From the NCBI GenBank assembly GCA_008534395.1, contig SHMQ01000009.1, positions 22,387-86,386 of the forward strand: a DNA stretch of 64,000 nucleotides. Reading direction: 5' to 3'. Made by a program: the position numbers and the translations under genes. Of the stretch, positions 1-64,000 are shown piece after piece (within the stretch, counting starts at the first letter, position 1; every line of letters begins with the position of its first letter). Source of the DNA: Candidatus Acidulodesulfobacterium acidiphilum (lineage in GTDB: Bacteria > SZUA-79 > Acidulodesulfobacterales > Acidulodesulfobacteraceae). A model generated the notes under the pieces. It was not told where the DNA came from. It did no database searches and saw only the letters and a list, made by a program, of their open reading frames with translations.

Positions 1-59
1 CCTATTAAGAGTTATATTATTCATACGCACGGCCAATACATAAAATTCCAAAACGTTAT

Positions 60-1430
60 CTATCCAAGTATAGAAGAAATATTTTTTTCATCGTCTTTGG
101 CTGCGACTTCATATAACGTGCCGGCAGTTTTAATATTATAAGTGTTCCATTTATTGCAGGAAGGACATATAGACGAATAATTATAAGATGTATAACCGCA
201 GTTGGAACATACAAAAGGCAGTTTAACGGGATAGTTATTTTTAAGGGCTTTTCTAAAGTTTACCGATGCGTCGTTATATTTTCCTCTTTTAAAATAACAT
301 TCTGCGAGCAGTAAATTTAAGGCGTTATCCTTAAAAATATTAGCCGGAATTAAAGATAAAGTTTCTATAGCGTCGTCTATCATCTCCAACCTTATATACA
401 ATTTTCCTAGAAAAAGCCTGTATTCCCATCTTTCAGGATTGTCGTAAATAAGCTCCTGATAAAATCTTATTATATTTTCGGGGTGATTGGTCTTAATCGA
501 AACATCCTCTATTTTTATTGCGATAGCTAAATTAGACGTTTTAAGAAATGCCTTTTCCCATAATTCAAAAGCTTCGTTTATTTTTTCTTTTTTTATTAAA
601 GCATCACCCAGAGACAAATAAGCCGGCACAAAATTTTTGTCCTGACTAAGCACTTGATTGAAACGCTTCATTGATCTTACCGTATCGTTTTCGGTTTCTA
701 GAAGATATTTGCCGAATTCATATTTTAACCCCAGCATAACCTGTTCTTCTTTTTTGTTTATATCTTTATCTTTAGACTGGGAAAGAAAAAGTTTGGACAT
801 TCTGTATGCGTTTTTCCATTCCTCTTTTTTTATAAAAATATCTTTTAACTGGGATATGGCGTAAAGATCGTCTGATGAATATTCAAGCGCTTTATTGAAA
901 TAAAAAACGGCTTTATCGTACTCTTTATTAAGTTTATAAAGATTACCTGCTTCATTTAGCGCGGTAACATTTTCTTTTTCTATTTCTAATGCTTTATTCA
1001 AGGCATTTTCCGCTTCCTTAATCTTTCCTTTATGTTTATATATTTTTACAAGCAGAAGATACGCCCCTATATTATTCGGATAATTAATTGAATACTTTTT
1101 TATTAAATCTATTCCCTTATCGTACTGTCCTTTAATGTATGCTTCAAACGCTTTATTTACGGAATTGTCAAGCTCGGTTTTTATATACTGCTTTCTTTTA
1201 TAAAATATATTTTTAATCTGAACTATAGAATCTTTTAAAACGTTTATTATTAAAATAATCGCTATTCCTATCAGGAATGCGGCGAATATGTAAATTATAA
1301 GATAATTATGGATAACGTAAAGTTTCCCCGGGGCATAATGGAGAGGAATCCTCTGAGGATTAAGGGCATAAAGATATTCAAAAAATGCGACTAAAATAAG
1401 AATCGCTACTATGACGGTTATTATATACAT
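60..1430 (-). CDS. lapB: LapA/LapB-like membrane TPR protein with zinc ribbon
   Basis: Membrane-anchored tetratricopeptide protein. Residues 1-65 hold two membrane helices joined by a short loop beginning NPQ, the layout of LapA (DUF1049). Residues about 95-385 are TPR units. The C-terminus has a rubredoxin-like zinc ribbon, C408-x2-C411 and C422-x2-C425, the hallmark of LapB (YciM). In E. coli LapB presents LpxC to FtsH and so sets LPS level; the same role is inferred here and fits a window full of lipid A genes, though lpxC is not in it. At 456 residues it is longer than E. coli LapB (about 390), the excess being the second helix and loops. It is the last gene of the rplU-to-rsfS block; the 122 bp before it shows no clear signal. 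A general TPR scaffold is the alternative, but the zinc ribbon argues for LapB. Confidence 0.75.
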   Translation of the reverse strand: MYIITVIVAILILVAFFEYLYALNPQRIPLHYAPGKLYVIHNYLIIYIFAAFLIGIAIILIINVLKDSIVQIKNIFYKRKQYIKTELDNSVNKAFEAYIKGQYDKGIDLIKKYSINYPNNIGAYLLLVKIYKHKGKIKEAENALNKALEIEKENVTALNEAGNLYKLNKEYDKAVFYFNKALEYSSDDLYAISQLKDIFIKKEEWKNAYRMSKLFLSQSKDKDINKKEEQVMLGLKYEFGKYLLETENDTVRSMKRFNQVLSQDKNFVPAYLSLGDALIKKEKINEAFELWEKAFLKTSNLAIAIKIEDVSIKTNHPENIIRFYQELIYDNPERWEYRLFLGKLYIRLEMIDDAIETLSLIPANIFKDNALNLLLAECYFKRGKYNDASVNFRKALKNNYPVKLPFVCSNCGYTSYNYSSICPSCNKWNTYNIKTAGTLYEVAAKDDEKNISSILG

Positions 1431-1552
1431 ATTTGACGTCTGCCTTTTTTCTATATATTTATATACATCATTTATTACGGTTTATTTGCCGCATATACAC
1501 TCATAGCCCTTATTCGTTTACGTTTAAAAATAACTTTATAACGTTTATATTT

Positions 1553-1945
1553 TTAATTAACGTTTAAGGTTTCGCCGAACGAAGATTCCACTATTAATTC
1601 TTTAGCCTCCGGCCACAAGCCTTCTATATTATAATAATTTCTCAAGTCGTCGTGGATTAAATGAACCATAATACCGCCGTAATCGATGACTATCCATCTT
1701 GCGCCCGGCGTAGAAATTCCTTCCTGTCCAAGAGGTTTTTGTTTGAAAGAAGACAGCAGGTTATCGGCTATCGTGTTAAGGTGTCTGTCCGAAGAACCGC
1801 TTGCCACGAATATAAAATCGGTAATGCTTGAAATTTTTCTAACGTCTAAAACTATTATATCACGGGCTTTTTTTTCCAAAAGAAAATTTATTACGGCCCT
1901 TACGTCTTTATTTGTTCTTTTTAGCGGTTTTCTGTTTTGATTCAT
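1553..1945 (-). CDS. rsfS: Ribosomal silencing factor RsfS
   Basis: 130-residue Iojap/RsfS family protein, which binds ribosomal protein uL14 and blocks subunit joining when nutrients are short. The family core is visible: DIIVLDVRKISSITDFIFVA near residues 34-53, SGSSDRH, and the end of the domain with GARWIVIDYGGIMVHLI and WPEAKE. Full length for the family. It follows nadD, its usual partner, and its start lies inside the nadD 3' end, a 38-nt overlap, so the two are probably translationally coupled. No later in-frame Met precedes the conserved core, which supports the overlapping start. Confidence 0.93.
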   Translation of the reverse strand: MNQNRKPLKRTNKDVRAVINFLLEKKARDIIVLDVRKISSITDFIFVASGSSDRHLNTIADNLLSSFKQKPLGQEGISTPGARWIVIDYGGIMVHLIHDDLRNYYNIEGLWPEAKELIVESSFGETLNVN

Positions 1946-2585
1946 ATAGTTTATTTTTTATTATATAATTAATAACGCCGTTTGGCAACAAAAAGAGGTT
2001 TGAAATATTATTTTTAAAATTATTTCTTATAACGGTAGAAGAAATATCGAGTTTAGTCGTATTAAAAAAATAAACCGCTCTTTTTTCGTCTATAACGATT
2101 TTTTCCTCTTTTAAATCAACTTCGGCATCTTCTTTTAAATTATCGGGTAAAAAATCGATTAGCTTTACTAAATTTTTAAAACCGTATTTCGGTCTGCCTG
2201 CTACTATAAAATCTATCGTTCTCAATATCGCTTCGGCATTCTTCCAGCTTTTTAATCCTAAGAAAGCATCTGCTCCTGCTATAAAATATAAATCGTCGTC
2301 TTTATATTTTTTTTTAAGCTCTACTATCGTATCGTAAGAATATGAAAATCCGCCTCTTTTAATTTCTATATCCGAAACTTTAAATTTTTGCTCGCCCTTT
2401 ATAGCTATTTCCGCCATTTCGAGTCTTTTTTGCGGATGAGCTTCGGCGTTAATATTTTTATTGGACGTTATATTTGTAGGAACGAATATAACCTGGTCCA
2501 AAAATTTTTCCGCTATTTCTTCGGCCGCCCTTAAATGGCCGTAATGTATAGGATTAAAGGTGCCTCCGAAAATTCCTATTTTCAT
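1908..2585 (-). CDS. nadD: Nicotinate-nucleotide adenylyltransferase
   Basis: Adenylates nicotinate mononucleotide to deamido-NAD, the penultimate step of NAD synthesis, in the cytoplasm. The nucleotidyltransferase signature is at the N-terminus: GGTFNPIHYGHL, residues 7-18, with the H14-x2-H17 catalytic pair, and the second signature DISSTVIRNNF lies near residue 190. 225 residues is normal; the lysine-rich tail (KQKTAKKNK) is the part overlapping rsfS. The nadD-rsfS pair downstream of obgE-proBA is a common bacterial order. Confidence 0.93.
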   Translation of the reverse strand: MKIGIFGGTFNPIHYGHLRAAEEIAEKFLDQVIFVPTNITSNKNINAEAHPQKRLEMAEIAIKGEQKFKVSDIEIKRGGFSYSYDTIVELKKKYKDDDLYFIAGADAFLGLKSWKNAEAILRTIDFIVAGRPKYGFKNLVKLIDFLPDNLKEDAEVDLKEEKIVIDEKRAVYFFNTTKLDISSTVIRNNFKNNISNLFLLPNGVINYIIKNKLYESKQKTAKKNK

Positions 2586-2624
2586 AATTTAAATTTTTTC
2601 GCCTTTACTTAAACTGACTTAACC

Positions 2625-3935
2625 TTAAGTTCTTTTCTGATAATTCCCGAATACTACGAATTTAGTGGTAGTAAGTTCTTTTGCCCCCATAGGTCCGTAT
2701 GCGTGAATCTTAGAAGTAGATATGCCTATTTCCGCGCCCAGCCCAAGCTCGAAACCGTCGTTAAATCTGGTGGAAGCGTTTACAAGTACGCAGGATGAAT
2801 TTACTTTTTTTATGAATTCAAGCGCTCTCGTATAGTTTTCCGTCATTATGGATTCGGTATGGTTGGAACCGTGAAGCCTTATGTGTTTTATGGCTTCGCC
2901 GATATTTTTAACGGTTTTAACCGCCAGCGTAAGATTGAGGTATTCCGCATCCCAGTCCGCATCGGCGGCCGGAATTATAAAATTATACCTGCTTTTAAAA
3001 ATATTCATTATCTCGCCGTCAACTCTTGTTTCAACCTCATTCCTTTTAAGTTCGTCAAGCATTGCAGGCATAAAATCGTTCATAATATCGGAATGGACTA
3101 AAAGCGTTTCTAAGGCGTTGCAAACCGAAGGCCTCTGAACTTTTGCGTTAATTATAACGTCTATCGTTTTTTTTATATCGGCGTATTTATCGACGTATAT
3201 ATGGCAGACTCCCTTGTCGTGTTTTATAACCGGAATTTTAGAATTTTCGGTTACGAAAGAAATAAGCCCTTCGCCGCCCCGCGGTATTATAAGGTCTATA
3301 TATTTTCTGAGCGATATCATTTCGGTTATAGCAGATCTGTCGATATAAGGGATTATGGACACGGTTTCCGGGGGAAGACCATTAATCCTGAGGCTTTCAG
3401 AAACTATCGAAGCAAGCATTTTATTGGAATTTATAGCTTCCGAACCTCCCCTTAATATTACCGCGTTGCCGGACAAAAGGCACAAAATAGAGGCATCTAT
3501 GGTAACGTTAGGTCTCGATTCGTAAATTATTCCTATTACGCCGAGCGGTATTCTCATCCTGCCGACCATTAGCCCATTAGGCCTTACCGCCATATTTTCT
3601 ATTTCGCCTACCGGATCTTTAATCTTCATTACGTCGTCGATAGAATTAAGCATCGAAGAAAATACTTTGCCGCTAATAAAGAGCCTGTCTATCATCGGTT
3701 TGCTTAATCCCGCCGCCTTTGCGCTTTCTACGTCCTTCTCGTTTTCGGCTTCTATTGCTTTCCTGTCTTTTATCAAAAGATCTTTTAGCGTGGATAAGAC
3801 GCTAAGTTTCACGGCGGAACCGGCTTCCGCTATTTTGCCGGAGGCATCGCGCGCCTTTTTGGCGATTTCTTCGATAGAAACGGTTTTATTATTATTTTTA
3901 TTTGTATCTATATTAATTCTATCATTATCTGTCAT
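2625..3935 (-). CDS. proA: Gamma-glutamyl phosphate reductase
   Basis: Second enzyme of proline synthesis: reduces glutamyl-5-phosphate with NADPH to glutamate-5-semialdehyde. Aldehyde-dehydrogenase fold, 436 residues versus about 417 in E. coli. Recognisable blocks: GVIGIIYESRPNVTIDA, the GGSEAINSN turn, the catalytic cysteine in QRPSVCNALETLLVH, and the C-terminal AEIGISTSKIHAYGPMG. The excess is an N-terminal N/K/D-rich stretch (residues 1-20) that could be a mis-chosen start, although an SD-like AGGAG lies just upstream of this ATG. It follows proB by 11 nt, so the two form one unit. Confidence 0.95.
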   Translation of the reverse strand: MTDNDRINIDTNKNNNKTVSIEEIAKKARDASGKIAEAGSAVKLSVLSTLKDLLIKDRKAIEAENEKDVESAKAAGLSKPMIDRLFISGKVFSSMLNSIDDVMKIKDPVGEIENMAVRPNGLMVGRMRIPLGVIGIIYESRPNVTIDASILCLLSGNAVILRGGSEAINSNKMLASIVSESLRINGLPPETVSIIPYIDRSAITEMISLRKYIDLIIPRGGEGLISFVTENSKIPVIKHDKGVCHIYVDKYADIKKTIDVIINAKVQRPSVCNALETLLVHSDIMNDFMPAMLDELKRNEVETRVDGEIMNIFKSRYNFIIPAADADWDAEYLNLTLAVKTVKNIGEAIKHIRLHGSNHTESIMTENYTRALEFIKKVNSSCVLVNASTRFNDGFELGLGAEIGISTSKIHAYGPMGAKELTTTKFVVFGNYQKRT

Positions 3936-3946
3936 ATTTACTCCTT

Positions 3947-5137
3947 TTATATATTTGCGACCATCTTGTCCTTATGCACGACGAGGGAAGAAATGTTGTC
4001 TTTTCCGAATTTAGCTTCTATCTCTTCAGAGCTTAACCCTTTTATTTTTTTAATATCGTCCGAATCTAAATTGGATATGCCTTTAGACAAAACCGTTCCT
4101 TTTTCGTCCAATACGTAAACTCCGTCCCCTTTTTTAAAATCGCCTTTTATTTTTATTATTCCGCCGGCAAGAAGGCTTTTGTTTTGATGCGCAATAGCTT
4201 CCACTGCCCCTTTATCTACGATTATTTCTCCGGCTTTTTCCATTCCAAATAAAAGCCAGTGCTTTTTTTTGTTAATTTTATTGCCGCGCGAAGAAACTAC
4301 CAGCGTTCCGCACAATCTGCCTTTTGCTAAAGAATCCAAGCTTTTTTTATCTTTGCCGGAAGCTATAACGGTGTCTATACCCGTGCTTGCGGCGATAAAA
4401 GACGCATAAAGCTTAGACTTCATACCTCCCGTTCCATGAGCGCTTTTAGACCCGTCTTTAAAATTTTTTATATAATTTTCTATGTCGCTTATAACTTTAA
4501 CGGGTTTTGCGTCCGAATAAACGGCTGGATTTTTATCGAAAACCCCTTTTACATTCGAAAGAACTATAAACAGGTCGGCGCAAACTAAGTTCAAAACAAG
4601 CGACGACAAATAGTCATTGTCGGAAAACTTTATCTCCTCGTAAGAAACGGTATCGTTTTCGTTTATTATAGGAATCACTCCGTTGCCGAGCAGTTCATTT
4701 ATAGTATTTCGTGCATTAGTAAACCTTTTTCTGACGGAAACGTCCTCTTTGGTTAAAAGAATCTGCGCCGTTTTAAGTCCATATTTTTTAAAAAACGAAT
4801 CGTAATTTTTCATTAAAACCGGCTGACCGCATGCGGCAAAAGCCTGTTTTTGGGGAATGGAAAAACTGCCGGTTACCGGTTTTATGTCAAGCAAATCTTT
4901 TCCGGCGGCTATGGCACCCGAAGAAACAAGTATGACTTCTTTTTTCTGCAATATAAGCGAATGAACGAAAGCGCAAATTCTTTTAAAAGAATGAGGCGAC
5001 AGTTTTCCTTCTTCGTCCAAAAGAACCTGAGTGCCTATTTTGATAACTATTCTTCTTTTAGAATCGAGATATTTTTTAAAATTATCTTGGATGCCTTTAA
5101 TTCCTTTAGTTTCGGTAGGTTCGTTATTTTTTTTCAC
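3947..5137 (-). CDS. proB: Glutamate 5-kinase with PUA domain
   Basis: First enzyme of proline synthesis, phosphorylating glutamate with ATP; usually feedback-inhibited by proline. Amino-acid-kinase domain at about residues 28-285 (RIVIKIGTQVL, LVSSGAIAAG, IPIINENDTV, GTGGMKSKLYAS), then a PUA domain at about 300-385, as in E. coli-type ProB. About 25 polar residues precede the kinase core, so the true start may be a few codons downstream. 74 bp separate it from obgE. Confidence 0.95.
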   Translation of the reverse strand: MKKNNEPTETKGIKGIQDNFKKYLDSKRRIVIKIGTQVLLDEEGKLSPHSFKRICAFVHSLILQKKEVILVSSGAIAAGKDLLDIKPVTGSFSIPQKQAFAACGQPVLMKNYDSFFKKYGLKTAQILLTKEDVSVRKRFTNARNTINELLGNGVIPIINENDTVSYEEIKFSDNDYLSSLVLNLVCADLFIVLSNVKGVFDKNPAVYSDAKPVKVISDIENYIKNFKDGSKSAHGTGGMKSKLYASFIAASTGIDTVIASGKDKKSLDSLAKGRLCGTLVVSSRGNKINKKKHWLLFGMEKAGEIIVDKGAVEAIAHQNKSLLAGGIIKIKGDFKKGDGVYVLDEKGTVLSKGISNLDSDDIKKIKGLSSEEIEAKFGKDNISSLVVHKDKMVANI

Positions 5138-5211
5138 TTATATATCTAATTGCAATTGCTTATTTAATTTATTATAAGATAACAATATGATAATTTTATA
5201 ATATCTCATAA

Positions 5212-6243
5212 TTATACCGCAATATTTTTTTTATTTAAAATTAAATTTAATTCGTTTTTAAGTTCCTCTATTCCCGCGCCGTAAGCCGCCGATATAAAAT
5301 ACACCGGAATATTTTGTTCGGAAAAAAACTTGGTTGTTTCTTTAATAATTTTATTTAATGTCCTTTTGTCCGTTATCAGGTCTATCTTATTTACAGCCGC
5401 TATCCGTTCTTTTTTGAGAATATTTTCGTCGTATTCGGTTATTTCTTTAACTACCGCTTCATATGAAGCCTTAATTTCTTTAAACGTTCCTATTTCGATA
5501 AGATAAAGCAGTATATTGGACCTTTCTATATGGCTTAAAAACTTAAGCCCGAGACCTGCGCCTTCGGAGGCGCCTTCTATTATACCCGGAATATCTACTA
5601 TAGTCAGCGTTTTAGCAGACTCTTCAGGATTATCTCCGGCATAAACGCCAAGGTTAGGGGTTTTTGTCGTAAAAGGATACGGCGCTATTTTTGCATGCGA
5701 ACCGGTAAGTTTAGATATAAGGGTGGACTTGCCGGCATTTGGAAAGCCGACTAAGCCTATGTCGCCCAAACTTTTAAGAACGAGGCGGACTTTTCTGGTT
5801 ACGCCCGGTATGCCCGGCTGGGCAAAACGGGGTCTTCTCTGCGTTGACGACTTAAAGAAGGTATTGCCTTTTCCGCCGATACCGCCCCTGAGCAGAACCG
5901 TTTCTTCGCCGTCTTTAATAAGGTCGGCCATTACTTCGCCTGAATCGAAATCTACGACCGTAGTGCCGACCGGCACTGTTATCAAGATATCATCCCCGTC
6001 TCTGCCTTTTTTGTTATTCCCCTGACCGTTTCCGCCCTTTTCGGCAATATATCTCGGTTTATACCTGAAATCCAATAGGCTTGTTATATTATGAGAAGCC
6101 TTAAATATAACGTCGCCGCCTTTTCCTCCGTCGCCGCCGTCAGGTCCGCCTTTAGGGATAAATTTCTCCCTCCTAAAGCTTACTGCGCCCCTGCCGCCGT
6201 TTCCTGAAGCAATCGTTATTATAGCGTTATCGACGAATTTCAT
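5212..6243 (-). CDS. obgE: GTPase ObgE
   Basis: Essential ribosome-associated GTPase acting in 50S assembly and stress signalling. Residues 1-158 form the glycine-rich Obg fold (GNGGRGAVSFRREKFIPKGG, GGDGGKGGDV), followed by the G domain with G1 GFPNAGKST near residue 168, switch TTKTPNLGV, G3 DIPGIIEGAS and G4 NKID. 343 residues, without the extra OCT domain of Gram-positive homologues. It keeps the usual rplU-rpmA-obgE order but is 453 bp from rpmA, an unusually wide gap. Confidence 0.96.
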   Translation of the reverse strand: MKFVDNAIITIASGNGGRGAVSFRREKFIPKGGPDGGDGGKGGDVIFKASHNITSLLDFRYKPRYIAEKGGNGQGNNKKGRDGDDILITVPVGTTVVDFDSGEVMADLIKDGEETVLLRGGIGGKGNTFFKSSTQRRPRFAQPGIPGVTRKVRLVLKSLGDIGLVGFPNAGKSTLISKLTGSHAKIAPYPFTTKTPNLGVYAGDNPEESAKTLTIVDIPGIIEGASEGAGLGLKFLSHIERSNILLYLIEIGTFKEIKASYEAVVKEITEYDENILKKERIAAVNKIDLITDKRTLNKIIKETTKFFSEQNIPVYFISAAYGAGIEELKNELNLILNKKNIAV

Positions 6244-6696
6244 TATAAAATTTTTTTATGCCGTTATTAATGGCAATTTTTTAAATATTTAATTATTTTA
6301 TTTAATTATTGAATTATTGAAATTAGTTTCAGCGTTAATTTTGAGAATGATAATGATATAGATATAAATAATATATATAAATATAAATTTATTATAACGC
6401 ATTTATTGCTATATAAATCGCATATGGAATAGAGATAACAATAGCGCAATAAGAAAATGCCGAGAGAAACACTGCCGCCATATTTAATATATATTCGGGA
6501 TATTGGATTATTTTTTATACTTTATTCTTATTTGGAAAAATTCGGTTTATATATATGTATGGTTAATGATTAAAGAAAGGAATGTGAAAAGCCGATATCT
6601 GTATTACTGCGGAATATTTTAACGAAGTAAAGTTTCTTAAGTCAAATTTTATATATCGCTTATATATACTTATATATAAACAACTTAAACTTATAG
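6244..6696. other. 453-bp AT-rich gap between rpmA and obgE
   Basis: No convincing gene on either strand. The stretch is very AT-rich with runs of ATATATAA, and likely holds a separate promoter for obgE. The only motif-like item is GAGAATGATAATGATATA at 6343-6360, discussed as a possible Fur-type operator. The middle (about 6420-6480) is less AT-rich and could belong to a small RNA, but I recognise no family. Confidence 0.5.
6343..6360. promoter_or_regulatory. Possible Fur-type operator
   Basis: GAGAATGATAATGATATA matches three successive GATAAT hexamers, the classic Fur box description, at 15 of 18 positions. It lies about 100 bp upstream of obgE in a very AT-rich region, where such a match can arise by chance. 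No iron gene is adjacent. Confidence 0.15.
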
Positions 6697-6954
6697 TTAT
6701 TCCGCAGGTATAATACTGACGAACTTTCTGTTATTTTTTCCTATATGAAATTTTACGAAACCTTTTATTATAGAATAAAGCGTGTAGTCTTTGCCTTCTT
6801 TAACAAATTTTCCCGGATGAAAAGACGACCCTACCTGACGAACTATAATCTCGCCCGGTTTAACTAACTGGCCTCCGAATCTTTTTACTCCCCTTCTTTG
6901 TCCCTGACTGTCTCTGCCGTTTCTGGAACTTCCGCCTGCTTTTTTATGCGCCAT
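6697..6954 (-). CDS. rpmA: 50S ribosomal protein L27 (bL27)
   Basis: 85-residue large-subunit protein whose N-terminal tail reaches the peptidyl transferase centre. Begins [20 protein letters not shown], the universal L27 start, and contains [16 protein letters not shown]. No N-terminal cleavage extension of the Firmicutes type. SD AAGGTGAT lies about 5 nt before the ATG. It follows rplU by 51 bp. Confidence 0.98.
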
Positions 6955-7005
6955 AATATCACCTTTTACTTAAAAAATAAATAATATATAATATAAGTTT
7001 ATAAT

Positions 7006-7320
7006 TTATGCTATGCCCGTTATCTTGACTTCGGTAAAATTCTGCCTGTGTCCTCTTTTCTTTCTTTCGTCTTTACGGCGTTTCATTTTGAAAACTACTA
7101 TTTTTTTTGCCCTGCCGTTTCTTACGACCGTTCCCTTCACGCTTTTATCCTTCAAAACCTCTTTATCGGTAACCAATAAGTCGCCGTTTTTAATTGCTAT
7201 AGGCGTAAAAGTTATCTCTTCGCCTTTTTCTTTTCCTACCGTTTCTATTCTTAAGATGTCTCCCTGCGAAACGACGTATTGCTTTGAGCCGGCATTAATA
7301 ACGGCATATTCTTTACTCAT
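7006..7320 (-). CDS. rplU: 50S ribosomal protein L21 (bL21)
   Basis: 104-residue L21, which binds 23S rRNA. YAVINAGSKQYVVSQGD at the start and KMKRRKDERKKRGHRQNFTE at the end are the family signatures. SD AGAGGA precedes the ATG. First gene of the rplU-rpmA pair, 82 bp downstream of waaA; no L21 leader structure was recognised in that short space. Confidence 0.98.
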   Translation of the reverse strand: MSKEYAVINAGSKQYVVSQGDILRIETVGKEKGEEITFTPIAIKNGDLLVTDKEVLKDKSVKGTVVRNGRAKKIVVFKMKRRKDERKKRGHRQNFTEVKITGIA

Positions 7321-7402
7321 AACAAATCCTCTTTAGCTTAAAAATTTAAGGAAAATTAAACCACACATATAAACTTGAATTATTAATTTTAATAGGTTTT
7401 GA

Positions 7403-8845
7403 TTATTTTGTCAACGATTTTTTTGCCTTTTTTTTATCCTCGCTTTTTAACGACAGCAAATAGCCTTTATAATTCAGATACTCAAGGTTCCTAAGGGAAA
7501 CGCCTTTATTGCGGGCTATAAGGTTTAAACCGTTTTTTCCGGCAGAATCGGCAGATTTATCGTTAAACAGGTAATCGGCCAACGCGTTATATAATTTCAA
7601 GGGAGAATCAATCTGTCTTCCGGCGGAATTCTTTATAATCTCCTCCGCCGCTTCCGAAAAATTTTGAACGTATCTGCCAAAAATTACCGGCTTCCCAAAA
7701 ATTAAAGGTTCGAGAAGATTATGCCCGCCTGACGGAATCAAGCTTCCGCCTACGAAAGCGGCATCGCATATGCCGTAAACCATCAAAAGCTGTCCTATAA
7801 TATCTACTAAAATGACGACGACTTTGTTTTCGGACAAACCGCAACTATTATTATCTTTAATATTTTTAATATCTTTAGAGTCGTAATGAGAGGAATAAAT
7901 TGAAGAAAGCTTATAGAGTTCTATTTCGGGTAAGTAATTATTTAAAAGTTTGTAAACCTCGTCGAATCTTTCAGGATGACGCGGAGCGACAAAAAGAAAA
8001 ATTTTATTTTTATGGTTAAGCTTGTTTAATTTTATTACTGAATCGGCAATTAACTCTTCTTCCCTTTTATGAGTGCTTCCAGCCGCTATAATTTTTGCGT
8101 ATTCCGAATTATTATTTTTATATTCTATGAATTTTTTGAGTATCGCGGTTTTTTCGTTTATATCTCCTGCAATAAGGGATGCATCCATGTCGAATTTCAT
8201 ATTGCCGGTTTGGTGCATATTTTCTTCCTTAATTCCAAGAGACGCAAATCTTTTGCAATACATATCGGATATACATAAAACAGAATCTATCTTTTTAAAG
8301 ATATAACCAAAAAAGAATCTGAAACGGATATAATTTTTATAAGACTTTTCCGATATTCTTGCGTTTATTAACGCTATGGGAATATTTTTTTTATTAAGAA
8401 TATTAAATAAATTAGGCCATATTTCAGTTTCTACCGAAATAAACAAAGACGGTTTTATCAGTTTCAAAATACTGCTTACGGAAAAAAGAAAATCGTAAGG
8501 AAAATAAAACGTTAAAACGTTACCGTTGTTTTTATAAAGATTGTCCGCAAAATCGAAACCTGTTTTCGTGGTAGCGGAAAGGTATATTTTCTTGCCGTAT
8601 TCCGACTGCAATAAATCGATAAAATTTACCGCCGCCCTCATCTCCCCAAGCGAAACGGCGTGGATCCAGACTCCTTCCTGAAAAGCCTCTTCCTTTAAAG
8701 GCTTGAAAGCGGAAGGGAAAAATTTATATAAGTAGCCTTCGCTTCTTTTATTTTTAGCGAGATTAAAAAAAGTTAAAGCTATAAAAAAAAATGGAAATAA
8801 AAACAATAAAATAATATTATAAACTGTGAATAAAACTTTTTCCAT
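7403..8845 (-). CDS. waaA: Kdo transferase (lipid A core)
   Basis: Transfers one or more Kdo sugars from CMP-Kdo to the lipid IVA precursor at the inner membrane. GT30 family: a single N-terminal membrane helix (residues about 5-27), the GVWIHAVSLGEMRAAV motif near residue 58 with the catalytic glutamate, the CMP-binding region VAPRHPERFDEV, and the C-terminal GGHNLLEPLIFGKPVIFG. 480 residues versus 425 in E. coli; the surplus includes an N/D/K-rich insert near residue 325 and a lysine-rich tail. Last gene of the lpx operon, 15 nt after msbA. Confidence 0.95.
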   Translation of the reverse strand: MEKVLFTVYNIILLFLFPFFFIALTFFNLAKNKRSEGYLYKFFPSAFKPLKEEAFQEGVWIHAVSLGEMRAAVNFIDLLQSEYGKKIYLSATTKTGFDFADNLYKNNGNVLTFYFPYDFLFSVSSILKLIKPSLFISVETEIWPNLFNILNKKNIPIALINARISEKSYKNYIRFRFFFGYIFKKIDSVLCISDMYCKRFASLGIKEENMHQTGNMKFDMDASLIAGDINEKTAILKKFIEYKNNNSEYAKIIAAGSTHKREEELIADSVIKLNKLNHKNKIFLFVAPRHPERFDEVYKLLNNYLPEIELYKLSSIYSSHYDSKDIKNIKDNNSCGLSENKVVVILVDIIGQLLMVYGICDAAFVGGSLIPSGGHNLLEPLIFGKPVIFGRYVQNFSEAAEEIIKNSAGRQIDSPLKLYNALADYLFNDKSADSAGKNGLNLIARNKGVSLRNLEYLNYKGYLLSLKSEDKKKAKKSLTK

Positions 8846-8860
8846 ACATATAAATAACGG

Positions 8861-10837
8861 CTATTCCATCTGTTTTAAAAGAAGATTTTTATAAATTCCG
8901 TCCAATTTTATTAAATCCTCATGGCTTCCGCTTTCGGCTATTTCGCCTTTTTCGAGGACATAAATCGTATCTGCATGTTTTACGGTGGATAGCCTATGGG
9001 CGATTATAAGGACTATTTTATTTCTGCACAAACCGCCATATAGTCTGCCATGCGAATCTGCTTTACCTGAACCTGATATTTGATTTATTGTTCCTTCGTC
9101 TGCGTTTGAGGTTTTGTTAACAGCTTCTCCGATGCCATCTTCTTCGTATCCGAACAGCGCCCGCTGGATTTTCTTTTCCGATTCTCCGTCCAAAGAAGAA
9201 GTAGCTTCATCAAGTATAAGTATGGGTGCGTCCTTTAGAAACGCCCTGGCGATTAAAATTCTTTGCTTTTCTCCGCCGGAAAGCCTTAATCCCGCTTCAT
9301 CTACTATCGTGTCGTATCCCTGGGGAAGATTTTTAATAAATTCGTCCGCAAATGCCAACTTTGCGGAGTTTACTATTTCTTCCATACTTTTGCCGCTCGT
9401 TCCGTATTCTATATTAAATTTTACGGTTTCGTTAAAAAGAACGACGTTCTGGGAAACGTAAGATATGGAATCCCTTAAATCTTTTAAATTAAACTCTTTT
9501 ATGTTTATTCCGTTAATGTCGATTTCGCCGGAAGACGGTTCGTAAAAACGCGGAATAAGCATCGATATCGTACTTTTGCCGGCTCCCGAAAAACCCACTA
9601 CGGCGGCTATCTCGCCTTTATTGATTTTTATGTTTATATTTTTAAGGTCGAAATGCTCGTCGCACGCTTTTCCTCTTTCTTCGTTTGAGCCGCCGGAAAT
9701 ATCGTTTTTTATATTATCTTTGGCATTATTTTTATCATTATCTACGTTATTGACTGTATCGCCTTGTCCGCCGCAAAAGTCGTAACCGAAATATAGATTT
9801 TTTATTTCAAGGATGTTTATATCTTTTGGAACTGGCTTATTTCCTCCGGTTTCCTCCTGCTTTTCGTCTAATATGCCGAATATTCTGGTGCCGGCGGCTA
9901 TGCCTTCCTGAAGGCTGTTGTTAAGCCTCGACAAACTCTTTACCGGCTCGTAAAGAAGGAGGATAGCAGTTAAAAAAGAAAAGAAATTGCCCGGCGTATA
10001 TCCGAATTTTATAACCTGAAGTCCGCCTATAAATATTATAACGGCAACCGAAATTCCGCCTATAAGTTCTACGAACGGCACTGTAAGCCCCCTTATTTTC
10101 GTCATCCTCATAAAAAATCTGTAAAGATTGTCGGAGAGCTTTTTAAATCTCTTTATTTCAAAATCTTCCATATTATAGGCTTTCACCATTCGCAAACCTG
10201 AAATGGTTTCGTCTAAAAACTTCGTTATGTTTCCCATTTCGTTCTGCGTATCGGTGCTTGTCCTGCGCGCTTTTTTTCCCAGAAGCGTTACCGGAAATAT
10301 TACTAACGGAAACAAAATCAAAACGGCTATGGCAAGATAAAAATCCATATAGAATACGACGATTAAAAGAACTATCATAGTAAGAATATCTTTCATAACG
10401 GCGCTGACGGTGTCCGATACCGTTCTTTGAATGATATTTATATCGTAGGTTATTCTTGCGATAAGTACGCCCGTAGGTATTTTATTTAGCTTTGAAACAG
10501 GCAGTTTTACTATTACCGAATAAACTTCGTCCCTGAGCGACCTTATTATATTCTGCCCTACCGACCCCGTATAGTAAAACTCGGCATAGTAAAAAACATT
10601 TTTTACTAAAAAGATTAATATTACGAGCAAGGGTATAAGTATAAGTTCGGTATAGCTTTTAGTAATAAATATATTATTAATAAGCGGTTTTACTATATAA
10701 GCAAGCGCTCCGGTAAGAGCGGAAACTATAGCCATGCTTATTACCGCCATAATAAGCTTTTTCTTATAAGGCAGGATGTAAGGAATAAGTCTTTTTAAAA
10801 CCGATAAATCCTTTTTCATATTTTTTTTATTAAACAT
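8861..10837 (-). CDS. msbA: Lipid A flippase, MsbA-type ABC exporter
   Basis: ATP-driven flippase moving lipid A-core across the inner membrane, working as a homodimer. Residues about 15-320 are the six-helix transmembrane domain; the nucleotide-binding domain follows with Walker A GFSGAGKST, signature LSGGEKQR, Walker B ILILDEATSSLD and the H-loop His614. 658 residues against about 580: two polar inserts sit in the NBD, one of about 40 residues (D/N/K-rich) before Walker A and one of about 35 between Walker B and the H-loop. Both avoid the catalytic motifs. Its place between lpxB and waaA supports the lipid A assignment over a generic drug exporter. Confidence 0.92.
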   Translation of the reverse strand: MFNKKNMKKDLSVLKRLIPYILPYKKKLIMAVISMAIVSALTGALAYIVKPLINNIFITKSYTELILIPLLVILIFLVKNVFYYAEFYYTGSVGQNIIRSLRDEVYSVIVKLPVSKLNKIPTGVLIARITYDINIIQRTVSDTVSAVMKDILTMIVLLIVVFYMDFYLAIAVLILFPLVIFPVTLLGKKARRTSTDTQNEMGNITKFLDETISGLRMVKAYNMEDFEIKRFKKLSDNLYRFFMRMTKIRGLTVPFVELIGGISVAVIIFIGGLQVIKFGYTPGNFFSFLTAILLLYEPVKSLSRLNNSLQEGIAAGTRIFGILDEKQEETGGNKPVPKDINILEIKNLYFGYDFCGGQGDTVNNVDNDKNNAKDNIKNDISGGSNEERGKACDEHFDLKNINIKINKGEIAAVVGFSGAGKSTISMLIPRFYEPSSGEIDINGINIKEFNLKDLRDSISYVSQNVVLFNETVKFNIEYGTSGKSMEEIVNSAKLAFADEFIKNLPQGYDTIVDEAGLRLSGGEKQRILIARAFLKDAPILILDEATSSLDGESEKKIQRALFGYEEDGIGEAVNKTSNADEGTINQISGSGKADSHGRLYGGLCRNKIVLIIAHRLSTVKHADTIYVLEKGEIAESGSHEDLIKLDGIYKNLLLKQME

Positions 10838-10854
10838 TTTAATTTTACAGGAAA

Positions 10855-12057
10855 TTATCCTATTATTCCTATTATTTTATCATAAATTATGCCTGCCGAC
10901 GCATCAAAAGGATCGACGCCGGCATCTTCTAATGTAGAAACTACGGAGGATATTTTTTTTAGCGCATTTTCTCTGTACTCTTCGTCTTTTAAAAATTTAT
11001 CGGCTTCCTTAAAAACGTTTTCGGGGTTAAACTTAAATTCTATCAGTTCGGGAGCAACCTCTTCTCCCGCAAGTATGTTTATGAGTCCTGCATATTTTAT
11101 TCTCACTAATATTTTAGCAAGAATATAGGTTAAATAGTTTAAATAATAAAATATTATTACGGGCTTGCCGTAAAAACAGGCTTCTAAGGAAGCGGTGCCG
11201 CTTGCAGTTATTATTAAATCGCTCGAAGACAGGGCAAAACCTATTGAATCGGTAAATATATACATATCTTTTTTTAAGGCTGGACTGTTTTCTACCGCAT
11301 CTTTAAAATAGGAAAAATCAATCCCTTTTCTGAACGGAAAGATAAAGAAAGCTTCTTTATAAGCCGATTTTATCCGTAAAACGGAATCGATTATCCTTTG
11401 CGAGTGATATTTAAGTTCGGTTTTCCTTGAGCCGGGCAGAAAAGATATAATCGGATATTTTCCGTTCAAGAGTTTTTGCATTTCGGCATCTTCGGATAAA
11501 TTTGCAGACAAAACGTCTTTTTTGTTTAAGATATATAAAGGGTTGCCGAAATAATAAGACTCTATGCCCTCTTTTTTATAAATATCCTTCTCGAAAGGAA
11601 AAATAGTTATAACGAATTTTATATATTTTTTAATAAATTTTATTCTGCCGTAACGGGATGCCCATATTTTAGGAGGTATAAAATAAACTGCGGGGATTTT
11701 AAGCTTATTTGCCAATTTTGCGATTTTAAAATTAAAGGAGGGAAAATCGACGAGAATAATTGCATCTGGTTTGTTAGACTCTATCCATAAATATAAATTT
11801 TTTAACACTTTTTTTATCGTTTTTAACTTTAAAAGCACTTCGGTGAAACCCATAACCGATAATTCTTTAATATCGGCTATCAACTCGGCGCCGGCGCCGG
11901 CGCTGTTTTTTCCGCCCATTGCGTAAATATCGACGGATATGCCATCATCGTCAAGTTTCTTAATCTTTTCAATCTTTTTAAGCGACGATATTAGTCCGCC
12001 GGCAAAAACGTCGCCGGAGGGTTCGCCCGAAACTACTAGTATTTTATGTATTTGCAT
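10855..12057 (-). CDS. lpxB: Lipid-A-disaccharide synthase
   Basis: Glycosyltransferase (GT19) joining UDP-diacylglucosamine and lipid X to the lipid A disaccharide, at the inner face of the membrane. Visible: VSGEPSGDVFAGGL at residues 9-22, FIPPKIWASRYGR, SFLPGSRKTEL and TASGTASLEACFYGKPVI. 400 residues, close to normal. Lies between lpxI and msbA with 17 nt to the latter. Confidence 0.96.
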   Translation of the reverse strand: MQIHKILVVSGEPSGDVFAGGLISSLKKIEKIKKLDDDGISVDIYAMGGKNSAGAGAELIADIKELSVMGFTEVLLKLKTIKKVLKNLYLWIESNKPDAIILVDFPSFNFKIAKLANKLKIPAVYFIPPKIWASRYGRIKFIKKYIKFVITIFPFEKDIYKKEGIESYYFGNPLYILNKKDVLSANLSEDAEMQKLLNGKYPIISFLPGSRKTELKYHSQRIIDSVLRIKSAYKEAFFIFPFRKGIDFSYFKDAVENSPALKKDMYIFTDSIGFALSSSDLIITASGTASLEACFYGKPVIIFYYLNYLTYILAKILVRIKYAGLINILAGEEVAPELIEFKFNPENVFKEADKFLKDEEYRENALKKISSVVSTLEDAGVDPFDASAGIIYDKIIGIIG

Positions 12058-12135
12058 GATATTTGTTTATAACTGCAACCTTTAATTATGAACTATATAA
12101 GGATTAACATATATTGCGGGGTTAAAAACGACGGC

Positions 12136-12939
12136 TTAAAAAATATATACGGCGATATCTTCGGAATCGGCCTTCTTAATAAATTCATCTTTCCTGATGA
12201 CTATAGTATTGCGTTCAAAAGCAAGGCAAGTCGCGTTTACCGAAATTATCGATTCTAAAGTATCGAGTCCTACTGCCGGAATGTCGAATCTTAAATCCTG
12301 GTTTGGCTTATTAACTTTTACGACTACGGCGCCCCCGTTTGCAAGTTTTCCGCCCCTTATTATCGCTTCGTCCGTGCCTTCTATGGCTTCGAGAGCCATT
12401 ACCGATTTATCTTTAACTACCGCCGTCTGCCCAATATCCGCCCCTGCAATCAGCATTGCCGCGTTTTTTCCGAACTCTATATCTTCTTTTTCTTTTTTAT
12501 TGGGCGGCCTCTTAGATGCGGCTCCAGACGGCAAAAAAACTGAAGAGATATATTTCGTCTGAGGAACTATGGTTATTCCTTCCTTTTCCAAAAATTTGCA
12601 AATAGCATTAAGTATGGTGTCGTCTTTTTTGTCTTTAAGGGACAAGAAAAGGGTTATTGCCTTGATATCAGGTTTGACTTTTTTAAACATAAGGGTTTTT
12701 CTGACTTTACCGGCCATTATAACTTCGCTGACGTTTTCGGATTTAAAAAAATTAACTAATTTGCCGAGCTGTCCGACGCTGACGTAAATAATCTTGTCGG
12801 CGCGATATGCAAGTGATTTGTCGGCTTCTTCTTCGATTGCGCAAACCTTCACCGAATAACCAGCCGATTTTAATTCGTCGATGTATATTAGCGGAAACTC
12901 GCCGTAACCTGCGATTATACCTATATTTTTATTTTCCAT
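12136..12939 (-). CDS. lpxI: UDP-2,3-diacylglucosamine pyrophosphatase, LpxI type
   Basis: Hydrolyses UDP-2,3-diacylglucosamine to lipid X and UMP. Belongs to the LpxI (DUF1009) family that replaces LpxH in many alpha- and deltaproteobacteria. Signatures: IGIIAGYGEFPLI at the start, VIMAGKVRK near residue 95, and the C-terminal DIGQTAVVKDKSVMALEAIE with EGTDEAI. 267 residues, family length. Its position between lpxA and lpxB is the diagnostic context. 20 nt downstream of lpxA. Confidence 0.94.
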   Translation of the reverse strand: MENKNIGIIAGYGEFPLIYIDELKSAGYSVKVCAIEEEADKSLAYRADKIIYVSVGQLGKLVNFFKSENVSEVIMAGKVRKTLMFKKVKPDIKAITLFLSLKDKKDDTILNAICKFLEKEGITIVPQTKYISSVFLPSGAASKRPPNKKEKEDIEFGKNAAMLIAGADIGQTAVVKDKSVMALEAIEGTDEAIIRGGKLANGGAVVVKVNKPNQDLRFDIPAVGLDTLESIISVNATCLAFERNTIVIRKDEFIKKADSEDIAVYIF

Positions 12940-12958
12940 ATTTTAAAACTTCCGCTAT

Positions 12959-13729
12959 TTATCTGGTAATACCTCTTCTGGAATCGGATATAAACGAAGT
13001 GAATTTTTTTATTTTTTCGGTTTTTCCTATTTCCTGCTCTATTCTTTCTATAGCAATTTTAACCGTAGCTTTCGACCTATAAACAATTTTATATGCATTT
13101 TTTATCTGTTCTATCTCTTCTTTGGTAAAGCCTCTTCTTTCCAATCCTATTCTGTTAATTCCGTAAATTTTTGCCCTGTCGCCGGAAGCAACGAGATAAG
13201 GAGGAATATCCTGTACGACCATGGAACCGCCCGCTATAAGAACGGATTCGCCTATGCGGACGAACTGATGAATTGCGCAAAGACCGCCTAGTATCGCATA
13301 ATCCTGAATTTCTATATGTCCTGCAAGGGTAGCGTTATTCGCAAAAATATTCCTGTTGCCTATAGTACAGTCGTGAGCTATATGCACGTGCATCATGAAA
13401 AGATTACCTTCGCCCACTACTGTAACTCCGTTGCCGGTTACGGTGCCGGGATTCATAGTTACGTATTCTCTTATTATATTGTTATCGCCTATAATAAGTT
13501 TAGTATTTTCGCCTTTATACTTAAGGTCTTGCGGAACCGAACCTATAGAAGCGAATTGAAATATTTTATTTCCGTCGCCGATCGTAGTGTTGCCTTCTAT
13601 AACGACGTGCGGCGCAATTTGATTATTTTTGCCGATTTTCACGCCGCTTTTTATAATAGTATAGGGTCCGACTTCGGTCGATTCGTCTATTATGGCTCCT
13701 GGATAAATTATTGCAGTTTTATCTATCAT
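12959..13729 (-). CDS. lpxA: UDP-N-acetylglucosamine acyltransferase
   Basis: First step of lipid A synthesis: O-acylates UDP-GlcNAc with a 3-hydroxyacyl-ACP. Left-handed beta-helix of hexapeptide repeats (residues 1-185) with the HVHIAHDCTIGN catalytic segment; His119 matches the catalytic His125 of E. coli. A helical C-terminal cap follows (GLERRGFTKEEI). 256 residues. It is separated from fabZ by about 120 bp that contain a palindromic repeat (13783-13843), so a hairpin lies within the operon here. Confidence 0.97.
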   Translation of the reverse strand: MIDKTAIIYPGAIIDESTEVGPYTIIKSGVKIGKNNQIAPHVVIEGNTTIGDGNKIFQFASIGSVPQDLKYKGENTKLIIGDNNIIREYVTMNPGTVTGNGVTVVGEGNLFMMHVHIAHDCTIGNRNIFANNATLAGHIEIQDYAILGGLCAIHQFVRIGESVLIAGGSMVVQDIPPYLVASGDRAKIYGINRIGLERRGFTKEEIEQIKNAYKIVYRSKATVKIAIERIEQEIGKTEKIKKFTSFISDSRRGITR

Positions 13730-13782
13730 ATTTTAATTTCGTATTCCATTTTTATTTTTTTATTGTTTCTATTTAATATCGG

Positions 13783-13843
13783 GGACAGAATTGAATTCTG
13801 TCCTGATACATTTTGCGTTAGTGTCCGAATTGAATTCCTGCAC
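13783..13843. repeat. GAATTGAATTC palindrome pair (family B)
   Basis: Two palindromic units in the fabZ-lpxA spacer. 13783-13803 is a perfect 10+1+10 palindrome with arm GGACAGAATT; a second, imperfect unit (GTGTCCGAATT arm) has its centre 39 bp away. Same core and near the same period as the tandem arrays near 22.6 kb and 51.5 kb. Confidence 0.75.
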
Positions 13844-13848
13844 TACAT

Positions 13849-14331
13849 TTATTTCGGCATAAATGTTGCCATTAGTTCTGCTTCGGCGCAGATATTTCCT
13901 TCTACTTCGGCTTTGCCTGAAAAAACCCACACGAACTGTTTTCTTTTAATAAGTTCGACTTTTAAATACACCGAGTAACCGGGTAATATAGGTTTTCTGA
14001 ATCTGGCCTTATCTATTCCCATAAAATAAGTTAATTTGTTTCTTAAATCGTCATTTTCTTCCGTTTTATAAGCTAAAATGCCGCCCGCCTGAGCAAGAGC
14101 CTCTAATATTAATACTCCTGGCATAACCGGATAACCCGGAAAATGCCCCTGAAAAAAAGGTTCGTTTATAGTAGTATTTTTAACGGCGATAATAGATTTG
14201 CCTTTTTCTAACGATACGACTTTATCTATCATAAGAAAAGGATATCTGTGCGGTAAAAGATTTAAAATTTCTCCTATGCCTATTATTTCGCCGTCTTTCA
14301 AAACGCTTTTCTTTTCTTCTTTTTTTTCCAT
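13849..14331 (-). CDS. fabZ: 3-hydroxyacyl-ACP dehydratase FabZ
   Basis: Dehydrates 3-hydroxyacyl-ACP in fatty acid elongation; it competes with LpxA and LpxD for substrate and is usually encoded with them. Hot-dog fold with LLPHRYPFLMIDKV (catalytic His) and GHFPGYPVMPGVLILEALAQ (catalytic Glu). 160 residues, with about 15 charged residues ahead of the core, so the start may be slightly too far upstream. 6 nt separate it from lpxD. Confidence 0.97.
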   Translation of the reverse strand: MEKKEEKKSVLKDGEIIGIGEILNLLPHRYPFLMIDKVVSLEKGKSIIAVKNTTINEPFFQGHFPGYPVMPGVLILEALAQAGGILAYKTEENDDLRNKLTYFMGIDKARFRKPILPGYSVYLKVELIKRKQFVWVFSGKAEVEGNICAEAELMATFMPK

Positions 14332-14337
14332 TTTTTT

Positions 14338-15390
14338 TCAATCCTTAGTTTTTGAAATTTCCTTTAATTTCTTATATAATTCCGGAAGTTTCTTAAAAAG
14401 CACTACCGAGTTGCGCCATTCTTTTATAGGAAAAGCGGGCGAACCGGATAAAATCTCGCCGTCTTTTATATTGCCCGATATTCCCGACTGAGCCGCTATC
14501 ATAACGTTGTTTCCGACTTCGATATGTCCGGCTATACCGACCTGTCCGCCTATAGTAACGTTATCGCCGATTTCAGTACTGCCCGCAATTCCTGTTTGAG
14601 CCGCTATAACGCAATTTTTACCTATTATTACGTTGTGGGCAACCTGAACTAAATTATCTATTTTTGTTCCCGCTCCGATTTTGGTAAAATCTACTGCGCC
14701 TCTGTCTATAGTTGTATTAGCGCCTATTTCTACATTGTCCTCAAGCTCTGCATATCCAGTATGGATTATCTTAACGTAACCGGATTTGCCTCGTGCAAAA
14801 CCAAAGCCGTCGCTGCCTATAACGGCTCCTGCATGTATTATACAGTTATTGCCTATTTTAGAATCGTCATAAATCGTAACGTTGGGGTATATTAGGACGT
14901 TATTGCCAATATTTACTTTATTTCCGATATTTACGTTAGACATTATCCTGCAATTATCCCCTATAGAGCTGCCTTCGCCTATATAAACTCCTGGATAAAT
15001 TACGGTATTTTCACCCTTTTTTGATGTTGCTCCTATATAATATCTATTTTGGAAGTTTTTCCTGATATCATTGTAATCTATTTTATTTTTTTCGTCGATA
15101 AAATTTTTAAAAATTTGCGTAGCTTGTGCAAAAGAAAGGTATGAATTTTTGGAATCTAAAATTATAAACTTAACTTTGGAAGGTAATTCACTTTTTAGAG
15201 ACTCATAATCCATAATAACAGCGCAAGCTTTGGTATCAATGAGCTGCTTTAAATATTTATGTCCGGCGGCAAAAGAGATTTCGTTCTCTTTTGCCGCTTT
15301 AAGCGAACCTATTCCTGAAACGTCTATATCGTTGATATCACCTATAACTTTGTTAAAAGATAAAGAAGATATTAAATCTTTTAAAAGCAT
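14338..15390 (-). CDS. lpxD: UDP-3-O-acylglucosamine N-acyltransferase
   Basis: Third step of lipid A synthesis, adding the N-linked hydroxyacyl chain. N-terminal uridine-binding domain (residues 1-100), then a long left-handed beta-helix from about residue 115 ([16 protein letters not shown] and many more repeats) with the catalytic histidine in [12 protein letters not shown], and a C-terminal helix ([20 protein letters not shown]). 350 residues. Follows skp by about 55 bp. Confidence 0.97.
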
Positions 15391-15444
15391 AAATATAAAT
15401 AAATATTATAAATTTCTGAAAATTAGTTAAGATTTTATTTTTAT

Positions 15445-15972
15445 TTATTTTGCATTTATCTGCCGTAAAACTTGATTGGTTATATCTATTGAATTAGCTC
15501 TGTAAACTACGCTTGGTCTGTCTATGACTAAAATATATCCTTCTTTTTTTGCAATAGAGTTAATAATCGACGTGGCTTTATTGACTATTCCCTTTAGCAA
15601 TTCAAATCTTTTTTCGGACATAACGCCCCGAATATGTTTTTCCTGAGCGGAATAGTTTGATATATCCGTTTCAAATTCTCTGGTTTTTTTTGTTTTTTCC
15701 GCGGCGGACATTATAGAACCGTTATTTTTTAAATCAGCCTGAATTGCCGCAATTTTTTTTCTCATGGCAAGAAGCCTTCTGCTATATTTGGAAGCTAACG
15801 CTTTTAATTCACTGTTTGCAGCTTTTCCTTGGTTGGACATTGCAATAACTTTCTGCATATTAACGACTGCAATGCTTGAACCTGCCGCATTTGCTTTGAC
15901 TGAGCCAAAAATGATAGTTGCCGCTAACATTAAAAAAACTGCTAAACTTAAATTGAAAATAATTTTTTTCAT
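15445..15972 (-). CDS. skp: Periplasmic chaperone, Skp/OmpH family
   Basis: Holdase for unfolded outer-membrane proteins on their way to BamA. Signal peptide at residues 1-29 (ends SVKANA-AG), then IAVVNMQKVI, a long charged coiled coil (about 55-135) and the closing VIDRPSVVYRANSIDITNQV segment typical of the family. 175 residues. Lies between bamA and lpxD, its usual place. Confidence 0.93.
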   Translation of the reverse strand: MKKIIFNLSLAVFLMLAATIIFGSVKANAAGSSIAVVNMQKVIAMSNQGKAANSELKALASKYSRRLLAMRKKIAAIQADLKNNGSIMSAAEKTKKTREFETDISNYSAQEKHIRGVMSEKRFELLKGIVNKATSIINSIAKKEGYILVIDRPSVVYRANSIDITNQVLRQINAK

Positions 15973-16024
15973 AAAAAATCTCCTTATTTATATTTAATTT
16001 TATATTTGCTGCCTTTTCTCATTT

Positions 16025-18769
16025 CTAAATACCAGGAAGGCCTTCTCCAAGACTAAACTGTATTCTTGTAGAATTATTACCGTTAATGGGCGACCCAAGT
16101 ATCTTGCCGTAAGTGATAGTAATGGGTCCAAACGGAGAATACCAGTTAAAACCAATACCTGCCGCCTGAACTAAACTTATAGGAAAGACTGGCTCGCTTT
16201 GCAGCCAAGCATTACCTGCATTCCACCACAAAAATCCGTAAAATTTCATCCGTTTTAGAATAGGTATAAAATATTTTGCCTGAACGGTAAACATTTTAGT
16301 GCCGCCGACTAAATTTCCGTCTTCCGACGGACCTACCGAGTCATACATAAAGCCCAAAAGAGGATAATTGTTCATTATGCCGCCGACAAAAAACCGTTGG
16401 TATATAGGAAGAGGGTAAGAAGAGTTAGTTCCCGTTATATAGCCCAACTGAGCCCCTTGCATAAAAGAAGTTCCCCACCACAACGGAATGTAATGATTAG
16501 CCTGAATTACGTATTTAACGAAATCGTCGTTTCCGCCTATAGGAGGTCCGGCATAACTTACTCTAAAACTGTCCATATCGCCTGCCGTGGGTACTATAGG
16601 ATTATTTAACGTATTATAAACCGTCGTCAAAGAAACTTCGCTTGTAGTAACCTTCCCCTGCGGTAAAATATTTGTAAGACCCTGTATGATAACGGAATTA
16701 TCCTGCTCTAACAAGTACCTAAAATATTCCGTCAATACGTTGCCGTATAAAGGATAACCGAAAGTTACCGAACCGCCGACCGAACGGTATGCAAACTCGT
16801 AATACAGAGAGTTAAACGTATCGTACAAAGAAAGGCTTGCCGACAACGGTCTTGCGAAAATATACGTAAGATACGGCTGAAGTACATTAAAACTGTACGA
16901 CTGATAAGGACCGCCCGCCTGAACGTTAATAGATGCGGAAATTCCGGTTCCGAACAGGTTGGATTCCGATATAGACGATATAGCCATAAAAGACGTAGCC
17001 GAACTGTAGCCGCCCCCTATGGTAAATTTACCGGTACTCTGTTCTTTTACATGCACTTTGACGTTTAATATATTCCTGCCCGGCACTTTTTCCGTAGTTA
17101 TGGTAACATGCTTGAAATACATCAAGTTTTTTAAATTCTGCCTAGATATTTTTATTAGCTTAGGATTGTATTTCTCGCCGGGAAAAAGCACGAGCGCCCT
17201 TAAAATAACGTAACTGTATGTAATATCGTTTCCGGTAATAGTAATCTTACCGAATTTGGCGATTTTACCTTTGTGAACTATCAAAGATACCAATACCGAG
17301 CTGGTCTTGCGTTTTATCTTAATAGACGGCTGTACGTTTGCAAAAGCATAACCCTTATAGGTAAAGTATTTAGTTATGCTTAAAATTTCTTTTTCTATAT
17401 TTTTCCTGTTAAATATCGACCCCGGCTTTGTTATTATAAGTTTTTGCACGGCCTGATATTCTTTGGAATTTTTCTTGGTTCCTTTTATCGTAAGATTAAC
17501 TTTAGATACCCTGAATTGAGGTCCCTGCACTATCCTTATGATAATAGTTACGTATTTTTTATCTTTTGAAAATATAAACAGAGGTTTTTTTACGCTGACT
17601 TCAATATATCCGTGATTATAATAAAAACTTAAAAGTTTAATAATCTGCGTATTTAATCTCGCTTTTTTAAATTTTCCCGCCCCCGTTATCCATGTAAGAA
17701 GGTTAACCGTCTTAATGCCCATAACCGATGCAAGCTTTCCGGAAGTAAACGATGTATTACCTCTGAATTCAACTTTGTTAACCATTACCGGCTGATTTTG
17801 TTTTATTGCAAAATCAACGGATACGTAGTTTCCCGGAAGAATTTTCTTCTTCACTTTTACTTTAGCGTTATAATAGCCTTCGGCAGAATATACAAATTTT
17901 AATATTTTTAACGCTTTATCGATTTCATACGAACTGTATGGTCTTTCCGGTTTTACGTTTATAATTTTTTTAATTTTTTTAACGCTTACGGAACCGTTCC
18001 CCGTGTATTTTATAGACTTTATAAGAGGTCTTTCCGATACTATAAAGGTTATTATAAGCTGATTTCCATGAGGCTTAACGTTGACTAAAACATTTTTAAA
18101 ATATCCGGTTTTATAAAGTTTTTTTACGCTGTCGTTAATTTTTTTAATAGAATATTCCCCGCCTTTATTAACTTCAATGCGATTCATTATAAAACCTTTA
18201 CCTACTCTAACATTTCCTTTGACTCTTACGGCATATATAATTTTATTAAAAACAGTCTTTTTGATAGTCTTATTTTTTTCAATATTGCCGAATATAAAAT
18301 TAGATACTTTTAATGACAACAAATTGACGTCTTTATCGAACTGCATTGTACCGCTACCGGATAAATTAACGGTTTTAGACTTATAAACATTCGATACGTC
18401 TATAAACATAGCATGGACGGTAAAATTAGAACCGAATCTCGAAATACTTCCCGTTATAATGTAGTTTGAATGATAAACTATGCCGAGCTTTTTTATCCGG
18501 ACTAAGTTTATTTTTTTATCGTAGTTAAAGTAAGGTTTAGTTTTTAATTTAGTATAAGCAAAAACAAAATAAGGCTTTCCTGAATTTAAATATTTTTTAA
18601 AACTTTCGGCAAAAGATTTTTTTATGGATGTTAATGAGGGGGAGCCTTTCTGATAAAAAAAACCCGTCCAGACGTTTTTATTGTTCAGTGCCGCATAAGC
18701 GTTAATAGAATTTAAAATTAAAACGCCGGCTATAATAATTCCTAAAAATACTTGCTTAAAAAATTTCAT
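16025..18769 (-). CDS. bamA: Outer membrane assembly factor BamA with N-terminal extra domain
   Basis: Central beta-barrel of the BAM complex, inserting outer-membrane proteins. Signal peptide residues 1-27. Residues about 35-165 form a domain ahead of the POTRAs; the stretch YIITGSISRFGSNFTVHAMF resembles TolB-N/CsgG-like periplasmic folds. Five POTRA repeats follow (about 175-560; e.g. NRIEVNKGGEYSIKKI), then the Omp85 barrel (about 575-914) with YQRFFVGG (loop 6 region) and GIGFNWYSPFGPITITYG. 914 residues, longer than E. coli BamA (810) because of the extra domain. The chain ends six residues past the last strand (FSLGEGLPGI) rather than with an aromatic. Upstream lolD is separated by repeats. 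Confidence 0.95.
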   Translation of the reverse strand: MKFFKQVFLGIIIAGVLILNSINAYAALNNKNVWTGFFYQKGSPSLTSIKKSFAESFKKYLNSGKPYFVFAYTKLKTKPYFNYDKKINLVRIKKLGIVYHSNYIITGSISRFGSNFTVHAMFIDVSNVYKSKTVNLSGSGTMQFDKDVNLLSLKVSNFIFGNIEKNKTIKKTVFNKIIYAVRVKGNVRVGKGFIMNRIEVNKGGEYSIKKINDSVKKLYKTGYFKNVLVNVKPHGNQLIITFIVSERPLIKSIKYTGNGSVSVKKIKKIINVKPERPYSSYEIDKALKILKFVYSAEGYYNAKVKVKKKILPGNYVSVDFAIKQNQPVMVNKVEFRGNTSFTSGKLASVMGIKTVNLLTWITGAGKFKKARLNTQIIKLLSFYYNHGYIEVSVKKPLFIFSKDKKYVTIIIRIVQGPQFRVSKVNLTIKGTKKNSKEYQAVQKLIITKPGSIFNRKNIEKEILSITKYFTYKGYAFANVQPSIKIKRKTSSVLVSLIVHKGKIAKFGKITITGNDITYSYVILRALVLFPGEKYNPKLIKISRQNLKNLMYFKHVTITTEKVPGRNILNVKVHVKEQSTGKFTIGGGYSSATSFMAISSISESNLFGTGISASINVQAGGPYQSYSFNVLQPYLTYIFARPLSASLSLYDTFNSLYYEFAYRSVGGSVTFGYPLYGNVLTEYFRYLLEQDNSVIIQGLTNILPQGKVTTSEVSLTTVYNTLNNPIVPTAGDMDSFRVSYAGPPIGGNDDFVKYVIQANHYIPLWWGTSFMQGAQLGYITGTNSSYPLPIYQRFFVGGIMNNYPLLGFMYDSVGPSEDGNLVGGTKMFTVQAKYFIPILKRMKFYGFLWWNAGNAWLQSEPVFPISLVQAAGIGFNWYSPFGPITITYGKILGSPINGNNSTRIQFSLGEGLPGI

Positions 18770-18806
18770 TTTAATAAACTATCAAATATTAGAATTTATG
18801 TCAATT

Positions 18807-18895
18807 GAAAAAGGTGTCAGATTAATTTTGCGCATCATCTTTTATCTTTAATTATTTTTTTTCGTATACGCAAAATAAAATCTGACACCTTTTTC
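18807..18895. repeat. ~89-bp GGTGTCAGATT inverted repeat (family A, copy 1)
   Basis: Long imperfect hairpin. The left arm GAAAAAGGTGTCAGATT with ATTTTGCG pairs with CGCAAAAT...AATCTGACACCTTTTTC on the right. Because each end reads CACCTTTTTC on its own strand, it can act as a two-way Rho-independent terminator between bamA and lolD. Five copies occur in this window. Confidence 0.85.
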
Positions 18896-18906
18896 CAAAT
18901 TGGAAA

Positions 18907-18928
18907 GCCAGAATTCAATTCCGGCACC
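18907..18928. repeat. Degenerate GAATTC palindrome (family B)
   Basis: GCCAGAATTCAATTCCGGCACC, an imperfect version of the family B palindrome, lying 11 bp from family A copy 1. The same adjacency of the two families is seen near 51.4 kb. Confidence 0.6.
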
Positions 18929-18929
18929 A

Positions 18930-19628
18930 TCACAAATTGACCTCTTCTATTAACCCGTTGGAAATTTTAATTTTACGGCTCATCATGGCGGAAAAATTTG
19001 CGTCATGAGTAACTATAGCAAGGGTTTTCCCATATTTTTTATTAAGTCCGATAATTATTTCATGAAGTTTTTCGGCATGTCGCGGGTCGAGATTGCCGGT
19101 AGGTTCATCCATTAATATAACCTCGGGAGAGCATACGAGCGCCCTTGCAATTGCCGCTCTCTGCTGTTCGCCGCCGGAAAGCATATAGGGTTTAAAATTA
19201 AGTCTTTTTTCAAGACCCATTTCGCAAAGATAATCCTTAGCAATTTTAAACGCCGCATTTTTGTTTTCTTTCCTTATCAGTAACGGCATTGCCGCATTTT
19301 CTAAACAGCTGAACTCATTTAAAAGATAGTGAAATTGAAAAACGAAACCTATATTTTTATTTCTGAAACGGGCAAGATTTGCGTCGGAAAGAGAATAAAC
19401 GTCGGATTGTCCGAAATATTCGATACTGCCCGAATCAGGCTTAAGAAGCGTTCCCATGATATGCAGAAGAGTGCTTTTTCCGGTACCGGATTCTCCGGTA
19501 ATAGCAACGGTATCGCCTCTTTTTATTTCAAAATCGGCTTTGTTTAAAATATTTACGGTTTCATTTCCGGCCTTAAAAATCTTGACTATGTTTTTTAATG
19601 AAACGGCTGAATTGCTTTGTATATTCAT
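18930..19628 (-). CDS. lolD: Lipoprotein release ATPase LolD
   Basis: ATPase of the LolCDE exporter that extracts lipoproteins from the inner membrane for LolA. ABC domain with Walker A GESGTGKST (about 41-49), Q-loop FQFHYLLNEF, signature LSGGEQQRAAIARAL, Walker B VILMDEPTGNLD and the switch histidine in VTHD. 232 residues. A MacB-type ATPase would look alike; pairing with the LolC/E-like permease next door favours LolD. Confidence 0.93.
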   Translation of the reverse strand: MNIQSNSAVSLKNIVKIFKAGNETVNILNKADFEIKRGDTVAITGESGTGKSTLLHIMGTLLKPDSGSIEYFGQSDVYSLSDANLARFRNKNIGFVFQFHYLLNEFSCLENAAMPLLIRKENKNAAFKIAKDYLCEMGLEKRLNFKPYMLSGGEQQRAAIARALVCSPEVILMDEPTGNLDPRHAEKLHEIIIGLNKKYGKTLAIVTHDANFSAMMSRKIKISNGLIEEVNL

Positions 19629-19641
19629 AATTTACAATTTT

Positions 19642-19670
19642 GACGGGGCAGAATTCAATTATACCCCCGT
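19642..19670. repeat. Degenerate family B repeat in lolD-lolC spacer
   Basis: GACGGGGCAGAATTCAATT followed by ATACCCCCGT: outer GACGGGG/CCCCCGT arms around a GAATTC core. A decayed relative of the 51.5-kb array unit, which also starts GACGGGGACAGAATT. Confidence 0.5.
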
Positions 19671-19682
19671 AGTTATAATTCG

Positions 19683-20918
19683 CTACTCGTATCTGACGCC
19701 TTCGGCCGGGTCTATTTTACCCGCTTTATAAGAAGGATATAAGGTTGCTATAAAACTTAAGAATATTGAACAAAAACCTATAACTACAAATTCGCCGGCT
19801 GTCATCCTAACGGGAAGCGCGGTGATGTAGTAAACCGACGACGGCAGGCTTATTATATGATACGTTTCTTCCAAATATCCTATTATAAATCCGGATATGA
19901 GTCCTAGGGCGGTTCCTATAGACCCTATAATAAGACCCTGCGCGATAAAAATAATCATTATATCTTTAGACGAAGCTCCTATGGATTTTAATACCGCTAT
20001 ATCTTTTCTTTTTTCCATAACGACCATTATAAGGGTTGAGATAATATTGAACGCCGCCACTAAAACTATAAGGAACAGGATAACAAACATCGTAAGTTTT
20101 TCTAATTTTATAGCGGAAAATAAATTTTTATTTAATTCTTCCCAGCTTAAAGCGTAATAAGAAGATGCCGCCGTACCCGCGTTTAATTTATCTGCAATTT
20201 TTTTCGCAAGCGCATTAGCCGAACCCAATCTGTTTAATTTAACTTCAAGTCCGGTAACTGTGTTTGACGAAAGTCCTATAAAATTCTGGGCGTTTTTGAC
20301 GGATATAAAAGAAAAAGTTGAATCGTAATTATACATTCCGCTGTTGATTATACCGCAAACGGTAAATCTTTCGGTCTTAGGCATAACGCCGAAAGGAGTG
20401 ATGCGCCCTTCAGGCGAAATGATAGTAACCCTGTCTCCGACCGAAACTCCGAGATTTTGCGCTAAAACTTTGCCGAGAACTATTTCGTTTTCGTTTTTAG
20501 CGTTTAAACCGGACAGACTGCCTTTTATCAAATATTTTTTTAAATCGGTAACTTTTTCTTCGGAATTTACGTCTATGCCTCTTAACACACTGCCGGTAGA
20601 GGTGCTTGACGAAGTTATCATAACGTCCGTGTATATAAAAGGAGAAACGTCTTTTACGCCTTTAACCGAACGTATTTTTTTTACAGCGCTTTTATAGTTG
20701 TTTACAAAGCCGTTATAATTTAAAACTATGACCTGCGACTCTATGCCTATTACTTTTTTTTCTAAAGCATGGTCGAATCCGCTCATTACGGATATAACCA
20801 CGATAAGAGCCATTACTCCTATAGTTATTCCCATTATGGATATTAAACTGAGCAGGGATATAAAAGAATTATTCTTCGGCTTTAAATAATGCAGGGCTAT
20901 TTTAGTATGAAAACTCAT
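19683..20918 (-). CDS. lolC: Lipoprotein release permease, LolC/LolE family
   Basis: Membrane subunit of the LolCDE exporter. Four helices: one at residues about 20-45, a periplasmic MacB-PCD domain (50-255), then three helices near 270-300, 315-350 and 375-400. The FTSL-like region MVVMEKRKDIAVLKSIGAS, which contacts LolD, is present. 411 residues. Only one permease gene is seen, as expected in lineages with a single homodimeric LolF/LolC/E. Gene order lysS-lolC-lolD-bamA is conserved among deltaproteobacteria. Confidence 0.92.
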   Translation of the reverse strand: MSFHTKIALHYLKPKNNSFISLLSLISIMGITIGVMALIVVISVMSGFDHALEKKVIGIESQVIVLNYNGFVNNYKSAVKKIRSVKGVKDVSPFIYTDVMITSSSTSTGSVLRGIDVNSEEKVTDLKKYLIKGSLSGLNAKNENEIVLGKVLAQNLGVSVGDRVTIISPEGRITPFGVMPKTERFTVCGIINSGMYNYDSTFSFISVKNAQNFIGLSSNTVTGLEVKLNRLGSANALAKKIADKLNAGTAASSYYALSWEELNKNLFSAIKLEKLTMFVILFLIVLVAAFNIISTLIMVVMEKRKDIAVLKSIGASSKDIMIIFIAQGLIIGSIGTALGLISGFIIGYLEETYHIISLPSSVYYITALPVRMTAGEFVVIGFCSIFLSFIATLYPSYKAGKIDPAEGVRYE

Positions 20919-20961
20919 TATTATAATAATACTATTGATTTCGTTGATTTTGCAAGTTTAT

Positions 20962-22449
20962 TTATTTAACGGGTTTAAGCAGCGGAAACAATATGACGTC
21001 CCTTATGGAGCTAGAATTCGTCAAAAGCATAACTACCCTGTCTATGCCTATTCCGCAACCCGCGGTAGGCGGAAGTCCCTGCTTTAAAGCTTCTATATAA
21101 TCGTCGTCCATTTCCGCCGGCAAGCCTTCTTTAATTTTTATTTCTACCTGCATTTTAAAACGTTCTTCCTGATCGAGCGGATCGTTTAGTTCCGAAAACC
21201 CGTTGCCTATCTCTCTTCCGGCTATAAAAAGCTCGAACCTTTCAGTCACCGAACCGTCTTTATCGTTTCGCCTAGCAAGCGGGGAGCTTTCTACCGGATA
21301 ATCTGTAATAAAAGTAGGATTCATAAGTTTAGGCTCTACCGTTTCGTCGAATAGAATAGTTAATAATTCTCCAAGACTGTCCGTTTTGCTTATACCTGGG
21401 GTGTTTCTCTTCGTTAAAATATCGAAAACTTTTTCTACGGTATCTATTTCTTCGGGTTTAAACCCGCCTATGTCTACTAAACTATCTTTAAGTTTAATTT
21501 TTTTAAAAGGCGGCTTAAAATTCAATTTTTCCGTTCCATAATCTATTTCGTAATTGCCGCAAATTTTTAACGCCAGTTCCGACATCATTTTTTCGACGAA
21601 TTCCATAAGAGAATTATTTTCGGAATAAGCCGTATAAAATTCCAGCATCGTAAACTCCGGATTATGCCGGACGGATATTCCTTCGTTCCTGAAATTTCTG
21701 CCTATTTCGTAAACGCGGTCGAATCCTCCTACTACTATCCTTTTTAAGTATAATTCCGGCGCTATTCTCATATAAAGTTCTAAATTAAGAGCATTATGAT
21801 GGGTTTTAAAAGGTCTTGCGGTGGCTCCGCCAGGATTAGCTTGCATCATGGGAGTTTCTACTTCGAGAAAATCGTTCGCGTCTAAAAAAGATCTGAAAAA
21901 CCTTATGGTTTCGGCTCTTTTCTTAAAAATTTCCCTGACTTCCCGACTTGCTATTAAATCTACGTATCTTTTTCTAAAGCGGACTTCGATATCTTTGAGT
22001 CCGTGCCATTTTTCGGGAAGAGGGAGTAAAGACTTCGTTAAAATATGAATACTTTCTACTTTGATAGTAAGTTCGTCGGTTTTCGTCCTGAAAAGATGTC
22101 CTTTGACGCCGCAAATATCACCGGAATCGATATAATCTTTAAACAGCTCGAAATCATTTTCCGGTATCCCGTCTTTCTGAATATAGCACTGGATTTCTCC
22201 AAAGCCGTCCCTTATCCTAAAAAAAGCCGCCTTGCCAAAACTTCTTATAATAATTATCCTGCCTGCGGTTTCTACTTCTGCCCTGTTGCTTTCAAAAAAA
22301 TCTTTATCGTTGCCGCCGAATTTTTCTATTATATTCTTTATATTTTCCTTCTTTTTAAAATCGTTTGAAAAAGGATTTATTCCTTTTTCTCTTAATTTAT
22401 TTAATTTATCCAAGCGATTATTTTCCAAAATATTTAATTCCTGTTCCAT
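20962..22449 (-). CDS. lysS: Lysyl-tRNA synthetase, class II
   Basis: Charges tRNA-Lys. N-terminal OB-fold anticodon-binding domain (about 55-150; VETAGRIIIIRSFGKAAFFRIRD split over two strands) and class II catalytic core with motif 1 FLEVETPMMQ, motif 2 FRNEGISVRHNPEFTMLE and motif 3 GCGIGIDRVVMLL. 495 residues, normal. 44 bp upstream of lolC. Confidence 0.97.
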   Translation of the reverse strand: MEQELNILENNRLDKLNKLREKGINPFSNDFKKKENIKNIIEKFGGNDKDFFESNRAEVETAGRIIIIRSFGKAAFFRIRDGFGEIQCYIQKDGIPENDFELFKDYIDSGDICGVKGHLFRTKTDELTIKVESIHILTKSLLPLPEKWHGLKDIEVRFRKRYVDLIASREVREIFKKRAETIRFFRSFLDANDFLEVETPMMQANPGGATARPFKTHHNALNLELYMRIAPELYLKRIVVGGFDRVYEIGRNFRNEGISVRHNPEFTMLEFYTAYSENNSLMEFVEKMMSELALKICGNYEIDYGTEKLNFKPPFKKIKLKDSLVDIGGFKPEEIDTVEKVFDILTKRNTPGISKTDSLGELLTILFDETVEPKLMNPTFITDYPVESSPLARRNDKDGSVTERFELFIAGREIGNGFSELNDPLDQEERFKMQVEIKIKEGLPAEMDDDYIEALKQGLPPTAGCGIGIDRVVMLLTNSSSIRDVILFPLLKPVK

Positions 22450-22490
22450 TATATATCTCCTTTGTCAATTTTTCCCATTCATAAATTGAT

Positions 22491-22518
22491 AAACGAAGGG
22501 ATTGCTTCACTATCGTTT
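22491..22518. repeat. Decayed intergenic inverted repeat
   Basis: AAACGA at 22491-22496 pairs with TCGTTT at 22513-22518 around GGGATTGCTTCAC; ACAATGAC follows. It resembles the widespread GATTGCTTC...GCAATGAC intergenic repeat, but is worn. Directly next to a family B array. Confidence 0.4.
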
Positions 22519-22531
22519 ACAATGACTAATA

Positions 22532-22631
22532 CGCGCAGAATTGAATTCTGGCTTTCCATTTTGATACAGTGCCAGAATTGAATTCTGGCTTTCCATTTTG
22601 TGACGGTGCCAGAATTGAATTCTGGCACCGT
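22532..22631. repeat. Family B tandem array, three 37-bp units
   Basis: Three palindromic units with CAGAATTG starting at 22536, 22573 and 22610, an exact 37-bp period. Core palindrome GCCAGAATTGAATTCTGGC; spacer GCTTTCCATTTTG. The last unit ends 5 bp from the prfB stop codon, so its hairpin would form at the 3' end of prfB mRNA and before lysS. Confidence 0.9.
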
Positions 22632-22635
22632 AATA

Positions 22636-23770
22636 TTATGCTCTTACGCCCAACAGATATGCGCTTATAAATTCGTCGATGTCGCCGTCAAATACACTTT
22701 TATCGTCGTATATGGTGACCCCAGTCCTGTGGTCTTTAATGACTCTGTTTGGGTTGAGGGTATAAGACCTTATCTGCGAACCCCAAGATATCTCTTTTTT
22801 TGTTTTGTTTACCTTATCTTCTTCCTCTTCCTGCTTTTTTTTGTAATAGTCGTAAAGTCTTGCCCTTAAGAGTTTATATGCCGAATCTTTGTTTTTATGC
22901 TGAGACCTTTCGTTTTGACAAGCTACTACTATGCCTGTCGGGATATGTGTCAGCCTGACGGCTGAATCGGTAGTATTGACGTGCTGTCCGCCTGCTCCGC
23001 TGGAACGGTAAGTGTCTATTTTAACGTCTTTTTCGTCTATAACTACGTCGATAGAATCGTCTATCTCGGGATAAACGAATACGGAAGCAAAAGACGTATG
23101 CCTTCTTTTATTTGCATCGAAAGGAGAAATCCTTACTAATCTGTGAACGCCGCTTTCCGCCTTAAGATAACCGTAGGCATATTTACCGTGGACGGTAAAA
23201 GTAACGCTTTTTACTCCAGCTTCTTCGCCTGCATTAAACTCCATTATTGCCGTTTTAAATTTTCTGCGCTCCGCCCACCTTAGATACATTCTTAAAAGCA
23301 TATTTGCAAAATCCATGGATTCGGTACCGCCAGAACCTGCATGAATTTCCACTATAGCATCTAGTTTGTCGTCTTTTCCGGAAAGAGTAGTATCCATTTC
23401 TAAAGAGGATACGCTTTTTTCTAAAGATTTTACGCCGGCGAAAATTTCTTCTAGCATTTTTTCGTCATTTTCTTCTATAGAAATATCGTATAGGTCTTTT
23501 ATGTTTTTAAACTCTTCGTAAACGGAATAAAAAGTTTTAATCTTATTTTCAATAGCCGATTTTTCTATCAATATTTCCTTAGAATAGCTTATATCTTTAT
23601 AAAAATCTTCTTTTGAAGAAATTTCTTCTATCTCTTTTAGTCTTTTTTCGGAAATATCTACTTCAAAGCGCCCTCCGCAGTTTTTCTAATTTTTCTTCGA
23701 GGGTTTTCAGGCTTCTTTCCAAAAAACTTACGTTAAAAAGCGAATCGCTCTGTGCTGAAGCTATAGACAT
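22636..23770 (-). CDS. prfB: Peptide chain release factor 2 (programmed +1 frameshift)
   Basis: Recognises UGA/UAA stop codons and triggers peptide release. Translation starts at the ATG at 23770 (SD GGAGG 9 nt upstream), reads 35 codons to an in-frame TGA at 23665-23663, and resumes in the +1 frame to 22636. The slip site is CTT TGA, preceded by GGAGG three bases upstream, the same arrangement as E. coli prfB. The main part carries the SPF tripeptide that reads the stop codon (RISPFDANKRRHTS) and the GGQ loop (RSSGAGGQHVNTTDSAVR). Shifted length about 377 residues. The product autoregulates its own synthesis through UGA at codon 36. The 311-residue piece alone would lack the N-terminal domain. 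Confidence 0.95.
23663..23676 (-). promoter_or_regulatory. prfB +1 frameshift signal
   Basis: On the minus strand: GGAGGGCGCTTTGA. An internal Shine-Dalgarno-like GGAGG sits three bases before CTT, followed by the in-frame TGA. This is the classic RF2 autoregulatory element: when RF2 is scarce the ribosome slips on CTT-T and continues. Confidence 0.95.
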
Positions 23771-23811
23771 TTAAAAAACCTCCGGATAAATATATCTTTT
23801 TAAATTTAACT

Positions 23812-25389
23812 TTATTTTTCTCTATAAATATTTAATGCAGGAAACAGTTTTAATATAAAAATATATAACATTGAAATTATAAAAACAAAATCCGATATAT
23901 ATGCAAATATATTACCATATAATGCAAAAAAAGTCTTTCTATTAATTAATTTAACGTAACCTATCATATAAGTACGCTTAAATATCGCGGTTTCATCTAA
24001 AATTTTACCGACCGGCGATATTATTCCGCTTATGCCCGTATTTCCGGCGCGGGCAATAAACCTTTCATTTTCTACCGCAGGAAAAACGGTCATAGACATA
24101 TCCTGATAAGGAGCCGATGTTTTGCCGTACCATGCATCGTCCGTAATACTCACGAAAAGATTTGCGCCTTTTTTTGGAAAATGCCTTACAAGTCCGTCAA
24201 AATAAGCTTCATAGCATATCATGGAACCTATTTTTAATTTGCCGTTTTTTAAAATCCTGAACTTTTTGCCCGCCGTAAAGTTTCCTATACCCGCTCCCTT
24301 TAAAATATGCGCGAGAAAAGGCAGCTGTTTCTTTAACGGTATATATTCTCCGAAAGGGACTAAATGATGTTTATCGTAATAATAATACCTTCCTTTGTCG
24401 GTAAACATATAGTCCCTGTTATAATAATGGTACTTAAAATTAAAAAATTTAAATCCTATAGCGCCAAAAACCATATCTATTTTATGCTTTTCGGTAAATC
24501 TCATAACCTTGTTCCAGTAAAAAGGATAAACCGATATAATATACGGGAGAGCAGTTTCAGGCCATATAACCAGCTTAGGTTTATATTTTAAAGACTGCTT
24601 GGTCAATTTAAGATATATATGCGTCGTTCTTTTTTTAGTAATTTTCCATTTTTGGAACATACCTATATTTCCTTGAATAAGGGCGACCCTTAAAGGTTTT
24701 TTATGTTTAACGAGTTTATTTATCGAATATATATTGTAATAACCGTATAATATAACTAAAATAAAAACCGATATAACAAAAAAAAGCTCAAATAATGCCT
24801 GTTTTTTTGAAAACCTGTTTTTTTGAAAAATAAAACTGAATATTGAATAATTAATCAGAACTATTATAAAAGATAATCCGAAAACGCCGATAATATTGGA
24901 AATTTGTATAAAAGGAATATTTAAATACTGCGAGTATCCCAAGTTTTCCCATGGAAAACCCGTTAAAAGCTTAGATTTCAAAAACTCGAAAAAAACCCAG
25001 TTTGAAGGTATTAGAATAAAGCTTAATTTCTTATATCGGTTTAATATAATCTTTGAAAAACCGGCAAACAGAGCTACGTAAAGAGCAAGATACGAAGCAA
25101 GAAGAATAAGCGCAAAAACCGCTATATAGTAAGGAAGGTCGCCGAATTTACTTACGGTGTAAACTATCCAGTAAAGTATAATTACGTATGAAATTATACC
25201 TGCAATAAAACCGTATAAGAAAGATTCTTTAAAACCCTTAGATTTATGTACGGCGTATAAAAGAGGGATTAATGCAATCCATGCAAGAAATTCAAGGTTA
25301 AAAACAGGAAATAAAAGGGCTGTTATAACGCCGGACAAACCAGCTAAGCATAGATTTTTTATTTTATCGTTCGTTAATATTGTCTTCAT
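23812..25389 (-). CDS. lnt: Apolipoprotein N-acyltransferase
   Basis: Adds the third acyl chain to the N-terminal cysteine of lipoproteins, in the inner membrane. Residues 1-205 hold about six membrane helices; the periplasmic nitrilase domain follows with the triad Glu in VIWPETALPY, Lys in DKHHLVPFGEY and Cys in IGSMICYEAYF. A last helix near 495-515. 525 residues, normal. Fits with the LolCD system nearby, since Lol needs triacylated lipoproteins. Its ATG lies 2 nt after the mazG stop. Confidence 0.94.
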   Translation of the reverse strand: MKTILTNDKIKNLCLAGLSGVITALLFPVFNLEFLAWIALIPLLYAVHKSKGFKESFLYGFIAGIISYVIILYWIVYTVSKFGDLPYYIAVFALILLASYLALYVALFAGFSKIILNRYKKLSFILIPSNWVFFEFLKSKLLTGFPWENLGYSQYLNIPFIQISNIIGVFGLSFIIVLINYSIFSFIFQKNRFSKKQALFELFFVISVFILVILYGYYNIYSINKLVKHKKPLRVALIQGNIGMFQKWKITKKRTTHIYLKLTKQSLKYKPKLVIWPETALPYIISVYPFYWNKVMRFTEKHKIDMVFGAIGFKFFNFKYHYYNRDYMFTDKGRYYYYDKHHLVPFGEYIPLKKQLPFLAHILKGAGIGNFTAGKKFRILKNGKLKIGSMICYEAYFDGLVRHFPKKGANLFVSITDDAWYGKTSAPYQDMSMTVFPAVENERFIARAGNTGISGIISPVGKILDETAIFKRTYMIGYVKLINRKTFFALYGNIFAYISDFVFIISMLYIFILKLFPALNIYREK

Positions 25390-25391
25390 TA

Positions 25392-26234
25392 TTATGACCC
25401 TCTTTTAGATGATTCCCATAACTCGTCCAAGCTTGCGGCATCTAATTCCGAAAGCGGTTTTGCAGCTTTTTCCTCAATATATCCGAATCTTTTTATAAAT
25501 TTATCCGTGGATTTATTTAAAGCCGAACAGGGATGTATATCTAAAAGCCTTCCCATATTTACTATTGAAAATAGAATATCGCCGTATTCTTCGGTTATTT
25601 TATTTTTATTTCCGTCTTTATCCGTATTCAAGTTATTACCCAGTTCCTCTTTAAATTCTTCTATTTCTTCATATACTTTTTTTAAAGCCTCTTCGGCGTC
25701 CGCAAAATCTAAACCCTGCCTCTTAGCTTTTTCCTGAACCATATATGCCCTGTGCAGAGACGGCATGGATTCAGAAATATATACAGACGGTTTTTTCGGA
25801 ACGTCCGGTTTATTTTTCGATTTTTCCTTCTTTTCTTCCCCTTTAATCCTTTCCCAATTTCTAAGGATAGCGTCTTCAAGGCATTCGCCTTCTTTCAAAG
25901 AAAAATTTTCGTCGAAAACGTGAGGATGTCTTCTTATAAGTTTTTTGTTTACCGTCTCTATAACGTCGTTTATAGAAAACTCTTTTTTATCTGCATATAT
26001 GTCCGATAAAAAAACAACTTGAAGAAGAAGGTCGCCGAGTTCTTCCATTATTTCGATTTTATCGCCGGAGCCTATAGCCTCTACTACTTCGTAAGCTTCT
26101 TCTATAATATACGGTTTTAAGGTTTCTTCAGTCTGCTTCCTATCCCATGGACAGCCGGTTTCCGACCTTAATTTTTTAACTATTTCTATAAGCTCGTTGA
26201 GTTTATAGGTTTTTTGCTTTTCTTTTGCAGACAT
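25392..26234 (-). CDS. mazG: Nucleoside triphosphate pyrophosphohydrolase MazG
   Basis: House-cleaning enzyme hydrolysing NTPs/dNTPs to monophosphates. Two MazG domains: first around residues 30-105 (CPWDRKQTEETLKPYIIEEA, EELGDLLLQVVF with the EExxD metal motif), second around 170-250 (EIEEFKEEL, EEYGDILFSIVN). 280 residues, the two-domain E. coli type. A K/E-rich hinge near 135-150 joins them. Confidence 0.95.
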   Translation of the reverse strand: MSAKEKQKTYKLNELIEIVKKLRSETGCPWDRKQTEETLKPYIIEEAYEVVEAIGSGDKIEIMEELGDLLLQVVFLSDIYADKKEFSINDVIETVNKKLIRRHPHVFDENFSLKEGECLEDAILRNWERIKGEEKKEKSKNKPDVPKKPSVYISESMPSLHRAYMVQEKAKRQGLDFADAEEALKKVYEEIEEFKEELGNNLNTDKDGNKNKITEEYGDILFSIVNMGRLLDIHPCSALNKSTDKFIKRFGYIEEKAAKPLSELDAASLDELWESSKRGS

Positions 26235-26264
26235 TATTCTCCTTATTTAAAATTTTTACAATTA

Positions 26265-26972
26265 TTAAAAATAAAACAGCTTAAATATAAGCACGGTAAT
26301 TAAAATTCCTATAATGCTTCCGGTTAAAACCTCTATTTTAGTATGAATTCCGCTGCTAATTCTGGAAAGAGCTATCGTTAGCGCAAGAATAAACGTAAGC
26401 AGGGAAACTACAGGATTTAAAGTCAAAAAAGATACTATAAGCCATATAGAAAAGGCTATAGCGGCATGGCCGCTCGGAAAACCTCCCCTTAAGGGTGTGC
26501 CTTTATTAAACATAGCCTTTATTATTATAATTCCTACAAAAACAATCGATATAATTATTACGGATATATCGGAACCTTCGGTTTTAATCATATTTATCGT
26601 ATAGTATATCAAATAATAAAGGTATTTGGAAAAAATTATGTATCCGACTACGAACGAACCGAAGGCGGATAAAAGAACCGCGCCGGCGGCTAAATTTTTA
26701 ACGGCGGCAATTTCTTCAGAATGCTCTTTGGATATAAAATCGGCAAGATATTCTATGGAAGTATTAAGAGTTTCCGCAAATAAAACAAAAAAAACGGAAA
26801 CAAGGACGAATAAGATATCTATTTTCGATACTTTTAAAAAAAGAGCAAGTATTATGGCGGCAAGAGCTACGGAAAAATGTATTTTCATATTTTTCTCGGT
26901 CTTGGTAGCTAAAATAATGCCCTCTATAGCGGCGTTAAAAGATTCCAAGCGGCTCTGCGTTGTTTTTTTCAT
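26265..26972 (-). CDS. dgkA: DgkA-type lipid kinase fused to PAP2 phosphatase
   Basis: Two enzymes in one membrane protein. Residues 1-115 are a DgkA-family lipid kinase (diacylglycerol or undecaprenol) with three helices and the FAETLNTSIEYLAD catalytic signature. Residues about 130-235 are a PAP2 phosphatase with GGFPSGHAAIAFS and SRISSGIHTKIEVLTG; in the last motif Glu takes the place of the usual Asp after the catalytic His, and the first PAP2 motif is weak. A kinase and a phosphatase in one chain suggests cycling of a lipid carrier phosphate such as undecaprenyl phosphate. It lies in the ybeY-dgkA-mazG run. Confidence 0.85.
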   Translation of the reverse strand: MKKTTQSRLESFNAAIEGIILATKTEKNMKIHFSVALAAIILALFLKVSKIDILFVLVSVFFVLFAETLNTSIEYLADFISKEHSEEIAAVKNLAAGAVLLSAFGSFVVGYIIFSKYLYYLIYYTINMIKTEGSDISVIIISIVFVGIIIIKAMFNKGTPLRGGFPSGHAAIAFSIWLIVSFLTLNPVVSLLTFILALTIALSRISSGIHTKIEVLTGSIIGILITVLIFKLFYF

Positions 26973-26976
26973 ATAA

Positions 26977-27543
26977 TTACAATTTCCAGTTTAACTCTTT
27001 ATATAAAAAATTCTGCATATTTTTCATATCTTCATCATAATCTTCATCGTCTAAATTCATTTTGTGTTCTTCGTCGTGAACGTATCCGAAAAGGTGAAGA
27101 ATACCGTGTATAACAAGCAGAGCGATCTCCCTGCGAAAACCTTTTAGGTAATAATATCGGGGTCGGCTTTCTTTATTTTCGTCTTTATATTCGTAATTAT
27201 CGCCGTTCAGGGATATCCACTCTGATTTTTCCCAAAACTCGCGGTTTTTGAGGTAGTTTTTTTGCGCAACGGACGGCGATATATATATTTCGCCGATATG
27301 ATAAACGCCGTTTTCCCATTCTTTAATCTCAAACGACAGTACGTCGGTAGCTTTATTTTGATTCCTGTAAGTTTTATTCAATGTTTTAATATAATTTTCT
27401 GAACAGAAAATTATATCTATTTCATAATAACCGCAATAAAGTTTGTTTACGGAATTTTTAACGATATAGCGGACTAACCTTTGGTTTATTTTCGATTTTC
27501 TCTGAATATCCGTTATATTTATTATCGACTTTGCCTGCTTCAC
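26977..27543 (-). CDS. ybeY: Endoribonuclease YbeY (rRNA maturation)
   Basis: Metal-dependent RNase used in 16S rRNA 3' end maturation. The zinc motif is HGILHLFGYVHDEEH, three His in H-x3-H-x5-H order; the usual GYDH is GYVH here. 188 residues, a little long through an acidic/aromatic insert near residues 98-112. The start lies 86 nt inside pgpH; the N-terminal segment (SIINITDIQRK...) aligns with ordinary YbeY starts, so the overlap seems real. Confidence 0.93.
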   Translation of the reverse strand: MKQAKSIINITDIQRKSKINQRLVRYIVKNSVNKLYCGYYEIDIIFCSENYIKTLNKTYRNQNKATDVLSFEIKEWENGVYHIGEIYISPSVAQKNYLKNREFWEKSEWISLNGDNYEYKDENKESRPRYYYLKGFRREIALLVIHGILHLFGYVHDEEHKMNLDDEDYDEDMKNMQNFLYKELNWKL

Positions 27544-29776
27544 TTTTATCGGCTCCTCCGGTCTGCCTGTCTATATATGGAATTCTTTGATGAAAAACGG
27601 AATTCAAAACTTTCACGAAAGCATCGCCTATAATATGAAGATCTTTCAGCGTCAATTCGCATTCGTCAAGCTGTCCGTCGGTATAAATTCTATTTATAGT
27701 TTTTCTGACCATCTGTTCAAGTCTCGACGGCGATATATTCGACATCGATCTCGATATAGCTTCTACGGAATCGGCCAACATAATTATTCCAGCCTCTTTA
27801 GTCTGCGGTTTTCTACCTGCGTATCTGAAAGCGTCGCTTGAAATATGCGCACCTTTATTTTCGTTATACGCCTTTTCGTAAAAAGACCCTATCATAGAAG
27901 TACCGTGATGTTCGGCGATTATGCTTTCTATTTTATTTCCTAGTTTATATTTTTTTGCAAGTTCCTGTCCGTCTTTTACATGCGAAGCTATAATCAAACT
28001 GCTCATAGTTGGAGAAAGTTTGTCGTGCGGATTTTCGGAATTTACTATATTTTCTATGAAATAGTTGGGCTTTGTTATTTTCCCTATATCGTGGTATAGG
28101 CTCGCAACTCTCGCCAGAAGAGGGTTGGCTCCCACAGCCGTAGCGGCAGATTCCGCAAGGGTAGAAGTCATTATCGAATGCTGGTAGGTGCCTGGAGCCG
28201 CTATAGAAAACTGCCGGAGCAAAGGGTTGCCGGCGCTTGAAAGTTCAAGCAGTTTAAAATCGGTCGTAAAGCCGAATATGCTTTCCAAAACCGGAATAAG
28301 CCCTATAACCATAATAGAAGAAATTACGCCTGATAAAAAAGCCGAAACGACGGCATAAAGAGTTTGAACGTTTATAAGATTAAACCCTATTAACGCAAAT
28401 GCCGATACCATTACTACGTTTATCGAACCCGTAATAACGCCGGCCCTTATTACTCTTCCCCAAGAAGAGAAGTCGAAAACCTCATAAGACGCTATAAAAC
28501 TTCCGGCGAACGTATATACCATAAAAAAAATAGAATTTTTAAAAATTATAGAAGTCAATATTGAGAAAAGCGCAATATAAACAACCGAAACTTCCGAATT
28601 TAAAATTATCCTTACAAGCATTGGTCCAAAAGCGAAAGGAATCAGGTAATATAAATCGTTTTTATCTATAAAAGGGAAATATAAAGCAAGCGCGTTGGAA
28701 AATATAATTCCCGCTTTTATCAATAATATCGAAAAAAGTAAAATCGTGATAACAAAAAGTATATTTTTGAAATCTAACGTCGTCCTGAATTTTTTTATGT
28801 ACTTGAAAGGAAAAATATATGATAACCACAAAAGTGTAGTTATTACCAAAAACAATCCTATTAAAGACGGTATATTATTTTTTAATTTAAATTTAGAATC
28901 GTACGTATTTAATTCAAGCGCTTTCGACTTAGCTATCAGCTCTCCCGCCTTTATCAGGAGCGAGCCTTTGTTTACATGTATAAAAATAGGTTTATTTTCT
29001 TTTTTTATTATTTCTATTTTTTTTAGCGTAAGATATTTTGAGTAAACTATATCCGGTTTTATAATATTGTAAGAAATATCGTAAATATACATACGCATAT
29101 AATTAGGCAGGAAATATAAATATTTTACGGTATAATAATAAGCGAAACTTTTTGCTTTTTTGGCAGTAAAAAAAATTTGAGGATAGCTTACTATTTTTTG
29201 TGTATCCGTTACGGTGTTTTTTATTTCCATGTTTTTGCCCGACGACGGCAGTTTAGAAATAACCCCCGTTTTGTAAACGCTCGAAACTATATTTAAAACA
29301 TATTTTTCTAAGTTTTTGTTGTAATTTAAATAATAAAATTCGTTAAGAACGTTTTTATTTAATTTTGCTCCTAATTTAGACTCGAATATGTTTTCCGTAA
29401 TACTTTGATTTTTCTTATCGGGCTTGTGTTCGTCTTTATATGTTCTTGCTAAGGAAAAGGATTGTTTTATTCTCCTATTTATATTTGTTTTAATTTCAGG
29501 ATAATAAAAATAAACATCGGGGCTTTTGGCAATCTTCTTTTTTAAAATTGCGTTGGTTGCTTTTGTATTTACATATCTAAAATTTCTTTTGGCTATTATC
29601 GTTTTTGTTGCTATCTCTCCTGCTTTATACTTATTTTTTATAAATTCCAAACCGTTATAAAGCAGAAAAGTCAATAATACCGAAGCTATTAAAAGAATGA
29701 TTAAAAGAGCGGAATAACGGCTTTTGATTTCGATAGAATTATTTTTTAAAAATTCTAAAAATTTAGTTCTTTTCAT
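27458..29776 (-). CDS. pgpH: 7TM-HD phosphohydrolase, PgpH-like
   Basis: Membrane receptor-type HD phosphodiesterase; the studied homologue PgpH hydrolyses cyclic di-AMP, which is inferred here. One helix at residues 18-40, a large extracytoplasmic 7TMR-HDED domain (about 45-285), seven helices (about 295-500), then a cytoplasmic HD domain with HSIMTSTLAESAA, the ASLYHDIGKITKPNYF metal site and HHGTSMIGSFYEKA. 772 residues. Its position between phoH and ybeY is typical. The hydrophilic C-terminal 35 residues overlap ybeY. No c-di-AMP synthase gene is in the window. Confidence 0.9.
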   Translation of the reverse strand: MKRTKFLEFLKNNSIEIKSRYSALLIILLIASVLLTFLLYNGLEFIKNKYKAGEIATKTIIAKRNFRYVNTKATNAILKKKIAKSPDVYFYYPEIKTNINRRIKQSFSLARTYKDEHKPDKKNQSITENIFESKLGAKLNKNVLNEFYYLNYNKNLEKYVLNIVSSVYKTGVISKLPSSGKNMEIKNTVTDTQKIVSYPQIFFTAKKAKSFAYYYTVKYLYFLPNYMRMYIYDISYNIIKPDIVYSKYLTLKKIEIIKKENKPIFIHVNKGSLLIKAGELIAKSKALELNTYDSKFKLKNNIPSLIGLFLVITTLLWLSYIFPFKYIKKFRTTLDFKNILFVITILLFSILLIKAGIIFSNALALYFPFIDKNDLYYLIPFAFGPMLVRIILNSEVSVVYIALFSILTSIIFKNSIFFMVYTFAGSFIASYEVFDFSSWGRVIRAGVITGSINVVMVSAFALIGFNLINVQTLYAVVSAFLSGVISSIMVIGLIPVLESIFGFTTDFKLLELSSAGNPLLRQFSIAAPGTYQHSIMTSTLAESAATAVGANPLLARVASLYHDIGKITKPNYFIENIVNSENPHDKLSPTMSSLIIASHVKDGQELAKKYKLGNKIESIIAEHHGTSMIGSFYEKAYNENKGAHISSDAFRYAGRKPQTKEAGIIMLADSVEAISRSMSNISPSRLEQMVRKTINRIYTDGQLDECELTLKDLHIIGDAFVKVLNSVFHQRIPYIDRQTGGADKSEAGKVDNKYNGYSEKIENKPKVSPLYR

Positions 29777-30773
29777 ATGCTTTTATTATATCGCGGACTA
29801 ATTTATGTCGCAGGACGTCTGTTTCGTCAAAACTTACTACTTCTATGCCGTCTATATTTTTTAATATCTTGCTTGCTTTTATAAGGCCGGAATCTTTATC
29901 GGAAGGCAGGTCCGTCTGGGTAATATCGCCGTTTACTACTATTTTAGATCCGGAACCTATTCTGGTCAGCATCATTTTCATCTGTTCGTTAGTAGCATTT
30001 TGCGCTTCGTCAAGTATTATAAACGAGTTATTTAAAGTCCTTCCTCTCATAAAAGCTATAGGAGCGATTTCTATAACATCCGTTTCTATAAGTCTCATAG
30101 CTTTTTCAAACTCCGTCATTTCATAGAGTGCATCGTATAGCGGACGCAAATACGGATTTATCTTTTGCGCAATATCTCCAGGCAGGAAACCTAATTTTTC
30201 TCCTGCCTCCACAGCAGGACGAGTCAAAATTATCCTGTCAAAAACTTTATTCTGAAATAAAGATATAGCACAAGCCATTGCAAGATAAGTTTTTCCTGTT
30301 CCTGCAGGACCTATGCCGATAACTACGTCGCTTTTAAAAATTGCATCAGTGTATTTTTTCTGATTTGGAGTTCTCGGAGTTATATTTTTCTTTCTTGGAG
30401 TTAAAAGAATAGACGGATATAAATGAGCGGCTACGTTAATTTCCGGACTGTCTATTTTTAATTTAGCCAATCTTTTTAAATCTGCATCGGCTATAGTTTC
30501 GTTTGTTTTAAACAGATTTATCAAATCCTTTATAAAAAAAACGGCGGTACGTATATTCTTTTTTAATCCTTTTACGATTACCGTATTGCCCCTGACCGAC
30601 ATATCAACGTCGAACTCAGATTCTATAAGACTTTTAATGCCGAAGGAAGGATTTGAAAATTTATTGAAAAGTTCTAAATTTTCAAGCGCTATCCTCTCGG
30701 TATCGTTCTTTTCATGCTTTATCAAGGTTAAAGAACCGCTTTCGGCCTTTAAGCGTTTATCGTCTCTGCGCAA
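29763..30773 (-). CDS. phoH: PhoH-family ATPase
   Basis: P-loop ATPase of unclear cellular role, linked with RNA metabolism and with YbeY. Walker A GIGPAGTGKTYLAM near residue 155, Walker B FIILDEAQNAT, then GSGSKIVVNGDITQTDLP. 336 residues. The start used is a TTG at 30773, because an in-frame TAA lies two codons upstream; the nearest SD (AGAGG) is about 17 nt away, further than ideal, so a start a few codons downstream is possible. Its 3' end overlaps pgpH by 14 nt. Confidence 0.93.
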   Translation of the reverse strand: MRRDDKRLKAESGSLTLIKHEKNDTERIALENLELFNKFSNPSFGIKSLIESEFDVDMSVRGNTVIVKGLKKNIRTAVFFIKDLINLFKTNETIADADLKRLAKLKIDSPEINVAAHLYPSILLTPRKKNITPRTPNQKKYTDAIFKSDVVIGIGPAGTGKTYLAMACAISLFQNKVFDRIILTRPAVEAGEKLGFLPGDIAQKINPYLRPLYDALYEMTEFEKAMRLIETDVIEIAPIAFMRGRTLNNSFIILDEAQNATNEQMKMMLTRIGSGSKIVVNGDITQTDLPSDKDSGLIKASKILKNIDGIEVVSFDETDVLRHKLVRDIIKAYEKN

Positions 30774-30913
30774 ATTTTATTTTTTAATTACCTCTTAAAA
30801 AAATATACGAAAAATTATACAATATTACTTATATATTGTATAATTATAATAACTTAAAAATTATCCGCATATTTCGATTATAACATTATTGTAAAAAAAG
30901 TCAAAAAACTATC

Positions 30914-30945
30914 TGCGGCGACTGAATTCATACTGCGCTGCCGCA
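30914..30945. other. Hairpin in divergent phoH-ldt spacer
   Basis: TGCGGC at 30914-30919 pairs with GCCGCA at 30940-30945 around a loop that contains GAATTC. The hairpin is in the 207-bp region that must hold promoters for both phoH and the L,D-transpeptidase; no poly-T tract follows on either strand. Possibly a remnant of family B. Confidence 0.4.
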
Positions 30946-30980
30946 AAACGGATAACAAAACAGTTATAAGGAATATATAA

Positions 30981-32138
30981 ATGAACTTAAATAAAAAACA
31001 TATATTTTTATTAACCGTCTTGATCACGGTTTTTATTGCGGGAACATATTTTTCGATGAAATTTATTTTTTTTCCGTCGCCCGTTTCGGCAACGCGGAAT
31101 AAACGAATAAAAATTAAAAAACCTAGTTTTAATCAAATTATGGGCATAAAAACGGTAAAACCCAAACTTTCCAAAACAATCGAAAAACTTGCAAAAAAAA
31201 AGCGGACTATTAAAACTTTAAATTTGAAAGTCTATAGGCCTGATATTACTAAACCGCTTGATTGTACTAATCTTGACGTATTTCTTTGTACGGTAAAATA
31301 TTTGCAATATTTAAAATATCTTCCCATTTCTTTAACGCCGGGAGGCAAATATAAGTTTGCATTTCCTTTGCAAAAAAAACTAAAAAAAATTGTTTATTCT
31401 TACGCTTGGAATGAACAAAATCCTTTTATTATCGGTTCTATTGCAAGATATCTTAACGAATCGGGCAGGGTTAAAGATTGGGGATACGACAGACCTGAAA
31501 TAACGGACAAACTTTTATGCGAACTGGAAAAAAGCGCCCGAAAAAAACAGTTTAATCGGCAACCGTGGGACTGGATATTAGTAAAACAGTCGAAAACTAA
31601 CGAGAAAGCAGAGTTATACGAAAACGGCCGTATAATTTTTTCTTTTCCCGTTAATACCGGCATACTAGGGTTAACGCAGGACGGCACCTGGTATGTTTTT
31701 TTAAGGCTTCCAGACACCACTATGACCGGACTTTTTCCTGTGCCTATTACGAAAAAACTTTATGCGTCTTTAAAGTCAAAACATTTTAAAAACATAGAGT
31801 GTTTGGACGGACATCCGGTCAAACTGGTTCATTATTCCGATTCCGGAATAAAATATATAGACTATTTCCATAAAAGCGTAGCTCTTCACTATATGCATCG
31901 CAAATATTACGGTTTTCCTCAATCGGCCGGATGCGTCGAACTTTCGGAGCAAGACGCCCTTCTATTATATAAGCAGATAGGCTATGGAACTATAGTAACC
32001 GTCACGGGTTCTACTATTAGCAAAAAAAATAATAATGCCGCTAAAAACGATGCCGAAAATAAAACAAATAGAACGGTACTAACAAAACAGCCTTTAGAAA
32101 AAATTAAGAATAAGAAAAATAAAAAATCGAAAAGTTAA
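30981..32138 (+). CDS. L,D-transpeptidase (YkuD domain)
   Basis: Envelope enzyme that forms 3-3 cross-links in peptidoglycan or attaches proteins to it. One N-terminal signal anchor (residues 9-32), a basic stretch, then a region of unknown fold (about 85-185), and a YkuD catalytic domain at about 190-345 beginning WDWILVKQSKTNEKAELY. The active-site motif reads HYMHRKYYGFPQSAGCVELS, with the catalytic Cys in SAGC (family consensus SHGC; here Ala takes the place of the His). K/N-rich tail of about 40 residues. One of only two complete plus-strand genes; its TAA shares TTAA with murJ, convergent. Confidence 0.85.
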   Translation: MNLNKKHIFLLTVLITVFIAGTYFSMKFIFFPSPVSATRNKRIKIKKPSFNQIMGIKTVKPKLSKTIEKLAKKKRTIKTLNLKVYRPDITKPLDCTNLDVFLCTVKYLQYLKYLPISLTPGGKYKFAFPLQKKLKKIVYSYAWNEQNPFIIGSIARYLNESGRVKDWGYDRPEITDKLLCELEKSARKKQFNRQPWDWILVKQSKTNEKAELYENGRIIFSFPVNTGILGLTQDGTWYVFLRLPDTTMTGLFPVPITKKLYASLKSKHFKNIECLDGHPVKLVHYSDSGIKYIDYFHKSVALHYMHRKYYGFPQSAGCVELSEQDALLLYKQIGYGTIVTVTGSTISKKNNNAAKNDAENKTNRTVLTKQPLEKIKNKKNKKSKS

Positions 32139-33691
32139 TTTTTTTTAGCAATTATGTTTTTTAATATATCTGCAGAATCGTTCTTAAAAATTAGCGAAGC
32201 GGCTAAGTAAATAATTAATCCTGCGGCTATAGAAATTAAAACTACCGATAACCGGCCAAAATGCATTTTATTTGAAGCCGCTATTATCAATTCAACTGCA
32301 ACCCCCATAACTAAACTTGCCGCTAACGTTTTCAGGAAAGATTTAAAAAAAGTTGTTTCTAAGCCTATACCTTTCCTGCGATGCAGTTTTCTCAAAAGAA
32401 ACAGATAATTGAAAATTAAAGAAATACTGGAAGCCAGCGCAAGTCCGTATACTCCCATCACCCGCATAAGAATAACCGCAAATACGATATTTATAAACAA
32501 TGAAATTATCGCCGCATTAACCGGCGTTTTAGTATCTTTCATAGAATAAAAAACGGGGACCACCGTTTTTAAAAGCGCAGACGCCCATAAACCTATTATA
32601 AAAAACAGAAGAACTCCGGCAGTTTTTTGAGCGTCTGCCGCATTAAACAACCCGTGCATATATATTAATTTTACGAGCGGGCTTCTTAAAAGTATTAGCC
32701 CTATGCTTGACGGTATTATAATAAAAAACATAAGCGAAGACGCAAAATTAAAAGCTCCGTCCACTTCTTTTATATTATTTTTTGCAAACGAAGCGGAAAG
32801 CGTAGGAAAAATAGCGGTCTGCATAGCTATTGCAAAAACTCCGAGAGGAAACTGATAAAGCCTGTCGCCGTAATAAAGATAAGATATACTGCCGGAAGGA
32901 AGAAAAGAAGCAAGGAGCGTATCGAAAACGAGATTAAGCTGAATTACCGCCATACCTAAAAGCGAGGGGGTAAGCAGTTTAAAAACTGCCTTTACGTCCG
33001 AACTTTTAAAATTAAACTTGAAACCGAGGCGTATTTTCTTTTTTTTAATATAATAAATCTGGGATGCAAGCTGAAGCGCTCCTCCTATCATAACGCCCGT
33101 CGCAAGAGCAAAAATAGCCGGGTGAAAAAACCGCTTTAAAAAAACTGCCGATAATATAAGCGCTATATTTAATATTATCGGATACATTGCGCCGGGAGCA
33201 TAAGAACCATGAACGTTTAACGCTCCCGATAGAAAGGCGGTAAGTCCTATCAAAAAAATATACGGGAACATGACCTTAGTTAGAATAACCGCAAGATTAA
33301 ACTCAAAAGGTTTACCCAAAAAGCCCGGCGCAGTAACGGCTACAAAAACAAACGAAAATAAAAATCCTATAAGAGAAAGGAATAAAAGGATAAAAAAAAG
33401 TATCGCGAAAACGGTTTGAAAAAGGTCTTCCGAATTTATTTCGCTTTTTTTGACCAAACTTTCCGAATATACGGGAATAAAAGAAGCAGATATCCCTCCT
33501 TCTCCGAAAAGCCTCCTGAACAGATTGGGTATCCTGAACGCAACAAAAAACGCATCGGTCGTAATTCCGGCGCCGAAAAAGTATGCAATGCAAACGTCTC
33601 TAAGTAAACCCAGAATTCTGCTTATTAAAGTAAAAAACGAAACTACGGATAAATTTTTAATTATCTCATGGTTTCGCAATTTTAAAGACAT
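32135..33691 (-). CDS. murJ: Lipid II flippase MurJ
   Basis: MOP-superfamily flippase carrying lipid II across the inner membrane for peptidoglycan synthesis. About 14 helices over 518 residues. Family marks: SFFTLISRILGLLRDVCIAY near the start, FFVAFRIPNLFRRLFGEGGI (residues about 44-63) and SSIGLILLRSPLVKLIY. Full length. Pairs functionally with the convergent L,D-transpeptidase, both acting on peptidoglycan. Confidence 0.96.
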   Translation of the reverse strand: MSLKLRNHEIIKNLSVVSFFTLISRILGLLRDVCIAYFFGAGITTDAFFVAFRIPNLFRRLFGEGGISASFIPVYSESLVKKSEINSEDLFQTVFAILFFILLFLSLIGFLFSFVFVAVTAPGFLGKPFEFNLAVILTKVMFPYIFLIGLTAFLSGALNVHGSYAPGAMYPIILNIALILSAVFLKRFFHPAIFALATGVMIGGALQLASQIYYIKKKKIRLGFKFNFKSSDVKAVFKLLTPSLLGMAVIQLNLVFDTLLASFLPSGSISYLYYGDRLYQFPLGVFAIAMQTAIFPTLSASFAKNNIKEVDGAFNFASSLMFFIIIPSSIGLILLRSPLVKLIYMHGLFNAADAQKTAGVLLFFIIGLWASALLKTVVPVFYSMKDTKTPVNAAIISLFINIVFAVILMRVMGVYGLALASSISLIFNYLFLLRKLHRRKGIGLETTFFKSFLKTLAASLVMGVAVELIIAASNKMHFGRLSVVLISIAAGLIIYLAASLIFKNDSADILKNIIAKKN

Positions 33692-33757
33692 TATTTAAAT
33701 ACCTTGAGCCTGTATAGAAAAAGGTTTTTTTGCTGTTATATTGAAGGATTAAAGGTA

Positions 33758-34801
33758 TTAAAGATATTTTTTAATTAAAATTTCCGCTATCTGCACGGCG
33801 TTTAAAGCCGCTCCTTTCCGAACGTTGTCGGCTACTACCCATAAATTCATGCCGTTAGGAATGGAAAAGTCCTTTCTTATCCTGCCGACATATACTTCGT
33901 CGTTTCCTGCGACGTTAGTCTGGTAAGGATAACGCTCTTCTGGATTCTCGCTTAATACGTCGTCTATAATTTTAACTCCGTTAGTTTCCGAAAGCATTTT
34001 CTTTATATCTTTAATATCGAAACTTTTTTCCGTTTCGATATTAACGGATTCGCCGTGTGAGAAGAAAACCGGAACTCTCACCGTAGTGGCAGACACGCCT
34101 ATATTTTCGTCATGCATTATTTTACGGGTTTCGTTTACCATTTTAATCTCTTCTTTGGTATATCCGTCGTCTGCAAAAACGTCTATTTGAGGAATACAGT
34201 TAAAAGCTATTTGCACGGGAAATTTTTCCGGAAATATATCGCCTTGCGCATTTATAATGCCTGTAGTCTGGTAAAAAAGTTCGTCCATAGCTTTTTTGCC
34301 GGCTCCCGAAGTGGATTGGTAAGTCGATACCACTATTCTTTTTATCTTATATTTGTCGTGAATCGGTTTGAGTGGAACTAGCATCTGAATGGTCGAACAG
34401 TTAGGATTTGCGATTATATTTTTTTTGGAATAATATTTTATATCGTCGGGGTTAACTTCAGGTACGACTAAAGGAACGTCTTTGTCCATCCTGAAATAAG
34501 ACGTATTGTCTATAACTACCGCTCCTTCTTTGGCGGCGATAGGCGAAAATTTAGCGCTAATCTGGCCTCCGGGACTCGACAATACTATGTCTATATTCTT
34601 CTTTTGAAAAGAATCTTCCCTTAAGGCATCGACTATATATTCGTCGCCTTTAAAATCTATAGTTTCTCCGATAGAATTTTCCGATGCAAAAAGATAGAGT
34701 TCTCCTACCGGAAAATTCCTCTGCTCCAGTATCTCTAAAAACTCCCTGCCGACAAGACCCGTAGCTCCCGTTATGGCAACATTATATTTTTCTTTTTTCA
34801 T
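33758..34801 (-). CDS. asd: Aspartate-semialdehyde dehydrogenase
   Basis: Reduces aspartyl-4-phosphate to aspartate-4-semialdehyde, the branch point to lysine/diaminopimelate, threonine and methionine. NADP fold ITGATGLVGREFLEIL at residues 11-26; catalytic Cys in ANPNCSTIQMLVPL; substrate-binding STYQSTSGAG and the His in VPVFFSHGESV. 347 residues. Lies after leuB at the end of the branched-chain block, as in many deltaproteobacteria, but a family A repeat separates it from leuB. Confidence 0.96.
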   Translation of the reverse strand: MKKEKYNVAITGATGLVGREFLEILEQRNFPVGELYLFASENSIGETIDFKGDEYIVDALREDSFQKKNIDIVLSSPGGQISAKFSPIAAKEGAVVIDNTSYFRMDKDVPLVVPEVNPDDIKYYSKKNIIANPNCSTIQMLVPLKPIHDKYKIKRIVVSTYQSTSGAGKKAMDELFYQTTGIINAQGDIFPEKFPVQIAFNCIPQIDVFADDGYTKEEIKMVNETRKIMHDENIGVSATTVRVPVFFSHGESVNIETEKSFDIKDIKKMLSETNGVKIIDDVLSENPEERYPYQTNVAGNDEVYVGRIRKDFSIPNGMNLWVVADNVRKGAALNAVQIAEILIKKYL

Positions 34802-34821
34802 ATTGTGCTTTCCAATTTTAT

Positions 34822-34905
34822 AAAAGGCGTCAGATTAATTTTCCGCTGTCAACTATCATATTAATTCACTTTTTCATAAGCTAAAAATAAAATATGACAC
34901 CTTTT
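34822..34905. repeat. Family A inverted repeat, copy 2 (84 bp)
   Basis: AAAAGGCGTCAGATTAATTTT pairs imperfectly with AAAATAAAATATGACACCTTTT. Between asd and leuB. Just before it, CTTTCCAATTTT at 34809-34820 looks like the spacer of family B, so the two families are next to each other here too. Confidence 0.8.
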
Positions 34906-34929
34906 ACTCATGTTATTTTATCCAAATTT

Positions 34930-36009
34930 TTATTTTTTTAATTCTTCAATTACGGCAAGACCCATTTCTTTTGTGCCCACAAGTTTTGTTCCCTGTTCTT
35001 TTGAATAGATATCGACAGTCCTATAACCGCTTTTGATAACTTTTTCTACGGCTTTGTCAATTTTGTTTGCAAGCTCGTCCATATCGAAACTGTATTTCAA
35101 CATCATTGCGACCGATAATATTGCGGCTAAAGGATTTGCTTTATTCTGTCCCGCAATATCCGGAGCGCTTCCGTGAATAGGCTCATACATGCCTTTTTTG
35201 CCGTTAAGGCTTGCTGAGGGCAGCATACCTATAGAACCGGCTACCATAGAAGATTCATCGCTCAAAATATCGCCGAACAGGTTGGTAGTTACGATAACGT
35301 CAAAATTTTTCGGCTGTCTTATTAACTGCATAGAACAGTTATCGACGTACATATTGGTAAGTTCCACTTCAGGATAACTCTTAGCTGTTTCCGCAACTAC
35401 GTTGCGCCATAATTCCGTGCATTCCAATACGTTTGCTTTGTCCACCGACAAAACTTTTTTTCTTCTTTTCATAGCAATTTCAAAAGCTATTTTTGCTATC
35501 CTTTCTATTTCTTTAGTAGTATAAACAAGTGTATTAACGCCTTTTTTCTGTCCGTCCTCCAAGTCGGAAACGCCTCTTGGCTGACCGAAATATATCCCGC
35601 CGGTAAGTTCTCTCACTATCATCATGTCCGTCCCCTGAACGACATCTTTCTTTAAAGGGGAAGCATCGATAAGTTCGTCATAAATTTTAGAAGGCCTTAA
35701 ATTTGCATATAAACCAAGTTCATATCTTAAAGAAAGCAATGCTTTTTCCGGTCTAAGTTCAATTGGCAGCGATTCCCATTTATAACCGCCTACCGCTCCA
35801 AAAATTACGGCATCAGCTTCTTTTGCTATTTTAAGGGTTTCCTCGGTTAAAGGCTTTCCGTATGCATCATAAGATGCTCCGCCGACGAGTCCTTTTTCTA
35901 TTTCATATCTTACCGAATGTGAATCAAATAAAAATTTTAATACGTTAACGGCTTCTTCGGCTACTTCTGTTCCTATTCCGTCGCCAGGGAAAAGAGCTAA
36001 CTTAATCAT
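34930..36009 (-). CDS. leuB: 3-isopropylmalate dehydrogenase
   Basis: Oxidative decarboxylation of 3-isopropylmalate with NAD in leucine synthesis. [10 protein letters not shown] at the start, [19 protein letters not shown], and the metal/NAD region [20 protein letters not shown] with [20 protein letters not shown]. 359 residues, normal. Its ATG lies 2 nt after the leuD stop. Confidence 0.97.
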
Positions 36010-36011
36010 GA

Positions 36012-36509
36012 CTATTTCTTACCCTCCTTAATCTTTTTTTTAGCATAAGCTATTAAACCGCCCGCATTAACTAATTCCGACATAAATTTAGGAATAGGTT
36101 TGGCGTTAACAACTTTATTTTTAGTTAGATTTTTAATTTCTCCCGTATCGGTATTTACTTCAAGCATATCTTCGTTTTCTATGCCGTCGGTATCAGCGGA
36201 AAGAATAAATAATCCTATATTAAATGAATTACGATAAAATATCCTGGCAAAGCTTTTAGCTATTACTATTGTAACGCCGCACGATTTAATGGCTATAGGA
36301 GCATGCTCCCTCGAAGATCCGCATCCGAAATTATTTCCCGCGACTATAAAATCGCCTTTTAATACTTTGGAAGAAAATGTTTCGTCGGCATCTTCCATGC
36401 AGTGTTTTTTTAAATTTTCTTCGCTAGAATCGTTCAGATATCTTGCGGGTATTATAGCATCGGTATCTATATTGTCGCCGAATTTAAATACTTTTCCTTT
36501 GAATATCAT
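36012..36509 (-). CDS. leuD: Isopropylmalate isomerase small subunit
   Basis: Swivel subunit of the 2-isopropylmalate/3-isopropylmalate isomerase. Short form of 165 residues (HacB/LeuD2-like), with [17 protein letters not shown] and [18 protein letters not shown], the substrate-binding signature. Pairs with the matching large subunit upstream. Confidence 0.96.
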
Positions 36510-36573
36510 AAATAATGCTCCTTTATAAATATTAAAAACCTTTTAACTTAATTATTCCGTTTAATATTTTGAA

Positions 36574-37851
36574 TTAAGATACTACTTCTTCTGGACCCGC
36601 AATCTTGCCGAGTATGGCGGACGCAGCGCAAACCGCGGGATTTGCAAGATATACCTCGCTCGTAACGTCGCCCATCCTTCCTTTAAAATTCCTGTTAGTC
36701 GAAGATATCGCTCTTTCGCCGTCTGCAAGTATTCCCATATATCCGCCGAGACAAGGTCCGCAAGTAGGCGTACTCACAACTCCTCCGGCATCCAAAAATA
36801 TATCTATAAGCCCTTCTTTTTCAGCCATTCTGTAAATATCGGGAGTCGCCGGAATTACTATAAGCCTTGTGTACTTGGCTATCTTTTTACCTTTTAATAT
36901 CTCCGCCGCAACTCTTAAATCTTCTATTCTGCCGTTAGTGCAGGAACCTATAACGGATTGGTCTATTTTTATATTTTTTGCGGACGCTTCGTTAATATCT
37001 ACGCTGTTTTCCGGAAGATGCGGAAAAGCAACCTGAGGATTGATAGTTTCGGTATTATAATTTAATACTTTCGCATATTCCGCGCCTTCGTCGCTCTTAT
37101 AGAATATATAGTCTCTTTTTGCCCTGCTCTTGACGTAACTTTCGGTAATTTCGTCCGGCTCGAATATTCCGCTTTTTGCTCCGGCTTCGATAGCCATATT
37201 GGATATAGTAAGCCTGTCCGCCATACCGAGATGTTTAAACGTGCTTCCGGTAAATTCCAGCGCCATATAGTTTGCGCCTTCTACTCCTATCTGACCTATC
37301 AGATAAAGAACTAAATCTTTGCCGGACACCCATTTTTTCGGTTTGCCCTCAAAAATAACTTTTATCGATTCCGGAACTTTAAGCCATAATTCACCGAATG
37401 CCATAGCATAGGCTAAATCGGTAGAACCGACTCCTGTAGCAAAAGCTCCAAGCGCTCCGTATGTGCAGGTATGCGAATCGGCTCCTATCACTAAATCTCC
37501 CGGAAGGACTATGCCTTTTTCGGGAAGAAGCGCATGCTCGACGCCGGCTTCTCCGCACTCAAAATAATTTTCAATATCGAATTTTTTTGCAAACTCCCTC
37601 ATCATTTTCGCCTGCTTTGCGCTCAATATATCTTTGTTGGGAACGAAGTGGTCCGGAACAAGCGCTATTTTTTTTCTGTCGAATACCGTATCTACGCCTA
37701 TTGCGGAAAACTCTTTTATGGCTATAGGCGCGGTTATATCGTTACCTAAGGCTAAATCCACCCTTGCGTTTACTATGTCTCCCGAAGATATTTCCTGCAA
37801 ATCGGTATGATTTAAAATGATTTTTTCGGTAATGGTTAATGGTTTTGCCAT
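36574..37851 (-). CDS. leuC: Isopropylmalate isomerase large subunit (HacA-like type)
   Basis: Aconitase-family subunit holding a 4Fe-4S cluster. Cluster cysteines are in VIGSCTNGR and the CGPCLGG motif. 425 residues rather than the ~470 of E. coli LeuC, the shorter HacA/LeuC2 type that goes with a short Leu[15 protein letters not shown] at the start is typical of this type. SD AAGGAG before the ATG. Confidence 0.96.
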
Positions 37852-37978
37852 TTTGTTCTCCTTTTATATTTCTTTATGACTAAATGAATTTATATTGCGC
37901 CGCAATGAATATCTTTGAGCGTCCGCATAAATGCAAAGCAATCCCGCGTTTTGCGTAATTACTTACCGACGTAAAAGT

Positions 37979-39541
37979 TCAAGCGTTAATTTCAATTTCG
38001 CAGATTGTTTTATTTGCGGCGTTTTTATTATGAACGTATAGCTTATTCAACGCGTTAACGTAAGCCTTGGCGCTGGCGGTAACTATGTCGGTATGAGCGC
38101 TTCTTCCGGTAATGCTCTCGCCTTTGTGTTCTATGGTAATGGAGACGTTTCCCTGTGCTTCCGTAGTTCCCCTTATAGATTTAACTTCGTAGCCGATAAC
38201 TTTAGCCTGAGAATTTACGATTTTTTCTATGGCGTTAACCGCTGCATCTACCGGACCGTTTCCGCAGGAAGAATCGTGTTTTAACTCTCCGTCAACTTTA
38301 AGTTTTACCATTGCAAGAGGCGAAACGGTATCGCCGCAAACTACGTTTACGTATTTTAATTCGTATTTCTCTACTAAATGATGCGAATTAGAAACAAGGG
38401 AATCTATGTCTTCATCATATATATCTTTTTTTTTGTCCGCAAGGTTTTTGAATTTTACGAAAGCTTTTTCTATCTCTTCGTCGTTCAATAAATAACCTAG
38501 AGAATTAAGTTTTTCTTTAAATGCATGTTTTCCGGAGTGCTTGCCCAGAACAAGTTCGTCCGGCTGTCTTCCGACGCTCTCGGGAGTCATAATCTCATAC
38601 GTAGTTTTTTCTTTAAGTACTCCGTCCTGATGAATTCCCGCTTCGTGCGAAAAAGCATTTTTGCCGACGATAGCCTTATTCGGCTGAACCGATATACCGG
38701 TTATATGAGTTAAAAGCTGTGAAGTTCTAAATATCTCCGATGTATTTATAGATGTTACGGCATTATATATATCTTTCCTGACTTCTAAAGCCATAACTAT
38801 TTCTTCCAGCGCGGCATTGCCTGCCCTCTCGCCGATACCGTTTATAGTGCATTCGACCTGATTTGCTCCTGCAAGTATCGCCGACAAAGAATTTGCTACG
38901 CCGAGACCTAAATCGTTGTGAGAGTGTACGCTTAAAACAATATTTTCTATTTCTTCGACTCTTTCCCTGATATTTTTTATAAAATTAAAAAATTCGAAAG
39001 GCGTCGCATATCCTACCGTATCCGGAATATTAACGGTAGTTGCGCCTGCGTCTATAACTCCTTTAATTACTTTGCATAAAAAATCTAAATCGGATCTGGA
39101 AGCGTCTTCGGCAGAAAATTCTACATTTTCTATGAACGATTTTGCGTATTTTACCATATTGACTGCGCGCTCGTATAATTCATCGCGAGTCATTTTAAGC
39201 TTGTATTTAAGATGTACGTCAGAAGTAGCAATAAATGTATGTATAACCGGTTTTTCTGCATGTTTTACCGCAGAATACGCCCTGTATATATCTTTTTCGT
39301 TTGCCCTTGCAAGACCGGCTATTTCAATGCCTTTTATCTCTTGAGCTATAGCGCTGACGGCTTCAAAATCGCCCTCGGAGGCAATAGGAAAACCGGCTTC
39401 TATGACATCCACGCCGAGCCTTGCCAACTGTCTCGCCAAGTTTAGCTTTTCGTCTATATTCATGCTGGCGCCGGGAGACTGCTCGCCGTCCCTAAGGGTA
39501 GTATCGAATATTTTTATTTTTTTAAAAGCATCGCCGCCCAT
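37979..39541 (-). CDS. leuA: 2-isopropylmalate synthase
   Basis: Condenses acetyl-CoA with 2-oxoisovalerate, the first leucine step. TIM barrel with FDTTLRDGEQSPGASM at residues 12-27 and the metal site SVHSHNDLGLGVAN; C-terminal regulatory LeuA dimer domain (about 385-510) where leucine binds. 520 residues. SD GGGAGGA is close to the ATG. The 127 bp to leuC contains a GCGTCCGC / GCGTTTTGCG-rich stretch but no recognisable attenuator. Confidence 0.96.
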   Translation of the reverse strand: MGGDAFKKIKIFDTTLRDGEQSPGASMNIDEKLNLARQLARLGVDVIEAGFPIASEGDFEAVSAIAQEIKGIEIAGLARANEKDIYRAYSAVKHAEKPVIHTFIATSDVHLKYKLKMTRDELYERAVNMVKYAKSFIENVEFSAEDASRSDLDFLCKVIKGVIDAGATTVNIPDTVGYATPFEFFNFIKNIRERVEEIENIVLSVHSHNDLGLGVANSLSAILAGANQVECTINGIGERAGNAALEEIVMALEVRKDIYNAVTSINTSEIFRTSQLLTHITGISVQPNKAIVGKNAFSHEAGIHQDGVLKEKTTYEIMTPESVGRQPDELVLGKHSGKHAFKEKLNSLGYLLNDEEIEKAFVKFKNLADKKKDIYDEDIDSLVSNSHHLVEKYELKYVNVVCGDTVSPLAMVKLKVDGELKHDSSCGNGPVDAAVNAIEKIVNSQAKVIGYEVKSIRGTTEAQGNVSITIEHKGESITGRSAHTDIVTASAKAYVNALNKLYVHNKNAANKTICEIEINA

Positions 39542-39561
39542 TAAAATCCTCCCGCAAAAGC

Positions 39562-40368
39562 CTATTTAATTTCTTTATTAATCTTTTTTATCTTAACATT
39601 AACGAAATAAAAATACAATAGCGGAGAAATAAATGAATATAGTATGAAAATAGTAAAAATAGATTCGACAGGCTTTATTATAATAATTATTAAAATAAAT
39701 AATATAAGTATCAAAAACTCGAAAGCCCTGCGTTTAAAAACCGAAAAATCTTTCATGGCAAAGTATCCAATGTTGCTTATCATCAGCAGTCCTACTATTA
39801 CGGTAAGAACAAGCATAATTTTGGTTGTAAACAAAGTGCGTATCGAAAATTTAGTAATAAAAAAAAGCGTAGAAACTATGGTTCCTGCAGCCGCAGGAGA
39901 CGGAAGCCCCGTAAACTTTTTATATTCGACCGAGTTGACCTGCACGTTAAATCTTGCCAGCCTCAACGTCGCCCCTAGAAGATATACGAACACAACCGCC
40001 CATCCTATTCTCCCCATATCCATAAAAAACCATTTGAACAGCAGAACGGACGGAGCAGCTCCGAAAGCAATTAAATCGGATAGCGAATCATATTCTATCC
40101 CAAATTTAGAGCTTGTATTAGTCAGCCGTGCTACCTTGCCGTCTATTCCGTCGAAAAATATAGACGCTATTATAAGCCATCCGGCTATCCAATATCTGCC
40201 GTCTATTGAATTAATTATCGAATAAAAACCGGACAAAAGCGAAAGGCTGGTTATTAGATTAGGTAAAAGAAAAACGCCTTTTGTCATACTGTTTTTGTAT
40301 AACTCATTAGTATTTAGGGCGGTTTTTATCGGAGAATAATTCTTTTTTTGTTTATTAGACGCTATCAT
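39562..40368 (-). CDS. pssA: CDP-diacylglycerol-serine O-phosphatidyltransferase
   Basis: Makes phosphatidylserine from CDP-diacylglycerol and serine in the inner membrane. CDP-alcohol phosphotransferase motif DGIDGKVARL...FGIEYDSLSD (DG-x2-AR-x8-G-x3-D-x3-D) at residues about 75-98, followed by several helices. 268 residues, the Bacillus-like type II PssA. Overlaps psd by 14 nt, so the two PE-synthesis steps are translationally coupled. Confidence 0.95.
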   Translation of the reverse strand: MIASNKQKKNYSPIKTALNTNELYKNSMTKGVFLLPNLITSLSLLSGFYSIINSIDGRYWIAGWLIIASIFFDGIDGKVARLTNTSSKFGIEYDSLSDLIAFGAAPSVLLFKWFFMDMGRIGWAVVFVYLLGATLRLARFNVQVNSVEYKKFTGLPSPAAAGTIVSTLFFITKFSIRTLFTTKIMLVLTVIVGLLMISNIGYFAMKDFSVFKRRAFEFLILILFILIIIIIKPVESIFTIFILYSFISPLLYFYFVNVKIKKINKEIK

Positions 40369-41050
40369 TTATTTTTCCAAGTATGGTTTTGCCAGAAAAA
40401 ACTGTACCGCCTATTTCGACGTAAGGAGTAAAACCTGCAGGCAGATATATATCTAATCTGGAGCCGAACTTAATTAAGCCGAATCTTTCGCCGGACTTTA
40501 CGGCATCTCCTTGCTTAATTTTGCAAACTATGCGCCTTGCTATAAGTCCCGCTATCTGAACAAAAGCTATTTTTTTATTTTTTTCTTTTAAAACTCCGCC
40601 CGCATTTAAAATTACCGCATTAAACTCGTTTTCGGAAGATGCCTTATCTAAATTTGCGGAAAAAAATCTGCCCTTATTATAAATTACTTTTTCTACTATT
40701 CCGCCGAACGGAATCCTGTTGACGTGTACATTAAAAAGAGACATAAAAATGCTAATTTTAAAAACTTCTCCTTTTAAAAACCTTTCGTCAAAAACTCTCT
40801 GCAAAAATATAATTTTACCGTCGGCGGGAGAAACTATTTCGTCTTCTTTTAAAACAGAATCGGGCTTTCGTTCAGGATCCCTGAAAAAATATATACAGAA
40901 AAAAAAGAAAAGGACTAAAAGCGCAAACATCGAAAAATATACATATTCCAAAATTATATTTTTTGCATAAAAGCCCAGAATTAAAAAAAGTAGCGAACAG
41001 ATAAATGCGGCTGCTATAAACTGAATGCCCTCTTTCGCTATATATTTCAT
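40355..41050 (-). CDS. psd: Phosphatidylserine decarboxylase proenzyme
   Basis: Decarboxylates phosphatidylserine to phosphatidylethanolamine. Short Psd form (231 residues) with two N-terminal helices, FNVHVNRIPFGGIVE in the middle, and the self-cleavage GS in IKFGSRLDIYLPAG near residue 195, where the pyruvoyl group forms. Placed between ilvC and pssA. Confidence 0.95.
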   Translation of the reverse strand: MKYIAKEGIQFIAAAFICSLLFLILGFYAKNIILEYVYFSMFALLVLFFFFCIYFFRDPERKPDSVLKEDEIVSPADGKIIFLQRVFDERFLKGEVFKISIFMSLFNVHVNRIPFGGIVEKVIYNKGRFFSANLDKASSENEFNAVILNAGGVLKEKNKKIAFVQIAGLIARRIVCKIKQGDAVKSGERFGLIKFGSRLDIYLPAGFTPYVEIGGTVFSGKTILGKINDSV

Positions 41051-41060
41051 TTTTTTAATA

Positions 41061-41091
41061 TTGGGGCAGATATATGAGTCTGCCCCGATGT
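41061..41091. other. GGGGCAGA hairpin between ilvC and psd
   Basis: GGGGCAGA pairs with TCTGCCCC across an ATATATGAG loop. No U-tract follows on either strand, so a plain Rho-independent terminator is unlikely; it may slow transcripts, protect the ilvC 3' end, or be a family B relative. Confidence 0.6.
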
Positions 41092-41104
41092 CAAAATTTA
41101 TGTT

Positions 41105-42136
<1,032 letters not shown>

Positions 42137-42192
42137 TTAGAGAGACGGCGGTATTTAGCCCTCAATCGATTTTTATTATTTTTTTTATTAAT

Positions 42193-42684
42193 TTATATTA
42201 TTTTTTTAGCGCTGGCTAAAGCTATTATACCGGTTTTAACTATGTCTTTGATGCCTAAAGGCCTTAAAATGTCGATAAAAGAATCGATCTTCTTTTCCGA
42301 ACCTGTCACTTCAAGAGTGTAATGATTTCTTGAAACGTCTATAATCCTGCCGTTAAATATTTCTTTTATTCTGAAAATATCTCCTTTCGTCGTTTCATCA
42401 GCGTTAACTTTAACCAGAACGGTCTGCCTTAAAACGGAATCGTCGTCCGTAAATTCCTGAACTTTAATTACGTTAATAAGCCTGTTAAGCTGTTTAACTA
42501 TCTGTTCCAAAATTTGCGCATCTCCCGACGTTGCTATTATCATTTTGGACTCGTTTTTTTCTAAAGTTTTTGCTACGCATATACTGTCGATATTAAACCC
42601 TCTTGCCGAAAAAAGTCCGGCCACCCTGGTAAGCACGCCGGATTCGTTTTCCACTGTAATAGAAAGAATATGTGTTTTTTCCAT
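42193..42684 (-). CDS. ilvH: Acetolactate synthase small (regulatory) subunit
   Basis: Regulatory partner of IlvB that confers valine feedback. N-terminal ACT domain ILSITVENESGVLTRVAGLF at residues 6-25 and FSARGFNI; C-terminal ALS_ss domain. 163 residues. Separated from ilvB by 155 bp that includes a family A repeat. Confidence 0.96.
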   Translation of the reverse strand: MEKTHILSITVENESGVLTRVAGLFSARGFNIDSICVAKTLEKNESKMIIATSGDAQILEQIVKQLNRLINVIKVQEFTDDDSVLRQTVLVKVNADETTKGDIFRIKEIFNGRIIDVSRNHYTLEVTGSEKKIDSFIDILRPLGIKDIVKTGIIALASAKKII

Positions 42685-42732
42685 AGTTATACTCTTATAT
42701 AGTATTAATTTATTTTTTTATGTATTTATTCG

Positions 42733-42818
42733 GAAAAGGCGTCAGATTAATTTTTCCAAGAAACTTTTCATATTAATTCATTTTTGCATATGCGGAAAAT
42801 AAAGTCTGACACCTTTTC
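42733..42818. repeat. Family A inverted repeat, copy 3 (86 bp)
   Basis: GAAAAGGCGTCAGATTAATTTT pairs with AAAATAAAGTCTGACACCTTTTC. Lies inside the ilvB-ilvH spacer, i.e. within an operon; if it ended transcription ilvH and all downstream genes would need their own promoter. Confidence 0.85.
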
Positions 42819-42839
42819 AATATTTTACTTATGTCGAAA

Positions 42840-44570
42840 TTAAACCAAAAGCATACCTGTAATAGGCGAACCAGGCGCAACCATCGGATATACGCTTTCT
42901 TCTCTGTCGACTATAAAATCCATTATTACGGGTTTTTTTATAGACAGCGCCTTTTCTATTACTGGAACTACGTCATCCGGATCTTTAGCCCTTAAACCAA
43001 CAGCTCCGTATGCTTCGGCAAGTTTTACGAAATCCGGATTAACGTTCATTTCCGAAAATGAATATCTTTTATGATAAAACAGTTCCTGCCACTGTCTTAT
43101 CATGCCTAGAAAATTATTATTTATTATAGCTATTTTGACCGGCAGATTATACTGCACCGCCGTTGCAAGTTCTTGAATATTCATCTGAATGCTTCCGTCG
43201 CCGGCTATATCGAAAACGATTTTATCAGGATGGGCTATCTGCGCGCCGATAGCAGCCGGAAATCCGAAACCCATAGTTCCAAGACCGCCGGATGTCAATA
43301 AAGTCCTGGCATTTTTAAATTTATAAAATTGCGCGGTCCACATCTGGCTTTGACCCACTTCCGTAGCTATGATTGCATCTCCTCCGGTAAGTTCATAAAT
43401 TTTTTCAATTACATACTGAGGCTTAATTACGTCGTTCATTTTATAAGTAAGCGGATGTTCGTATTTCCATGCGTTTATTTCTTCGAGCCAGCCCAATCTT
43501 TCATATTTTGCTGCCGATATTTCTTCGTTTCTGCCATGTAAAACTTCAAGAAGGCTGCTTAAAACGGACTTAACGTCGCCCACAACGGGTATTTCTATTT
43601 TTACGTTCTTTCCTATAGAAGACGGATCTATGTCTATATGTGCAAACTTAGCATTTTTACCGAATTCTTCTACTTTTCCCGTAACCCTGTCGTCAAATCT
43701 AGCTCCTACGGCAACTATAAAATCGGCATTAGATATTGCCATATTTGAGGGATAGGTACCATGCATGCCTAACATGCCGAAAAAAAGAGGATGACATGAC
43801 GGAAATCCGCCAAGACCCATCAAAGTCGAAGTTATTGGGAGGTCAAGCAATTCAGCCAGTTCAAAAAGTTCCGTGGAAGCATTGGAGCTTATTACCCCGC
43901 CTCCTATATACAGCAAAGGTTTTTTGGCTTTTAAAATTTCTGAAGCAAGTTTTGCGATCTGTATATGGTGTCCAAAATAGGTAGGATTATATCCATGCAG
44001 TTGAACGGTTTCAGGATAATCAAACTCATACACGCTAGAAGTAATATCTTTAGGTATATCTATTAATACGGGTCCCGGTCTTCCGGTAGAAGCTATATAA
44101 AAAGCCTCTTTAATGGTTCTTGCAAGGTCTTTTATATCCTTAACCAAATAATTATGCTTAGTGCACGGTCTGGTTATACCTACGGTATCGGCTTCCTGAA
44201 AAGCATCGTTGCCTATAAGATTTGTAGGCACCTGGCCGGTAATAATAACCATAGGCACTGAATCCATATTAGCGGTTGCAATACCGGTTATAGTATTAGT
44301 AGCGCCCGGACCTGACGTAACCAAAACTACTCCTACTTTGCCGGATGCCCTGGCATAACCGTCTGCGGCGTGGGCTGCCCCCTGCTCATGTCTTACCAGC
44401 ACATGCTTAATTTTATCTTTGTAATTTAATAGTTCATCATAAATATTTAAAACTGCGCCGCCTGGATAACCGAATATCGTATCTACGCCTTCATTTATAA
44501 GACTTTCGATAATTATCTTTGAACCGGTCATTAAATTTTTCTTTGTATTATTATTTACTTTATGATTCAT
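42840..44570 (-). CDS. ilvB: Acetolactate synthase large subunit
   Basis: ThDP- and FAD-dependent enzyme condensing pyruvate to acetolactate. [16 protein letters not shown] and [20 protein letters not shown] (catalytic Glu) near the start; ThDP-binding [20 protein letters not shown] near residue 450. 576 residues. Starts 2 nt after the ilvD stop. Confidence 0.97.
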
Positions 44571-44572
44571 GG

Positions 44573-46243
44573 TTATTTCCTTATATTTCTGTTTACTATT
44601 GCTCCTTCGTCAGCCGAAGATACTATTTCGGAGTATCTAGATAGATAACCGTAGTCTATTTTTTTAGGTTTTTTTGTAAATTGTTTTTTTCTTTCGATTA
44701 ATTCGGCTTCTGAAACATCTATGCTCAATTTTCTATTGGGAATATCTATTTCTATTTTATCGCCGTTTTTTACCAAGGCTATAGGTCCTCCTTCTTGAGC
44801 CTCCGGAGATACGTGTCCGACGCATGGACCTCTCGTTCCGCCGGAAAATCTGCCGTCGGTAATAAGAGCTACTTTTTCGCCGAGTCCCATTCCGACTATT
44901 TGAGAAGTAGGAGCAAGCATTTCACGCATTCCTGGTCCTCCTTTTGGGCCTTCAAATCTTATAACTACGATGTCTCCTTCTTTGACTTTTCCTTTAGAAA
45001 TATTTTCCATAGCGGATTCTTCGCTGTCGAAAACGACCGCCGTTCCTTTAAACTTCATCATTGAAGAGGTTACGCCGCTGGATTTAATAATAGCTCCGTT
45101 AGGCGCTAAATTCCCAAATAAAACGGCTATACCGCCTTCTTTGCGGTAAGGATTATCTGCTTTTCTTATAACTTCGTTATTCACGTAATTAACGTTAGAT
45201 ATTATTTCGCCTATAGATTTGCCGCTTACGTTCATAGATTTAGTGTTTATAAAATCTTTAAGTTCATACAAAAGGGATGGGATGCCTCCTGCAAAATCGA
45301 GGTCTTCGAGGAAATATTCTCCTGCAGGCCTTAAACTTGTAAGCTGAGGCGTATTTTTAGAAATTTCGTCGAAAAGCCTCAAGTCAAGTTTAATTCCCGC
45401 TTCATTTGCTATGGCAAGAAGGTGAAGCACCGAGTTGGAAGAACCGCCCAGCGCCATATCTACTGCAATAGCATTTTTAAAAGAATCTACAGTTACTATA
45501 TTTCTCGGCAGGATTTGGTTTCTAATCAAATCGACTACCCTTGCGCCGCTCTCAAAAGCTATCCTTTTTTTGATAGCGGAACCTGCAAGCGCAGTACCGG
45601 CGCCAGGCAGGGACATTCCAAGAACTTCGGTCATGCAAGCCATTGTATTAGCCGTGTAAAGACCCTGACATGAACCCTGCCCGGGGCATGCGCACATTTC
45701 AAGGTCGTTAAGCTCTTTTTCCGTAATTTCGTTTATTCTGAACTTTGCTACCGCCTCAAAAGTATCGCGGACGAAAGAAAGTCTGTTCCCGTGATAGTGT
45801 CCTGAAAGCATTGGGCCTGCGGTAACGACGATAGCCGGAATATTAAGGCGTAAAGACGCCATAAGCATACCCGGCGTTATTTTATCGCAGTTGGTAAGCA
45901 GTATAAGTCCGTCAAGACTGTGCGCTTCTGCAATAGTTTCTATCATATCCGCAATAAGTTCCCTTGAAGGAAGCGAATAGTGCATACCCCTGTGCCCCAT
46001 AGCTACGCCGTCGCAAATACCAGGGATTCCAAATACGAAAGGGCGTCCGCCGTTGCTGTAAACGCCGTTTTCAGCCGCCCTTTCAAGGTCTCTTATTCCT
46101 ACATGTCCGGGAATTAAATCGGTAAAACTTGACGCTATACCTATGAAAGGTTTTTTCATATCGGATTTAGTCATTCCTGTTGCATATAGCAGTGACCTGT
46201 GCGGAGTCCTGTCAATCCCTTCCTTAATATTATCGCTTCTCAT
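44573..46243 (-). CDS. ilvD: Dihydroxy-acid dehydratase
   Basis: Iron-sulfur dehydratase giving 2-oxo acids for valine, leucine and isoleucine. Cluster cysteines in TNCDKITPG and [17 protein letters not shown]-terminal [21 protein letters not shown]. 556 residues. First gene of the branched-chain block; no T-box or peptide attenuator was seen in the 55 bp upstream. Confidence 0.97.
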
Positions 46244-46298
46244 AATGTATATCCTTAAGAATTATTTTATTTTTATTTTATATTGATTAATTTTTTAT

Positions 46299-46538
46299 TT
46301 ATCCTACTCCGGCAATTTTTTCTTTAATAATCTTTTTCATAATATCGTTGCCGTTTAATTTTTTTAACTTTAACTCTTTTATGGTTTTTTGTTCTTCAGG
46401 GGTTAAAAAAGGCTTGGTGCTGAATTTATCCAAAGCCTTTCCAATTTCTATATGTTCTTTATAAATCTTCTTGAAATTCTCGTCTTTTTCGGCTAAAATT
46501 TCAGCCGTTTTTCTTTCCGTTTCATCCAAAAATTGCAT
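46299..46538 (-). CDS. Small DUF465 (YdcH)-like helical protein
   Basis: 79 residues, charged and helical, predicted as a two-helix hairpin: an N-terminal helix up to about residue 37 (EHIEIGKALDKFS) and a second after the FLTPEEQKTIKELKLKK turn. This pattern matches the YdcH/DUF465 family, whose role is unknown. Very strong SD AGGAGGTG precedes the ATG, so it is likely well translated. Sits between tsaB and ilvD. Confidence 0.65.
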   Translation of the reverse strand: MQFLDETERKTAEILAEKDENFKKIYKEHIEIGKALDKFSTKPFLTPEEQKTIKELKLKKLNGNDIMKKIIKEKIAGVG

Positions 46539-46589
46539 AATAATTACACCTCCTGCGGATTTATTTATATTTATAAAACTATAAAACCT

Positions 46590-47294
46590 TTAAAAAGGAC
46601 CGTTGCCGTAAACATAATAAGGAGAAAGCTCTTCGGAGTATTGTTCGTTGAAAATATTATCTCCGTTTATTTTATACCTTTCTATGGTATATTTAGCAGC
46701 AAAATAAGGCGTATCTTTAAGGTCTAAAAATAATAAGCCTGAAACCGCTTTTTTTAATTTATCTTCTATAAACGAACAATCGCTTTCATTGTTAAAACCA
46801 TACGTCAAAAGCGGTTTATCTTCCATAGAGTTTAAAAAAAGGCGTATTTCTTCTAAATTTAAAAGATCGGTTTTAATTTGTCCTTCAAAATATTTAGTCG
46901 CCGAAGAAAATTCGGAAACATAGTAACGGTCTTTCGATGCATAGCAAACCGCAATAATTTTTTCTAATCCGGAGTTTTCTTTAGCTGCTCTGTATGCGCA
47001 AACAGATAAACTCCCAAGTCCGACTACCGCCGTTTTAAGCACATAAGACAGCGTTTTCGCTATCGTCAAAGAAACCCTGATACCGGTATAAGAACCGGGT
47101 CCCAGAATAACGGCTATTCCTTTTAAATCCGTTAATTTTATACCGGCCTTGTATACTATTTCATCTAACTGCTTAAAAATAAGAACGGAATGTTTTTCAT
47201 GAAAATCCGATATCGATTCTGAAAGAATATTAAAATTTTCATCGGCTGCCAACAGGTTGGAATAACCGTTGGAGCTGTCCATAGATAAAAACAT
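46590..47294 (-). CDS. tsaB: tRNA threonylcarbamoyladenosine protein TsaB
   Basis: Partner of TsaD/TsaE in making t6A37 of ANN-reading tRNAs. ASKHA fold; N-terminal FLSMDSSNGYSNLLAA, then GIAVILGPGSYTGIRVSLT at residues 60-78, the key signature. 234 residues. It has lost several catalytic ATPase residues as all TsaB do. 8 nt downstream of rseP. Confidence 0.92.
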   Translation of the reverse strand: MFLSMDSSNGYSNLLAADENFNILSESISDFHEKHSVLIFKQLDEIVYKAGIKLTDLKGIAVILGPGSYTGIRVSLTIAKTLSYVLKTAVVGLGSLSVCAYRAAKENSGLEKIIAVCYASKDRYYVSEFSSATKYFEGQIKTDLLNLEEIRLFLNSMEDKPLLTYGFNNESDCSFIEDKLKKAVSGLLFLDLKDTPYFAAKYTIERYKINGDNIFNEQYSEELSPYYVYGNGPF

Positions 47295-47302
47295 ATAAAA
47301 AT

Positions 47303-48400
47303 TTAAGTTTTTATAGAGCGTAATATATCGTTGTAAGAAACGAACAGAAGCAGCAATATTAAAAACGCAAAACCTATTTTAACCGCAGTTTCTTGAAACT
47401 TAACGCTTAACGGACTTCTCTTTACCATTTCTATTATCGAAAATAACAGATGTCCTCCATCCAACGCGGGAATAGGAAAAAGGTTTACAAGGCCTATATT
47501 AACGCTTATGAATGCTACAAAATAAAAGAAATCGGAAATACCTAAACTGGCTGCCCGCCCGGAAAGCTGAGCTATCATTATAGGTCCTCCTAAATCGCTT
47601 GCGGGAAGTTTTCCCGTTATCAGATAAAAAAGACTGACTATAGTAATATAAATAATAAACCATATCTCTTTTAATGCCGAATAAAAAGAATCTAGGATAC
47701 CGGTGTATCTATAAAAAACAGCATTTTTTGAATTTGAAGGGGTTATTCCTATTATATATCTTTTTATTTTTTGCTTATATATATTAAAGCCTGCTATTAA
47801 CTGCGGTTTAACGGATACGAAAGAATTTATAATTTTACTTCCTATTTTTTCTTCCACTCCAAGCTTTAAAGTTTTTTTTCCGTATTTTTCTATGTTTTCT
47901 GCTAAACCTGCCCAAGAATGAACCTTTATTCCGTTAACGCTTGTAATAATTTCGCCTTTTTTAAGTCCTGCCTTTATTGCCGGTTTGCCTTTCAAAAGAC
48001 CGCCTATAATAGGTTTTAAAACTGGCCTTCCTGACATAAAAATGATAGTAAATATGATAGCCGCTAAAATAAAATTAAAAAACGGTCCGCAAAATATTAT
48101 AAGAAACTTTTTATACGGCGACAGATTACTGTATGAACGTTCTCTGTCTTCGGGAGGCAATTCCTCGGACGGGTCTTCTCCTGTAAGTTTAACGTATCCG
48201 CCGAGAGGAAGCGCCGAAACAAGGTATTCCGTTTCTCCTAACTGCCTGCCGAAAATTTTAGGCCCAAAACCCAAGGAAAACTTCTCGACTTTTACGCCTA
48301 ATTTTTTCGCTACTATAAAGTGTCCAAACTCGTGGATAAGAACTATAATGCTTATTACTATTAAAAATGCCAATATATCTAACGCTATGCTATCAAACAT
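47303..48400 (-). CDS. rseP: Site-2 protease RseP (M50)
   Basis: Intramembrane zinc protease of regulated proteolysis (in E. coli it cleaves RseA and signal peptides). IVLIHEFGHFIVAKKLGV holds the HExxH motif at residues about 22-26; NLFPIPALDGGHL gives the third zinc ligand. One PDZ domain (about 125-205) between helices, against two in E. coli. 365 residues. The sigma factor it might release is not in the window. Confidence 0.95.
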   Translation of the reverse strand: MFDSIALDILAFLIVISIIVLIHEFGHFIVAKKLGVKVEKFSLGFGPKIFGRQLGETEYLVSALPLGGYVKLTGEDPSEELPPEDRERSYSNLSPYKKFLIIFCGPFFNFILAAIIFTIIFMSGRPVLKPIIGGLLKGKPAIKAGLKKGEIITSVNGIKVHSWAGLAENIEKYGKKTLKLGVEEKIGSKIINSFVSVKPQLIAGFNIYKQKIKRYIIGITPSNSKNAVFYRYTGILDSFYSALKEIWFIIYITIVSLFYLITGKLPASDLGGPIMIAQLSGRAASLGISDFFYFVAFISVNIGLVNLFPIPALDGGHLLFSIIEMVKRSPLSVKFQETAVKIGFAFLILLLLFVSYNDILRSIKT

Positions 48401-48514
48401 GTTTTATTTTTATTATATGGTTTATTTAAAATTATTTAAATTTTTAAAAAATTTAACATTTTCATAAATTTTATTATATTTTTTTTTCATCAAAAATGCA
48501 ATTTTTTAATTTTT

Positions 48515-48697
48515 CCTAAAATTGCCAATAGAAAATTATTTTTCTGGATTCCCGCCTGCGCGGGAATGACAATTAAGGAATTTAACTTTTCACCTAACAG
48601 GTGTCATTCCTGCGTAAGCAGATATAAGCGCACGCCGTTTATGCAGAATTTATAATATACCGAAACAGTTTTAAATATTTCTATCGGCAATTTTGGG
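48515..48697. mobile_element. MITE-like element with 20-bp terminal inverted repeats
   Basis: CCTAAAATTGCCAATAGAAA (48515-48534) and the reverse complement of 48678-48697, CCCAAAATTGCCGATAGAAA, agree at 18 of 20 positions. Inside are nested inverted repeats: GGATTCCCGCCTGCGCGGGA (hairpin CCCGC/GCGGG) with GGAATGACA, facing TGTCATTCC at 48602-48610. It encodes nothing. The GATTCCCGC...GCGGGAATGAC core is a commonly seen intergenic repeat. Confidence 0.65.
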
Positions 48698-48732
48698 TTT
48701 TTCCTAAATTTGCCAATAAGAAAAAGGTGTTA

Positions 48733-48820
48733 GAAAAAGGTGTCAGATTTTATTTTCCGCTTTTAAGAAGTCAATTAACACATAAAGTTCATTGCGGAAA
48801 ATTAATCTGACACCTTTTTC
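48733..48820. repeat. Family A inverted repeat, copy 4 (88 bp)
   Basis: GAAAAAGGTGTCAGATTTTATTTTCCGC pairs with GCGGAAAATTAATCTGACACCTTTTTC (quoted in parts; perfect over GAAAAAGGTGTCAGATT). 10 bp downstream of the pheT stop, so it may serve as the pheT terminator (CACCTTTTTC). Confidence 0.88.
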
Positions 48821-48830
48821 TTTTGTTTTT

Positions 48831-51263
48831 TTACCTTCTTAAAGTTATACCGAAACGGTTATTAAGTTCTTTAATCAAGCCGTCTCTTAATTCATTGACT
48901 TCATCCATAGTAAGCGTTCTATCGTCGGCAATAGCGTCGTATCTTATAAGAAAAGATATTTTGCCTTCATCTATCTGTTTGCCGGTATAAACATCTTCAA
49001 GCCTGACGTTTTTAATTAATGCCGAATATCCTTTAATGACTTTTTCTATAGAAGCATACTGAATGTTTTTATCGCATACTATAGAAATATCCTGTTCAAT
49101 TTCAGGATATCTGTTAGGCGGTATGAAAGTTTTTTTATTCGAGATATATTCTTTAATATGGTCTAAATCAAACTCGAATGCAAAAACCTTGCTTTCTATT
49201 TTAAATTCGTCTAATATTTCTTTCTTAATTTCGCCGAAAATTCCGACTTTAGCTTTGCCGGCGGTAATTTCCAAAGATGCATTTTCGTTATAAAAACTTG
49301 CATCCTGTGTTTTATCGAACGAAAATTTTTTTATTCCGGATTCTTTAAGTAAAAATTCGACGACGCCTTTTCCTGTATAAAATTCAGTATCGCGGCTCGA
49401 ACTCTTAATGCCGGTACAGAAGCATCCGCATAAAACGTTTTTTTCGTTAACCGGCATACCGTCGGTATTTTCTCCTATATAAGCTTTTCCTATTTCAAAA
49501 ATTTTAATATTTTTATATTTTCTGTAATTTTGCTGAACCGACCTTAAAATATCGGGTATAAGATTTATCCTGAAAAAAGCATAATCTGCGGAAATATAAT
49601 TTTTAAGCTCTAAAACCGAATTTCTGCCTATGGAAGAATTCGTAACCGATATATTTATTTCTTTTTCGCCGGTAAGAGACGGCGAAATTATCTCGGTAAA
49701 TCCGGCATATCTTAATAAATTTCTGTAAAGCCTGTATGTTTCGAAATTTGCGTTTTTTAACGGAGGAGCAAGTAAGCCCAAAGGCATAGACGACTTTATA
49801 TTATCGTAACCATATATTCTTAATACATCTTCGTATATATTTACGGTTTCGCCGATATCCATCCTGAAATAGGGCGGGGAAACTTTAAGAGCCTTATTTT
49901 CTTCAACAGAAGGTTCGACGCGATACCCCAAGTTAGACAAAACGGTTTGAGCTTTTTTATTTACTGCCGAATCACCAGAAAATTCCGATAAAACGCTAAG
50001 GTCTATTTCATAAATTTTAGAGGTTTTATCATCCTTTATATCGTAAGCATAGCATTTGATTTCGATATCGCCTTCATATTTGCGAAGAAGTTGCAGAAAA
50101 CGTTTAATAGCATATATGCTTAAAGCGGGGCTTATCCCTTTTTCGAAGCGCGTCGAGGCATCCGTCCTTAAAGAAAGCGTCCTTGAAGTCTTTCTTATTC
50201 TAGACATATTGAAATTAGCCGATTCTACGATAATATCTGCAGTGTCGTTGTCTATTTCGCTATTTGCGGAACCCATTATTCCTGCTATAGCGATAATTTT
50301 ATTTTTATCGGCTATAACTATATCTCCATCCGATAATTTTCTTTCTTTTCCGTCTAAAGTAACGGCGGTTTCTCCTTTTAACGCAAATCGCACGTTAATT
50401 GCGTTTCCGTCAAGTTTTGAAGCATCGAATGCATGCAGCGGCTGTGAAGTTTCCATCATTACGATATTAGTTAAATCGACTATATTATTAATCGGCCTTA
50501 TGCCGCTTTTCATAAGCTTATTTTTAATATGCAAATCCGATTCTTTTATTTTTAAACCAGATATTTTTACCGCTATATAAGACGGCGCTATTTCTTCTTC
50601 AGCTATATTAACGCTTAATTCATTTCTATCGGAAACATATTTTTCGCCGGCGTTTATATTAACGCCCTCGTATATTTCAGGTAAAAGTATCTTTTTATCT
50701 AATATTGCCGCTAACTCATACGCAAATCCCATAATTCCAAAAAGATCCGGTCTGTTTGGCTCAAGATCGAATTCTAAAACCGTATCGTCAAGTTCAAAAA
50801 TATCGAATGCAGACATACCTGTTTTTAAAAAAGGAAATTCTGCTATCGAATCTATATTTAACTGGAGTCCCAAATCTTTTTCAGAACAGAAAGCGGCTTC
50901 GGAAACCACGCCGAATATAGCCTTATCCCTAATTTTTAATCCGTGGTCGAATACGGTGCCTTTTGTAGCTATAAGAGGTTTGTCTCCAACTTTTACGTTT
51001 AGTCCCTCTTTGGTAAACACTATCCTTTTAACTCCTAAGGTTTCTCCTGCGTAAACTTCGGCTATGCCGAACTTATCGTTGGAAGGATGCGGCGCAATAC
51101 TTTTTATTTCACCGAGTACGATATTTTGAAACGACTTTTTTTGCGAATAATAAGGAAATATTTTTTCTACTTCCATAGTTCTGCCGTTTAAAAGAGAGGC
51201 TACTTTTTCGGGCTCCGTTTTAAAATAAACAAATTCTCTAAGCCAGTTCAAGCTTACTTTCAA
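48831..51263 (-). CDS. pheT: Phenylalanyl-tRNA synthetase beta subunit
   Basis: Beta chain of the alpha2-beta2 PheRS, holding the editing site. EMAP-like tRNA-binding domain (about 40-150), B3/B4 editing region (about 205-385; MKSGIRPINNIVDLTN), B5 domain (about 400-480) and C-terminal anticodon-binding FDX-ACB fold (IPPNRYPEIEQDISIV...). 810 residues. Normally follows pheS directly; here pheS is about 4 kb upstream, with three unrelated genes between. Confidence 0.96.
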   Translation of the reverse strand: MKVSLNWLREFVYFKTEPEKVASLLNGRTMEVEKIFPYYSQKKSFQNIVLGEIKSIAPHPSNDKFGIAEVYAGETLGVKRIVFTKEGLNVKVGDKPLIATKGTVFDHGLKIRDKAIFGVVSEAAFCSEKDLGLQLNIDSIAEFPFLKTGMSAFDIFELDDTVLEFDLEPNRPDLFGIMGFAYELAAILDKKILLPEIYEGVNINAGEKYVSDRNELSVNIAEEEIAPSYIAVKISGLKIKESDLHIKNKLMKSGIRPINNIVDLTNIVMMETSQPLHAFDASKLDGNAINVRFALKGETAVTLDGKERKLSDGDIVIADKNKIIAIAGIMGSANSEIDNDTADIIVESANFNMSRIRKTSRTLSLRTDASTRFEKGISPALSIYAIKRFLQLLRKYEGDIEIKCYAYDIKDDKTSKIYEIDLSVLSEFSGDSAVNKKAQTVLSNLGYRVEPSVEENKALKVSPPYFRMDIGETVNIYEDVLRIYGYDNIKSSMPLGLLAPPLKNANFETYRLYRNLLRYAGFTEIISPSLTGEKEINISVTNSSIGRNSVLELKNYISADYAFFRINLIPDILRSVQQNYRKYKNIKIFEIGKAYIGENTDGMPVNEKNVLCGCFCTGIKSSSRDTEFYTGKGVVEFLLKESGIKKFSFDKTQDASFYNENASLEITAGKAKVGIFGEIKKEILDEFKIESKVFAFEFDLDHIKEYISNKKTFIPPNRYPEIEQDISIVCDKNIQYASIEKVIKGYSALIKNVRLEDVYTGKQIDEGKISFLIRYDAIADDRTLTMDEVNELRDGLIKELNNRFGITLRR

Positions 51264-51287
51264 TTTTAATTCCTCCGATTATTTTAT

Positions 51288-51376
51288 GAAAAAGGTGTCA
51301 GATTAATTTTACGCAAAATTTTTTATCTTTAATTGTTTATTTTAGTACGCGTAAAATAAAATCTGACACCTTTTTC
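51288..51376. repeat. Family A inverted repeat, copy 5 (89 bp)
   Basis: GAAAAAGGTGTCAGATT with ATTTTACGC pairs with GCGTAAAATAAAATCTGACACC plus TTTTTC. Very close in length and sequence to copy 1 (both also share ATCTTTAATT in the loop), so these two may have spread recently. Confidence 0.88.
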
Positions 51377-51471
51377 TTAGATATTTTATAGTCATTATAA
51401 CATATTCAAGAGATTTTTGCCGCTCTATTGCAGGATTAAAGTTTCTTTTATCTTTTCCGTTTTATTACGGA

Positions 51472-51610
51472 TACGGAATTGAATTCTGGCACTTCCAATT
51501 TGTGACGGTGCCAGAATTGAATTCTGGCACTTCCGATTTGTGACGGTGCCAGAATTGAATTCTGGCACTTCCGATTTGTGACGGGGACAGAATTGAATTC
51601 TGGCACCGTA
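51472..51610. repeat. Family B tandem array, four 38-bp units
   Basis: GAATTGAATTC cores begin at 51476, 51514, 51552 and 51590: exact 38-bp period. Inner units hold a perfect 11+1+11 palindrome with arm GTGCCAGAATT. Spacer is ACTTCCGATTTGTGACG. The last unit abuts the dprA stop codon. Units are near identical, as in recent tandem expansion. Confidence 0.92.
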
Positions 51611-51611
51611 T

Positions 51612-52604
51612 CTATATAATGTCAAACAGACCTGGCTGTGTCAGGCGGTCGTCTTCGGCAAACTTTTCCGCGTAAAGTTTATTATGGACGTCATGCATTT
51701 CTTCTAAAGACGCGCCTAAATCCGGAATAAAATCTCCACGTAACTTTACTCCAAAAACCCCGACTTGTCCGTAAAGGGATTTCAATCCTTCATTTTCGTA
51801 AGAATTCATTAAATTTAAGTTGTACTCCGGAATAAAAACCGGACGTTTTTGTTTAATAGAAAAACCGCAAGTTTTCATAGTTCCGCTTTTTATAGGCGAA
51901 GATAACGCAAAAGTTCCAAGCGAAGAACCGCTCTGCAGTCTGTCCCTTGCCACTAAATTTTTGGAAGATATAGGTTCGTGCGGCGAAAGTTCCGAAACCA
52001 GCGCTCCCCCATTTAATATTATTTCATTATACAAATCCCTATTCTCGGGGGGATATACCGGGGAAAGAAGTCCTGAACCAAGAAAGGCTATAGTATATCC
52101 GTTGTTCTTTAATACAGTCCTGTGAGCCGCCGAATCTATCCCTAATGCAAGTCCGCTTATTATAGCATAACCTGAAGAACATAGTTCCGAGGTTATATCC
52201 TCTGCAAGTTTAACCGCATATTCCGGCGGTTTTCTCTGCCCTACGACGGCGGCCGCTATTTTTAAGTCCTCTTTTAATGTCCCTTTATAATAAAGAATTA
52301 AAGGCTTATTTTTAATTTTGCGTAAATTTGCCGGATATAAAGAAGAATTAAAAGTTATTATTTTAACGCCGTTTTTAGAAGCCTCGTCAATTTCTTTTAT
52401 GGCATCGAAAAAAGCCGTCTTTATAACTCTTTGATTTATTAATATCTTAACGTAATCTATTTTTAAACCTGTTTTAATAAAATCGGACTTATCGGCGTTA
52501 AAAATTTCGCATGGACTGCCGAATGCATTAATTAAAAAAATTATATGCCTGTTCTGCAGGCCCTTTATTTTTTTAAGCGCTAAAGTGCATATAATATCGT
52601 CCAT
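51612..52604 (-). CDS. dprA: DprA/Smf-family protein, variant type
   Basis: DprA Rossmann-fold protein; the studied family loads RecA on incoming single-stranded DNA. N-terminal helix-hairpin-helix (residues 8-40, FGSPCEIF), YPANLRKIKNKPLILYYKG, then GQRKPPEYA and GLALGIDSAAH (151-161). The usual RNRIIAGLS motif is replaced by ARDRLQSGSS (219-228) followed by KSGTMKT, and the typical C-terminal winged helix is absent or unlike the family; the protein ends at 330 with QPGLFDII. Its ATG overlaps the stop of the phosphoribosyltransferase (TAATG), so the two are coupled. It could serve transformation, or a DprA-PRTase defence-type module. Confidence 0.85.
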   Translation of the reverse strand: MDDIICTLALKKIKGLQNRHIIFLINAFGSPCEIFNADKSDFIKTGLKIDYVKILINQRVIKTAFFDAIKEIDEASKNGVKIITFNSSLYPANLRKIKNKPLILYYKGTLKEDLKIAAAVVGQRKPPEYAVKLAEDITSELCSSGYAIISGLALGIDSAAHRTVLKNNGYTIAFLGSGLLSPVYPPENRDLYNEIILNGGALVSELSPHEPISSKNLVARDRLQSGSSLGTFALSSPIKSGTMKTCGFSIKQKRPVFIPEYNLNLMNSYENEGLKSLYGQVGVFGVKLRGDFIPDLGASLEEMHDVHNKLYAEKFAEDDRLTQPGLFDII

Positions 52605-53215
52605 TAAATATCCCCGCCCGCAAAATTTATAATATCTTCTTCCTTGGGCGTTTTACCGAGAAATATTCCTGTTACAGCGCTTGCCCCCTCTTTTAATAAT
52701 GCGTTTTTTATAATATTAAAAGTAGTTCCCGTAGTTATAATGTCGTCGAAAATTATTATTTTTTTTGATTTATAATTATACTTATACTCAAACGATATAT
52801 TATTTAAGTCCTTTTTTTTCAATTCTATATTATTCTCGATATGCCCTGGTTTGTGACCTTTAGTGCATACTAAAGCCTTTTCGTAAGTAGAAATAGTTCC
52901 CAGCGCCGAAAGATACATGCATACCTGAGAATTAGGATAAACGTCCAAATATGAATTGCTCGGCGGAACCGGAAGTATTAAATCGTAAAAATAAAAATAA
53001 TTATATATAATATTGTTCAATATTTTTATAAAAAAAGCTACGGCCTTATAATCGCCCTTTTTATATTTTAAAATTAAATCGGAATATTTTACGCTTGAAG
53101 GTAACCTGCGCTTGCCAAAGAGATATTTTTTATTTTCCGGAATATAATAATCTAAATAAAAATATTCTCCGTTGCCGCCTATTTTTATATTCATATTATT
53201 TTGAAGCATTATCAA
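52604..53215 (-). CDS. ComF-like phosphoribosyltransferase
   Basis: 203-residue type I phosphoribosyltransferase. The PRPP loop is IIIFDDIITTGTT at residues 153-165; an upstream strand LILPVPPSN (79-87) is the second active-site region. It lacks the N-terminal zinc finger of ComF. The reading frame opens at a TTG (53215); ATG codons at 53209 and 53194 are equally possible and none has a clear SD. Overlaps dprA by one base. Divergent from the helicase gene, 70 bp away. Substrate unknown. Confidence 0.8.
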   Translation of the reverse strand: MIMLQNNMNIKIGGNGEYFYLDYYIPENKKYLFGKRRLPSSVKYSDLILKYKKGDYKAVAFFIKILNNIIYNYFYFYDLILPVPPSNSYLDVYPNSQVCMYLSALGTISTYEKALVCTKGHKPGHIENNIELKKKDLNNISFEYKYNYKSKKIIIFDDIITTGTTFNIIKNALLKEGASAVTGIFLGKTPKEEDIINFAGGDI

Positions 53216-53285
53216 TATTATTATTATTAATAAACTTTGCCATTGATTTTATAAAATTAAATCGTTAATAAATCGACAATTTAAT
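53216..53285. promoter_or_regulatory. 70-bp divergent intergenic region
   Basis: Only non-coding DNA between the phosphoribosyltransferase (minus) and helicase (plus) genes, so it should hold promoters for both. AT-rich, with a TTATTATTATTA run at its left end. No clean -35/-10 pair and no SD could be picked for either gene, which suggests low or leaderless expression. Confidence 0.4.
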
Positions 53286-55328
53286 ATGATAAATCTTTAT
53301 CTTAAAAATTTCAATTTTAATATATCTAACTCTATAGGGATACTGCTTTCTTCCGACAATGAATGCAGCCATTTTATTAAAAAAATCGAAGATTTAAACG
53401 TAAAATGCAAATTTTTTACTTTTGAAGATTTAAAAAAAAATTTTAATATAGACGGCGCAATTGAATCCCCTTTAAGTTTTCCTTTTAAAAATATTAAAAA
53501 CGTTTTATCGGCACAAGCGGTTTTTTTAAGCGCTATAACATTGAATTCGCTTTCTGACGCCGTCTTATTGAACGCCGTCTGCGACTTTGCGCTAAATAAC
53601 GACATTATTTTAGGCATAACGACGGAAACGACTTTTAACGGCGCTAACGATTTAACAAGTTTATATGACAACATGCTAATCGAAAAAAATTATTACGAAA
53701 ATTTAATAATCGATATTTACAAATCGCGTTTAAAAATGCTTTTAAAAACAAGAATTTTAGCTTCGTCAAAACACGGCGGATACACGGAATCTATTGACTT
53801 GTTTATCAATAAAATGAAAACTATACGTTTTAATCCTAAAATTAATAATACAAATTTATTTTTTTTAAATTCTGAAAAATTCGCCGTGAGTATTAATATA
53901 ACGCCGCCGCACAAAAATATACAGGCGACCGGACAAGCGGCGGAATCTATTTCTCAAAATGAAATTAATCTAAATACAAATTTATTAGACATGCACTTTT
54001 ACCAAAAAGAGCTGTTCGATAAAATTAAAATATTTTTAAATACCGCAAAAAATTTTAAAGAAAAAACGGTTTTAAAAAGAATCGGAGGGGCTACCGAAAA
54101 AAGGACGCAAAATTTGGAACTAAGCAAAATTCAAAAAATATCGATAAAAGAAACAAATACGGCACTTCTTATAATAGCAGGCGCAGGAGCGGGTAAAACT
54201 AAAGTAATAGTCGATAAATTCTTATATTTATTAAATTTTTTTTCCGCAGATTCGATACTTGTTCTGACTTTTACCAATAACGCCGTAACCGAAATAAAAA
54301 ACAGGATAGCAAAAAAATTAAATATTAACGAATATGGCGCATTTATAAACAATAGGATTTTAAATATTTCAACTTACCACAGTTTTTTCTATTCGATAAT
54401 AAAAGAATTTTATAGCGAACTTGGATATCAATCTGCTCCTTCGGTTTCAGATGGAAAAATTGGAGAGTCCTCGTCGAATAATAAATGCACTAATGAATTA
54501 TCTATAACTTACGATGAAATTATTTTAAATATAGTAAAACTTTTTCAAAACGATTCCATAGTAAGCGAAATATCGTCAAGATTTAAATATATATTAGTCG
54601 ATGAATATCAGGATTTAGATTTTTTGAGCGATTATTTAATAAAAAAAATAGACGCGTGCAAGGGTAAAGTTATGTATGCCGGAGACGACGACCAGTCGAT
54701 ATATGGATTTAACGGAGGAGATTTATTTAATATTCTGTCGTTCGACCTGTTTTTCCCTTCAGGCAAGGTGTTCGTTTTTCAGAATAATTACAGGTCAAAC
54801 CGGACTATAGTAGAATTTTGCAATTCAATATTGAATAACATAAAATTCAGATATCCAAAAAAAATAATTGCAACAAAGAATATGATATATGACGGGGCAG
54901 TCGATATTATAGATTTTAAAAATAAAAGCGAAGAAGAAAAATTTATAGAAAAAAAAGCGGCGAATTATTTTAAAAGCGGAAAGAAAACTGCTGTTTTAGT
55001 AAGAACAAAAAAGGAAAAATCTAAATTTCTGGCTATTCCTAATTTAACCGATTTTTGCTCGGTATCGACCATACATGCAGGCAAAGGTTTGGAGTATGAC
55101 GTAGTATTTATATCCATTTTAAAAAAAGCTTATTTGAAAAAAGATAACAGACCGTCCGATTTTAAAATTCATCCTTTCTTAAATTTTTTTAAAACAGCTC
55201 ATACGTTTAAACTAACGGATATATTCATCGACGACGAGGTAAGGCTTTTTTACGTTGCCGCTTCAAGAGCTAAAGAAAAACTTTATATAACTTATTCGGG
55301 AGAAATTTCTGATTTTTTAAAACGTTAA
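53286..55328 (+). CDS. SF1 (UvrD/Rep-like) helicase with unusual N-terminal domain
   Basis: 680 residues. The helicase is in the C-terminal 400: Q-motif Gln283, Walker A IAGAGAGKT (297-305), Ia VLTFTNNAV, motif II ILVDEYQDLD, III AGDDDQSIYGFNGG, IV NNYRSNRTIVEF, V STIHAGKGLEYDVVFI, VI RLFYVAASRAKEKLYI. It is compact: the 1B/2B accessory domains of UvrD are much reduced. Residues 1-150 are a separate alpha/beta domain; AVFLSAITLNSLSDAVLL (79-96) with NNDIILGITTET loosely resembles the flavoprotein fold of SpoVFB/CoaC-like proteins. Residues 150-278 form a linker of unknown type. Convergent with pheS, sharing TTAA stops. Lysine- and asparagine-rich, like its neighbours. Not a plain UvrD, PcrA or RecB. 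Confidence 0.85.
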   Translation: MINLYLKNFNFNISNSIGILLSSDNECSHFIKKIEDLNVKCKFFTFEDLKKNFNIDGAIESPLSFPFKNIKNVLSAQAVFLSAITLNSLSDAVLLNAVCDFALNNDIILGITTETTFNGANDLTSLYDNMLIEKNYYENLIIDIYKSRLKMLLKTRILASSKHGGYTESIDLFINKMKTIRFNPKINNTNLFFLNSEKFAVSINITPPHKNIQATGQAAESISQNEINLNTNLLDMHFYQKELFDKIKIFLNTAKNFKEKTVLKRIGGATEKRTQNLELSKIQKISIKETNTALLIIAGAGAGKTKVIVDKFLYLLNFFSADSILVLTFTNNAVTEIKNRIAKKLNINEYGAFINNRILNISTYHSFFYSIIKEFYSELGYQSAPSVSDGKIGESSSNNKCTNELSITYDEIILNIVKLFQNDSIVSEISSRFKYILVDEYQDLDFLSDYLIKKIDACKGKVMYAGDDDQSIYGFNGGDLFNILSFDLFFPSGKVFVFQNNYRSNRTIVEFCNSILNNIKFRYPKKIIATKNMIYDGAVDIIDFKNKSEEEKFIEKKAANYFKSGKKTAVLVRTKKEKSKFLAIPNLTDFCSVSTIHAGKGLEYDVVFISILKKAYLKKDNRPSDFKIHPFLNFFKTAHTFKLTDIFIDDEVRLFYVAASRAKEKLYITYSGEISDFLKR

Positions 55329-56359
55329 AACTGGTTTAAGATATCGAGGCTGCCCTGATATAAAAGCCGCAAATCGTTGATATTGTATTTAAGCATAACT
55401 ATTCTGTCGAATCCCATTCCAAAGGCAAAACCTTTATATTCTTGCGGGTCTATGCCTGCATATTTAAAAACGTTGGGATGCACCATTCCGCATGGAATTA
55501 CTTCTATCCAGCCGGTATTTTTACAGACTCCGCATCCTCTTCCGCCGCAGAATACGCATTCTATATCAAGATCTAAACCCGGTTCAACAAAAGGATAAAA
55601 AGCAGGCCTGAAACGTGTTTTTCTTGCGCCGAGAAGGTGTTTTACTGTCTCTTCCAATATTCCTTTTAAATCCGAAAGTTTAACGTTTTTATCTACGAAA
55701 AGGCCTTCCATTTGATTAAACATAAAAAGGTGCGTCGCATCCACGGCTTCATATCTGTAACATCTGCCCGGCGCAATTATCCTTAAGGGCAGTTCTTTTT
55801 TTTCGAGGGTTCGAGCTTGAACGCTGGACGTGTGCGTTCTCGGCACCAAACCGTTCAGCAGATAAAAAGTATCCCATACGTCTCTTGCGGGATGATCCGC
55901 CGGAATATTTAACGCATCGAAATTATAATAAGTAGTTTCTATTTCAGGGCCTTCGACTATTTGGAAACCCATAGACGTAAAAAAATCGGCCGCTTCTTCC
56001 AGTACAGCAGTTATCGGGTGTTTATGAAATCTTTCTATCTGTTTTCCGGGTATTGTAAGGTCTATTTTATATTCGTCGAAAAATTTTTTATTTTCTCCTG
56101 AAAAAAGTTCTATTTTTTTTGTATTATAAATTGCTTCTATCTCGTTTTTGACTTCATTCGATTTTTTTCCTATAATTTTTTTTTCTTCTATAGAATATGA
56201 ACCGATATTATGTAAAATCTCCGTCAGCTTGCCTTTTTTTCCCATAAAAGCCTTAAAGATGCCGTCTAATTCATTTAAATCCTTGGCGGAATCCAAAGAT
56301 ATTTTTGCTTCTTCAAAGATTTTATTTATAGTATTTATAATTTCTATGTTTTTTTCCAT
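55325..56359 (-). CDS. pheS: Phenylalanyl-tRNA synthetase alpha subunit
   Basis: Catalytic chain of PheRS. N-terminal coiled coil (residues 1-90, KAFMGKKGKLTEIL), class II core with motif 2 RTHTSSVQARTL and CYRYEAVDATHLFMFNQMEG, and motif 3 GFAFGMGFDRIVMLKY. The CVFCGGRGCGVCKNTGWIEV segment is a normal PheS feature. 344 residues. Separated from pheT by dprA, a PRTase and a helicase gene. Confidence 0.97.
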   Translation of the reverse strand: MEKNIEIINTINKIFEEAKISLDSAKDLNELDGIFKAFMGKKGKLTEILHNIGSYSIEEKKIIGKKSNEVKNEIEAIYNTKKIELFSGENKKFFDEYKIDLTIPGKQIERFHKHPITAVLEEAADFFTSMGFQIVEGPEIETTYYNFDALNIPADHPARDVWDTFYLLNGLVPRTHTSSVQARTLEKKELPLRIIAPGRCYRYEAVDATHLFMFNQMEGLFVDKNVKLSDLKGILEETVKHLLGARKTRFRPAFYPFVEPGLDLDIECVFCGGRGCGVCKNTGWIEVIPCGMVHPNVFKYAGIDPQEYKGFAFGMGFDRIVMLKYNINDLRLLYQGSLDILNQF

Positions 56360-56403
56360 TATTATATATTACCAAACTTTATATAATTATTTCAACAAAG
56401 TTT

Positions 56404-58575
56404 TTATCCCTCTACTTTATTCCTTCCGAAATCTTTTGCCTTATATAAATTATCGTCTGCAATTTTTAGCAGACTGCTTAACATTTCGTCCGGATCGTTA
56501 TTTTTTCCGGCTATTTCTATATTTTTATCGGATAGCAACTGTTTTATATCCGAAACTCCTACGGATATGGTAATATTCAAATTTAAATTTTCTTTCGGAG
56601 TATAAATTTTATTTTCTATATAAACCCTTAATTTTTCCATTAAATTCATAGCTTTTTCTTTACTTGTATCCGGTAAAACTACTACGAACTCATCCCCGCC
56701 GTATCTTGTTATTATGTCCTGTTTTCTGAGTAAAACGCTTTTTAAATCGTTGGTAAATTCGACCAGCATTGCGTCCCCTATATTGTGTCCGTAATTATCG
56801 TTTATATTTTTAAACTTATCGATGTCCAATATAGCGCAGGAAAGATTCGTCGAATTTCTTGCAGCCCTGACTATTTCTCTTTTTACGAACTCGTACATAA
56901 ATCTTCTGTTATGTATGCCAGTTAAAGAATCGGTAAGCGCAAGCTCCCTGTTCGTCTCTATTAATATCAGCTTAGCAAAAACCGGAGACGCTATGTTTAT
57001 TATCTCTTTTATCAAGTCGATAATTTCTTGGGTAAAGAAATGCTTATCTTCGGAATCTATAGAAATAGTGCCGGCAATTTCATCGCTTATTTTTAACGGA
57101 AAACACGTATAACTGCCGGCAGTACCTTTAAATTCGCAATTATCTACGGTATCGTTCAGATTATTATTTTTTCCATTTTTTAAAAGTTTGCAGTTCGACA
57201 GATAATCTTCGTATTCTATATTTGCGGTTTTCAGTATAATTTTATCCGCATTTTCGGAATTGTCCGTCTCCGGCGGCGAACCTTTTTTTCTGTCGTAAAT
57301 CAAAGATGTGACTGTTTTTTTATTAACGGTATCGAACATGTTGATATGAAGAGAATCAGGTAGTCCGCCGCCAGGTTTTTTTATTGAACAAAGACCTTCC
57401 GCAAAAGTTTTGACGGCATATTCAAGGGTAAAAACTATAGATAACTTATACGATAAATCGTTTAACAAGCTAAGCTTCTTTATTATAAAGTTGTTCTCCT
57501 TTTGTTTTTCAATTATGGTATTATTTAAAACAGTTATAGCTTTAGCAAATTCGTAAAATTCATTTTCCTTATTTTTATATTTTGCCTCAAGGCCTAATTC
57601 TTTAGGATTATTAGGATCTATACTTTCTATGTTTTTCAAAAGATCGTAGAAAGGTTTTGAAAATCTTTTGCTTATGAAAACAAAAATCAGTATAGTTAAA
57701 ATATATAACGCTATAAAAAAAATTATAGACGTATAAAGCTTAGAAAGATGCCTGAGCCATGCATATTGCTTTATGCCGACACCAAATATCCCTATAATTT
57801 TACCGCCGTAATTTTTTATAGGTACGTTATATATATAAAAAGGCGTGCCGTCCACGTTTATCGATGTATAAACGCTTATACCTTTTTTTAAAACCAAAAG
57901 CTGTTTTTTTGTTGCCATCTGCGACAAACCTTCATATTTATTATTTTTAACAAAAGAAATAGCAGACCTTTCGGAACCGTAATAAATACCGATATTTGAA
58001 GGTATATGTTTTTTTATTCGGATATTTTTTAAATAATCGCTGGTGACGTGTCTGTTTAGAATAATCAAATAACCGTTATTTTTATGCAGCAGACGATAAA
58101 TCACGGTAATATTTATGAGCCTGTCTGATTTATCTCTGGCGAAGCCCATAAATATGTAACGGTTTTTTGTAAGTATTATTCTTTTCAATTTGCCGTAATA
58201 TTGCCTTGATGCTTTAACTTTTTCGGAATATTTCTTGTATTTAAATTTTTTAATATAATCTATTTTACCGTTTTTTATTTTTACAAAGACTATACTGGAT
58301 ATTTTTTTAGAATCGGCTGTTTTTTGTATAAATCTGAAATTAAAATTATGAGCTACAATCTCGTTGGCTTTTTCAAGCATATAATTTTTTTCGCTTAAAA
58401 AGGCCATAGTTACGGACATCAAGTTCGATTTTAGCTCTTCTTTTAATGATTTCCGGCTGTATAAGGCAATATAGTGAATGGCTATGAATATTCCTACCGA
58501 AAAAATAATAATATTCGACAGGATAAAGAGGAAATAAATTTTAAATTTTATAGAATTAAGATTTATTTTCGGCAT
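56404..58575 (-). CDS. Membrane diguanylate cyclase (Cache-GAF-like-GGDEF)
   Basis: Predicted c-di-GMP synthase sensing an external signal. TM helix at residues 11-37, a periplasmic Cache-type sensor (about 45-270), second TM helix (about 275-300), a HAMP-like segment, a GAF-like region (about 385-545) and the GGDEF domain. The active site is RYGGDEF (GGDEF 626-630), with DIDKFKNINDNYGHNIGD upstream; an inhibitory RxxD site is present at R617-D620, so product feedback is likely. 723 residues. The ligand cannot be told. Its context between pheS and the ATP synthase genes gives no clue. Confidence 0.88.
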   Translation of the reverse strand: MPKINLNSIKFKIYFLFILSNIIIFSVGIFIAIHYIALYSRKSLKEELKSNLMSVTMAFLSEKNYMLEKANEIVAHNFNFRFIQKTADSKKISSIVFVKIKNGKIDYIKKFKYKKYSEKVKASRQYYGKLKRIILTKNRYIFMGFARDKSDRLINITVIYRLLHKNNGYLIILNRHVTSDYLKNIRIKKHIPSNIGIYYGSERSAISFVKNNKYEGLSQMATKKQLLVLKKGISVYTSINVDGTPFYIYNVPIKNYGGKIIGIFGVGIKQYAWLRHLSKLYTSIIFFIALYILTILIFVFISKRFSKPFYDLLKNIESIDPNNPKELGLEAKYKNKENEFYEFAKAITVLNNTIIEKQKENNFIIKKLSLLNDLSYKLSIVFTLEYAVKTFAEGLCSIKKPGGGLPDSLHINMFDTVNKKTVTSLIYDRKKGSPPETDNSENADKIILKTANIEYEDYLSNCKLLKNGKNNNLNDTVDNCEFKGTAGSYTCFPLKISDEIAGTISIDSEDKHFFTQEIIDLIKEIINIASPVFAKLILIETNRELALTDSLTGIHNRRFMYEFVKREIVRAARNSTNLSCAILDIDKFKNINDNYGHNIGDAMLVEFTNDLKSVLLRKQDIITRYGGDEFVVVLPDTSKEKAMNLMEKLRVYIENKIYTPKENLNLNITISVGVSDIKQLLSDKNIEIAGKNNDPDEMLSSLLKIADDNLYKAKDFGRNKVEG

Positions 58576-58699
58576 TTTTTCTTTTTTTTTAATATACCTC
58601 TATTATTTAGTATATAACTACATTTGCGCAATTTCAACGAATCGAAGTTATGCAAATCCCTTTTTTATAAAGAAAAAATGCCGCAAACTAAATATTATT

Positions 58700-59089
58700 C
58701 TATTTCAAGAAAATACCTTTGAAAGGATTTGCATAAAAAAGAATAAACGTAATCAGCAAGGCATAAAGCGCTAATGATTCCATAATAGCCATACCGGTTA
58801 TCATCCAGACGATTAATTTTTTTTCCATGCCCGGATTTCTTCCTATTGATTCAAGCGCCCCTCTTACCGCGTTACCCATGCCTACGCCTGCGCCGATAAC
58901 GCCTAGTCCTATAGCCAACCCTCCGCCAAGCGCAGAAAGGCCAAAAAATAAGCTTTTAGAAAATAATACGGAATTATTCGCCGCATGCTGCTGAACGGGC
59001 GCAGTTGCGGCTATGGCTTTCGCCGCAAAACATTTTACGCCGTAAACGGAAACAGATAAAAAAGTAAGAATAAAAACGAGATATTTCAT
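58700..59089 (-). CDS. atpE: ATP synthase subunit c
   Basis: Proteolipid forming the rotor ring of F0. 129 residues, longer than the usual 75-90, because of an N-terminal signal-like segment (residues 1-23) and a Q/A/N linker. Helix 1 has GLGVIGAGVGMGNAVRG, helix 2 the ion-binding Glu104 in GMAIMESLALYA. The position equal to Gln32 of Na+-type rings is Met71 and the Thr after Glu-Ser is Leu, which suggests H+ coupling. Confidence 0.95.
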   Translation of the reverse strand: MKYLVFILTFLSVSVYGVKCFAAKAIAATAPVQQHAANNSVLFSKSLFFGLSALGGGLAIGLGVIGAGVGMGNAVRGALESIGRNPGMEKKLIVWMITGMAIMESLALYALLITFILFYANPFKGIFLK

Positions 59090-59155
59090 AATTTAAAACC
59101 CTCCGGTTTAATTTTATAATTTTTAAAAATTTAATTTTATTTTATAAATTGAATT

Positions 59156-59812
59156 CTAATGTTCTTCTTCTAACGACAGCGCAATATATATAATTGCAAG
59201 CAGGTAAAACACGAACGCCTGCATTAAATCGGTAAATATCTGCATATACATCATAATTGCCGGAATTGCCCATGGAAGAAGGAACAGCAAAACGGTAACC
59301 ATAAATTCTTCCGCAAAAATATTTGCGAATAAACGCAGAGCATGTGAAAAAGGACGGGATAATGCCGACATAATTTCGATTATTATCATTATCGGCGCAA
59401 TTATTAAAAGAGGTCCTAAAAATTTTTTTATGTATTTAGCTTTATGTTTTTTAATGCCTACCGCGTGAGATAGAAAGAAAACTATTAAAGCCAGCGTCGC
59501 AGTGGTATCTATAGTCGCCGTAGGCGAAGTAAAGCCTGGGATAGAACCTATTAAATTTGAAAAAAGGATAAACACCGAAAACGATGCAATTAACGGCAAA
59601 TATACCGCTCCTTCTTCACCTATGATTTCTTTTAAAAAATATTCCGTCATTATATAAATAAGCTCAAAAAAGCTCTGTAAACCTCCCGGCACGACCTTAA
59701 GACTTCTTCCTGCAATAAATGCAACTATCAGTAAGCCCGCCATAACTATGACGGTCATAGTCCAGTAAACCGGTATGCCCTGTATGTTAATTAATATTGG
59801 AGCTTTTAACAT
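59156..59812 (-). CDS. atpB: ATP synthase subunit a
   Basis: Stator proton channel of F0. About five helices in 218 residues, short beside E. coli (271). The essential Arg lies in HALRLFANIFAEEF, and the last helix carries MQAFVFYLLAIIYIALSLEE. N-terminal VYWTMTVIVMAGLLIV is typical of the short type. 66 bp before atpE. Confidence 0.95.
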   Translation of the reverse strand: MLKAPILINIQGIPVYWTMTVIVMAGLLIVAFIAGRSLKVVPGGLQSFFELIYIMTEYFLKEIIGEEGAVYLPLIASFSVFILFSNLIGSIPGFTSPTATIDTTATLALIVFFLSHAVGIKKHKAKYIKKFLGPLLIIAPIMIIIEIMSALSRPFSHALRLFANIFAEEFMVTVLLFLLPWAIPAIMMYMQIFTDLMQAFVFYLLAIIYIALSLEEEH

Positions 59813-59852
59813 ATTTTTTACTATTATTTATTATAGTTTATTTAAAAAAGAT

Positions 59853-60248
59853 TTATTCTTCTGCCCAATAATTAAGGTTATGTTTGAAAGAAATCCACAA
59901 CAGCGATACGGAAATAGGGGTTATAGTAATTCCTACGGCTATTAAAACAAAATTAAGTTTAAAAAATTTATTTAATATTATAAAAAAAACCGATATTATG
60001 AGCAAGTCTTTTATCAGATTTAAGTTTAATTTAAAAGAATTAATTTTTTTAATATTTTTAAAAATATATAATGTTGTATCGACAAATAAAAAAAATGAAA
60101 TTATAAATCCTGCAAATATATCCGCAATTCCGTCGATTTTAGCTAAAAACACCTTTATTATCAGCGACGTTATTAACGAAATAACAGTGCCGTAAATAAA
60201 GGTTTTCGATATAATCTGAAATTTTAAAGATTTTTTAAGGTTTTTCAT
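59853..60248 (-). CDS. AtpI-like small membrane protein
   Basis: 131 residues with four predicted helices and few polar residues; matches the size and layout of the ATP synthase I chain (AtpI) family that helps assemble the c-ring or brings in magnesium. Identification rests mainly on context: it overlaps the gene upstream by 14 nt and precedes atpB by 40 nt. Sequence conservation is weak in this family. Confidence 0.65.
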   Translation of the reverse strand: MKNLKKSLKFQIISKTFIYGTVISLITSLIIKVFLAKIDGIADIFAGFIISFFLFVDTTLYIFKNIKKINSFKLNLNLIKDLLIISVFFIILNKFFKLNFVLIAVGITITPISVSLLWISFKHNLNYWAEE

Positions 60249-60450
60249 TAAGTTCTCTTTTAACCGCTTTATATATTTCGTAAATTCCTGCTATAAATCC
60301 TAAAGCAGAAAATATAATCAGAAAAAGATATTTAAAATTAAGATATTTATCTATTTCTATTCCTATAAAGACGCCTATTAAAACCGATATAATTATGTTT
60401 AAACCAAGCGAACTCATTCTTGCAATCTGTTTTATAAATTCTTTGTCCAT
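60235..60450 (-). CDS. AtpQ/ATPase_gene1-like protein
   Basis: 71 residues, two helices with GVFIGIEIDKYL between and GFIAGIYEIYKAVKREL at the end, the pattern of the F0F1-ATPase gene1/AtpQ family found ahead of atpI and atpB. The ATG at 60450 directly follows the TTTTTATTATT tail of the upstream terminator, so there is no SD; a start at Met12 is an alternative without SD either. Confidence 0.7.
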   Translation of the reverse strand: MDKEFIKQIARMSSLGLNIIISVLIGVFIGIEIDKYLNFKYLFLIIFSALGFIAGIYEIYKAVKRELNEKP

Positions 60451-60459
60451 AATAATAAA

Positions 60460-60537
60460 AAGGCATTTACCGTATTATAATTATATCATTTATATCATTT
60501 ATTACGATATAAAATATATTAATACGGCAAATGCCTT
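60460..60537 (-). terminator. Long hairpin terminator after the Rieske/cytochrome b operon
   Basis: AAGGCATTTACCGTATTA (60460-60477) and the reverse complement of 60520-60537, AAGGCATTTGCCGTATTA, match at 17 of 18 bases, with a 42-bp AT-rich loop. On the minus strand the stem ends in GCCTTTTTATTATT, a U-tract. A TATAAT at 60479-60474 lies at the base of the loop and may be the -10 of the ATP synthase genes. Confidence 0.75.
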
Positions 60538-60559
60538 AGAAAAACTGCCTTATGTTAAA

Positions 60560-62092
60560 TTATTTCTTAACGGCTTTTTTTGTTTTTTTCGCTTTAGCCG
60601 GTTTTGCGGCATTAGACGGAGTTCCCCATGGCAAAGATGCAGGAGGAGCCCATTTTTTATGTTCTTTTGCTAAATGCTGATTATAGGCTATGATATTTAA
60701 CGAATTTAAATAATGTATAACTGTTTTCGCCTCGGCAGTGGTAATAGGGCATCCGTTAGTATCTTTCATTTGATGAATAACTAGATGTTCCCAAGGCCCG
60801 TATGCTTTTCCGTTATACCTTTCGACTCTGTTTAACGTATGACATATAACGCACTTATCGTGTAAAAGACCAAACCCTTTTTTAACCGGCCATGGATAAA
60901 CAATCGGCGGTACATATTTGGTTCCGTTCAGGTTCATGGTCTGATAAATAATCCTGTTTGTACCCCTTGCGGCAATTTTCATATATCCCATGACGGGAAC
61001 GTTAACCGCTACGCATAATCCAGCTAATATTAAAAAAATTTGAGGAAATTTAGAAATATTCCCAAATTTAAAATTAGGCGTCAGGTCTTTTAAATAATAG
61101 CCGAGAACTAAAAAACCGGTAACAAACAATCCTGCCAGCGACAGATATTTTACAGGCTGCATGTTTCCTAATACGCCCATACTTAAAGGCAGCATTCCAA
61201 AACCTAAAGAAACGAGACCGACTATTATAAGAAATATAATTAAACCGACCGAAACCGTAGGTTTATTTTTATCTCTTCCGTTAATAAGTTTCCAGAGCAT
61301 GTATATATACTGTAATACCAATGATGCTCCAAGCGTACCTAGAAATGTGTACATGATCCACTGATATTTTCCGAGCATTATCCTGTTAAAACCGTGACTC
61401 GACGTTGCCCTGAAATGTTTAAACCAGCCGAAATACACTATGGGATACGTAACCAGAAACATAACGGTTATAATACTGGCAAACGAACCTAACCAATCGT
61501 AAAATTCTTTGTCTTCCTGTTTAGAAGATATTATATATCTTATTCCCGCCCATATAGCAAGCAGCGCTCCGGCAAGGGCAAAAATTTCGATATTTTTTTC
61601 TATAATCATAAGCAGAACCATAGGCGTCCTTATAGCCGTCTGAGGTGTCGGTCCCATTGTATAGCTTTCCGAAATCGTATAAAAAACGTCTGAAGCAAAA
61701 CCCGCCAAAAACGCAATTATGCCGATAAATAGATTCCAACCCTGATGTTTTCCCTGGCCTTTTCTATCAAAGCCTACATAATATAAGGCTCCGAAAACAA
61801 GAAACACAAGCAAAAAATCCATCGATAACGCTATTACTCCGGGCTGTAATTTATTAATTAGTATCCAAAAATTTGGAATTCCATTTCTTAGAAGGCTTAA
61901 GAAGTAAAAATAAATTATAGTCTGTATCGTACCTATAACTAAGGCGCACATTATCAGCGGCTTAGCAAGCCTGAAATATCTGTCCTCTTTTTTAAATATC
62001 CCTATATACTGGGATATAAAGGCAATCGCCATAAAGCCGAGCGCGAGCCTGTTTATAAATAGATTTATTATATCTATAACACCTAAATTCAT
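60560..62092 (-). CDS. Polytopic membrane protein with C-terminal cytochrome c domain
   Basis: 510 residues. About nine or ten membrane helices fill residues 10-385; then a periplasmic monohaem cytochrome c domain with CVICH at 414-418 and Met442 as likely sixth ligand, followed by an A/K/P-rich tail. The membrane part has few histidines and none of the haem-pair motifs of cytochrome b, so it may be a quinone- or haem-free anchor, or a distant relative of bd-type subunit I; I cannot name it. It is third in the operon behind Rieske and cytochrome b, 21 nt after the latter, so it probably acts as the electron exit (cytochrome c1/f role). Confidence 0.75.
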   Translation of the reverse strand: MNLGVIDIINLFINRLALGFMAIAFISQYIGIFKKEDRYFRLAKPLIMCALVIGTIQTIIYFYFLSLLRNGIPNFWILINKLQPGVIALSMDFLLVFLVFGALYYVGFDRKGQGKHQGWNLFIGIIAFLAGFASDVFYTISESYTMGPTPQTAIRTPMVLLMIIEKNIEIFALAGALLAIWAGIRYIISSKQEDKEFYDWLGSFASIITVMFLVTYPIVYFGWFKHFRATSSHGFNRIMLGKYQWIMYTFLGTLGASLVLQYIYMLWKLINGRDKNKPTVSVGLIIFLIIVGLVSLGFGMLPLSMGVLGNMQPVKYLSLAGLFVTGFLVLGYYLKDLTPNFKFGNISKFPQIFLILAGLCVAVNVPVMGYMKIAARGTNRIIYQTMNLNGTKYVPPIVYPWPVKKGFGLLHDKCVICHTLNRVERYNGKAYGPWEHLVIHQMKDTNGCPITTAEAKTVIHYLNSLNIIAYNQHLAKEHKKWAPPASLPWGTPSNAAKPAKAKKTKKAVKK

Positions 62093-62113
62093 CGTATTTA
62101 CTCCTCTTTTTAT

Positions 62114-63220
62114 TTATACGGTAGCAGGCGCTTTTGGTTCGCCGCCGATTAATGTTAAGTAAACTAACAAAAGGAGAAACAAAATCCCAAGTACTGTTGC
62201 CGCAGGTCTTTTAAATGGACTTCTTTCGTGCCCCCTGTCTATAAAAGGCAATGCAAAGAGTATCGCAAAACCTAACGATGGAACAAGAAATGTGGAAAAT
62301 ATTATAAGTCCGTGACCGGGGAAATATTTAAGAAGTTCCTCGTTTGCCAAGAAATACCAGTCGGCTTCCGGCGCAAAATTTAAAGCAAGAGGTCTGTACA
62401 TAGGCCCTATAGCCGCTCCGTAATAAACGGCGAGGAAATAAATCACGGCAAATACTCCCAGCGCTACAATCATGTCTTTAAACAGTTGGTCAGGAAAAAA
62501 TGGAACGGTTGCATCCGCATGTTTCCATTTGTTAACATCGTCGTCGGGCAATTTGCTGTTTTTGTATTCCAGCGCCATACCCTGCTCTCCTGTCTTCCTA
62601 ACAAGGAAAATATGAATCGGTATGAACATAATAACTACTATAGGTAAAAGCCAAACGTGAATAGCAAATATATGCTGCATAGTTAAAACCGACGTTTCGG
62701 TTCCGCCTTTTACTAAAATCCTTATAAAACCTCCAATGAGCGGAACATGGGATGCTACGTTATCTAAAACGTTTATCGTCCACCACGAATTTTCGTTTCC
62801 TACGAGCATATATCCGGTCAAACCAAGTATAACTACGACTGAAAATAAAACCATTCCTGCAACCCACTGCATTTCTCTAGGTTTTTTATAAGAACCTGAA
62901 AAATAAACCCTAGACATATGCACCAGAAGGATGAAAATCATAGTAAATGCACCCCATAAGTGGATGCCTAGCACGATATTACCCATTAGAACATGATGCT
63001 TTAAAAAATAAGTGGAGTTTCTTGCCATGGGAAAATACGGCACGTAATAAAACAAAAGGAACATTCCCGTTACTACCTGAATTATGAAAAGAAAAGCGAG
63101 CAAACTGCCGAAAGTATATGCCCAACCGCCCCTAGCAGGTATTCTTTCGCCGTTAAACTCGTTTATTAGTTCGGTGAGACCAATTCTTTCGTCAAACCAT
63201 TCCTGAATTTTTTTAAACAT
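62114..63220 (-). CDS. petB: Cytochrome b, b6/subunit IV fused form
   Basis: Quinol-oxidising subunit of a bc/b6f-like complex. The N-terminus IQEWFDERIGL is b6-like. Haem ligands: His87/His101 (13 between) and His188/His203 (14 between, the b6 spacing). A threonine (residue 36) replaces the b6 Cys35 that binds haem c_i. Residues about 235-360 correspond to subunit IV; the Qo motif reads PEADWY (284-289) in place of PEWY. 368 residues, eight helices, so b6 and IV are one chain. ATG overlaps the Rieske stop (TGATG). Confidence 0.92.
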   Translation of the reverse strand: MFKKIQEWFDERIGLTELINEFNGERIPARGGWAYTFGSLLAFLFIIQVVTGMFLLFYYVPYFPMARNSTYFLKHHVLMGNIVLGIHLWGAFTMIFILLVHMSRVYFSGSYKKPREMQWVAGMVLFSVVVILGLTGYMLVGNENSWWTINVLDNVASHVPLIGGFIRILVKGGTETSVLTMQHIFAIHVWLLPIVVIMFIPIHIFLVRKTGEQGMALEYKNSKLPDDDVNKWKHADATVPFFPDQLFKDMIVALGVFAVIYFLAVYYGAAIGPMYRPLALNFAPEADWYFLANEELLKYFPGHGLIIFSTFLVPSLGFAILFALPFIDRGHERSPFKRPAATVLGILFLLLLVYLTLIGGEPKAPATV

Positions 63221-63741
63221 CAGATCCCCCTATCCTTTGGATTATCGATAAACTTATTTTGAATTAAAACTTTGCCGCTATTTACTTTATGAACCCATTG
63301 ATATAAAGGTCTTGGAGGCGGACCGCCCACTACTTTGCCGAGAACGTTAAACATACCGCCGTGACATGGGCATAAGAATTTTTGTCTTGCGGCTATCCAG
63401 TGAAGAGGACATCCTAAATGCGTACATTGATTTGAAAAAAAATAAAGTTTTCCGGTTATGTCTTTAACTACTACAACCTGCCTAGGAAGCGTGTTTATTG
63501 TCCACCCTTCTTTAACTCTGAAATAAACAGGAACAAACTTTGGCGTTAAGGGCTCGATTTTTTTTAAGTCGTCGATTTTTCCTAGTTCAGCCCATACTAT
63601 GTCTCTTTTTTTGAACAATGGACTTAAAATTTCGCCAAGTATAGGTATTGCAACGGCAACGCCTATTACGGCCGAAATTAATCCGATTACAACGGTCATA
63701 AAAGTTCGCCTTGACGGCGAATCTTCCGAACTTTTAGTCAT
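63220..63741 (-). CDS. petA: Rieske iron-sulfur protein
   Basis: Electron carrier from quinol to the c-type cytochrome. Twin-arginine signal SRRTFMT at residues 10-16 followed by a single anchor helix (18-40). Cluster motifs CTHLGC (Cys106, His108, Cys111) and CPCHG (Cys124, Cys126, His127); ligands Cys106, His108, Cys124, His127, disulfide Cys111-Cys126. 173 residues. The SD is GGGGGG just before the ATG. First gene of the three-gene operon. Confidence 0.96.
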   Translation of the reverse strand: MTKSSEDSPSRRTFMTVVIGLISAVIGVAVAIPILGEILSPLFKKRDIVWAELGKIDDLKKIEPLTPKFVPVYFRVKEGWTINTLPRQVVVVKDITGKLYFFSNQCTHLGCPLHWIAARQKFLCPCHGGMFNVLGKVVGGPPPRPLYQWVHKVNSGKVLIQNKFIDNPKDRGI

Positions 63742-63830
63742 TTTACCCCCCTTATTAAAATAATTTATTTAATTATGCATATGGTTTTAACCCTTAAAAT
63801 CTGCGGTATTTTTTAAACTCTAAATATAAT

Positions 63831-63859
63831 TTTTTATCACTTAAGAAGCAAAAAGTCAA
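63831..63859 (-). promoter_or_regulatory. Candidate promoter of the Rieske operon
   Basis: On the minus strand TTGACT (63859-63854), 17-bp spacer, TAAAAA (63836-63831). The -35 matches the consensus at 5 of 6 and the -10 at 4 of 6. It lies about 90 bp upstream of the Rieske ATG, next to the possible insertion-sequence end at 63876. Confidence 0.4.
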
Positions 63860-63875
63860 TATATTTTTTTCCAAA

Positions 63876-64000
63876 TGTTAATAACTTTTAAAATGTCTAT
63901 ATATAAATAACTTTTAATTTGTCTATTCCTTAACTAAAAATAATAATAAAATAGCGGATAACACCACTAACGCAAATTAAGGAGGTTATCCGCTTATGAA
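63876..64000 (+). mobile_element. Probable left end of an insertion sequence (cut by window)
   Basis: From TGTTAATAAC (63876) there is a direct repeat typical of transposon ends: ATAACTTTTAAAATGTCTAT (63881-63900) and ATAACTTTTAATTTGTCTAT (63907-63926), 18 of 20 alike at a 26-bp period. A gene then starts on plus at ATG 63996 with SD AAGGAGG. TGT starts and repeated end motifs ahead of a first gene are a feature of IS21-family elements; only the first two codons are visible, so the family is inferred. Confidence 0.45.
63953..63995 (+). promoter_or_regulatory. SD-sequestering inverted repeat
   Basis: AGCGGATAAC and GTTATCCGCT form a perfect 10-bp inverted repeat around a 23-bp loop. The SD AAGGAGG borders and partly enters the right arm, one codon-length before ATG 63996, so a folded mRNA could hide the start site of the gene at the edge. 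Confidence 0.6.

What the first reader, a model, noticed from the sequence alone, without database searches (positions are those of the whole stretch)
51612..55328. DprA variant + phosphoribosyltransferase + SF1 helicase island splitting pheT from pheS
Seen: pheS and pheT, usually adjacent, are kept on the same strand but about 4 kb apart; between them lie a DprA-family gene, a PRTase overlapping it by one base, and a divergent helicase sharing the 70-bp promoter region. Tandem palindromes and a family A hairpin border the pheT side. Known: DprA and ComF belong to competence, and (from memory, not verified) DprA-PRTase pairs have been proposed in comparative genomics as defence modules. Inferred: the three genes act together on foreign or single-stranded DNA, with the PRTase possibly making or modifying a nucleotide signal.
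Basis: partly seen in the sequence, partly recalled or inferred. Interest (0 to 1): 0.75.

Follow-up and report, generated by a model that had tools for sequence, protein, structure and literature searches.

The report
DprA–phosphoribosyltransferase–helicase locus splitting pheST
Between the two genes of an essential enzyme, a whole phylum of acid-mine bacteria keeps three DNA-handling genes whose DprA member is closest to plasmid and phage toxin-antitoxin proteins rather than DNA-uptake proteins, so a module usually seen on mobile elements appears to have become part of normal cell upkeep.

Summary
The trio is not a recent or mobile island. The window lies in Ca. Acidulodesulfobacterium AP4 (genome size identical to the published one). 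Wherever contigs allow, every genome of its phylum (Ca. Acidulodesulfobacteriota) has pheS–[helicase]–PRTase–dprA–pheT; one lineage lost the helicase. Competence is unlikely: ComEC is absent from all 30 genomes of the phylum, the only DprA lacks the winged helix, and the only ComF-like protein lacks the zinc finger. PADLOC's ShosA hit is unspecific, since canonical DprAs score higher. A tree, however, places this DprA with ShosA/RecQ/HAD-PRTase-partnered DprAs and apart from canonical DprA (100/99; 98/96 with the signature motif masked), sharing R[ND]R[IL]Q. The PRTase keeps its PRPP loop. The helicase is a UvrD-like SF1 enzyme whose N-terminus is predicted to fold like DnaC/DnaI/IstB/DnaA AAA+ domains but has no Walker A in 26 of 26 sequences; I found this combination only in this phylum. 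Purifying selection (dprA dN/dS about 0.1, like pheS/pheT) and phylum-wide retention favour a domesticated genome-maintenance module over a competence remnant or an active mobile defence system. That the three act together is inferred: a rate-covariation test gave no specific signal.

The parts
48831..51263 (-). pheT (PheRS beta)
   Evidence: TIGR00472 634.7 bits
51285..51379 (.). Hairpin with 20-nt arms in the dprA-pheT gap; local, not part of the module
   Evidence: the gap is about 21-36 bp in most of the genus
51455..51606 (.). Tandem palindromes (38-bp period), a genome-wide repeat; not part of the module
51612..52604 (-). DprA-like protein, 330 aa, toxin-antitoxin-type, without winged helix; the only PF02481 protein in the genome
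51933..51947 (-). Signature RDRLQ (canonical DprA: RNRII)
   Evidence: R220 and R222 invariant
52604..53215 (-). ComF/ShosT-like phosphoribosyltransferase, 203 aa, no zinc ribbon, no HAD domain
52721..52747 (-). PRPP loop DDIITTGTT
   Evidence: same signature as H. pylori ComFC DDIITTGTTL (PMC9005727)
53216..53285 (.). Divergent intergenic region between PRTase and helicase
53286..55328 (+). UvrD-like SF1 helicase with a phylum-specific N-terminal region
53286..53765 (+). N-terminal domain (aa 1-160): predicted DnaC/DnaI/IstB/DnaA-like AAA+ fold without Walker A
54177..54200 (+). Helicase Walker A AGAGAGKT (aa 298-305), intact
55325..56359 (-). pheS (PheRS alpha)
   Evidence: TIGR00468 310.1 bits

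Best explanation
A chromosomally fixed ('domesticated') member of the DprA-phosphoribosyltransferase superfamily (ShosTA / RqlHI-PsyrTA-like), working in genome maintenance rather than in DNA uptake. Shown: fixed position throughout the phylum, a TA-type DprA, an intact PRPP-binding loop, an intact SF1 helicase core, purifying selection, and absence of the uptake channel ComEC. Inferred: PRTase and DprA are made together (1-bp overlap) and bind each other. The DprA-like protein binds single-stranded DNA and holds the PRTase inactive or directs it. At ssDNA produced by replication stress or invading DNA, the PRTase uses PRPP to act on nucleotides or nucleic acid. The divergent helicase, possibly docked on the replication machinery through its ATPase-dead DnaC/DnaA-like domain, prepares or resolves the ssDNA. 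Placement in the pheST unit would keep the pair constitutively expressed.
For: Order pheS-hel-prt-dprA in all 25 fetched relatives plus the window, with pheT in 24 of the 25; DprA in 29 of 30 genomes of the phylum, the exception 65% complete. ComEC in 0 of 30 phylum genomes but in 30 of 31 outside ones. No zinc-ribbon ComF in the phylum. DprA tree 100/99 with TA-type proteins, 98/96 for the canonical clade with the motif masked and the domain trimmed; motif R[ND]R[IL]Q in 14 of 14 family and 11 of 11 TA-type proteins of that side, and in no canonical one where the region was found. dN/dS against three close relatives: dprA 0.09-0.11, prt 0.16-0.21, helicase 0.25-0.31, pheS/pheT 0.05-0.11. Published analogues: RqlH (helicase+PRTase) restrained by DprA-like RqlI (PMC4670107); ShosTA acts through purine pools and DNA damage (PMC12593503). 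An independent plasmid locus has PRTase, DprA and a UvrD-family helicase in a row (Tunicatimonas).
Against: No toxicity, binding or expression data. Rate covariation among the three genes is no stronger than with the neighbour rseP. One lineage (G018) keeps the pair without the helicase, so the helicase is dispensable. The attachment point of this DprA within or beside the TA clade is unresolved (AU p=0.427), and long branches are involved. The PRTase-ShosT relation is weak (94/88).
Confidence: 0.45

Rival explanations
1. An active anti-phage toxin-antitoxin system (ShosTA-like): the PRTase is a suicide effector, DprA the antitoxin/sensor, and the helicase a third component.
For: Closest DprA relatives in the tree are plasmid/phage TA pairs; PADLOC top hits are ShosA/ShosT; Rousset et al. 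showed that such a pair protects against T7 and lambda (PMC9122126).
Against: Fixed single locus with no loss or duplication of the pair seen in a whole phylum, unlike typical defence genes; dN/dS of dprA like pheS/pheT; the PADLOC ShosA score is lower than that of canonical DprAs; no HAD pyrophosphatase part; no phage or plasmid relatives of the PRTase or of the helicase N-terminus.
Confidence: 0.2
2. Functionally unrelated housekeeping genes that merely sit between pheS and pheT (above all the helicase relative to the pair).
For: Helicase divergent and lost in one lineage without loss of the pair; no specific rate covariation.
Against: prt and dprA are tightly spaced or overlapping, and DprA-PRTase pairing recurs on plasmids and phages.
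Confidence: 0.2
3. Remnant or alternative natural-transformation machinery (ComFC-DprA-helicase handling incoming ssDNA).
For: ComFC interacts with DprA and, in S. pneumoniae, with the DNA-dependent ATPase ComFA (PMC9005727); the same three functional parts are present here.
Against: No ComEC in 30 of 30 genomes; DprA outside the canonical clade and without the winged helix; no zinc finger, which H. pylori ComFC needs for efficient DNA internalisation.
Confidence: 0.1

Closest known systems
ShosTA (DprA + PRTase toxin-antitoxin/defence)
   Same: TA-type DprA fold and motif; adjacent PRTase with a PRPP loop; tight pair
   Different: Solved ShosT is a 432-447 aa protein and the P2-phage one is 424 aa; here a 203 aa PRTase only. 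The ShosTA loci seen here are on mobile elements; this one is fixed across a phylum. Extra SF1 helicase.
RqlHI / PsyrTA
   Same: Helicase + PRTase + DprA-like protein as functional set
   Different: RqlH is a RecQ-like helicase fused to the PRTase and RqlI is 400 aa with an HTH domain (PMC4670107); here a separate divergent SF1 UvrD-like helicase and a 330 aa DprA without winged helix.
ComFC-DprA(-ComFA) of natural transformation
   Same: PRPP loop DDIITTGTT, DprA partner, helicase-type third component
   Different: No ComEC, no zinc finger, non-canonical DprA, SF1 helicase rather than ComFA.
PcrA/UvrD/Rep SF1 helicases (also GajB, RTasHel)
   Same: Helicase motifs and core
   Different: N-terminal 262 aa with no PDB sequence match and no Pfam match in the window's copy; predicted inactive DnaC/DnaA-like AAA+ domain; the genome has at least two other UvrD-like genes.

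Membership tests
ShosTA | DprA protein of the TA-type clade | tested here: met
   (nested position inside the clade unresolved)
ShosTA | ShosT with pyrophosphatase (HAD) plus PRTase domains | tested here: not met
   203 aa, only a PRTase-type match; PADLOC 427-aa ShosT model matched by 4 of 19 members, best E 0.0012
ShosTA | Located on mobile elements / patchy distribution | tested here: not met
ShosTA | Toxicity of T neutralised by A | not testable with these tools
   needs expression in a laboratory strain
RqlHI/PsyrTA | RecQ-like helicase fused to PRTase | tested here: not met
   separate SF1 gene
RqlHI/PsyrTA | DprA-like partner gene | tested here: met
Competence DprA/ComFC | ComEC in the same genome | tested here: not met
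   0 of 30 phylum genomes, 30 of 31 outside, 10 of 14 controls
Competence DprA/ComFC | Canonical DprA clade with winged helix | tested here: not met
   below the TIGR00732 cut-off
Competence DprA/ComFC | ComFC zinc finger | tested here: not met
   no CxxC in the first 60 aa of 14 of 14; ComF model matched only from about position 37 on
Gabija/DRT helicase (GajB, RTasHel) | Partner GajA nuclease or reverse transcriptase next door | tested here: not met
   neighbours are PRTase, DprA, pheS, pheT; the hit reflects the shared UvrD core
DnaC/DnaI/IstB/DnaA AAA+ fold (helicase aa 1-160) | Initiator-clade AAA+ fold | tested here: met
   VIA-align Z 12.5 (5he8), 11.6 (8q3w), 11.3 (3ecc) over 133-146 residues, rmsd 3.0-3.6; Foldseek best E 9.7e-4; predicted model, pLDDT 84
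DnaC/DnaI/IstB/DnaA AAA+ fold (helicase aa 1-160) | Walker A for ATP binding | tested here: not met
   absent in 26 of 26

The most novel reading that the evidence does not exclude
A three-component system in which an ATPase-dead helicase-loader-like AAA+ domain fused to an SF1 helicase works with a DprA-PRTase pair at replication forks, wired into the pheST transcription unit: a former toxin-antitoxin module that became part of core genome maintenance of an entire phylum.
Probability: 0.25. Interest if true: 0.75.

Novelty: new variant of a known kind. Interest (0 to 1): 0.55.

Why it matters
[quoted passage not shown] A phylum that lacks the DNA-uptake channel and canonical DprA, yet keeps a TA-type DprA–PRTase pair under purifying selection in one fixed place, separates this module from both competence and mobility and makes its cellular role testable. 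The helicase adds a domain combination (initiator-type AAA+ without Walker A plus UvrD core) that I did not find elsewhere.

Tried and rejected
PADLOC labels at face value: rejected after a control, as canonical DprAs score 216-247 bits on the ShosA model against 203 here, and a canonical zinc-ribbon ComF scores 42.9 on ShosT against 61.5 here. DprA as replacement for a missing RecO: rejected, RecO is present in nearly all phylum genomes. Recent island with palindromes as borders: rejected. Rate covariation as proof of joint function: not specific. Mobile relatives of the PRTase or the helicase N-terminus in viral contigs, phages or plasmids: none found (PRTase; N-terminus); a genome-collection scan with the PRTase alignment found the phylum and one weak Bacteroidetes hit. 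Sequence searches of the helicase N-terminus: no PDB match, no Pfam match for the window protein, scattered weak Pfam hits for other members. Nested position of this DprA inside the TA clade: not resolved. Structure of a DprA–PRTase complex could not be predicted with the tools.

Full report
What is there. The window is part of a 2,093,156-base genome, exactly the published size of bin AP4 of Ca. Acidulodesulfobacterium (PMC6776010); the phylum is Ca. Acidulodesulfobacteriota, SZUA-79 (PMC11382960). Between pheS (55325-56359) and pheT (48831-51263), both on the minus strand, lie a PRTase (52604-53215, -), a DprA-family gene (51612-52604, -) that shares one base with it, and a divergent SF1 helicase (53286-55328, +) 70 bp away whose stop overlaps the pheS end by 4 bp.

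It is ancestral, not a mobile island. All 25 fetched relatives from five genera show dprA–prt–helicase–pheS in this order, 24 of them with pheT on the contig. In G018 pheT–dprA–prt–pheS are packed 28, 2 and 19 bp apart without the helicase, and a search of this 99%-complete genome found no orthologue. A rooted pheS+pheT tree puts G018 inside the family (91/84), so the helicase was probably lost there. DprA is found in 29 of the 30 held genomes of the phylum; the exception is 65% complete. Outside the phylum pheS and pheT are adjacent in 22 of 30 genomes, and none of 20 DprA loci examined had a match to this PRTase or helicase nearby.

It is unlikely to be competence machinery. ComEC (PF03772) is missing from all 30 phylum genomes and present in 30 of 31 genomes outside. 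The genome has a single DprA, which lacks the winged helix found in most of the outside DprAs scanned, and a single ComF-like protein without a zinc ribbon. RecO is present, so DprA does not simply replace it.

What the DprA is. PADLOC names it ShosA, but canonical DprAs score higher on the same model, so that label alone says nothing. A tree of 49 proteins separates the family plus 11 TA-type DprAs (ShosA of P2 and Pf phages, partners of HAD-PRTases and of RecQ-type helicases) from 21 canonical DprAs at 100/99. With long rows removed, the domain trimmed and the signature residues masked, the canonical clade still stands at 98/96. All family members and those 11 TA-type members carry R[ND]R[IL]Q where canonical ones carry RNR[ILV] followed by I, L or V. 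Three DprAs paired with small PRTases or ComF (Mana, Riah, Embleya) fall on the canonical side, and whether the family is nested in or sister to the TA group is not resolved.

What the PRTase is. It keeps the PRPP loop DDIITTGTT, and the alignment has 33 invariant columns. It has neither the ComFC zinc ribbon nor the HAD part of ShosT. A weak tree (94/88) groups it with some ShosT-type PRTases rather than ComF. No relatives were found on phages, plasmids or viral contigs.

What the helicase is. The core has the SF1 motifs (AGAGAGKT, DEYQD, GDDDQSIYGF, VAASRAKE) and is closest to PcrA/UvrD/Rep in the PDB; the genome has at least two further UvrD-like genes. The first 262 residues match nothing in the PDB by sequence, and the window's copy matches no Pfam family. 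The AlphaFold model (pLDDT 84) matches initiator-type AAA+ domains over residues 1-160: DnaI 5he8 Z 12.5, IstB 11.6, DnaC 11.3, DnaA 9.4 (Foldseek best E 9.7e-4). No sequence of 26 has Walker A there, so it is probably an ATPase-dead docking domain (inference).

Selection and linkage. All genes are under purifying selection: dN/dS against three close relatives is 0.09-0.11 for dprA, 0.16-0.21 for prt, 0.25-0.31 for the helicase and 0.05-0.11 for pheS/pheT. Rate covariation after removing the pheST signal is not greater among the three than with rseP, so joint function of the helicase with the pair is unproven. Independent support for the combination is one plasmid of Tunicatimonas with PRTase, DprA and a UvrD-family helicase-nuclease in a row; two other TA-type DprAs have a helicase gene close by.

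Mechanism. In RqlHI a helicase-linked PRTase is genotoxic and is restrained by a DprA-like partner that binds it (PMC4670107). ShosT is described as PRTase and pyrophosphatase that disturbs purine pools, with ShosA binding DNA and promoting repair (PMC12593503). By analogy, the most likely role here is an ssDNA-responsive genome-maintenance module derived from such a pair. Defence is possible but fits the phylum-wide fixation less well.

Novelty. Each part belongs to a known superfamily; the phylum-wide fixation in the pheST unit, the absence of ComEC, and the helicase architecture make it a new variant of a known kind.

Noticed in passing
window 18906-18926, 22570-22627, 51476-51606: Palindromic repeat TGCCAGAATTGAATTCTGGCA, often in tandem, about eleven sites in the genome, six of them on the window's contig; 0 expected by chance in the window.
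   Followed up: partly
L218 (Tunicatimonas pelagia plasmid) 1574-6696: PRTase, DprA and a UvrD-family helicase with a PD-(D/E)XK nuclease domain in one direction; an independent three-part arrangement.
   Followed up: partly
L183 (E. coli plasmid pLAO18) 3977-8792: TA-type DprA followed by a very large protein with HAD, DUF559 and DEAD-box helicase domains.
   Followed up: partly
L045 (G017) 5636-8057: pheT is matched over its length but the open frame covers only part of it; frameshift or assembly error.
   Followed up: no
window 56404-58575: GGDEF-type protein next to pheS, matched next to pheS only in some of the relatives.
   Followed up: no
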